NCBI RefSeq assembly: GCF_002631185.1
Contig: NZ_PDNU01000043.1
Coordinates: 1 to 33,114 of the forward strand
Source of the DNA: Teichococcus rhizosphaerae
GTDB taxonomy: Bacteria > Pseudomonadota > Alphaproteobacteria > Acetobacterales > Acetobacteraceae
Direction: 5' to 3'
DNA: 33,114 nucleotides
The stretch's first letter is position 1; every line of letters begins with the position of its first letter. The notes under the pieces were generated by a model that saw only the letters and a program-made list of their open reading frames with translations, made no database searches and was not told the DNA's origin. Positions 1-33,114 of this stretch are shown here, one piece after another. Position numbers and translations under genes: made by a program.

Positions 1-602
1 TAGAGGGCGAGCACGGTGGTGGCGGTGATGGCCGAGACGCCCCAGCGGCGGATCAGCACGGTGAAGGCCGCCCAGGAGAAGCAGCCGAGCAGGAAGATCA
101 GGTCGCCCCGCCAGACGCCGGGATAGCTGCCGAAGGTGTCCGAGGCCAGCAGCCCGATGCCCAGCGCCACAACGCCGAGCGACAGGGCGCGCGCGCGCGA
201 GAAGGCCTCCCCCAGGAACAGCGCCGCCAGCAGCGCCGTGGCGAAGGGCAGCAGCCCCGTCATGATGACGCCGCCATGCGCGGCGGGAGCGTAGCTGAAG
301 CCCCAATAGGCGGCGAGCGGAAAGCCGAAGGCCGCGCCCGCCATCAGCCCCAGGCAGCGGTTCCAGGGCAGCCGCGGCCAGCCGAAGCGGGCCACCAGCG
401 CCAGCCCCGCCAGCAGCGACCCCGCATAGCGCAGCGCGCCCACATCCCAGGGCGTGAAGGCCTGCCGGGCGGAAAGCCGTCCGGACAGGGCGAAGCCGCT
501 CCACACCAGCACGACGGCAAAGGCGCAGAGCAGGCCGATCGCCCGCTCCCGGCTGGCGGGGCGGGGCGCGGCGGCGGGCCCGAGGGCGGATTCGGCGGAC
601 AT
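1..602 (-). CDS. DMT superfamily transporter (EamA domain), 3' end cut by window edge
   Basis: The first 200 residues of an inner-membrane drug/metabolite transporter are encoded here, reading leftward from ATG at 602; the gene runs off the left edge. The protein starts MSAESALGPA. After a short polar N-terminus come alternating hydrophobic helices typical of the EamA fold: roughly residues 22-42, 55-72, 85-105, 110-128, 135-150 and 165-185. The motif VVLVWSGFALSGR in helix 1 and the stretch GFSYAPAAHGGVIMTGLLPF match the first EamA repeat, in which a conserved proline-rich helix precedes the second half. Family members have ten helices and about 290-300 residues, so about a third is missing. 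The substrate cannot be predicted; the family includes exporters of amino acids, metabolites and riboflavin. The family call is firm from hydrophobicity and motif pattern, the function is not. Confidence 0.85.
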   Translation of the reverse strand, partial: MSAESALGPAAAPRPASRERAIGLLCAFAVVLVWSGFALSGRLSARQAFTPWDVGALRYAGSLLAGLALVARFGWPRLPWNRCLGLMAGAAFGFPLAAYWGFSYAPAAHGGVIMTGLLPFATALLAALFLGEAFSRARALSLGVVALGIGLLASDTFGSYPGVWRGDLIFLLGCFSWAAFTVLIRRWGVSAITATTVLAL

Positions 603-854
603 GCGCCCGACCCTAGCCGCGCGCGGCCGTGCTGCCCATGCCGGCCCTTCCACTGGGGGCGATGGCGGCGGCGGAACCGGGAGCGGGGCGATCATGCTGC
701 GGCGCGATGAAAAACCGCCGGCACCACGCCAGACTCGGGCCAAGCCCCTTGCGACGGCATTTGAGCCCGCGATATGCAAGCCTTTGTGGTGTGGGCATCT
801 GGCTTCACCCAAGACCTGGGTGGCCCTGTCCCCCGTAGGGAAGGAGGTGCCGCG

Positions 855-1358
855 ATGTCCGGCTTGCAAACCGTTGACCGCGACCGTTCCGCCAATCCGC
901 TCGACGTGCTGGAACAGATCGTCGCCGCCAATGAGTGGGTGTTCGAGCGCCGCTCCGATGGCGAGATGGCCGTCGAGGCACCGGGGAAGTGGTGCGATTA
1001 TGGCCTGTTCTTCTCCTGGTCGCAGGAGATCAGCGCCATGCATTTCACCTGCGCCTTCGACCTGAAGGTGCCGGCCAACCGGCGCGGCCCGCTCTATGAG
1101 CTGCTGGCGCTGGCCAACGAGAAGCTGTGGATCGGCCATTTCGGCATCGACAGCGAGGATGGCGCCCCCGTCTACCGCCATGCCGTGCTGCTGCGCGGCG
1201 CGCGCGGCGCCAGCGCGGAAAGCCTGGAGGACATGGTGGACATCGCCATCACCGAGTGCGAGCGCTTCTTCCCCGCCTTCCAGTTCGTGCTGTGGGGCGG
1301 CAAGCCGCCGGCCGAGGCGCTGGCCGCCGCCATGCTGGACTGCGTGGGCGAGGCATGA
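855..1358 (+). CDS. YbjN domain-containing protein
   Basis: A soluble protein of 167 residues starting MSGLQTVDRD. Start choice: ATG at 855 is preceded by a near-perfect ribosome-binding site AAGGAGGT (841-848), so the longer in-frame reading from 774 is rejected. The sequence fits the YbjN/secretion-chaperone-like fold: an N-terminal helix (NPLDVLEQIVAANEW), a beta sheet with paired aromatic residues (WCDYGLFFSWSQE, MHFTCAFDLKV), then a helix (RRGPLYELLALANEK) and a C-terminal helix containing ECERFFPAFQFVLW. YbjN proteins are poorly characterised; the Escherichia coli member affects motility and stress responses when overexpressed. The stop codon overlaps the proC start (ATGA), which predicts translational coupling. 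A link to proline metabolism is only guilt by association. Domain assignment is fairly sure; the role is unknown. Confidence 0.85.
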   Translation: MSGLQTVDRDRSANPLDVLEQIVAANEWVFERRSDGEMAVEAPGKWCDYGLFFSWSQEISAMHFTCAFDLKVPANRRGPLYELLALANEKLWIGHFGIDSEDGAPVYRHAVLLRGARGASAESLEDMVDIAITECERFFPAFQFVLWGGKPPAEALAAAMLDCVGEA

Positions 1359-2173
1359 GCATGGCCGCTTCCCTGCCCGCCATCCTGCTGGTCGGCTGCG
1401 GCAAGATGGGCGGCGCCATGCTGGAAGGCTGGCTGGAACAGGGCGTCAGCCAGGCCGTGGTGGTGGAGCCCCATGCGGAGGCGGTGGCTCCCTTCGCCGG
1501 TCGCGGGGCGGTGTGCGCAAGCGTGGACGCCATTCCCGCCGGCTTCGCGCCGGCGGTGGTGGTGCTGGCCACCAAGCCGCAGCAGGCCGAGGCGGCGCTG
1601 CCGGGCTGCGCCCGCTTCGCCCGGGCCGGCGCGCTGTTCGTATCCGTCATGGCCGGCAAGACGGTGGCCGGCATGACCGGGCTGCTCGGCGGCAGCGCGC
1701 TGGTGGTGCGCGCCATGCCCAACACCCCGGCCGCGGTGCGCCAGGGCTTCACCGCCGCCTTCGCCGGCCCCGGCGTGACCGAGGCGCAGCGTGCCCTGGC
1801 CGACACCCTGCTTTCCGCCGTGGGCGAGGTGGCCTGGCTGGAGGAGGAGGCGCTGATCGACCCCGTCACCGCCGTCTCCGGCGGCGGCCCGGCCTATGTC
1901 TTCCTGCTGGCCGAGGTGCTGGAGAAGGCCGCCATCGAGCAGGGCCTGCCGCCCGCGCTGGCGCGGCGCATGGCGCGGCGCACCGTCTCGGGCTCGGGCG
2001 CGCTGCTGGCGGCCAGCCCGCTCGACGCGGCGCAGCTCCGCATCAACGTCACCAGCCCCAAGGGCACCACCGAGCGCGCGCTCAACGTGCTGATGGCGCC
2101 CGAGGCGTGGCCGAGGCTGATGTCCGAGGCCATCGCCGCCGCCACCGCCCGCTCGCGCGAGCTGGCGGGCTGA
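1355..2173 (+). CDS. proC: Pyrroline-5-carboxylate reductase
   Basis: ProC reduces L-1-pyrroline-5-carboxylate to L-proline with NAD(P)H, the last step of proline synthesis, in the cytoplasm. The 272-residue product is full length for the family. The Rossmann nucleotide-binding loop is GCGKMGGAM (residues 14-22). The family motif MPNTP lies at 121-125. The C-terminal signature region holds VSGGGPAY (174-181) and TSPKGTT (233-239); most homologues read TSPGGTT, so the lysine is a small local variation, not a lost catalytic residue. The start ATG at 1355 overlaps the upstream TGA by four bases (ATGA); a second in-frame ATG at 1361 is possible. A short GC-rich hairpin follows the stop. Confidence 0.96.
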   Translation: MSMAASLPAILLVGCGKMGGAMLEGWLEQGVSQAVVVEPHAEAVAPFAGRGAVCASVDAIPAGFAPAVVVLATKPQQAEAALPGCARFARAGALFVSVMAGKTVAGMTGLLGGSALVVRAMPNTPAAVRQGFTAAFAGPGVTEAQRALADTLLSAVGEVAWLEEEALIDPVTAVSGGGPAYVFLLAEVLEKAAIEQGLPPALARRMARRTVSGSGALLAASPLDAAQLRINVTSPKGTTERALNVLMAPEAWPRLMSEAIAAATARSRELAG

Positions 2174-2190
2174 GGCCCCCGGCGGGGGCC
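2174..2190 (+). terminator. Hairpin directly after proC
   Basis: GGCCCCC (2174-2180) and GGGGGCC (2184-2190) form a perfect 7-bp stem with a 3-base loop immediately after the proC stop. There is no T tract, so it is a weak candidate for an intrinsic terminator. It may instead protect the 3' end or act with Rho. Confidence 0.3.
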
Positions 2191-2286
2191 ACCGGCTGCA
2201 ACCACCCCTTCCCGCCCCCGTTGCAGGGCGGAAGGGCCGAACCCTTCCCCTGGTGACATCCGGCGCGGAACCCCCAGACTCTTCCC

Positions 2287-2934
2287 ATGACCGACGCAAG
2301 CCTCCCCCCCGACGAAAACCGCCTCCACGATGCGCTCTGGGCCCTGGTGGCCGAGCGCGGCTGGCACGGCTTCACCCTGGCGGAGCTGGCCGAGCGCTCC
2401 GGCACGTCGCTCGCGGGCCTGCACGAGGTGGCGGACGGCAAGTTCGCCCTGCTCCGCCAGCATGCCCGCGCGGTGGACAAGGCCGTGCTGGCCGATGCGG
2501 GGCTGAACACCGGCGGCGCCCCGCGCGACCGGCTGTTCGACACGCTGATGCGCCGGATCGACGCGCTGCAGCCGCACCGCGCCGGGCTGGTCCGCTTCGG
2601 CCGCGACATGCGGCGCGACCCGGCGCTGAGCCTGGCCCTGGCGCCCGTGCTGGCCGCCTCGATGCAGTGGATGCTGGAGGCGGCGCGGATCGAATCCGGC
2701 GGGCTGCAGGGCCTGCTGCGGGTAAAGGGCCTCTCGGCCGTGTGGATCGCCACGCTGCGCGCCTGGGAGCAGGATGACAGCCAGGATCTCGGCCCCACCA
2801 TGGCCGCCCTGGACCGCGCGCTGGACAAGGCCGAGCGCGCCGCGCGGATGCTGCGCCTCGACATGGGCGAGGTGGCGGGCGGCGCGGCTCCGCCCCCGCC
2901 CGTCCCCCCCGCCGCCCCCGACATCGTGACCTGA
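2287..2934 (+). CDS. TetR-fold protein with COQ9-like C-terminus
   Basis: A 215-residue protein with an N-terminal helix-turn-helix of TetR type (residues 13-58): LHDALWALVAERGWHGFT followed by LAELAERSGTSLAGLHEVADGK. The usual TetR 'YYHF' segment of the recognition helix is replaced by LAGLHEV, so DNA binding is uncertain. The C-terminal half (about 147-190) has the pattern L-x-A-V-W-I-A-T-L-R-A-W-x-x-D-D-S followed by T-M-A-A-L-D-R, which resembles the COQ9 family, a TetR-fold lipid-binding protein of ubiquinone synthesis. A proline/alanine-rich tail (197-211) ends the protein. The phasin gene follows 74 bases downstream on the same strand. It may be a regulator of polyhydroxyalkanoate granule genes or a COQ9-like lipid-binding protein. 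The fold is likely; the function is open. Confidence 0.7.
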   Translation: MTDASLPPDENRLHDALWALVAERGWHGFTLAELAERSGTSLAGLHEVADGKFALLRQHARAVDKAVLADAGLNTGGAPRDRLFDTLMRRIDALQPHRAGLVRFGRDMRRDPALSLALAPVLAASMQWMLEAARIESGGLQGLLRVKGLSAVWIATLRAWEQDDSQDLGPTMAALDRALDKAERAARMLRLDMGEVAGGAAPPPPVPPAAPDIVT

Positions 2935-2973
2935 GGTTGGTGGTTGCGCTTCCGGCACGGCCGGGAGCCGGGC

Positions 2974-2979
2974 TAGAAT
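2974..2979 (+). promoter_or_regulatory. Candidate -10 box for the phasin gene
   Basis: TAGAAT at 2974-2979 matches five of six -10 consensus bases and lies 29 bases before the phasin ATG. No clear -35 is found at 17 bases; TTCCGG (2950-2955) at 18 bases is weak. A short dyad CCGGC (2952-2956)/GCCGG (2967-2971) sits in the spacer and could be an operator for the neighbouring TetR-like protein, which is inference. Confidence 0.4.
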
Positions 2980-3008
2980 GAAACAGAAGCAACGAACAAG
3001 GAGCGTCC

Positions 3009-3443
3009 ATGTCTGATAGGCCCACCCCCCCGCCGGAGATGGACATCATGCGCATGCTATCGGATTTCCGCCTGCCGGCCGTGCCGGACGTCGAGGCGCT
3101 GGCCGCGGCGCAGCGCCGCAACTTCGAGGCGCTGTCGGCCGCCAACAAGGTGGCGCTGGAAGGCGCGCAGGCCGTGGCCCGCCGGCACATGGAGATCCTG
3201 CAAAGCTCGATGTCCGAGATGACGCAGGCCATGCAGGGCCTCACCACCGAGGCCGACCCGCAGGCCAAGGCCGCGCGGCAGGCCGAGATGCTCAAGGCGA
3301 CCTATGGCCGCGCCGTCTCCAACATGCAGGAGATCGCCGACCTCATCCAGAAGTCCAACGCCGAGGCGCTGTCGCTGCTGAACCGCCGCTTCGCCGAGGC
3401 GATGGACGAGGTGAAGTCGCTGATGTCCAAGTCCTCCGGCTGA
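3009..3443 (+). CDS. Phasin family protein
   Basis: A 144-residue amphipathic helical protein of the phasin family (Phasin_2 type). Phasins coat the surface of polyhydroxyalkanoate granules and affect their size and number. The body (about residues 25-140) is a run of long helices with heptad-like hydrophobic spacing: VPDVEALAAAQRRNFEALSA, NKVALEGAQAVARRHMEIL, then AEMLKATYGRAVSNMQEIAD and SNAEALSLLNRRFAEAMDEV. There is no cysteine, no signal peptide and no membrane segment. The start ATG has a good ribosome-binding site AAGGAG (2998-3003). Its presence implies that the organism makes polyhydroxyalkanoate, although no synthase gene is in this window. Length and helix pattern agree well with the family. 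Confidence 0.9.
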   Translation: MSDRPTPPPEMDIMRMLSDFRLPAVPDVEALAAAQRRNFEALSAANKVALEGAQAVARRHMEILQSSMSEMTQAMQGLTTEADPQAKAARQAEMLKATYGRAVSNMQEIADLIQKSNAEALSLLNRRFAEAMDEVKSLMSKSSG

Positions 3444-3465
3444 GCCGGAAAACCCGGCGCCGGCC

Positions 3466-4917
3466 TCAGCGGCGGCGCCGGAACAGCGAGCGGATCTGCC
3501 GGCCGAGGCTTGGTGGCCGCTCGGGGTCCACCAGGTCGCTTTCCGCCAGCGTCTCCTCGGTGGCGCTCAGTTCCCGCAGCGGCAGGGGCACCAGGCGCCG
3601 CCCCTCCGAGGCCAGCGCCTCCACCGCGCCGATCAGCGAGCCGTGCTCGCCCACCGCCGCCGCCACCGCCTCGGGCGCGCAGCCGAGATGCTCCGCCAGC
3701 AGCCGGTTCCGCAGGCCCAGTATGGCCTGCCGCGTTTCCCCGGGATCGGCCGCCATGGTGGCGTCCACCACCAGGTCGCATTCCGTGTCATGCCCCATGG
3801 AGCGGTTGTTGAGGTTGGCCGAGCCGATCTTCAGCACCCGGTCATCCATGATCATCACCTTGGCATGCACATAGATGGGCGTGCCCGCCTCGTTCACCGG
3901 ATGCAGGATGCGGAAGCGGCCATGCCGGTCGGCGGCGCGCACCAGATGCGCCAGCCGCACCCGCGCGGCATCCATGGTGGCCTGCTCCAGCCAGCCATCG
4001 GCCGATTCCGGGTTGACCAGCAGGATCTCGGGGCCCTCCGGCTCCCGCAGCCGCGCCACCATGGCCTCGGCCACCCGGCGGGAGGCGAAATACTGGCTCT
4101 CGATGTAGAGGCTGTGCCGGGCGGTCGCGATCAGCCGCAGCGTCAGGGTCTCGATCTCGCTGACCTGCGGCTCGTCCCCATAGGCCGCCATGGTGCGGGC
4201 GATGCCCACCTCTACCTGCCGCAGCAGCGGCTCCAGCCCCTCGGGCCATTCCGGCCCCTCGCCCGGCGCGGCGGGCCAGTCCTCGCCGGTGGCGCGCTTC
4301 CAGCGCTCGCGGGCCAACTCGCCCAGCGCCTGGGCCAGCGGGCCGTCGGCGCAGGTGGTGGCGTCGTGCCAGGGGTCGGAGGGCTTGCCGCCGGGGGTGC
4401 GGCGGGCGGGCGCGTCCTCGGCGTGCTCGGGCGTGTCCCAGCGGCCCACCGTCATGTCGATGCCGCCGCAGAAGGCCAGCGCGTCATCCACCACCAGCAG
4501 CTTCTGGTGGTGCGCGGCGGTGGGGGGGTGGGCGCCGTCCAGCTTCATCCGCACCCGCCGGCCGAACAGCCAGCGCAGGAAGTAGGCCGGCGTCTCGCCC
4601 CGGCCGAGGGATTGCAGCAGGCCGATATCCCATTTCAGGATGCCGATGCGCAGCGCCCCGCGCCGCTTCGCCGCCCAGTCAAGAAAGGCGCCGACGCGGT
4701 TCGGGCCGTCCAGCGTCTGGCCCTGCGGCTCGAGCGCGATGCGGGCATCGAAGTCCCAGCCCACCAGGATGACGCTGTGCCGCGCCTGCAGGATGGCGCA
4801 TTTGGCCGCGCGGAAGTAGTCCGCCGCATCGATCAGCACCGCCAGCCGATCGGCCCTCGCCACGCGCCAGCAGGTCTCGCCGGGAACCAGCAAGGGCGCG
4901 GCGGTGTCGTTCGGCAC
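3466..4917 (-). CDS. Phospholipase D-like / cardiolipin synthase-like protein
   Basis: A 483-residue member of the phospholipase D superfamily with two HKD catalytic motifs: H137-x-K139-x4-D144 (HHQKLLVVDD) and H351-x-K353-x4-D358 (HAKVMIMDD), each followed by the usual small-residue stretch (GGIDMT and GSANLNNRS). The two histidines form one active site that makes and breaks phosphodiester bonds. Relatives include phospholipase D and cardiolipin synthase. No N-terminal membrane helices are visible, unlike the classical ClsA type. The tail is strongly basic (RSLFRRRR), which could favour contact with anionic membranes. The start is GTG at 4917, with GGGGAG upstream at good spacing. It runs convergently to the phasin gene, 22 bases apart. 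Superfamily is certain; phospholipase and transferase activities cannot be separated from sequence. Confidence 0.9.
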   Translation of the reverse strand: MPNDTAAPLLVPGETCWRVARADRLAVLIDAADYFRAAKCAILQARHSVILVGWDFDARIALEPQGQTLDGPNRVGAFLDWAAKRRGALRIGILKWDIGLLQSLGRGETPAYFLRWLFGRRVRMKLDGAHPPTAAHHQKLLVVDDALAFCGGIDMTVGRWDTPEHAEDAPARRTPGGKPSDPWHDATTCADGPLAQALGELARERWKRATGEDWPAAPGEGPEWPEGLEPLLRQVEVGIARTMAAYGDEPQVSEIETLTLRLIATARHSLYIESQYFASRRVAEAMVARLREPEGPEILLVNPESADGWLEQATMDAARVRLAHLVRAADRHGRFRILHPVNEAGTPIYVHAKVMIMDDRVLKIGSANLNNRSMGHDTECDLVVDATMAADPGETRQAILGLRNRLLAEHLGCAPEAVAAAVGEHGSLIGAVEALASEGRRLVPLPLRELSATEETLAESDLVDPERPPSLGRQIRSLFRRRR

Positions 4918-5010
4918 GGGCGTTCTCCCCTGGAGGCATCGGCTCAGCTTGTGCTGAAAGGCGCCGCGGCCCGGAGGTTTTCATGGCAATTCATTCATGT
5001 TCCGGCGAGG

Positions 5011-5038
5011 GGGGGGCTCCGGGCCCGCATTGCCCCCG
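5011..5038 (-). terminator. Possible hairpin after the histidine kinase gene
   Basis: GGGGGC (5012-5017) pairs with GCCCCC (5032-5037) across a 14-base loop, 50-77 bases past the kinase stop on the minus strand. There is no T tract. An eight-G run (5009-5016) is part of it. Weak support only. Confidence 0.25.
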
Positions 5039-5087
5039 CGGCCCTGCCCCTTGCCTGCCCTCTGGCCCGCCGGCGCGCTTCCCCACC

Positions 5088-6470
5088 TCAGGCCGGCAGG
5101 CGGACCAGGGCGCGCAGGCCGCCCAGCGCGCTGCCCTGGAGGGTGATGTCGCCGCCATGGGCGCGTGCGATGTCGCGCGCGATGGCGAGGCCGAGCCCTG
5201 TGCCGCCGGCTGAGAAGCTGGTGAAGGGCCGGAACGCCTCCTCCCTCGCCTGCTCGGGGATGCCGGGGCCGTCGTCATCGACCGAGATCATCACCCAGCG
5301 CCCCTGGGAGCGCCCGCTCTCCTCGCGCGGCGCCTCGGTCACCGCCACCGCGATCCGCCGGGCATGGCGGCGGGCATTGTCCAGCAGGTTACCCAGGCAC
5401 CGCCGCAGCGCGTCCACCCGCAGCGGCAGCACCAGCGCCTCCGGCGCCTCCACCGAGACGATGGCGCCATCCCGCTGCGTCCGCGCCGCGAGATCCCGCA
5501 CCAGTTCCGCCAGGTCGGCGGGCTGCGACTGCTCCAGTCCCTCCCCGCGCGCGAAGGCAAGATAGGTCGCGATCATCCGCTCCATCTCCGCCACGTCCTC
5601 GGCCATGGCGGCGGCATCCTCCTCCGCGCCCGCGGGCAGCATGGCGAGGCCGAGGCGCAGCCGGGTCAGCGGCGTGCGGAGGTCGTGGCTGATGCCGGCC
5701 AGCATCTCCGTCCGCTGGCCGATGAAGCGGCGGATGCGCGCCTGCATCTGGTTGAAGGCGGCCGCCGCCTGCCGCACCTCGGAGGCGCCCTCGGGCTTGA
5801 TCGGCCCGATCTCGCGGCCCAGCCCGAAGGCCTCCGCCGCGCTGGCCAGGCGGCGGATGGCGCGCACCTGGTTCTTCATGAACAGCGCCGCCACGAAGAA
5901 CAGCAGCAGCGAGGTGCCGACCAGCCAGATCACGAAGAGATAGAGCGTGCCGAAGAACAGCCGCTTGCGCGGCGCCTCCACATGCAGCACGCCATCCGGC
6001 ATCTGCACGCGGATGATCACGCTGCGCGGGTCGGACTGCCAGTCCGTGTCGAAGGGCAGGCCGACACGCTCGCGCAGGGCCTGGGTCAGGTCGCTCTCCA
6101 GCGGCAGCAGCGGCAGCCAGCCCTGGCGCGGGCCGGGCGCGGCGATGGTGGCATCGGGCTCGAAGGCCAGGGAAAGGTCCATCCGCCACGCCGCCTCGCG
6201 GAAGATCCAGCCCCGGTCCGCCTCGCGCGGATGGCGGCCGAGCAGCTCCACCACCATGCCGACATCGCCCGCGACGCCCCCCGCCAGCCGGCGCGAGATG
6301 ACGTCGAGATGCCCGCCATAGAACAGCTGCAGCGCGACGCCCTGCAGGATGAGCAGCGGCAGCAGGATGATCAGCAGCGCGCGCCCGAGCAGGCCGCGCG
6401 GCAGCAGCCCGCGGAACGGGTCGCCGAGGCGGCGCAGGGTGCGCCGCAGCGAGGAGGGGGCGGGCTTCAT
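5088..6470 (-). CDS. Sensor histidine kinase (EnvZ-like), petPR-type operon
   Basis: A 460-residue membrane-bound histidine kinase. Two transmembrane helices (about 30-50 and 172-198) flank a periplasmic sensor of about 120 residues with no recognised ligand-binding motif. A HAMP linker (about 199-250) leads to the H box AGISHDLRTPLTRLR with the phospho-accepting H262. The ATP-binding domain shows the N box (LGNLLDNARRHA, 359-370), the G1 box DDDGPGIP (398-405) and the G2 box GGTGLGLAI (422-430). All catalytic parts are present, so it should be active. The ATG at 6470 overlaps the stop of the response-regulator gene (ATGA), which identifies that protein as its partner. The overall plan resembles EnvZ. 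The signal is unknown. Confidence 0.93.
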   Translation of the reverse strand: MKPAPSSLRRTLRRLGDPFRGLLPRGLLGRALLIILLPLLILQGVALQLFYGGHLDVISRRLAGGVAGDVGMVVELLGRHPREADRGWIFREAAWRMDLSLAFEPDATIAAPGPRQGWLPLLPLESDLTQALRERVGLPFDTDWQSDPRSVIIRVQMPDGVLHVEAPRKRLFFGTLYLFVIWLVGTSLLLFFVAALFMKNQVRAIRRLASAAEAFGLGREIGPIKPEGASEVRQAAAAFNQMQARIRRFIGQRTEMLAGISHDLRTPLTRLRLGLAMLPAGAEEDAAAMAEDVAEMERMIATYLAFARGEGLEQSQPADLAELVRDLAARTQRDGAIVSVEAPEALVLPLRVDALRRCLGNLLDNARRHARRIAVAVTEAPREESGRSQGRWVMISVDDDGPGIPEQAREEAFRPFTSFSAGGTGLGLAIARDIARAHGGDITLQGSALGGLRALVRLPA

Positions 6471-7186
6471 ATGCCGGGCTTCAGCACATAGCCGCGGTGC
6501 CGCACCGTCTGGAGGAAGCGCGGCTCGCGCGGGTCCGGCTCGATCTTGCGGCGCAGGCGGGTCACCTGCACGTCGATGGCGCGCTCCCCCGCCTCGGGCG
6601 TGCCGAGCGCGGCGGCGATCTCCTCGCGCGCCAGCACCTCGCCCGCGCGCCGGGCCAATGCCGAGAGCAGCGCCGCCTCCCCGCCGGTGAGGCGCTGCAC
6701 GCCCTCGGGCCCGCGCAGCTCGCCGCGCTCCGGGTCGAACCAGCGCGGCCCGAGCTGGACGGGGGCCAGCGGCAGGCTGGCCGGCAGGGCGGGCGCCACG
6801 CGCCGGAGGATGGTGCGGATGCGCAGCGCCAGCTCGCGCGGCTCGAAGGGCTTGGCGAGGTAGTCGTCCGCCCCGCGCTCGAAGCCGGCGATGCGGTCGT
6901 CCGGCGCGCCGGCCGCGGTCAGCATCAGGATCGGCACCTCGTGCCCCTCGCGCCGCAGGCTCTCGGTCAGGTCGAGGCCCGATTCGCCGGGCATCATCAC
7001 ATCCACCACCAGCAGGTCGAAGGCCATGGCCTGCAAGGCCTGGCGCGCGGCGGCGGCATCGGCGGCGGCGCTGACGCGGAAGCCCTGCTCGGCCAGGAAG
7101 CGCTGGAGCAGGCCGCGCAGCCGGGCGTCGTCATCCACCACCAGCAGGTGCGGCTCGGCGCCGCCGCTTACGCCGCGCTCGCTCAT
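6467..7186 (-). CDS. OmpR/PhoB-type response regulator (PetR-like)
   Basis: A 239-residue two-domain regulator. The receiver domain has the acidic pocket VVDDD (16-20), the phospho-acceptor D62 (VVDVMMPGESG), T90 and K112 (YLAKPFEPREL). The C-terminal winged helix includes LTGGEAALLSALARRAGEV, the recognition-helix region AIDVQVTRLRRKIEPDP and the wing TVRHRGYVL. Start choice: ATG at 7186 overlaps the stop of the MarR gene by four bases; the open frame extends further upstream, but that part has no family similarity. Gene order MarR-regulator-kinase resembles petP-petR of Rhodobacter capsulatus, where PetR is needed for cytochrome bc1 expression; using that name here is inference. Proteins of this subclass bind tandem direct repeats with about 11-bp period, and such a pair lies just upstream of the operon. 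Confidence 0.93.
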   Translation of the reverse strand: MSERGVSGGAEPHLLVVDDDARLRGLLQRFLAEQGFRVSAAADAAAARQALQAMAFDLLVVDVMMPGESGLDLTESLRREGHEVPILMLTAAGAPDDRIAGFERGADDYLAKPFEPRELALRIRTILRRVAPALPASLPLAPVQLGPRWFDPERGELRGPEGVQRLTGGEAALLSALARRAGEVLAREEIAAALGTPEAGERAIDVQVTRLRRKIEPDPREPRFLQTVRHRGYVLKPGI

Positions 7187-7740
7187 GCGGCGCTCCGGGG
7201 CTTGGCGCCGGGGGCGCGCGCCGCCTCGGGCAGGGCACGGTCGAGCTGGGCGCGGGCCTCGGGGCCCATCAGCCCGCGCATGACGCGGCGGAAGCCCTCC
7301 ACCGCCACCGGCCCCGCCTCGCGATAGGCGCGCATCACCCATTCCCGCTGCCGCTCGAACAGGCGGCGCTCCATCGCCTCGCCCTTCTCGGTGAGCGACA
7401 GCAGGCGCTGGCGCCGGTCGTTCCGCCCGGGTGCCTGGACCACATATCCCTCCTCCACCAGCGGTGTCAGCACCCGGCCGAGCGACTGCTTGGTGATGCC
7501 GAGGATCGCCAGCAGCTCCCCCACCGTGATCCCGGGGCGGCGGCCGACGAAATGCAGCACGCGGTGATGCGCCCGGCCCATCCCCAGCTCGGCCAGGATC
7601 GCGTCCGGGCCGGCGGTGAAGTCGCGATAGCCGAAGAAAAGCAGGTCCTGGGCGAGACGAAGCTCCTCCTCGCGCAGGAACAGGAGCTGGCGGCCAGCGG
7701 CCACGGGCTTCGCCTCCGGTGCTTCGGGCATTGCAGTCAT
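7183..7740 (-). CDS. MarR family regulator (PetP-like)
   Basis: A 185-residue winged-helix protein. The MarR core spans about residues 25-165: LGMGRAHHRVLHFVGRRPGITVGELLAILGITKQSLGRVLTPLVEEGYV gives the helix-turn-helix, and the wing contains the family motif D-R-R-Q-R-L-L-S-L-T-E-K-G. The N- and C-terminal extensions are rich in alanine and proline. There is no cysteine, so a thiol-based redox switch like OhrR is unlikely. It is first in an operon with a response regulator and a histidine kinase; both downstream junctions are ATGA overlaps. It is transcribed divergently from ilvE across 116 bases that hold a perfect dyad. MarR proteins commonly autoregulate and control divergent genes, so that dyad is a likely target. 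An in-frame ATG lies three codons further in (7731). Confidence 0.9.
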   Translation of the reverse strand: MTAMPEAPEAKPVAAGRQLLFLREEELRLAQDLLFFGYRDFTAGPDAILAELGMGRAHHRVLHFVGRRPGITVGELLAILGITKQSLGRVLTPLVEEGYVVQAPGRNDRRQRLLSLTEKGEAMERRLFERQREWVMRAYREAGPVAVEGFRRVMRGLMGPEARAQLDRALPEAARAPGAKPRSAA

Positions 7741-7749
7741 GCTTCCGTG

Positions 7750-7771
7750 TTGGGTCGGCGTTGGGTCAGCG
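7750..7771. repeat. Tandem 11-bp direct repeat upstream of the MarR operon
   Basis: TTGGGTCGGCG (7750-7760) is followed directly by TTGGGTCAGCG (7761-7771), ten of eleven bases identical. A period of one helical turn puts both units on the same face of the DNA, as in sites of OmpR/PhoB-type regulators. It lies in the 5' untranslated region of the marR gene. Confidence 0.75.
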
Positions 7772-7774
7772 TCA

Positions 7775-7803
7775 TTGACACATCAATCCGGTAATTATAC
7801 GGT
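7775..7803 (+). promoter_or_regulatory. Candidate promoter of ilvE
   Basis: TTGACA (7775-7780), a perfect -35 hexamer, is followed after 17 bases by TACGGT (7798-7803), which keeps the conserved first T, second A and last T of a -10 box. Transcription would begin near 7810, just before the dyad at 7814-7832. Confidence 0.55.
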
Positions 7804-7820
7804 TGCCTTATTCAGCGCAA
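7794..7820 (-). promoter_or_regulatory. Candidate promoter of the MarR operon
   Basis: On the minus strand a perfect TATAAT (7794-7799) faces the MarR gene. TTGCGC (7815-7820) lies 15 bases upstream and may serve as a short-spaced -35. This -35 is also the left arm of the dyad at 7814-7832, so a bound repressor would block it. The promoter overlaps that of ilvE. Confidence 0.5.
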
Positions 7821-7832
7821 TTATGTTGCGCT
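7814..7832. promoter_or_regulatory. Perfect dyad, likely operator between marR and ilvE
   Basis: AGCGCAA (7814-7820), five bases, then TTGCGCT (7826-7832): seven-base arms without mismatch, 19 bp in all. Size and symmetry fit a MarR dimer site. It covers the expected ilvE transcription start and the -35 side of the divergent promoter, so one protein could control both directions. Binding by the adjacent MarR protein is inference. Confidence 0.6.
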
Positions 7833-7856
7833 AACAAGAGCCGGAGGATGGCACAC

Positions 7857-8756
7857 ATGGCGCTGGTTCCTTTTGACGACCGTGACGGCTGGATCTGGAT
7901 GGACGGCCAGATGGTTCCCTGGCGGGATGCCAAGCTGCATGTCCTGACCCATGGACTGCATTATGCCAGCGGCGTCTTCGAGGGCGAACGGGCCTATGCC
8001 GGAAATATCTTCAAGCTGCGCGAGCACACCGAGCGCCTGATCGCCTCCGGCCGCATCCTCGGCTTCGAGATCCCCTACACCGCCGAGGAGATCGACGCCG
8101 CCTGCATCGCCGTGATGCAGAAGAACGGGCTGACCGACGCCTATGTCCGCCCCATCGCCTGGCGCGGCTCGGAGATGCTGGCCGTGTCCGCCCAGCAGAC
8201 CAAGATCCATCTGGCGATCGCCACCTGGGCCTGGCCGAACCTGTTCGGCGCCAACCGCATGAAGGGCGTGCGCCTCGGCATGGCCCCCTGGCGCCGCCCG
8301 GCGCCCGACACGGCGCCGACCGCCAGCAAGGCCGCCGGCCTCTACATGATCGGCACCCTGTCCAAGCACGCCGCCGAGGCGCAGGGCTTCGATGACGCGC
8401 TGATGCTGGACTTCAAGGGCGACGTGGCCGAGGCGACCGGCGCCAACGCCTTCTTCGTGTTCGATGGCGAGCTGCACACGCCGACGCCGATCTGCTTCCT
8501 CGACGGCATCACCCGCCGCACCGTGATGGGCCTCGCCCGGCAGAAGCAGATCAAGGTGGTGGAGCGGACCATCGGCCTCGACGAGATCGGCCGCGCCAGC
8601 GAGGTGTTCCTGGCCGGCACCGCGGCCGAGGTGACGCCGGTGCGCGTCATCGGCGAGCACAGCTACACGCCGGGCGCCATCACCGAGACGCTGCTGAACG
8701 ACTACGAGGCGCTGGTGCGCCTGAGCCCGGAGGAGGTGGCGCGCCGCGCCGCCTGA
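7857..8756 (+). CDS. ilvE: Branched-chain amino acid aminotransferase
   Basis: IlvE moves the amino group between glutamate and the 2-oxo acids of leucine, isoleucine and valine, using pyridoxal phosphate; it is the last step of their synthesis and the first of their breakdown. The 299-residue product begins MALVPFDDRDGWIW. Fold type IV features are present: the conserved segment WRDAKLHVLTHGLHYASGVFEG-type N-terminus (22-43), the cofactor lysine K158 in TASKAAGLYM, and the E192-bearing motif VAEATGANAFF. Start choice: GGAGG (7843-7847) is nine bases before ATG 7857 but directly abuts ATG 7848, so 7857 is preferred. It faces away from the MarR/two-component operon and shares its regulatory interval. 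Confidence 0.95.
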   Translation: MALVPFDDRDGWIWMDGQMVPWRDAKLHVLTHGLHYASGVFEGERAYAGNIFKLREHTERLIASGRILGFEIPYTAEEIDAACIAVMQKNGLTDAYVRPIAWRGSEMLAVSAQQTKIHLAIATWAWPNLFGANRMKGVRLGMAPWRRPAPDTAPTASKAAGLYMIGTLSKHAAEAQGFDDALMLDFKGDVAEATGANAFFVFDGELHTPTPICFLDGITRRTVMGLARQKQIKVVERTIGLDEIGRASEVFLAGTAAEVTPVRVIGEHSYTPGAITETLLNDYEALVRLSPEEVARRAA

Positions 8757-8792
8757 TGGCTGCCGGCGGCCCGCCGCCTTGGTGAATAAGAG

Positions 8793-8823
8793 CGGCCCGC
8801 CGCCTGTACAGGGGAGCGGGCCG
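8793..8823. terminator. Hairpin between ilvE and the convergent small membrane gene
   Basis: CGGCCCGC (8793-8800) pairs with GCGGGCCG (8816-8823); the loop itself contains the palindrome CCTGTACAGG (8803-8812). It lies between two convergent genes and could serve both strands. There is no T run. GCGGCCCGCCGCC occurs twice (around 8766 and 8792), a local direct repeat. Confidence 0.4.
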
Positions 8824-8824
8824 T

Positions 8825-9154
8825 CTAGCCGATGAGCAGGGCCAGGGCGGCGAGGGACACGAGCGCCACCCCGGCACCCATCAGCATGAAGGCCAGCCGG
8901 GAGCGGCTGGCCGGGCCGGTGGATTCCCGCATGCTCGCGCCGCGCGCGAGGCCAACCGCCTCGCCGGTCTGCCGCGTCTCCAGCCGCCGCGCCTCCGCGA
9001 TCTGCGCGGCGCTGGGCGCGGCCCCGGCTGCCTCGTCATCCGCGCCCAGCGGCGCGGCGGCGGGGTCGGGGAAGGCAACCTTGTCGCCCGTCTGCCCGCT
9101 GTCGATCTGGTGGCGCAAACCCTCGGTCCGCGCCGGCGCCTCGTTTCCTGCCAT
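8825..9154 (-). CDS. Small membrane-anchored protein, function unknown
   Basis: A 109-residue protein starting MAGNEAPART. Residues 1-84 are hydrophilic and acidic, with the segment HQIDSGQTGDKVAFPDPAAAPLGADDEA. From memory, similar 'G-x-T-G-D-K ... FPDPAAAPLG-x-D-x-EA' patterns occur in small uncharacterised proteins of related alphaproteobacteria. A single transmembrane helix (about 86-108, AFMLMGAGVALVSLAALALLIG) ends the chain, so it is probably tail-anchored with the acidic part in the cytoplasm. Start choice: ATG 9154 has GGAG about ten bases upstream; the longer open frame to 9451 is rejected because the added part is low-complexity Gly/Pro/Arg. I do not recognise a function. Confidence 0.7.
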   Translation of the reverse strand: MAGNEAPARTEGLRHQIDSGQTGDKVAFPDPAAAPLGADDEAAGAAPSAAQIAEARRLETRQTGEAVGLARGASMRESTGPASRSRLAFMLMGAGVALVSLAALALLIG

Positions 9155-9372
9155 GGCCGTGCTCCACAAGCGGCAAGGGACGCGGTGCCGCTTCCTGTTG
9201 CGGCGCCGGGAAGGCCGCTCAGGGAAGCGGTCCCGTGCCTTGTCCTTTCCTGGCCCTCCCCCGGGCCTTCCCGGGGCCGGGCCGCCGCGGAGGGAGAACG
9301 GCGCCCCGCCATCAGGGTTCCCCGGAAAATCCGGCTTCCCCCCTTTCCCGCCGGCACCGCCCTCAGCCCGCC

Positions 9373-9400
9373 CCGGCTTTCGCCCCCGCCGGCTTTCGCC
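9373..9400. repeat. 12-bp direct repeat in the 9155-9453 intergenic region
   Basis: CCGGCTTTCGCC occurs at 9373-9384 and again at 9389-9400, 16 bases apart. It lies 54-81 bases before the glycerate kinase start, in a 299-base interval between divergent genes in which no convincing promoter was seen. It may be a regulator site or chance in GC-rich DNA. Confidence 0.4.
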
Positions 9401-9453
9401 GCGCCGCCCGAGCGGCCAGAATGGGCGCCGAACGCCGGGAGAACACACCACCG

Positions 9454-10740
9454 ATGAGCTGGACCGATGCCACCGCCCGAGCCGCGCTGCGGCGCCTGTT
9501 CGACGCCGCCATCCGCGCCGCCGACCCGCGCGCCATTCTGGCCGGCCACCTGCCGGCGCCGCCCCGGGGCCGGGTGGTGGTGGTGGGCGCGGGCAAGTCG
9601 GCGGCGGTGATGGCGGCGGCGGTGGAGGCCGCCTGGCCCGGGGCCGCGCTTTCCGGCCTCGTTGTCACCCGCTACGGCCATGCGGTGCCGACCGCGCGCA
9701 TCCGCGTGGTGGAGGCCAGCCATCCCGTGCCGGACGCCGCCGGCGCCGCCGCCGCCGCCGAGGTGCTGCGCGCCGTGCGGGGGCTCACGCCGGACGACCT
9801 GGTGCTGGCGCTGATCTCGGGCGGCGGCTCGGCGCTGATGACGCTGCCGGCCGAGGGGCTCACCCTGGAGGACAAGCAGGCGGTGAACCGGGCGCTGCTC
9901 GCCTCGGGTGCCACCATCAACGAGATGAACTGCGTGCGCCGCCACCTTTCCGCCATCAAGGGCGGGCGGCTGGCGGCGGCGGCGCATCCGGCGCCGGTGC
10001 TGACGCTGGCCATCTCCGACGTGCCGGGGGACGACCCGGCGGTGATCGCCTCCGGCCCTACCGTGCCGGACCCCACGAGCTTCGCCGAGGCGCGCGGCAT
10101 CGTCGCCCATTACGGCATCGGGCTGCCGCCCGCCGTGGCCCGCCACCTGGAGGCCGCCGCCGAGGAGACGCCCAAGCCCGGCGACCCGCGCCTCGCCGGC
10201 GCCGGGTTCCGCATGATCGCCACGCCGCAGATGGCGCTGGAGGCGGCGGCCGCGGAAGCGCGCGCCATGGGCCTCGCGCCGCTGCTGCTGGGGGACGCGC
10301 TGGAGGGGGAGGCCGCGGTGCTCGGCACGGCGCTGGCCGGCATCGCCCGCAGCGCACGGACCCATGGCCACCCGGTGCGCGGCCCGGCCGTGCTGCTCTC
10401 GGGCGGCGAGACCACCGTGACCATCCGCCCCGGCACGCCCCAGGGCGGGCGCGGCGGGCGCAACGGCGAGTGCCTGCTGGGCTTCGCCCTCGCCGCCGCC
10501 GGCCAGCCCGGCACCTGGGCGCTGATGGGCGACACGGACGGCATCGACGGCTCCGAGGACAATGCGGGCGCCCTCGCCGCGCCGGACACGCTGGCGCGCG
10601 CCGCCGCCGCCGGGCTCGACGCGCGCGCTCTGCTGGCGGCGCATGACAGCCACCGGCTCTTTCACGCATTGGGCGACACGATCGTCACCGGGCCGACGCT
10701 GACGAATGTTAACGACTTCCGTGCCATCCTGATTGCCTGA
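9454..10740 (+). CDS. Glycerate 2-kinase (DUF4147/MOFRL; GckA/TtuD family)
   Basis: A 428-residue cytoplasmic enzyme that phosphorylates D-glycerate to 2-phosphoglycerate with ATP; relatives were long called hydroxypyruvate reductase (TtuD). Motifs of the DUF4147 domain are GAGKSA (45-50), SGGGSALM (122-129), the segment N-C-V-R-R-H-L-S-A-I-K-G-G (159-171) and SDVPGDDP (188-195). The C-terminal MOFRL part has LLSGGETTVTI, GGRGGRNGECLLGFAL and DTDGIDGSEDNAGA. Start choice: ATG at 9454 fits the family N-terminus; the frame stays open to 9235 but that part is unlike the family. Pyruvate kinase follows 85 bases downstream, so the two genes form a route from glycerate via 2-phosphoglycerate (enolase elsewhere) to pyruvate. 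The same pairing is known as ttuD-ttuE in tartrate use. Confidence 0.9.
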   Translation: MSWTDATARAALRRLFDAAIRAADPRAILAGHLPAPPRGRVVVVGAGKSAAVMAAAVEAAWPGAALSGLVVTRYGHAVPTARIRVVEASHPVPDAAGAAAAAEVLRAVRGLTPDDLVLALISGGGSALMTLPAEGLTLEDKQAVNRALLASGATINEMNCVRRHLSAIKGGRLAAAAHPAPVLTLAISDVPGDDPAVIASGPTVPDPTSFAEARGIVAHYGIGLPPAVARHLEAAAEETPKPGDPRLAGAGFRMIATPQMALEAAAAEARAMGLAPLLLGDALEGEAAVLGTALAGIARSARTHGHPVRGPAVLLSGGETTVTIRPGTPQGGRGGRNGECLLGFALAAAGQPGTWALMGDTDGIDGSEDNAGALAAPDTLARAAAAGLDARALLAAHDSHRLFHALGDTIVTGPTLTNVNDFRAILIA

Positions 10741-10760
10741 CGGCGCATCCGCCGCCATGT

Positions 10761-10781
10761 GCCGGGCTCAAAGCGCCCGGC
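10761..10781 (+). terminator. Stem-loop between glycerate kinase and pyruvate kinase
   Basis: GCCGGGC (10761-10767) and GCCCGGC (10775-10781) form a perfect 7-bp stem with a 7-base loop, followed by CCTTTCC. It sits 21-41 bases after the kinase stop and 45 bases before pyk. It could be a partial terminator or set relative expression of the two genes. Confidence 0.4.
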
Positions 10782-10825
10782 CCTTTCCGATGCCGGGCTG
10801 AAGCCCGAGACAGAAGGACGCTCCC

Positions 10826-12259
10826 TTGCCGCCGCGTATTCCCCTCCGCCGCCACCGCCGCACCAAGATCGTCGCCACGCTGGGTCCGGCCAGTTCCACG
10901 CCGGAGGTGCTGGAGCGCCTCTATCGCGGCGGCGCCGACGTGTTCCGGCTCAACTTCAGCCATGGCAGCCACGAGGACCACGCGGCACGCATCCGGATGA
11001 TCCGCGCGCTGGAAAGGAAGGTGGGCCGGCCCATCGGCATCCTGGCCGATGTGCAGGGGCCGAAGCTGCGCGTCGGCCGCTTCCAGGGCGGGCGGGTGCA
11101 GCTGCAGAACGGCCAGCGATTCCGCCTCGACATGAGCGCGACGCCGGGCGACGTGCGCCGCGTGCAGCTGCCGCACCCCGAGATCATGGAGGCCGCGCGC
11201 ATCGGCACCACCCTGCTGCTGGACGACGGCAAGCTGCGGCTGCGCGTCGTCCACAAGCGGGACGACCACCTGGAGACCGAGATCCTGGTGGGCGGGCCGC
11301 TGTCCGACCGCAAGGGGGTGAACGTGCCGGACGTCGCGCTGCCCATCCCGGCGCTGACGGAGAAGGACCGCGCGGACCTCGACTTCGTGCTGCCGCTCGG
11401 CATCGAGTATATCGGCCTCTCCTTCGTGCAGCGCCCGGAGGACGTGGCCGAGGCGAAGGCGATCGCCGGTGGCCGCGCCTGGGTGATGGTGAAGATGGAG
11501 AAGCCGCAGGCGGTCGAGAACCTCGACGGCATCCTGGCGCTGACCGACTGCGTGATGGTGGCGCGCGGCGACCTCGGCGTGGAATGCCCGCCCGAGGAGG
11601 TGCCGCTGATCCAGAAGCGCATCGTCCGCGCCGCGCGCGCGCTCGGCAAGCCGGTGGTGGTGGCGACGCAGATGCTGGAAAGCATGATCTCCGCCCCCGC
11701 CCCCACCCGCGCCGAGGCGTCCGACGTCGCCACCGCCGTGTTCGACGGGGCGGACGCGGTGATGCTCTCGGCCGAGAGCGCGGCCGGCCAGTTTCCCTTC
11801 GAGGCGGTGAACATGATGGACCGCATCCTGACCCGCGTGGAGCAGGATGATGGCTGGCGCCAGATCACCGACGCCGCCCGCCCGGCGCCGGAGAAGACCT
11901 CGGCCGGCGCCATCGCCGCCGCCGCCCGCCAGGTGGCCGAGACGATCGAGGCGGAGGTGATCGCCACCTTCACCGCCACCGGCTCCACCACGTTGCGCGT
12001 GGCGCGCGAGCGGCCCGGCAGCCCGATCCTGGGGCTCACCTCCAGCGAGCATACCGCGCGCCGCATGGCGGTGGTCTGGGGCGTCCACCCGCTGCTTTCG
12101 GCCGAGCCGCACTCGATGACGGACATGGTGCACAAGGCGGTGCGCTCGGCCCAGGCGGAAGGCTTCGCCAATGTGGGGGACGAGGTGGTGGTCACCGCCG
12201 GCGTGCCGTTCGGGACGCCAGGAACCACCAACGCGCTGCGGGTCGCCACGGTGAAGTAG
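10826..12259 (+). CDS. pyk: Pyruvate kinase
   Basis: Pyruvate kinase transfers phosphate from phosphoenolpyruvate to ADP, giving pyruvate and ATP. The 477-residue product has all core parts: KIVATLGPAS at the start, the substrate segment VFRLNFSHGS (R41, N43, S45), the B-domain between about 85 and 165, and the active-site signature VMVKMEKPQAVENLD with K223 and metal ligands E225 and D249 (ARGDLGVE). The C-terminal domain (about 350-477) is present. Translation starts at a rare TTG (10826), supported by AAGGA seven bases upstream and by the family N-terminus. It follows a glycerate 2-kinase gene, so it may serve glycerate/glyoxylate assimilation in addition to glycolysis. Length and motifs are normal. 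Confidence 0.95.
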   Translation: MPPRIPLRRHRRTKIVATLGPASSTPEVLERLYRGGADVFRLNFSHGSHEDHAARIRMIRALERKVGRPIGILADVQGPKLRVGRFQGGRVQLQNGQRFRLDMSATPGDVRRVQLPHPEIMEAARIGTTLLLDDGKLRLRVVHKRDDHLETEILVGGPLSDRKGVNVPDVALPIPALTEKDRADLDFVLPLGIEYIGLSFVQRPEDVAEAKAIAGGRAWVMVKMEKPQAVENLDGILALTDCVMVARGDLGVECPPEEVPLIQKRIVRAARALGKPVVVATQMLESMISAPAPTRAEASDVATAVFDGADAVMLSAESAAGQFPFEAVNMMDRILTRVEQDDGWRQITDAARPAPEKTSAGAIAAAARQVAETIEAEVIATFTATGSTTLRVARERPGSPILGLTSSEHTARRMAVVWGVHPLLSAEPHSMTDMVHKAVRSAQAEGFANVGDEVVVTAGVPFGTPGTTNALRVATVK

Positions 12260-12261
12260 CG

Positions 12262-12289
12262 GCCGGGGGGAGGATTTCCCTCCCCCGGC
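12262..12289. terminator. Strong hairpin between convergent pyk and ada
   Basis: GCC plus a G run and AGG (12262-12273) pairs with CC-T-CCCCC-GGC (12279-12289): an 11-bp stem with one bulged G and a short A/T loop. It lies between two convergent stop codons only 40 bases apart and can work in both directions, although no T run follows. Confidence 0.5.
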
Positions 12290-12299
12290 TCCCGGTTCG

Positions 12300-13361
12300 T
12301 CAGCCCGCCGCCTCGCGGTCCAGCAGGGCGCGCTTGCGCGGCAGGCCCCAGCGGTATCCGGTCAGGCTGCCATCCCAGCCGATCACGCGGTGGCAGGGCA
12401 CGGCCAGGGCCGCCGGGTTGGCGCCGCAGGCCGCCGCCACCGCCCGCACGGCGCTGGGCTGGCCGATGCGCGCGGCCAGTTCAGAATAGGTGGTGGTCTG
12501 ACCGGGCGGGATTTCCGCCAGCGCCTGCCACACGCGGTGCTGGAAGGCGGTGCCGCGCAGGTCGAGCGGCAGCGCCCGCGCCGCGCGCGGCTCCTCGATC
12601 AGGCCGACCACGGCGGCGAGCTCCGCCGCCATGCCCGCGCCGCCGGGCAGCAGCCGCGCCCTTGGGAAACGCGCCGCCAGCTCCCCCTCCAGCGTCGCCT
12701 CGTCCGGGCCGAAGGCGATGCGGCAGAGGCCCTTCTCCGTCCGCGCCACCAGCAGGAGCCCGAGCGGCGAAGGGGTGAAGGCGTAGCGGATCTCCTCCCC
12801 CGCCCCGCCCCGGCGGGCAGCGCCGGGCGTCATGCCGAGCAGCCGGCCGGGCTTCTCATAGACGCGGCTCTCGCTGCCGAAGCCGGCACCGGCCACCGCA
12901 TCGGCCACGCGGGCGCCATCGGCCAGGGCGGCGCGCAGCCGCCGCGCCTTTACCGCGTCGGCATAGGCGCCGGGGGTCAGCCCGGTCACCTCGCGGAACA
13001 GGCGCAGGAAATGGTGCCGGGCATAGCCGGCGCGCGCCGCCAGCGCGGCGAGCGGCGGCAGGCTCTCCGCCTGCTCGATCAGCGCGCAGGCGGCACGCAC
13101 CGCCTCGGCCTGCAGGGCGGCCCGCTCGCCGCGCGGGTCGCAGCGGCGGCAGGCGCGGAAGCCAGCCGCCTCGGCCTCCGCGCAGCCGGTGAAGAAGCGG
13201 ACATTCCGCTTCAGCGGCAGGCGGGAAGGACAGCCGAACCGGCAATAGACGCCCTGCGTCGTCACGGCATAAAGCATGCCGGGACGGGGCTGGCGGCTCT
13301 CCAGGGCGGCCCAGAGGAATTCCGTGCGGCTGTCCATGTGGGTTTCGGTGTCGGTGCTCAT
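12300..13361 (-). CDS. ada: Bifunctional Ada: DNA methyltransferase and transcriptional regulator
   Basis: Ada repairs alkylated DNA by moving methyl groups to its own cysteines and, once methylated, activates the adaptive response. The 353-residue protein has three parts. The N-terminal zinc domain carries C40, C44, C71 and C74 (GVYCRFGC and ACRRCDP); C40 corresponds to the methyl-phosphotriester acceptor. An AraC-type helix-turn-helix follows (about 85-180; LAALAARAGYARHHFLRLFRE). The C-terminal O6-methylguanine methyltransferase has the nucleophile C323 in PCHRVIG and the GTAFQHRVWQALAEIPPG segment. All functional residues are present. ATG 13361 gives the family length; ATG 13337 is also possible. 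It lies 64 bases downstream of a co-directional TPR gene. No alkA or alkB is visible nearby. Confidence 0.94.
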   Translation of the reverse strand: MSTDTETHMDSRTEFLWAALESRQPRPGMLYAVTTQGVYCRFGCPSRLPLKRNVRFFTGCAEAEAAGFRACRRCDPRGERAALQAEAVRAACALIEQAESLPPLAALAARAGYARHHFLRLFREVTGLTPGAYADAVKARRLRAALADGARVADAVAGAGFGSESRVYEKPGRLLGMTPGAARRGGAGEEIRYAFTPSPLGLLLVARTEKGLCRIAFGPDEATLEGELAARFPRARLLPGGAGMAAELAAVVGLIEEPRAARALPLDLRGTAFQHRVWQALAEIPPGQTTTYSELAARIGQPSAVRAVAAACGANPAALAVPCHRVIGWDGSLTGYRWGLPRKRALLDREAAG

Positions 13362-13425
13362 GGCGGGGTTTGTGGCATGGGGCCGGCGGCGGCGGCCATC
13401 CGGCGGTTGCCGCGGCATGGCGGAG

Positions 13426-14007
13426 TTAGGTTCCGGTGCCATGCGCCTTGTTGTGCAGGACCCGCAGCCGCGCGGCGGCGCCCGGCATGGTGGGGTGCAG
13501 GCTCACCGCCTCCTCCATCGCGCGCAGCGCCCCCATCCTGTCCCCCACCTGCTCGCGCAGCGAGGACAGCAGGGTGAGCGCCACGAAGTGCCGGGGCTGC
13601 AGCACCAGCACCTGCTGGAGGTCGCTCATCGCCGCCTGCATGTCGCCCGTCGCCGCCAGGGCCTGGGCGCGCATCAGCCAGGCCTCGGCGTGTCCGGGCT
13701 GCAGGGTCAGGGCGGCGTCGAAATCCTCCACCGCCTCGCCCGGGGCCTCCGCCTCCAGGTTGCGGTGGCCGCGTTGCAGCAGCAGCGTCACGGCCGGCGA
13801 GGCGCCCTGCGCCCAGAGGGCACGGATGCGGGCGGCAAGTGCCGCGCCGGCGGTTTCATCCGGCGCGGCGGGCAGGGCGTCGAGCAGGCGTTCGGCCTCC
13901 GCCCCGCGCGCATCGGCGGTGGCGGGGCGGGGCGCCTGGGCGGCGGCGGGAAGCGCCAGGAGCGGCGGCAGGGCCAGCAGGACCAGGGAAAGCAATCCGG
14001 CGCGCAT
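13426..14007 (-). CDS. Exported tetratricopeptide-repeat protein
   Basis: A 193-residue protein with a clear signal peptide: MRAGLLSLVLLALPPLLALPAAAQA, with cleavage expected after AQA. The mature part contains TPR units between about residues 80 and 185: LLLQRGHRNLEAEAPGEAVEDFDAALTLQPGHAEAWLMRAQALAATGDMQAAMSDLQQVLVLQPRHFVAL shows the W/A/P spacing of TPR helices. Such proteins act as periplasmic scaffolds. Start choice: ATG 14007 gives an ideal signal peptide; an ATG nine codons upstream (14034) would add MPPAPDHGA. Neither has a strong ribosome-binding site. The ada gene follows 64 bases later on the same strand, so they could be co-transcribed, although no functional link is known. Confidence 0.8.
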   Translation of the reverse strand: MRAGLLSLVLLALPPLLALPAAAQAPRPATADARGAEAERLLDALPAAPDETAGAALAARIRALWAQGASPAVTLLLQRGHRNLEAEAPGEAVEDFDAALTLQPGHAEAWLMRAQALAATGDMQAAMSDLQQVLVLQPRHFVALTLLSSLREQVGDRMGALRAMEEAVSLHPTMPGAAARLRVLHNKAHGTGT

Positions 14008-14073
14008 GGCGCCATGGTCCGGCGCGGGGGGCATCGTCCGCAAGCAAAATCCGCGCGGGCGGAACGCCGCCCC

Positions 14074-14121
14074 GGCACGGCCCGGGCAGTGCCGCAAACT
14101 TGCGCGGCCCGGGCCCGTGCC
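14074..14121. repeat. Long imperfect hairpin in the 14008-14334 gene-free stretch
   Basis: GGCACGGCCCGGGC (14074-14087) pairs with GCCCGGGC-C-CGTGCC (14107-14121), a 14-bp stem with one bulged C. The 19-base loop contains a second dyad, CGCAA-AC-TTGCG. The stretch of 327 bases lies between the divergent TPR and osmoprotectant genes, so it must hold both promoters, but no convincing -35/-10 pair was found. No other feature is seen in it. Confidence 0.55.
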
Positions 14122-14334
14122 AACCCGTGCTCCGGCTTGGCAAGGCTTGGCGCGGGCCGGCAGCATGGCGGCAGGACCTTGCCCCTCATGTCCGGAGACA
14201 CCGCGCCGCCCGGCTTCACGCCCGCCCATCCGGCCCCACCTCCCTATCGGCCGCCCTTCCCCCCGGGCGGCCCTGACACTCACGCGCCGCTGGCGCGTTG
14301 CCGCAGCAATGCCGCCCTGCCCGGAGACGATGCC

Positions 14335-15279
14335 ATGAGCCGCCTGCCCCCGACCCTGCCCCATCCCGGCCGTCGCGCCCTGCTGGCCGCGGCCGCCGCC
14401 CCTGCCCTGCTGGCGCCCCGCCTGCCCCGTGCGCAGGACCGGCCGGTCACCGTCGGCTCCAAGCTGGACACGGAGGGCGCGCTGCTGGGCGAGATGATCG
14501 CCCAGGTGCTGGAGGCGCAGAAGGTGCCGGTGCAGCGGCGCCTGCAACTGGGGCCCACGCGCATCGTGCGCGAGGCGCTGATCGCGGGCGAGATCGACCT
14601 CTACCCCGAATACACCGGCAACGGCGCCTTCTTCTTCCAGATGGAGGACGATCCGGCCTGGCACAACGCCGCCCAGGCGGCCGAGAAGGTGCGCGGCCTG
14701 GATGCCGAGCGGAACAGGCTGGTCTGGCTGAGGCCGGCGGCGGCGAACAACACCTGGGCCATCGCCGTGCGGCAGGACCTGGCGAGGCAGGCCGGGCTGA
14801 AAAGCCTGGACGACCTGGCCCGCCACCTCAAGGCCGATGGCGCCTTCAAGCTCGCCGCCTCGGCCGAGTTCGTCGAGAGCCCGGCGGCGCTGCCCTCCTT
14901 CCAGAAGGCCTATGGCTTCACCCTGCCGCCCGGGCGGCTGCTGGTGCTCTCGGGCGGCGACACGGCGGTGACGATGCGCGCCGCGGCCGAGCGCCTGAAC
15001 GGCGTCAACGCCGCCATGGTCTATGGCACGGACGGCGCCATCCAGGCCTTGGAGCTGGTGGTGCTGGATGACCCCAAGGGGGCGCAGATCGTCTATCAGC
15101 CCGCCCCCGTGGTCCGCCAGGCGGTGGCCGAGCGGCTGCCGAAGCTCGGCGAGTGGCTCGACCCGCTTTTCGCCTCCCTTTCCCTGGAAACGCTGCAGAA
15201 GCTCAATTCCCGCATCGTGGTGGAAGGCCAGCCGGCACGGCAGGTGGCGGCGGCCCATCTGCGCGGCCTCGCGCGGTGA
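14335..15279 (+). CDS. Osmoprotectant ABC transporter, substrate-binding protein (OsmF/YehZ-like)
   Basis: A 314-residue periplasmic binding protein for glycine betaine-type solutes (OpuAC family). The N-terminus HPGRRALLAAAAAPALLAP has a twin-arginine followed by a hydrophobic stretch, so export may use Tat or Sec; cleavage is expected near residue 33. The mature protein starts PVTVGSKLDTEGALLGEM and has the conserved stretch GEIDLYPEYTGNG and later VYGTDGAIQAL, both typical of the OsmF/OpuCC group. ATG 14335 has GGAG nine bases upstream; the frame is open far upstream but without family similarity. It is first in a four-gene operon whose order (binding protein, permease, ATPase, permease) equals yehZYXW of Escherichia coli. 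The exact ligand cannot be told. Confidence 0.9.
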   Translation: MSRLPPTLPHPGRRALLAAAAAPALLAPRLPRAQDRPVTVGSKLDTEGALLGEMIAQVLEAQKVPVQRRLQLGPTRIVREALIAGEIDLYPEYTGNGAFFFQMEDDPAWHNAAQAAEKVRGLDAERNRLVWLRPAAANNTWAIAVRQDLARQAGLKSLDDLARHLKADGAFKLAASAEFVESPAALPSFQKAYGFTLPPGRLLVLSGGDTAVTMRAAAERLNGVNAAMVYGTDGAIQALELVVLDDPKGAQIVYQPAPVVRQAVAERLPKLGEWLDPLFASLSLETLQKLNSRIVVEGQPARQVAAAHLRGLAR

Positions 15280-15281
15280 GC

Positions 15282-16475
15282 ATGGCGCCGCGGCCGGCGG
15301 CCCTTTCCGCCCGCGCCACGCCCGAGGCCGCCGCCCCGCCACGCGAGGCCACCGCCGTGGCGCTGCTGGCGGCCGGCGCGGCGCTCTGTCCCTTTCTGCT
15401 GGGCTGGCTTTCCGTGGCGCCCAACCGCCTGCTCAGCCCCCGGCCCGCGGAGCTGCCGATGACGCCCGCCGTCGGGCCGGCGCTGGGGCTGTTCCTGCTG
15501 GGCTGCCTTGCCATGCTGCTGCTGGCGCGGCGGGAGCGGCTGCTGCCCTGGGCCGAGGCCGCCGCCGCCCTGGCGCTGGCGGCGCTGCTGGCCACCGCCG
15601 GGCTTGGCGCCCGCGCCGCGCTGGAAGGCGCCTCCCCCCTGGCGCGCGCCATGCCGGCGGCGGGGACGTGGCTTTCCATGCTGCTGCTGGCGCTCGCCGC
15701 CGGAAGCTGCGCCGCCGGGCGTGGCGGCACGCCGGCGCGCTTCCTGCTGCTCTCCGCGCTCGGCGCCGCCGCGCTGCTGGCCGCCGGCCTGCTCGATGGC
15801 CTTTCCGTGGTGCGGGAGGCGGCGGCGCGCGGCGGCGAGATCCGCGCGGCGCTCGGGCAGCACCTGGCGCTGGCCGGCGGCGCGCTGGCGCTCGCCCTGT
15901 CGCTGGCCGTTCCGCTCGGCCTGCTGGCGCTCGCCCGCCCCCGGCTGGAGGCGGCGCTGATGGCAGTGGCCAACGGCTTCCAGGTGATCCCCTCCATCGC
16001 CCTGTTCGGCCTGCTGATGGGGCCGCTGGCGGCGCTGGCGGCGGCCTTTCCGGCGCTGCGCGGCTGGGGCGTGGGCGGCATCGGGCCGGCGCCCGCCACC
16101 CTGGCCATCGCGGCCTATCTGCTGCTGCCGCTGGCCAGCGCCCTGCTGGCGGGTCTGCGCGTCGCCGGCCCTGGCCTGCTGGACGCCGCGCGCGGCCAGG
16201 GGCTGACGTCCCGCCAGGTCCTGCTGCGCCTGCGCATCCCGCTCGGGCGGGGCGTCATCCTGGGCGGCCTGCGCGTGGCGGCGGTGCAGGCGGTGGGGCT
16301 GGCCACGCTGGCGGCGCTGATCGGCGGCGGCGGGCTGGGCGCGCTGGTGTTCCAGGGCATCGGCCAGCTCGCCACCGACCTGATCCTGCTCGGCGTGCTG
16401 CCGGTGGTGGCGCTTTCCCTGCTGGTCGACGCGCTGCTGGCCGCCCTGCAATCGGCGCTGGAGGTGGGCCGGTGA
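15282..16475 (+). CDS. Osmoprotectant ABC transporter, long permease (YehY-like)
   Basis: A 397-residue inner-membrane permease. The C-terminal half (about 180-390) is a standard binding-protein-dependent permease domain, with the coupling loop LLDAARGQGLTSRQVLLRLRIP contacting the ATPase. The N-terminal half adds several hydrophobic helices (around 25-48, 66-85, 90-110, 128-145, 155-172), as in YehY of Escherichia coli, which is also about 385 residues; simple OpuCB-type permeases are near 220. ATG 15282 is used here; a GTG at 15276 overlapping the previous stop (GTGA) is equally possible. The stop overlaps the GTG start of the ATPase gene. The added N-terminal helices are normal for this subfamily but have no known role. 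Confidence 0.9.
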   Translation: MAPRPAALSARATPEAAAPPREATAVALLAAGAALCPFLLGWLSVAPNRLLSPRPAELPMTPAVGPALGLFLLGCLAMLLLARRERLLPWAEAAAALALAALLATAGLGARAALEGASPLARAMPAAGTWLSMLLLALAAGSCAAGRGGTPARFLLLSALGAAALLAAGLLDGLSVVREAAARGGEIRAALGQHLALAGGALALALSLAVPLGLLALARPRLEAALMAVANGFQVIPSIALFGLLMGPLAALAAAFPALRGWGVGGIGPAPATLAIAAYLLLPLASALLAGLRVAGPGLLDAARGQGLTSRQVLLRLRIPLGRGVILGGLRVAAVQAVGLATLAALIGGGGLGALVFQGIGQLATDLILLGVLPVVALSLLVDALLAALQSALEVGR

Positions 16476-17404
16476 TCCGCTTCGAGGGCGTCTCCCGCCG
16501 CTATGGCGACCGCGCCGTGGTGGACCGCGTGACGCTGGAGGTGCCGGGGGGCAGCATCTGCGTGCTGCTCGGCGAGTCCGGCTCCGGCAAGTCGACGCTG
16601 ATGCGCATGGTCAACCGCCTTGTCGAGCCCAGCGCCGGGCGCGTGCTGGTGGATGGCCGCGACGTGGCGCAGGCGGAGCCGGAGGCGCTGCGGCGCGGCA
16701 TCGGCTATGTCATCCAGTCGGTGGGGCTGTTCCCGCACTGGCGGGTGGCGGAGAACATCGCCACCGTGCCGCGCCTGCTGGGCTGGGAGGCCGCGCGCAT
16801 CGCGGAGCGGGTCGATGCGCTGCTGGCGCTGGTCGGGCTCGATCCCGCCCGCTTCCGCGACCGCTTCCCGCACGAGCTTTCGGGCGGGCAGGCGCAGCGC
16901 GTGGGCCTCGCCCGCGCCTTGGCGGCCGATCCGCCGCTGCTGCTGATGGACGAGCCCTTCTCGGCCCTCGATCCCGGCACGCGGCGGGACCTCCAGGTGG
17001 AGCTGCGCCGCATCCATGCCCGCACCGGCAAGACCATCCTCTTCGTCACCCACGACGTGGAGGAGGCGCTGGTGCTGGCCGACGAGCTGGCGGTGCTGGA
17101 GGATGGCCGCCTCGCCGCCCGCGGCCGCCCCGCCCAGGTGCTGGAAACCGGCGCCGACCGCACCGTGCGCCGCCTGTTCGGCGAGGAGAGCCTGGCCTTC
17201 CACCGCCTGGGCACCCTCCCCGCCGCCCGCCTCGCCCGCCCGGAGGATGCGGAGGATGGCCTGCCCGTGCTGCCCGCCACCGCCTCGCTGAAGCAGGCGC
17301 TGATGCTGATGCTGGAGCAGGGGACCGACCGCCTCGCCGTGCCGGCCGAGGCCGGTTTTCCCGGCGGCACGCTGCACTGGGCCGATCTGGTGCGCGCGGC
17401 ATGA
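16472..17404 (+). CDS. Osmoprotectant ABC transporter, ATP-binding protein (YehX-like)
   Basis: A 310-residue ATPase that powers the importer. Walker A is GESGSGKST (34-42), the Q-loop glutamine is Q82 (YVIQSVGLFPHW), the signature LSGGQ lies at 136-140, Walker B LLLMDE at 156-161 and the switch histidine is H194. The C-terminal 60 residues (LPVLPATASLKQALMLMLEQGTDRLAV) resemble one degraded CBS-like motif; related OpuA/OpuC ATPases carry two CBS domains that sense ionic strength, so this sensor seems reduced. The start is GTG at 16472, overlapping the previous stop as GTGA, and the stop overlaps the next ATG as ATGA: tight translational coupling through the operon. Confidence 0.93.
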   Translation: MIRFEGVSRRYGDRAVVDRVTLEVPGGSICVLLGESGSGKSTLMRMVNRLVEPSAGRVLVDGRDVAQAEPEALRRGIGYVIQSVGLFPHWRVAENIATVPRLLGWEAARIAERVDALLALVGLDPARFRDRFPHELSGGQAQRVGLARALAADPPLLLMDEPFSALDPGTRRDLQVELRRIHARTGKTILFVTHDVEEALVLADELAVLEDGRLAARGRPAQVLETGADRTVRRLFGEESLAFHRLGTLPAARLARPEDAEDGLPVLPATASLKQALMLMLEQGTDRLAVPAEAGFPGGTLHWADLVRAA

Positions 17405-18114
17405 GGCGGCGCTGGGCATGGCTGCTGGCGCAGGCCGCCGCCTTCCTGCTGGCGCTCTGGGCGGCGCCACGGGCGGAGGGGCTGTGGCGCTGGCTGTTCC
17501 CCGGCATCGCGCGCCCGGTCTGGGAAAGCCAGAGCTGGTTCGTGCTGCTGGGCGAGCACCTGATGCTGTCGCTCGGCGCCGCCGCCATCGCCGGCACGAT
17601 CGGCCTCGCCGCCGCCATCCTCGCCACCCGGCCCGGCGGGCAGCGGCTGCGGCCGCTGCTGGACGCGGTGTTCTCGCTCGCCCAGGCCATCCCGCCCGTG
17701 GCCGTCATCGCGCTGGCCCTGCCGCTGCTGGGCTTCGGCGCGGCGCCCACGCTGCTGGCGCTGGTGCTCTATGCCAGCCTGCCGGTGATGCGCGGCGCCG
17801 TGGCGGGGCTCGACGCCGTGCCGCCCGCCGTGCTGGACGCGGCGCGCGGCACCGGCATGGGGCGGGCGGGCATCCTGGCGCGGGTGGAGCTGCCGCTGGC
17901 CATGCCGGTGATCCAGGCGGGGCTGCGCGTCGCCGTGGTGCTGTCCATCGCCACCACCGCGGTGGGGGCGGTCGCCGGCGCGCAATGCCTCGGCACGCCG
18001 ATCGTCACGGGGCTGGCCAATGGCAACATGGCGTGGGTGGCGCAGGGCGCCGTGTTCACCGCCTGGCTGGCGCTGCTGGCGGACCGGGCGCTGCGGCTGG
18101 CGCTGGCCCGCTGA
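17401..18114 (+). CDS. Osmoprotectant ABC transporter, short permease (YehW-like)
   Basis: A 237-residue permease with about six membrane helices. The first (about 8-25) is followed by a short external loop with tryptophans (WRWLFPGIARPVWESQSWF), then the conserved permease core with helices near 52-75, 88-115, 125-140, 170-190 and 210-230. The coupling helix is VLDAARGTGMGRAGILARVELPL. Together with the long permease it should form the heterodimeric membrane channel. ATG 17401 overlaps the stop of the ATPase gene. A hairpin follows the stop and separates it from the convergent amino acid transporter operon. Confidence 0.92.
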   Translation: MRRRWAWLLAQAAAFLLALWAAPRAEGLWRWLFPGIARPVWESQSWFVLLGEHLMLSLGAAAIAGTIGLAAAILATRPGGQRLRPLLDAVFSLAQAIPPVAVIALALPLLGFGAAPTLLALVLYASLPVMRGAVAGLDAVPPAVLDAARGTGMGRAGILARVELPLAMPVIQAGLRVAVVLSIATTAVGAVAGAQCLGTPIVTGLANGNMAWVAQGAVFTAWLALLADRALRLALAR

Positions 18115-18117
18115 ACA

Positions 18118-18150
18118 GGGGGCGCGGGAGAAGCGAACGCCTCCCGCCCC
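18118..18150. terminator. Hairpin between two convergent ABC operons
   Basis: GGGGCGCGGGAG (18119-18130) pairs with CTCCCGCCCC (18141-18150); two bases bulge on the left side, and the loop is ten bases. It follows the permease stop by about five bases and precedes the end of livM on the other strand. No T tract is present. Confidence 0.45.
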
Positions 18151-18162
18151 GCCTTCCGCCGG

Positions 18163-19167
18163 TCAGAGGCGGACCTTGAGGATCCGGCCCAGCTCGCCCA
18201 CCACGCCAGCGCGGAAGGCCAGTACGCAGGCCACGAAGATGACGCCCTGGATCACTGTCACCCAGGCGCCGAACTCGGCCAGGTAGTTCTGCATGGTGAC
18301 GATCACCGCGGCACCCACCACGGGGCCGAACACCGTGCCGAGGCCGCCCACCAGCGTCATCAGCACCACCTCGCCGGACATCGCCCAATAGACGTCGGTC
18401 AGGGTCGCGATGCCGAAGAGCAGCGCCTTGGTGCCGCCGGCGATGCCGGCCAGCGTGGCGGAAAGGGTGAAGGCCACCAGCTTGTAGTCATCCGTCCGGT
18501 AGCCGAGCGAGGTGGCGCGCGGCTCGTTCTCGCGGATCGCCTTCAGCACCTGGCCGAAGGGCGAGTGGACGATGCGGTTGATGAACAGGAAGCCCGCCAG
18601 GAAGACGGCCGCCACCACCCAGTAGAGCGTCAGGTCGGAGCTGAGGTCGATGGCGCCGAACAGCGCGCCGCGCGGCACGCGCTGGATGCCGTCCTCGCCG
18701 CCCGTGAAGGGCGCCTGGAGGCAGAAGAAGTACACCATCTGCGCCAGCGCCAGGGTGATCATGGCGAAGTAGATGCCCTGGCGGCGGATGGCGACCCAGC
18801 CCGCCACCACGCCGAGCCCCGCTCCCACCACGCCGCCGGCGAGGATGGCAAGCTCCGGCGTGAGGCCCCACACCTTGGCCGCGTGCGCCGCCACATAGCC
18901 GCCCATGCCGAAGAACATGGCATGGCCGAAGGAGAGCAGGCCGACATAGCCGATCAGCAGGTTGAAGGCGCAGGCGAAGAGCGCGAAGCAGAGCAGCTTC
19001 ATCAGGAAGACGGGGTAGAGCAGGAACGGCCCCACCAGCAGCACGCCCAGCATCACCAGGAAGGCGATGCTCTGCGCGCGGTTGAAGCCGAGCCCCGAAA
19101 GGCCGAGCAGGCCGGGGGCTTCCGGCACCAGCAGGGCCGGCGCCGTGGATGCGTGACCACTGGCCAT
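18163..19167 (-). CDS. livM: Branched-chain amino acid-type ABC transporter, permease (LivM)
   Basis: A 334-residue inner-membrane permease of the LivM family, last gene of a five-gene importer operon. After a polar N-terminus (about 30 residues) it has some nine to ten hydrophobic helices. Family marks are the central stretch NLLIGYVGLLSFGHAMFFGMGGYVAA and the coupling region SPFGQVLKAIRENEPRATSLGY, which docks to the LivG/LivF ATPases. The end (GLGTVFGPVVGAAVIVTMQNYL) is also typical. ATG 19167 lies only four bases after the livH stop, so the two are surely co-transcribed. The symbol marks the family; the substrate may be another amino acid or an amide. Confidence 0.92.
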   Translation of the reverse strand: MASGHASTAPALLVPEAPGLLGLSGLGFNRAQSIAFLVMLGVLLVGPFLLYPVFLMKLLCFALFACAFNLLIGYVGLLSFGHAMFFGMGGYVAAHAAKVWGLTPELAILAGGVVGAGLGVVAGWVAIRRQGIYFAMITLALAQMVYFFCLQAPFTGGEDGIQRVPRGALFGAIDLSSDLTLYWVVAAVFLAGFLFINRIVHSPFGQVLKAIRENEPRATSLGYRTDDYKLVAFTLSATLAGIAGGTKALLFGIATLTDVYWAMSGEVVLMTLVGGLGTVFGPVVGAAVIVTMQNYLAEFGAWVTVIQGVIFVACVLAFRAGVVGELGRILKVRL

Positions 19168-19171
19168 GTTC

Positions 19172-20059
19172 TCAGGCCCTCCCGAACAGGCCGGCCGGCC
19201 GTGCCAGCAGCACGATGGCCATGATGACGAAGATGACGGTCGAGGAGGCCTCCGGGTAGAACACCTTGGTCAGCCCCTCGACGAGGCCGAGCCCGAAGCC
19301 GGTGAGCACCGAGCCCAGGATGGAGCCCATGCCGCCGATCACCACCACGGCGAAGACCACGATGATGAGGCTCGACCCCATCTGCGGGTTCACCGAATAG
19401 ATCGGCGCCGCCAGCACGCCCGCGAAGGCCGCCAGCGCGACGCCCGCCGCATAGGTGAGCGTGACCATGCGCGGCACGTTCACGCCGAAGGCCTGCACCA
19501 GCGCCGCATTCTCGGTCGCCGCGCGGAGATAGGCGCCGAGCCGCGTCTTCTCGATGACCAGCCAGGTGGCCAGGCTCATCGCCAGCGCCGCCACCACCAC
19601 CCAGAGGCGGTATTTCGGCAGGAACATGAAGCCGAGATCGACCGGCGGGCCGCCCAGCGCCGCGGGCGGGCTGTAGGGCAGGCCGGAGGAGCCGAACTCG
19701 TTGCGGAAGATGCCCTCGATGATCAGCGCCAGGCCGAAGGTCAGCAGCAGGCCGTAGAGATGGTCGAGCTTGTAGAGGCGGCTGATCATGGTCTTCTCGA
19801 TCAACACGCCGAAGGCGCCGACGATGAGCGGCGAGAGCACCAGTGCCGGCCAGTAGCCGATGCCCACCCAGTTCAGCAGCATCCAGGCGACGAAGGCGCC
19901 CATCATGAACTGTGCGCCATGGGCGAAGTTGATGACGTTCAGCATGCCGAAGATGACGGCCAGGCCCAGCGAGAGCAGCGCGTAGAAGGCGCCGTTCACC
20001 AGGCCGAGCACGATCTGCGGCAGGCCGAGCTCCAGTTGAAAAAGAATTTCCTCAAGCAC
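19172..20059 (-). CDS. livH: Branched-chain amino acid-type ABC transporter, permease (LivH)
   Basis: A 295-residue permease of the LivH family, partner of LivM. Typical segments are GLVNGAFYALLSLGLAVIFGMLNVINFAHG near the N-terminus, the coupling loop LGAYLRAATENAALVQAFGVN, and the end GGMGSILGSVLTGFGLGLVEG. About eight helices are seen. The start is GTG (20057-20059), with GGGAAG nine bases upstream and MLEEILFQLE as N-terminus. The gene is separated from the upstream binding-protein gene by 81 bases that hold a perfect 10-bp stem-loop, a common way to make more binding protein than permease. Confidence 0.92.
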   Translation of the reverse strand: MLEEILFQLELGLPQIVLGLVNGAFYALLSLGLAVIFGMLNVINFAHGAQFMMGAFVAWMLLNWVGIGYWPALVLSPLIVGAFGVLIEKTMISRLYKLDHLYGLLLTFGLALIIEGIFRNEFGSSGLPYSPPAALGGPPVDLGFMFLPKYRLWVVVAALAMSLATWLVIEKTRLGAYLRAATENAALVQAFGVNVPRMVTLTYAAGVALAAFAGVLAAPIYSVNPQMGSSLIIVVFAVVVIGGMGSILGSVLTGFGLGLVEGLTKVFYPEASSTVIFVIMAIVLLARPAGLFGRA

Positions 20060-20093
20060 CGGCGAGACTTCCCGTGGCGAAGGGCTTCAGGGC

Positions 20094-20117
20094 GACAGGC
20101 GGCGGGCGCCGCCTGTC
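20094..20117. terminator. Perfect 10-bp stem-loop between binding-protein and livH genes
   Basis: GACAGGCGGC (20094-20103), loop GGGC, GCCGCCTGTC (20108-20117). It begins 23 bases past the binding-protein stop on the minus strand. No T tract follows, so it is more likely an mRNA-stabilising or partially terminating element inside the operon than a full terminator. Confidence 0.6.
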
Positions 20118-20140
20118 ATAGCACAGGAGCAGCGCGCGGC

Positions 20141-21397
20141 TCAGCTCCGCACGAGGCTGCAGCCGCCCTCGGCGAGCGGGCGCCAGGCCTCGTCGGCCGA
20201 GCTGGTCTGCAGGACCTTGTAGTAGTCCCACGCGCCCTTGGACTCCTCGGGCTTCTTCACCTCGAACAGGTAGACCGGGTGCAGCTTGCGGCCATCCTCG
20301 CGGATGCGGCCGGCGCCGAAGCAGTCATCGTCCGTCGGCATCGCCTTCATGCGCGCCACCGCCTCGGCGCCGCTCGCCTTGGCGGCCGCCACGCCCATGT
20401 CGCCCACCGCCTTCAGGTAGTGCAGCACGGAGGCGTAGCAGCCGGCATGCGACATGGCGGGGTAGTTGCCGCCCATCGCCCCCTTCACCCGGTTGGTGAA
20501 GGCGCGGGTGCGGTCGTTGAGGTCCCAGTAGAAGCTCTCGGTGCAGACCAGGCCCTGCGCCGCGTTCAGCCCGAGGCTGTGCACGTCGTTGATGAACATC
20601 AGCAGCACGGCGATCTTGGTGCCGCGGCGCGTGACGCCGAACTCCGCCGCCTGCTTGACGCTGTTGATGGTGTCCGTGCCCGCGTTGGCGAGGCCGATCA
20701 CCTTGGCGCGGCTCTGCTGCGCCTGCAGCAGGTAGGAGGAGAAGTCGGTCGACTGCAGGGGATGGCGGACATTGCCCAGCACCTTGCCGCCGGCCGCCTG
20801 CACGAACTTCGAGGTATCGCGCTCCAGCGCGTGGCCGAAGGCGTAGTCGGCGGTGATGAAGAACCAGCTGTCGCCGCCCGTCTTCACCATCGCGCCGCCG
20901 GTGGATTTGGCGAGCATGTAGGTGTCGTAGGTCCAGTGCACCGTGTTGGGGCTGCACTGCGCGCCGGTGAGGTCGGTGGTGGCGCCGGTCGAGTTGAAGT
21001 AGGCCTTGTTCTTCTCGCGGACCACGGCGTTCACCGCCAGCGCCACCGCCGAGTTCGGCACGTCCACGATCACGTCCACGCCGTCGCGGTCGATCCACTG
21101 GCGCGCCACGGTGGAGCCGACATCGGCCTTGTTCTGGTGGTCGGCGAAGACGACCTCGACATTCACGCCGCGCTGGGTGATGCCGGAATCCTGGATCGCC
21201 TGCCGCACGCAGGCGACGGAGCCGGGGCCGGAGATCTCGCGATAGACCCCGGACTGGTCGTTGAGCACGCCGATCCTGAGCGTGTTGGCGGCCTGGGCGC
21301 GGGCGCGGCCGGGCAGGCCCGCGAGCCCCGCCCCGAGGGCGGGAGCGATGGCCGCGGCGGCGGCGGTCTTCAGCAGGCTGCGGCGATCTTGTGCCAT
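20141..21397 (-). CDS. ABC transporter substrate-binding protein (branched-chain amino acid type)
   Basis: A 418-residue periplasmic binding protein of the LivJ-like family. The N-terminus MAQDRRSLLKTAAAAAIAP has the twin-arginine pattern R-R-S-L-L-K before a hydrophobic stretch, which suggests Tat export, with cleavage after ARAQA (about residue 35). The mature chain begins with NTLRIGVLNDQSGVYREISGPG, the usual first strand and ligand loop, and continues with FADHQNKADVGSTVARQWI and NSTGATTDLTGAQCSPNTVHW. Cysteines are few. ATG 21397 was chosen; ATG 21415 (MGENRE) would spoil the signal peptide. It lies in the middle of the operon, after the two ATPase genes and before the permeases, flanked by structured spacers. 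Substrate: branched-chain amino acid, amide or related compound; not resolved. Confidence 0.9.
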   Translation of the reverse strand: MAQDRRSLLKTAAAAAIAPALGAGLAGLPGRARAQAANTLRIGVLNDQSGVYREISGPGSVACVRQAIQDSGITQRGVNVEVVFADHQNKADVGSTVARQWIDRDGVDVIVDVPNSAVALAVNAVVREKNKAYFNSTGATTDLTGAQCSPNTVHWTYDTYMLAKSTGGAMVKTGGDSWFFITADYAFGHALERDTSKFVQAAGGKVLGNVRHPLQSTDFSSYLLQAQQSRAKVIGLANAGTDTINSVKQAAEFGVTRRGTKIAVLLMFINDVHSLGLNAAQGLVCTESFYWDLNDRTRAFTNRVKGAMGGNYPAMSHAGCYASVLHYLKAVGDMGVAAAKASGAEAVARMKAMPTDDDCFGAGRIREDGRKLHPVYLFEVKKPEESKGAWDYYKVLQTSSADEAWRPLAEGGCSLVRS

Positions 21398-21446
21398 CTC
21401 TCGGTTCTCTCCCATCGCCCCTGTTGTCCCCGGGGCCGGGTCTGGT

Positions 21447-21485
21447 GCCTCCACCGGCGCAGTGCGCCGCGGGACGGGCGGAGGC
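21447..21485. promoter_or_regulatory. Nested stem-loops between livF and the binding-protein gene
   Basis: An outer stem GCCTCC (21447-21452)/GGAGGC (21480-21485) encloses an inner perfect hairpin CGGCGC-AGT-GCGCCG (21455-21469). It lies in the 121-base spacer between the livF stop and the binding-protein start. It may protect or process the mRNA, or hide an internal promoter; no promoter was recognised. Confidence 0.4.
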
Positions 21486-21518
21486 GTGCAGGCTGTCAGC
21501 GCGCCGCTTCCGCGGCCG

Positions 21519-22215
<697 letters not shown>

Positions 22216-22223
<8 letters not shown>

Positions 22224-23022
22224 GCGCCTGGGCTCCCTTCGCCTGCGCCGTCTCGGCCGGCGCGCCGGTCATGGACGGGTCGGTGCCGAGATAGGCGGCT
22301 ACGACCTCCGGGTTGCGGGAAACCGTGGCGTAGTCGCCTTCCGCCAGCACGCGGCCACGCGTCAGCACCGTGATGGTGTCGCACAGGCCTTCCACCACCT
22401 TCAGGTTGTGCTCGACCATCAGCACGGTGCGGCCCTGCGCCACGCGCCTCACCAGCGCCACGATGCGGTCCACGTCCTCGGCGGTCATGCCGGCGGTGGG
22501 CTCGTCGAGCAGCATCATCACCGGGTCGAGCGCCAGGGTGGTGGCGATCTCCAGCGCGCGCTTGCGGCCATAGGGAAGCTGGCCCGCGGTCAGCCCGGCA
22601 TAGCTGGCGAGGCCCACATCGTCGAGCAGCTCGCGCGCCCGCTGATCGTATTGCCGCAGCAGCCGGTCGGAGCGCCAGAAGTCGAAGCTGCCGCCACGCG
22701 CGCGCTGCAGGGCCACGCGCACGTTCTCCAGCACCGTCAGGTGCGGAAAGACGGCCGAGATCTGGAAGCTGCGCACCAGCCCGAGCCGCGCCACCTCGGC
22801 CGGCTTCATGCGCGTGATGTCGCGGCCGTCGAAGCGGATCTCGCCCCGCGTCGGCGGCAGGAACTTGGTCAGCAGGTTGAAGCAGGTCGTCTTGCCGGCG
22901 CCGTTGGGCCCGATCAGCCCATGGATGCTGCCTCGCCGGATCTGGAGCGACACATCGCCCACGGCCACGAAGCCAAGGAACTCCTTGGTCATGCCGCGCG
23001 TCTCCAGGATGGTATCCGTCAC
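22216..23022 (-). CDS. livG: Branched-chain amino acid-type ABC transporter, ATP-binding protein (LivG)
   Basis: A 268-residue ATPase, first gene of the importer operon. Walker A is GPNGAGKTT (38-46), the Q-loop VRSFQISAVFPHLTVLENV, the signature region LPYGRKRALEIA (149-160; the LivG family often has YGxxR in place of LSGGQ), Walker B MMLLDEP (169-175) and the switch histidine in VEHNLKVV. The start is GTG 23022, preceded by GAGGGAG at good distance; the open frame continues upstream to 23112, but that part is not like the family, and the strong ribosome-binding site decides. An ATG at 22992 would remove the first strand. Upstream lies a 180-base spacer with a GGTCCCG/CGGGACC dyad. Confidence 0.93.
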
Positions 23023-23056
23023 CCCGCGCTCCCTCTCTCTTGTACGGTCCCCACAA

Positions 23057-23073
23057 GGTCCCGTTCCGGGACC
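23057..23073. promoter_or_regulatory. Dyad in the livG leader
   Basis: GGTCCCG (23057-23063), TTC, CGGGACC (23067-23073): perfect seven-base arms. A further GGTCCC half-site lies at 23046-23051 and another dyad CATTG-N7-CAATG at 23073-23089. These lie 35-67 bases before the livG start, where an operator or leader hairpin for the operon is expected. No good -35/-10 pair was found beside them. Confidence 0.45.
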
Positions 23074-23124
23074 ATTGCGACGCACAATGACGAGGCGGAA
23101 AGAGCGGCGCAAGCAAAGCTTTCG

Positions 23125-23140
23125 GGCGCTCCGCAGCGCC
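23125..23140 (-). terminator. Possible rrf2 terminator
   Basis: GGCGCT (23125-23130), CCGC, AGCGCC (23135-23140) make a 6-bp stem. On the minus strand it is followed by CGAAAGCTTTGCTTG, a mildly T-rich tail, about 63 bases past the rrf2 stop. Confidence 0.35.
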
Positions 23141-23202
23141 GCCTCGCCCAGCCGCGCCCAGCCACGCCAGCGCTGGCCGGAGGGACGGAGCGGGCCGCCG
23201 CC

Positions 23203-23652
23203 TCAGATGGCGAAGTTCAGCGCCTCCGGCGTCGGGCGCTGCAGGCCGGCCAAGGCGGCGCGGCGCAGCAACTCGGCCACGCTGCGCCCCCCGAGCGCCT
23301 CCAGCAGCCCCGCCTCCAGCTCCTCCCACAGCGGCAGCACCACCTGCACCTGCAAGGGAGAGGGTGGCGGCGGCTCGGCGGCGGCATCGCTTCCCGTCAC
23401 GGCCGCGACCACCTCGGCCAGGGTGATGTCCCGCGCCGCGCGGCCCAGCCGGTAGCCGCCCTTGGGCCCGCGGGTGCTGCCGAGGATGCCGGCGCGGGAG
23501 AGGGATTGCAGCACGGGCTCGATGCCGCGCCGCGCCTCGCCCAGCCGGTCGGCGATGTCGCCCGCCGGCACGGTGCTGCCACGGCCGGCGTGGAAAGCCA
23601 CGTCCAGCACAATCGACACCGCCGTCATCGCCCGATCCCGCCGCAGCAACAT
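23203..23652 (-). CDS. Rrf2 family regulator without cysteines
   Basis: A 149-residue winged-helix regulator of the Rrf2 family. The N-terminus RRDRAMTAVSIVLDVAFHAG, the helix-turn-helix VPAGDIADRLGEARRGIEPVLQSLSRAG and the wing LGSTRGPKGGYRLGRAARDITLAEVV follow the family plan. It has no cysteine at all, so it cannot bind an iron-sulfur cluster through the three cysteines used by IscR; in this it resembles CymR, the cysteine-metabolism repressor of Bacillus subtilis. It is divergent from a cysteine synthase gene with only 47 bases between the chosen starts. ATG 23652 has AGGGGTGA at proper distance; a GTG at 23661 (adding MNA) is possible. Regulation of sulfur metabolism is an inference from context. 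Confidence 0.9.
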   Translation of the reverse strand: MLLRRDRAMTAVSIVLDVAFHAGRGSTVPAGDIADRLGEARRGIEPVLQSLSRAGILGSTRGPKGGYRLGRAARDITLAEVVAAVTGSDAAAEPPPPSPLQVQVVLPLWEELEAGLLEALGGRSVAELLRRAALAGLQRPTPEALNFAI

Positions 23653-23667
23653 TGCATTCACCCCTGA

Positions 23668-23688
23668 ACCACGCGTTCGAGACGTGGT
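23668..23688. promoter_or_regulatory. Dyad between rrf2 and cysK
   Basis: ACCACG (23668-23673), nine bases, CGTGGT (23683-23688): perfect six-base arms over 21 bp. A second overlapping dyad, GAAC-N5-GTTC, occupies 23666-23678. Both fall between the two divergent starts and overlap the candidate cysK -10, as expected for a repressor site. Confidence 0.5.
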
Positions 23689-23693
23689 ATAGC
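23685..23693 (+). promoter_or_regulatory. Candidate extended -10 of cysK
   Basis: TGGTATAGC (23685-23693) reads as an extended -10 (TG, one base, TATAGC). The expected transcription start is about 23700, which coincides with the first ATG of cysK. No convincing -35 is present at 17 bases. Confidence 0.4.
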
Positions 23694-23699
23694 CCTCTC

Positions 23700-24683
23700 A
23701 TGCCCGAAGGAAACACCCCTCGCGCCGCTGCTGGCGCCACCCGGCCCCATGGGATGCATGAGAGCATCCTCAGCACCATCGGCAACACGCCCCTCGTCCG
23801 CCTGCCGCGGCTGGAGGCGGCGCGTGGCCTGCGGGCGCGGCTGGCGCTGAAGCTGGAGTTCTTCAACCCGCTCGGCTCGGTGAAGGACCGGATCGGACTG
23901 GCCATGATCGAGGCGGCGGAGCGCGAGGGGCGCATCCGTCCCGGCGAATCGGTGCTGGTGGAGCCGACCTCCGGCAATACCGGCATCGCGCTCGGCTTCG
24001 CCGCCGCCGCCAAGGGCTACCGGCTGATCGTCACCATGCCCGATGGCGCAAGCCTCGAACGCCGCAAGATGCTGCGGCTGCTCGGCGCGGAGGTGGAGCT
24101 GACGCCCGCCAGCCAGGGAATGTCCGGCGCCATCGCGCGGGCGGAGGAGATCCTGGCGGCCACGCCCGGCGCCTGGATGCCCCGGCAGTTCGACAACCCG
24201 GCCAATCCGGAGATCCACGCCGCCACCACGGCGGAGGAGATCTGGGCCGACAGCGAGGGGCGGGTGGATCTGGTGGTGGGCGGCATCGGCACGGGCGGCA
24301 CGCTCACCGGCATCGCCCGCGCCCTCAAGCCGCGCCGGCCGGAGATGCGGGTGATCGGGGTGGAGCCGGCGGAATCCGCGGTGCTCTCGGGCGACGACCC
24401 CGGCCCGCACGAGATCCAGGGGATCGGCGCGGGCTTCCGCCCCGCGGTGCTGGAGCTGCACCGGCTGGACGCGGTGCGGCGGGTCACGGAGCGGGAAAGC
24501 TTCGCCGCCGCCCGGCTCTGCGCCCGCACGGAGGGGCTGCCCATCGGCATCTCGTCCGGCGCGGTGCTGCACGCCATGCTGGAGCTGGGTGCCGAGCCGG
24601 CGCTGGAGGGGCGGCTGATCGTGGGCATCGCCGCCTCCTTCGCCGAGCGCTACCTTTCCACGGACCTTTTCGCCGGGCTCTGA
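23700..24683 (+). CDS. cysK: Cysteine synthase (O-acetylserine sulfhydrylase)
   Basis: This pyridoxal phosphate enzyme makes L-cysteine from O-acetylserine and sulfide. The 327-residue reading has the cofactor lysine K62 in FFNPLGSVKDRIG, the substrate loop EPTSGNTGIALGF, the phosphate-binding loop GIGTGGTLTGIARAL and the late serine motif PIGISSGAVLHAML. Type A and type B cannot be separated with certainty; the K-L-E-F-F-N-P-L-G-S-V-K-D-R motif is common to CysK-like enzymes. Two starts compete: ATG 23700, which would be leaderless if the -10 at 23688 is right, and ATG 23754 (MHESILSTIGNTPLV), which gives the usual 309 residues. Neither has a ribosome-binding site. It is divergent from an Rrf2 regulator gene. 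Confidence 0.93.
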   Translation: MPEGNTPRAAAGATRPHGMHESILSTIGNTPLVRLPRLEAARGLRARLALKLEFFNPLGSVKDRIGLAMIEAAEREGRIRPGESVLVEPTSGNTGIALGFAAAAKGYRLIVTMPDGASLERRKMLRLLGAEVELTPASQGMSGAIARAEEILAATPGAWMPRQFDNPANPEIHAATTAEEIWADSEGRVDLVVGGIGTGGTLTGIARALKPRRPEMRVIGVEPAESAVLSGDDPGPHEIQGIGAGFRPAVLELHRLDAVRRVTERESFAAARLCARTEGLPIGISSGAVLHAMLELGAEPALEGRLIVGIAASFAERYLSTDLFAGL

Positions 24684-24720
24684 CGGAGGGCTTCGCCGCA
24701 GGGCCCGCCCGGGGCCGCGC

Positions 24721-25008
24721 TCAAAGGCGGCGGAGATAGCTGTGCACCGCCTCCCACGCATCCCGCGCCGGATGGTGGTGGCCGAACTCATTGGCCAGGT
24801 CGTAGCCATAGTTCCGGAAGTCCATCTTCAGGACGTCGATCCAGCGGCGGCGCTGAAGCGCCCCCTGCCCCGCCAGCGCCTGCTGGATGGCGCGCTCCGC
24901 GGCGCCCCGCCCCAGGTCGCGCGCCCTTGCGGGGGCTGTGTCCTCGAAGATCTGCGTGTGGATCTCGTGACCGATCTGCTCGAACACCATGCCACCACGC
25001 ATCGTCAT
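24721..25008 (-). CDS. Small protein of unknown function
   Basis: A 95-residue protein that I do not recognise. It is soluble, without cysteine, signal peptide or membrane helix. The N-terminus is MTMRGGMVFEQIGHEIHTQI; the middle is a basic/alanine-rich helix (ARARDLGRGAAERAIQQALAG); the C-terminus has aromatic and histidine-rich segments (FRNYGYDLANEFGHHHPARDAWEAVHSYLRRL). Clustered histidines could bind metal, which is speculation. ATG 25008 has GGGGA six bases upstream. A good promoter (TTGCTG-N17-TAAGAT) and a strong dyad lie directly upstream, which argues that it is a real, regulated gene and not a chance frame. It ends 37 bases from the convergent cysK stop. Confidence 0.65.
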   Translation of the reverse strand: MTMRGGMVFEQIGHEIHTQIFEDTAPARARDLGRGAAERAIQQALAGQGALQRRRWIDVLKMDFRNYGYDLANEFGHHHPARDAWEAVHSYLRRL

Positions 25009-25022
25009 GCCCGTCCCCGCAT

Positions 25023-25044
25023 ATCATTGTGCAATGCAAATGAT
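25023..25044. promoter_or_regulatory. Dyad upstream of the small unknown gene
   Basis: ATCATT (25023-25028) and AATGAT (25039-25044) enclose TGCA-A-TGCA, so the whole is an almost perfect 22-bp dyad with one unpaired G. It begins 15 bases upstream of the ATG at 25008 and covers the expected transcription start. The size and A/T-rich ends resemble sites of Fur-superfamily repressors; which protein binds is unknown. Confidence 0.5.
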
Positions 25045-25071
25045 CTTATGCGACGGGGCAAAATGCAGCAA
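25043..25071 (-). promoter_or_regulatory. Candidate promoter of the small unknown gene
   Basis: On the minus strand TTGCTG (25066-25071) and TAAGAT (25043-25048) are spaced by 17 bases. The -10 has four of six consensus bases including first T, second A, fifth A and last T. It lies in an A/T-rich patch that stands out in this GC-rich region. Confidence 0.5.
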
Positions 25072-25182
25072 CTATGAGGCTTGCACCCCCGGAGCCCCTG
25101 CCGCCGCAAAGTTGCGTGAGACAAGGAGGGGGAAAGGGGATGCGCCCCGGCGCCAGGGCCGTCCCGGGCCTTGCCACCGCGC

Positions 25183-25223
25183 AAGAAGAAGGCCCGGCCC
25201 CCGTTTCCGGCGACCGGGCCTTC
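25183..25223 (-). terminator. Intrinsic terminator of tRNA-Pro
   Basis: GAAGGCCCGG (25188-25197) and CCGGGCCTTC (25214-25223) form a perfect 10-bp stem with a 16-base loop. On the minus strand it is followed by TTCTT, so it is a true Rho-independent terminator, 57 bases after the tRNA 3' end. Confidence 0.75.
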
Positions 25224-25280
25224 GAAGGGCCGGACATGCCCGCAGGGAGCATGAAGGCCGGCAATCCTGGGCATCGCGTA

Positions 25281-25354
25281 TCGGGCAGGCGGGATTCGAA
25301 CCCACGACCCCCAGTCCCCCAGACTGATGCGCTACCAGGCTGCGCTACTGCCCG
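25281..25354 (-). tRNA. tRNA-Pro (anticodon GGG)
   Basis: On the minus strand a 74-base cloverleaf is found: acceptor stem CGGGCAG/CTGCCCG, D stem GCGC/GCGC, anticodon stem TCAGT/ACTGG with loop CTGGGGG (anticodon GGG), and T arm GTGGG-TTCGAAT-CCCGC. The discriminator base is A; CCA is not encoded. It reads proline codon CCC. It lies downstream of ihfA and a MerR gene on the same strand, a neighbourhood common in alphaproteobacteria, and has its own terminator. Confidence 0.97.
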
Positions 25355-25423
25355 CTGTGCCAGGATGCCGGTCCGCCTTCCGCACCAGCCATCCGGCTGG
25401 AGCGTATCGGCTCCGACGCCGGG

Positions 25424-25452
25424 GGCATAGCACCCGCGCCCCGGCGCCTCAA
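25424..25452 (-). promoter_or_regulatory. Candidate promoter of tRNA-Pro
   Basis: On the minus strand TTGAGG (25447-25452) and TATGCC (25424-25429) are 17 bases apart, giving a start about 60 bases before the tRNA. The match is moderate (the -10 fits only at TAT). Confidence 0.3.
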
Positions 25453-25513
25453 CCCCCCGTTCCGCAGAAGATGGCGTTAATCTGCCGCCAAACCTGCCCA
25501 GGCGCCGCCCTCC

Positions 25514-25954
25514 TCACCGCCCCATGCGGGCAGCCAGGACGCGAAGCTCCTCCGCCAGCGCCTCGAGCTCCGACATGGCCTCGCGCAGCGCCGTGGCGGC
25601 CGGCTCCTGGTGCGCGGCCTCGCTTTCCGGCAGCTCGCCTTCCGCCTCGCCGCCGCCTTCCCCGCCACTGTCGCGCAGCAGGCGCTGCACGCCCTTGATG
25701 GTGTAGCCCTGGGTGTAGAGCAGGTCGCCGATGCGGCGCAGCAGCGCGATGTCCTCGGGCCGGTAGTAGCGCCGGCCGCCGCCGCGCTTCAGCGGCTTGA
25801 GCTGCGGGAACTTGGTTTCCCAGAAGCGCAGCACGTGTTGCGGGATCTGCAGGTCCTCCGCCACCTCGCTGATGGTGCGGAACGCCGTCGGGGCCTTGCG
25901 CGGTCGGCCGGTGGCCTCCGGATCCTCTGGCATCGGATGCACCCCGTCATTCAT
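25514..25954 (-). CDS. MerR family transcriptional regulator
   Basis: A 146-residue regulator. The MerR helix-turn-helix and wing lie at about residues 25-95: [39 protein letters not shown] followed by [30 protein letters not shown] Gly/Glu-rich linker then leads to a C-terminal helix ([23 protein letters not shown]) suited to dimerisation. No cysteine is present in the C-terminal part, so it is not a metal sensor of the classical MerR type. It is found between ihfA and tRNA-Pro, an arrangement conserved in many alphaproteobacteria, and the 36-base gap to ihfA implies co-transcription. A second ATG at 25933 has a somewhat better ribosome-binding site. Targets are unknown. Confidence 0.92.
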
Positions 25955-25990
25955 GTGGTCAGTTCCACGCTGCAGCCGGGTGGGCCGGCA

Positions 25991-26299
25991 TCACTCGTCA
26001 CCCGCGCGCACCGCCTCGCCGTTGAGCCGGGCCTTGAGGACCTGGCTGGGACGGAAGGACAGGACGCGCCGGGGCATGATGGGCACCTCCACCCCGGTCT
26101 TCGGGTTGCGGCCGACCCGCATGCCCTTCTGCCGCACGGAGAAGGTGCCGAAGGCGGAGATCTTCACGGGCCGGCCCAACTCCAGCGCGGCGGAGATGCG
26201 CTCCAGCACATCCTCCAGCAGCGCGGCACTTTCGTTCCGCGACAGGCCGACCTGGGCATAGATCGCCTCGGCCAGTTGCGCACGGGTGATGGTGTTCAT
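25991..26299 (-). CDS. ihfA: Integration host factor, alpha subunit
   Basis: IhfA pairs with IhfB to bend DNA sharply at specific sites, aiding recombination, replication and transcription. The 102-residue chain has the HU/IHF fold: [31 protein letters not shown] helices, then [23 protein letters not shown] with P65 at the tip of the DNA-intercalating arm, and a C-terminal helix [16 protein letters not shown] 26299 gives the standard N-terminus [14 protein letters not shown]; the frame continues open upstream to 26449 without family similarity. It starts the ihfA-merR-tRNA-Pro cluster. Phage-type integrases often require IHF, but the integrase at the right edge is 6 kb away and unrelated in transcription. 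Confidence 0.96.
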
Positions 26300-26470
26300 G
26301 TCCGAGCGCGGCCCATGGCTGTCTGACTCCTCACAACCCCTTCTGGTTAAAAGAGAACCGGGATGGGTCGCTGGCGTCAACCATGCGGCGGGGTGTGGCA
26401 AGGAAGCTTCAATCAGGCGCGACATTTTTGCCACACCCTCTCCCCTCATCCCATGGATCGAGGCATGGCC

Positions 26471-27034
26471 TCAGGCGCCATCCGCGCGGGCCGTGGCCAG
26501 GAGAAGGGTCTGGATCGGGTCCCAGAGCATGGCCGACTGGGGCACCGCCACCCCCCCGACTCGGGCATGGTCGGTGGCCACGAGGCGCCCGCCCAGATGC
26601 TGGTAGAACCAGCGCGACGGATTCTCGCTCAGCACCCACAGCATGGCCGAGCGGCAGCCGGTGGCCGCCAGATGCGCCGCGATGGCGCGCATCAGCCGCC
26701 GGCCGATGCCGCGCTCGCGCCAGTCCTCCAGCAGGTAGAGCGTCTCGATCTCGCCCTGGGCGAGGAGGGTGCGGCGCGCGCGGGCGCCGGAGGCGAAGCC
26801 CACCACCTGGGCGGGGCCGCCACCCGGCTCCGCCTCGGCGGTGGCCACGAACATGGCGGAGCCTTCCCGCCGCTCCAGCAGGCCGCGCTGGTAGCCCGCG
26901 GCGATGCGCGGCAGGGACAGGCCGGCCAGGTAGGCATCGGGCAGGATACCCGCATAGGTGCTCCGCCAGGTCTCGATATGGACGGCGGCGATGGCGGCGG
27001 CGTCGGCCGGGCGGGCCTTGCGGATACGGATCAT
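26471..27034 (-). CDS. GNAT family N-acetyltransferase
   Basis: A 187-residue acetyltransferase of the GCN5-related fold. It starts MIRIRKARPADAAAIAAVHIETWRSTYAG, the usual first strand and helix; the acetyl-CoA loop is in motif A, IETLYLLEDWRERGIGRRLMRAI (Q/R-x-x-G-x-G/A pattern as R-E-R-G-I-G), and the C-terminal strand holds WVLSENPSRWFYQHLGG, with a tyrosine that may be the general acid. Its start ATG 27034 has GAGGTG upstream. It lies 38 bases after the rsmB-like gene, probably in the same transcript. The substrate cannot be guessed. Confidence 0.9.
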   Translation of the reverse strand: MIRIRKARPADAAAIAAVHIETWRSTYAGILPDAYLAGLSLPRIAAGYQRGLLERREGSAMFVATAEAEPGGGPAQVVGFASGARARRTLLAQGEIETLYLLEDWRERGIGRRLMRAIAAHLAATGCRSAMLWVLSENPSRWFYQHLGGRLVATDHARVGGVAVPQSAMLWDPIQTLLLATARADGA

Positions 27035-27072
27035 CGGCCTGGCACCTCTTCCCGTTTCGCCGCCCGGCCGGG

Positions 27073-28392
27073 CTATTCCTTGCGGCGAAGCACGGCGGCG
27101 AAGAAGCCATCCGTGCCATGGCTGTGCGGCGCCAGTTCCATCCAGCGGCCATCGCAGGGCGGCGGCCCGGGCGGATTGGCGGGCGCGAAGGCCTCCCCCC
27201 ACGCCTCGGCGACCGGGACAGCCTCGTATTCGCCATGCCGTGCCAGGAAGGCCTCGACCTGCGACCCGTTCTCCTCGGGCAGCACCGAACAGGTAGCGTA
27301 GACCAGCCTTCCGCCGGGGCGCACCAGTTCCGCCACGGTTTCGAGGATTTCTCTCTGTTTGGTGACCAGCTCCTCCAGGTCGCGTGCCTGGGTTCGGCTG
27401 CGCGCGTCCGGGTTGCGGCGCCAGGTGCCGGTGCCGGTGCAGGGCGCGTCCACCAGCACGCGGTCGAACTGGCCGGCGCGCCGCTTCACCCAGCGGTCGC
27501 CGGGCTGGAGGAAGTGGCGCTCGGCATTGTCCACGCCGGCGCGGCGCAGGCGCTTCACCGCGCCCTCCAGCCTCGTCGCCGACACGTCGCAGGCGATGAT
27601 GCGGCCACGGTTGCCCATGGTGGCCGCCACCGCCAGGGTCTTGCCCGCGGCGCCGGCGCAATAATCCACCACCCGCATGCCCGGCCGCGCGCCGGTCAGC
27701 AGGGCGATGAGCTGGCTGCCCTCGTCCTGGATCTCGACCAGCCCGTCCGTATAGGCCTTGCTGGCGAGGATGGGCCGGCGGTCGGCGATGCGCAGGCCCC
27801 AGGGCGAGAAGGGCATGGGCTCGGTGGCGATGCCCTCGGCGGCCAGCGCCGCGGCGGCGGCCTCGCGCGTGGTGCGCAGCAGGTTGGCGCGGAGGTCGAG
27901 CGGCGCGGGCTGCTCCATCGCCGCCATCGCCTCCTCCAGCGCCGCGCCGAAGCGCGCCTTGAAGCCGGGCAGCGCCCAGTCCGGCAGGTTGTGGCGCGGC
28001 CCCTCGGGCATCTCCTCATCGACCAGCGGCGCGCCGGCCAGCGCCTCGATGACGCTCAGCTCGCCCGGATCGGGAGGCGCGGGGTTGAAGCGGCCGCCGC
28101 AGAAGGCCTGCAGCACCCCCTCGCGCGTCCAGCGCTCCACCAGCAGCAGGTGCGCCATCACCAGCAGCCGCGGCGTGGCGGGCACGCCGCCGGCCGCCAG
28201 GTGCCATTCCAGCCGGATGCGCTGGCGCAGCACGCCCCAGGCGCGCTCGGCCACGGCGCGGCGGTCGCCGCTGCCGATGTAGCGGCGCTCGCGGAAGAAG
28301 CTGTTGGCGGTGGCGTCGGCCGGGCGGCGTGGCGCGGCGGCCACCTCGGCCAGCAGCGCCACCGTGGCGGCGATCCGCGCGGAAGGTGTCAT
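27073..28392 (-). CDS. RsmB/NOP family RNA (cytosine-5) methyltransferase
   Basis: A 439-residue SAM-dependent enzyme that methylates cytosine C5 in RNA, most likely 16S rRNA as RsmB does (C967 in Escherichia coli). The N-terminal part (1-150) is helical and NusB-like. The Rossmann domain has motif I VVDYCAGAAGKTLAVAATM, motif IV with the catalytic DAPCTGTGTW, and motif VI with the nucleophile in YATCSVLPEENG. Both conserved cysteines (PC in motif IV, TCS in motif VI) are intact. It is 88 bases downstream of guaB, but a terminator-like hairpin lies between. ATG 28392 has only a weak ribosome-binding site. The family is certain; exact target base is inferred. Confidence 0.92.
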   Translation of the reverse strand: MTPSARIAATVALLAEVAAAPRRPADATANSFFRERRYIGSGDRRAVAERAWGVLRQRIRLEWHLAAGGVPATPRLLVMAHLLLVERWTREGVLQAFCGGRFNPAPPDPGELSVIEALAGAPLVDEEMPEGPRHNLPDWALPGFKARFGAALEEAMAAMEQPAPLDLRANLLRTTREAAAAALAAEGIATEPMPFSPWGLRIADRRPILASKAYTDGLVEIQDEGSQLIALLTGARPGMRVVDYCAGAAGKTLAVAATMGNRGRIIACDVSATRLEGAVKRLRRAGVDNAERHFLQPGDRWVKRRAGQFDRVLVDAPCTGTGTWRRNPDARSRTQARDLEELVTKQREILETVAELVRPGGRLVYATCSVLPEENGSQVEAFLARHGEYEAVPVAEAWGEAFAPANPPGPPPCDGRWMELAPHSHGTDGFFAAVLRRKE

Positions 28393-28436
28393 GTCGAACC
28401 GTGCTCACACCGGGCATCGCGCCCGGGACCTTGGGG

Positions 28437-28474
28437 GAAAGAAACGGGGGTCCGGGGGAGCGTCCCTCCCCCGG
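28437..28474 (-). terminator. Terminator of guaB
   Basis: CCGGGGGAG (28452-28460) and CTCCCCCGG (28466-28474) form a perfect 9-bp stem with a 5-base loop, starting a few bases past the guaB stop. On the minus strand the stem is followed by ACCCCCGTTTCTTT, a moderately T-rich tail. Confidence 0.65.
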
Positions 28475-28480
28475 CCCTGC

Positions 28481-30148
<1,668 letters not shown>

Positions 30149-30841
30149 CTACCGCCCTGCATCCGCGGACGCGCCGCGGAACCCCTGGGCCACCACATAC
30201 ATCTCCGCGCTGTCCTTGCGGCTGGAGGGCGGCTTGGCGTGCCGGACCGTCGCGAAGTCCCGCTTCAGCCGGTTCAGCAGGTCGCGCTCCGTGCCGCCCT
30301 GGAACACCTTGGCCACGAAGGCGCCCCCCGGCACCAGCACCTTGCCCGCGAAATCCAGCGCCAGCTCGATCAGGCCGAGGATGCGCAGATGGTCCGTCGC
30401 GTTGTGGCCCGTGGTGTTGGGCGCCATGTCGGACAGGACGAGGTCGGCCGGGCCGTCGAGCGCATCCAGCACCGCCTGCTCCACCGCCGCGTCCTGGAAG
30501 TCGCCCTGCAGCAGGGTGGCGCCGGCGATGACGTCCATCGGCAGCAGGTCGAGCGCCACCACCTTGCCGCGCTCGCCCACGCGCTGCACCGCCACCTGCG
30601 TCCAGCCACCCGGCGCGGCGCCAAGGTCGACCACGCGCTGACCGGGGCGGAAGAGGTGGTACTTCTCGTCCAGCTCCAGGATCTTGAAGGCGGCGCGGGA
30701 ACGCCAGCCGGCCGCCTTGGCGGCGCGGACATAGGGGTCGTTGAGCTGCCGCTCGAGCCATCTCTGGCTGGCGGTGGTGCGGCCCTTTGCGGTGCGGAGG
30801 CGCGTGGTCAGGCCACGCCCGGCTCCGGTCGGAGTCTTCAC
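30149..30841 (-). CDS. rlmE: 23S rRNA (uridine-2'-O-)-methyltransferase RlmE
   Basis: RlmE (FtsJ/RrmJ) adds a 2'-O-methyl group to U2552 of 23S rRNA, a late step in large-subunit assembly. The 230-residue protein has the SAM loop DLGAAPGGW (72-80) and the catalytic tetrad K53, D138, K178, E213 (in AAFKILEL, SDMAPNTTG, VAKVFQGG and SAEMYVVA). The start is GTG 30841 with a GAGG site that overlaps the stop of the preceding gppA-like gene only 12 bases upstream, so the two are co-transcribed. The N-terminal 25 residues are basic and fit RNA binding. Length is slightly above the Escherichia coli enzyme (209) because of this extension. Confidence 0.95.
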   Translation of the reverse strand: MKTPTGAGRGLTTRLRTAKGRTTASQRWLERQLNDPYVRAAKAAGWRSRAAFKILELDEKYHLFRPGQRVVDLGAAPGGWTQVAVQRVGERGKVVALDLLPMDVIAGATLLQGDFQDAAVEQAVLDALDGPADLVLSDMAPNTTGHNATDHLRILGLIELALDFAGKVLVPGGAFVAKVFQGGTERDLLNRLKRDFATVRHAKPPSSRKDSAEMYVVAQGFRGASADAGR

Positions 30842-30853
30842 GGCGGGAAATCC

Positions 30854-31924
30854 TCAGGGCGCGGGGTGCGCGGCCCAGCGTTGCGGGTGGGCGGCACGGC
30901 GCGGTGGGGCACGGTCCTGGCGCATCATGCGCAGCAGCATGCCCTCCCGCAGGCCACGATCGGCGACGGTGACGCAGGAGGACGGCCAGACCCGGCGGAT
31001 GGCGGCATATATCGCGCATCCGGGGAGAACGAAATCCGCCCGCTCCGGCCCGACGCAGGGATGGGCGCGCAGCCCTTCCCGCCCGAGCTGGAACAGGTCT
31101 CGCAGCGCCTGGTCCGCCGCCTCGATGTCCAGCACCCGCCCGTCGATCAGGGGCCGGGAATAGCGCGGCAGGGAGAGCGCCACGCCGGCCAGGGTGGTCA
31201 CCGTGCCGCTGGTGCCCATCAGCCGCACGCCGCCCGCCCGCATCTCGCGGCCGATGCTGTGCACCCGGTCGAACTCGGACAGATGGGCGGCGACCTCGTC
31301 CACCACCCGGCCGAAGCCTTCCGGCGTGTAGCAGCAGAGCCCCGCCCGCTCGGCCAGGGTGACGACGCCGAGGGGAAGCGAGACATAGCCGATCAGCTCC
31401 GCCTGCCCGGCCGGGCCGGAGCGGATCCAGGCGATCTCGGTGCTGCCGCCGCCGATGTCGAACAGCAGGGCGCGGCGGTCCTGGGCGCGCATCAGGGGGG
31501 CGCAGGATTCCATCGCCAGCTCCGCCTCCTCCCGCGCCGAGATGATGCGGATGGGCAGGCCCGTCGCGGCCTGGGCGCGGGCGACGAAGGCGCGGCCGTT
31601 ATCCGCCTGCCGGCAGGCCTCGGTGGTGACGGCGAGCAGCCGGCGCAGCGGCCGGCGCAGCAGCTTCTGGGCGCAGGTCTGCAGGGCCGCGAGCGCCCGC
31701 TCCATGGCGCCCTCGGACAGGCGGCCGTCATTCGCCAGCCCCTCGCCCAGCCGGACGACGCGGCTGTAGCTGTCCAGCACCCGGAAGGCGCCGGCCTGGG
31801 TGGGCGTGCCGACGAGCAGGCGGCAGTTGTTGGTGCCGAGATCGATCGCCGCGAATGCACCGCCAGAGGCTGCGGGTTGCGGTTGGAGGCGGGCGGCGGC
31901 AGGATTCGACACGGGTTCTGGCAT
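30854..31924 (-). CDS. Ppx/GppA family exopolyphosphatase
   Basis: A 356-residue member of the Ppx/GppA family, which removes phosphate from polyphosphate or from pppGpp; sequence cannot separate these roles. The ASKHA fold is shown by the phosphate-1 loop AIDLGTNNCRLLVG (26-39), the segment VTTEACRQADNG with E102, the loop IISAREEAELA with catalytic glutamates near 132, and phosphate-2 DIGGGSTEIAW (156-166). It is the short form, lacking the C-terminal HD domain of the 500-residue Escherichia coli proteins. The N-terminal 22 residues are a Pro/Ala-rich extension. ATG 31924 is preferred over an ATG 40 codons upstream (32044), which would begin at the tRNA-Gln promoter. It heads the gppA-rlmE unit. 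Confidence 0.92.
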   Translation of the reverse strand: MPEPVSNPAAARLQPQPAASGGAFAAIDLGTNNCRLLVGTPTQAGAFRVLDSYSRVVRLGEGLANDGRLSEGAMERALAALQTCAQKLLRRPLRRLLAVTTEACRQADNGRAFVARAQAATGLPIRIISAREEAELAMESCAPLMRAQDRRALLFDIGGGSTEIAWIRSGPAGQAELIGYVSLPLGVVTLAERAGLCCYTPEGFGRVVDEVAAHLSEFDRVHSIGREMRAGGVRLMGTSGTVTTLAGVALSLPRYSRPLIDGRVLDIEAADQALRDLFQLGREGLRAHPCVGPERADFVLPGCAIYAAIRRVWPSSCVTVADRGLREGMLLRMMRQDRAPPRRAAHPQRWAAHPAP

Positions 31925-32049
31925 GATGAAGGGCGCCTTTCCCGGCTCCGTCCGGGCAGGGGCGGATGGGGGGCCTGCCAATGATCCGGCCTGCGGGCGC
32001 CCGGGGCAAGCGATTTCGCACCGCAACGCGGCATGCTTCAACACCCCCC

Positions 32050-32078
32050 TTGCAAGGCTTCCGGCCGGGCGCTATATC
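32050..32078 (+). promoter_or_regulatory. Promoter of tRNA-Gln
   Basis: TTGCAA (32050-32055) and TATATC (32073-32078) are separated by exactly 17 bases; each matches four or more consensus bases. The start would be near 32085, a few bases before the mature tRNA at 32093. It is the clearest housekeeping promoter in the window. Confidence 0.7.
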
Positions 32079-32092
32079 GCCGCCAACGCCGT

Positions 32093-32166
32093 TGGGGAAT
32101 AGTTTAACGGTAGAACTCCCGACTCTGACTCGGGCAGTCTTGGTTCGAATCCAGGTTCCCCAGCCA
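32093..32166 (+). tRNA. tRNA-Gln (anticodon CUG)
   Basis: A 74-base cloverleaf: acceptor stem TGGGGAA/TTCCCCA, D stem GTTT/GAAC, anticodon stem CCCGA/TCGGG with loop CTCTGAC (anticodon CUG), T arm CTTGG-TTCGAAT-CCAGG, discriminator G, and an encoded CCA (32164-32166). It reads glutamine codon CAG. It is directly followed by an integrase gene, so its 3' end is probably the attachment site of a mobile element. Confidence 0.97.
32140..32166 (+). other. Probable attachment site (attL) at the tRNA-Gln 3' end
   Basis: Integrases of this type commonly recombine in the T-arm/acceptor end of a tRNA gene and restore it on integration. The intact tRNA 3' end lies 97 bases before the integrase start and marks a visible drop in GC. 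The second copy (attR) would be to the right of the window, so the exact core cannot be defined here. Confidence 0.45.
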
Positions 32167-32207
32167 CTTCGAAAAATCCAACAATTTCATAGGTCTGCCG
32201 GTCCTGC

Positions 32208-32235
32208 GGACAAATTGTCCCCCAGGATTGTCCCC
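32208..32235. repeat. ATTGTCCCC repeats between tRNA-Gln and the integrase gene
   Basis: ATTGTCCCC occurs at 32214-32222 and 32227-32235, period 13. The first copy is also the right half of a palindrome GGACAA-A-TTGTCC (32208-32220). An inverted copy lies inside the integrase gene at 32548-32556 and a variant ACTGTCCCC at 32575-32583. The position next to the tRNA end fits recombinase arm sites or a repressor/excisionase operator. Confidence 0.6.
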
Positions 32236-32262
32236 GAAACCTTCCATGTGAAGGGGGCCTTG

Positions 32263-33114
32263 GTGGCAGATGGATTGCGCCTTCGCGGCAGAGTTTTCTG
32301 GCTTAGAAGAAGGGTGCCCAGAGCCCTTCTGGAAGCCATCCCCATCCATGAATACGACATCTCGCTGAAGACCAAAGAGCGCCGGGAAGCCCTCATCAGG
32401 GGGCGAGCCACGTCGCATCTGGTTGACCAAATCTTTGCCAGGGTGGCATCGGGAGAGCTTGCCGGCGAGCATGCTCCGGGGGTCCTTCGGGCGGTCGCCA
32501 AGGCGAGTCCCTGGCTCGCTAATGGCTCTGGCTTCCCTCTTCCTTTGGGGGACAATCCTCCGCAGCCGGCCGAGACTGTCCCCTCGCCTCCCCCTAAAGC
32601 TGCCTCCCAGATAAAGGTCAGGAAGACCTCTCCAGGCGGGCCGCTGCTGAGCGACCTGGTTGCTCGGTTCCTGGAGGAACGCGGCTCCGGGGAGTCTGCC
32701 ATCTCGGGCCAGCATCTCCACCAGTCTGCCGCCACCTACCGGCTGACCGTCGAACTGTTGGGCGACGTGCCTCCGGCTGACCTGACTAGGCGGCATGCCG
32801 CAGAGCTCAGAGGCCTTCTTCTTCGGCTCCCGGCCAGTCATGGGAAAGCCCGCAACGGCAAGACAGCTCTCGTGGCCATCCAGGAAGCCGACGCCTCTGA
32901 GGCCGGCGGCCAAACGGTGGAGCGCCTCAAGGAGAAGACTGCCAAACGCCATTTTTCAGCGCTCCAGCAGCTCTGGAAGTGGCTTGCTGACCGGGAAATG
33001 GTCAGCCTCAACCCTTTCGAGAACTGGCAGTTCAAGGGCGGTCGAGCAGCTCAGGCTCGAGACGACTGGTCCGAAATGGACCTCCTGAAGCTCCTGGAGA
33101 CCCCGTGGCTAGGT
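32263..33114 (+). CDS. Tyrosine recombinase/phage integrase, 5' part (cut by window edge)
   Basis: A 284-residue N-terminal portion of a site-specific integrase; the frame has no stop up to the window end. The start is chosen at GTG 32263, which has AGGGGG five bases upstream; the same frame stays open back through the tRNA. Residues 1-60 (GLRLRGRVFWLRRRVPRALL, YDISLKTKERREALIRGRA) look like the small arm-binding domain of DUF6538-type integrases. After a Pro-rich linker, residues about 130-265 form the helical core-binding domain (AKRHFSALQQLWKWLADREM, VSLNPFENW). The end (RDDWSEMDLLKLLETPWLG) begins the catalytic domain; the R-H-R-Y residues lie beyond the edge. GC is lower than its neighbours (60% in 33001-33060 by hand count), as expected for an acquired element inserted at tRNA-Gln. 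Confidence 0.88.
   Translation, partial: MADGLRLRGRVFWLRRRVPRALLEAIPIHEYDISLKTKERREALIRGRATSHLVDQIFARVASGELAGEHAPGVLRAVAKASPWLANGSGFPLPLGDNPPQPAETVPSPPPKAASQIKVRKTSPGGPLLSDLVARFLEERGSGESAISGQHLHQSAATYRLTVELLGDVPPADLTRRHAAELRGLLLRLPASHGKARNGKTALVAIQEADASEAGGQTVERLKEKTAKRHFSALQQLWKWLADREMVSLNPFENWQFKGGRAAQARDDWSEMDLLKLLETPWLG

Follow-up and report, generated by a model that had tools for sequence, protein, structure and literature searches.

The window (the whole 33,114-nt stretch of Teichococcus rhizosphaerae DNA analysed here, contig C52 of genome G000) ends within an integrase gene that lies directly behind the 3′ end of tRNA-Gln(CTG) and reads away from it, the arrangement of a tRNA-integrated element. 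This raises the questions of what kind of element begins here and how its integrase recognizes the element ends. The first-pass annotation had read the locus as the left edge of an undescribed integrated element, with an intact tRNA followed by an integrase gene of lower GC content, in a window that is otherwise core genome. ARAGORN finds the tRNA intact, and the integrase frame is open without stops up to the contig end at position 33114. GC content drops from 0.73 to 0.62–0.63 (0.631 for the integrase gene, 0.732 for the flank). Two starts are possible, a TTG 49 bases and a GTG 82 bases behind the tRNA; the TTG is in frame, and the frame of the nearest homologue (G239) likewise opens at the matching TTG. 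The core genome statement holds for positions 12167–32166 (20 of the 33 kb), which are collinear with the genus mate G016 in three blocks (84–89%).

A search of G000 with positions 31966–33114 revealed one further place, C92:3191–3243, on the plus strand and in the right orientation, where 53 of 53 bases are identical to the 3′ part of the tRNA. This is the second tRNA 3′ end that had been proposed as a check; it is located on another contig, so the spacing is not measurable. A gene for an aldehyde dehydrogenase follows to its right. In G016 the left flank of the window (91%) and the right flank from C92 (88%) meet around a single tRNA, which is the empty site. The flanks are adjacent in one of the 16 genus mates (G016), and tRNA and dehydrogenase are apart in the other 15; a single genome therefore provides the empty site. 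With up to two mismatches allowed, the tRNA-end pattern is present in two copies in G000 and in a single copy in each of 17 other genomes; each of the 16 genus mates has a single copy of the tRNA end. Comparison with the relatives thus shows that the element is not in the same place in all of them. The first-pass interpretation, that an integrated element begins here with its left edge, is supported by the 53-b attR, by the empty site and by the single tRNA-end copy of the genus mates; the locus represents attL. On the same strand of one contig, the distance from tRNA-Gln to the aldehyde dehydrogenase gene is 3 to 44 kb in seven genus mates (G004, G005, G006, G008, G009, G014 and G015) and 0.2 kb in G016; the wide interval could be an insertion hotspot or reflect a different gene order.

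The G000 sequence examined comprises 1,400,978 b, of which approximately 1,366,000 (1.37 Mb) are readable, under one third of the 4.65-Mb genome; 17 contigs shorter than 3 kb were read as N. The minimum extent of the element is 948 b (C52) plus 3,190 b (C92), and the stretch between them is not in the sequence examined. The missing C-terminal half of the integrase was found neither in the examined G000 sequence with five homologues nor in the whole genome with the G239 protein.

The two contig ends share a second feature. Between the tRNA and the integrase frame, ATTGTCCCC is present twice, 13 b apart. Just inside attR, C92 carries TGTCCCC at positions 3075 and 3088, with the same 13-b spacing, followed by GGGGACA at 3098. 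The arrangement TGTCCCC-N6-TGTCCCC on the same strand occurs at two places in the 1.37 Mb of readable G000 sequence, one at each element end; judged from the sequence, both ends thus carry repeated arm-type sites. Since this pair is common to both ends independently of the 53-b repeat, we assign the ends of C52 and C92 to one element. The features are listed in the table.

Table. Features at the left (window) and right (C92) ends of the element. Window positions are given without a contig name.
Feature	Position	Strand	Remarks
Ppx/GppA family gene	30854..32044	-	core, left flank
tRNA-Gln(CTG), intact	32093..32166	+	ARAGORN; 3′ part supplied by the element (attL)
attL repeat, 53 b	32114..32166	+	identical to G000:C92:3191-3243 (attR)
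Left arm-type repeat 1, ATTGTCCCC	32214..32222	+	
Left arm-type repeat 2, ATTGTCCCC	32227..32235	+	13 b behind repeat 1
Tyrosine recombinase (integrase)	32248..33114	+	GTG start at 32248, or TTG further upstream at 32215; truncated by contig end
DUF6538 (PF20172)	32275..32442	+	predicted arm-binding domain
Pro-rich linker	32449..32649	+	low model confidence in the middle
Inverted arm heptamer within integrase gene	32548..32554	-	may be due to chance
Extra arm heptamer within integrase gene	32577..32583	+	may be due to chance
Core-binding domain	32641..33039	+	fold like lambda Int 74-172
orfA	about C92:3-719		5′ end open; family matches no better than E 0.1
MobV-like relaxase	C92:1299-2291		
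orfC	about C92:2316-2960		no credible family

From the GTG start the integrase has 288 visible residues. The DUF6538-like N-terminus noted in the first reading is confirmed by Pfam (DUF6538, E 7e-11, above the cut-off), and the Pro-rich linker before the core-binding domain is borne out by 13 prolines in 67 residues (residues 68–134). The visible part also matches an integrase SAM-like domain weakly (Pfam, E 0.12), and the predicted model has the fold of a core-binding domain. In this order of parts the protein resembles the tyrosine recombinases with arm-binding domains described in part of PMC8138268, which have an N-terminal domain of strands plus a helix, a core-binding domain and a catalytic domain (the last one seen here in the homologue). 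The arm domains named in that part are DUF3596 and DUF4102; the N-terminal domain here is DUF6538, a word absent from the main text of that source. The best structural matches of the N-terminal domain on its own are the integrases of HPI and P4-like islands (3jtz, 3rmp), with 54 aligned residues and 18% identity, whereas Pfam assigns this stretch to DUF6538 and to no other family. A Foldseek comparison of DUF6538 alone with the PDB gave no match with an E below 2.5.

The integrase is matched (E ≤1e-8) in 36 of 299 genomes of the family, its own included, and PF20172 is present in 42 of 289 genomes of the class, again including its own. By far the nearest relative is encoded by G239 (locus L208), a member of another genus; it is 81–82% identical and sits at the same tRNA. 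This full-length homologue of 513 residues contains a Phage_integrase domain (E 9e-12) with R321, K359, H430, R433, H456 and Y468, and the window gene is cut before these positions. Such R-K-H-R-H-Y residues are the catalytic residues of the tyrosine recombinase family. The contig with the G239 element ends 329 bases beyond the integrase and does not reach the middle of that element, and a search with C92 DNA did not find its right end. By eye, this contig end (L208 6530–6686) looks like a break in an insertion-sequence-like end just behind the integrase. Relatives are also carried by Acetobacter plasmids.

Altogether, 30 related loci behind tRNAs were compared, once 15 duplicate views and the rows for tRNA-Cys had been removed. 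A tandem repeat was significant in 16 of them (p < 0.05 against shuffles) and spaced 11–13 b in 15 of these 16; the repeat sequence differs between elements. The sixteenth, at L224, has a spacing of 9 at the tRNA edge and is probably not an arm site. The remaining 14 loci lack a significant tandem repeat, and several of those at tRNA-Leu carry inverted TTCCCA/TGGGAA instead. Because some of the loci are near-copies (L041/L212/L213; L208 and the window; L202/L225; L182/L184/L215), the Fisher value for this test is overstated. Ten further locus ids have an integrase match and no tRNA in reach. A held-out set was taken from other families of the class (20 of 65 listed places with DUF6538, picked by score and an open frame of at least 379 aa). 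A tRNA is located within 200 b upstream in 17 of the 20, and seven have a significant tandem repeat, spaced 10–13 b; two of these seven lack an upstream tRNA.

A tRNA-end repeat of at least 14 b was detected in only five of 20 related loci, with up to 20 kb searched per locus. In the five elements with a candidate attR, the left motif is matched in 7 or 8 of 8 positions before the right repeat. This both-ends test is clear for L209, L220 and L222 (reached by 38, 66 and 70 of 2000 random windows) and weak for L217 (303 of 2000). It is also weak for the motif of the window, with 7 of 8 positions, reached by 170 of 2000 random windows, and the left motif of the window fits the right end of L222 equally well. 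L215, which has no tandem repeat, was left out.

In a Mantel analysis, similarity of the repeat regions tracks DUF6538 identity at constant catalytic-domain identity (p 0.0003, the floor of 3000 permutations), and the reverse does not hold. It included 20 of 21 proteins, one with more than 85% identity having been dropped, with L208 standing for the cut window gene and automatic versions of the repeats replacing hand-picked motifs. Since the predicted fold is closest to the HPI integrase, the tRNA-side repeats are element-specific and their similarity tracks DUF6538, this domain is probably the arm-binding domain of the integrase. The main use of this analysis is that DUF6538, so far of unknown function, gains a likely role; the literature searched contains no mention of DUF6538 or PF20172. 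If DUF6538 reads tandem repeats, a common arm code could serve to match element ends on different contigs of draft genomes, as was done for C52 and C92, and cross-talk among elements using the same tRNA could be tested directly.

G000 itself encodes a second DUF6538 integrase. Contig C76 ends 0.55 kb behind tRNA-Gln(TTG), and the integrase gene that follows the tRNA is cut by the contig end (L279 1320–1945). This locus carries three copies of TGTAGCA at spacings of 13 and 12 b, and TGTCCCC is absent from the plus strand of its 1.9 kb; one genome thus contains two DUF6538 integrases with different repeats. The right end of this element was not found in the examined G000 sequence. The tandem repeats at tRNA-Gln(CTG) are TTGTCCCC, GGTCCAC, AGTCCACA, GTGTCCACA, GCTCCCACA and GATACAGAG, and the one at tRNA-Gln(TTG) of G000 is GTGTAGCA. 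DUF6538 and the tandem arm repeats might form a modular recognition code, in which elements competing for one tRNA keep separate codes and do not excise their neighbour; we put the chance of this at somewhat less than even. If it is true, the approximately 60 bases between the tRNA and the integrase gene could reveal the code for many such elements. Three loci at tRNA-Gln(CTG) in two genera (L041, L212 and L213, in G010, G141 and G197) have near-identical DUF6538 integrases, split in two frames in G010, and an identical arm region, which suggests recent transfer.

The genes at the right end bear on the type of element. The relaxase matches NCBIfam MobV with E 6e-12 and 46 bits (cut-off 100) and Mob_Pre with E 3e-5 and 24.2 bits (cut-off 25.5), and tblastn finds the MOBV-typed plasmid pRm1132f with E 7e-35. 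HxDE..PHxH is visible in the protein, which we take to be the relaxase motif. A match to this relaxase is present in eight of the 299 genomes of the family, its own included. The low-GC stretch upstream of the gene, in which a perfect inverted repeat of 11 nt and direct repeats of 18 nt are present, is a candidate oriT region. The orfA product gave nothing better than E 0.1 in family searches and has no match among the plasmid records; orfC has distant hypothetical relatives on four plasmid records (Rhizobium, Vibrio and two Pimelobacter) and looks RNase H-like by eye. Matches of orfC to FlgJ (E 0.002), CheR (E 0.15, one of three members) and a TIP20 PDB chain (E 0.21) were discarded as weak, far under the cut-off and absent from the other family searches. 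None of the three right-end proteins matched defence families at E 0.1.

We consider it quite likely that the attL in the window belongs to an integrative element, probably a mobilizable one, with a MobV-like relaxase and an integrase that would read arm sites through DUF6538. The integrase match to PHROG 1 (E 5.5e-7) would also suit a prophage or satellite phage at tRNA-Gln, with phage genes in the missing middle and the relaxase-like gene as a passenger at the right end. Distant integrases with a DUF6538-like N-terminus are indeed present on IMG/VR contigs (profile scans), and four short contigs of the same assembly with a GC content of 0.63–0.65 (C97, C99, C106 and C109) carry genes that look phage-like by eye (terminase, portal, tail sheath, baseplate). 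The end k-mers of C52 and C92, however, join no examined G000 sequence, these contigs included, and the right-end proteins have no phage family match at E below 0.04. A single-protein scan of IMG/VR with the G239 homologue found no close relative, and only four phage records match this homologue, all with less than 30% identity. Virion structural or packaging genes are absent from the 4.1 kb of readable element sequence, which does not include the middle. A MobV-like relaxase suits plasmids and integrative mobilizable elements. Since the right end consists of such a relaxase and two proteins without a family, we favour an integrative mobilizable element over a prophage, and the phage reading appears unlikely.

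The relaxase resembles those of 2–7 kb plasmids, and together with the repeats in the low-GC stretch this might point to a small MobV plasmid that was captured at the tRNA by its own integrase and still replicates when excised. This overlaps with an integrative mobilizable element and differs from it solely in replication. However, no replication protein was recognized in the 3.2-kb right end and no DNA match was found in the plasmid collection, and we regard a replicating plasmid as improbable. Only fragments are visible, and the integrase of a Rhodopila relative is apparently split between two frames, which could fit a decayed island with integrase and relaxase remnants and lost mobility. 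We give this little credence, because the two 53-b copies agree at every base, neither end has lost its arm pair, the integrase frame is free of stops as far as it is visible and the homologue in G239 is full-length.

For an integrative mobilizable element, the following scheme can be proposed. The tyrosine recombinase would recombine a site on the element with the 3′ part of the gene for tRNA-Gln(CTG), and integration would duplicate 53 bases, leaving an intact tRNA on the left and the 53-b attR on the right. The DUF6538 part would read the tandem TGTCCCC sites, 13 b apart, which are located 50–63 b inside attL and 103–116 b inside attR, and the catalytic domain, predicted for the window integrase from its homologue, would act on the tRNA sequence. 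After excision, the MobV-like relaxase would nick the origin of transfer, and the circle could exit via the conjugation pore of a helper. Because the left arm sites overlap the leader of the integrase gene, binding of the integrase would probably also repress this gene. Such autorepression is shown in PMC2951348 for KplE1 IntS, which is encoded by a tRNA-inserted integrase gene with a promoter region overlapping attL, and it is likely here, the overlap of arm sites and leader being known from sequence alone. The arrangement would correspond to integration of the lambda or P4 type, in which DUF6538 would be the arm-binding part.

The element is of an ordinary tRNA-integrated sort and new in detail. 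With an integrase at one end, a tRNA 3′ end as target and a probable MobV-type relaxase of its own, it resembles the canonical integrative mobilizable elements (IMEs) with a tyrosine integrase and MobV covered in part of PMC5704250; according to that part, no canonical IME (with its own relaxase and without T4SS) had been described from Proteobacteria by 2017. In the literature searched, Acetobacteraceae is never mentioned together with the term integrative mobilizable element, and calling the element undescribed was fair. The compact sister L209, from G112, one of the eight genomes with a match to the relaxase, which has a DUF6538 integrase at tRNA-Leu, a Mob_Pre relaxase, a resolvase and 15-b att repeats 6.5 kb apart, may fit the description of a canonical IME.

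Locus L211 of G141 (6525–17477) combines tRNA-Ser(GCT) with genes for a tyrosine recombinase and a MobV-like protein and with genes that by eye resemble a type I restriction system. L210 (G012) carries a near copy of this element, and no tRNA was found there. The L211 integrase looks like a family member by eye; Pfam does not assign DUF6538 to it, and it was left out of the counts. Among the G000 contigs, C91 looks plasmid-like by eye; its genes include several transposases and ones resembling ParA and a replication initiator. The genes of C112 look pseudomonad-like by eye (PyrE, exonuclease), which makes assembly contamination possible for this contig.
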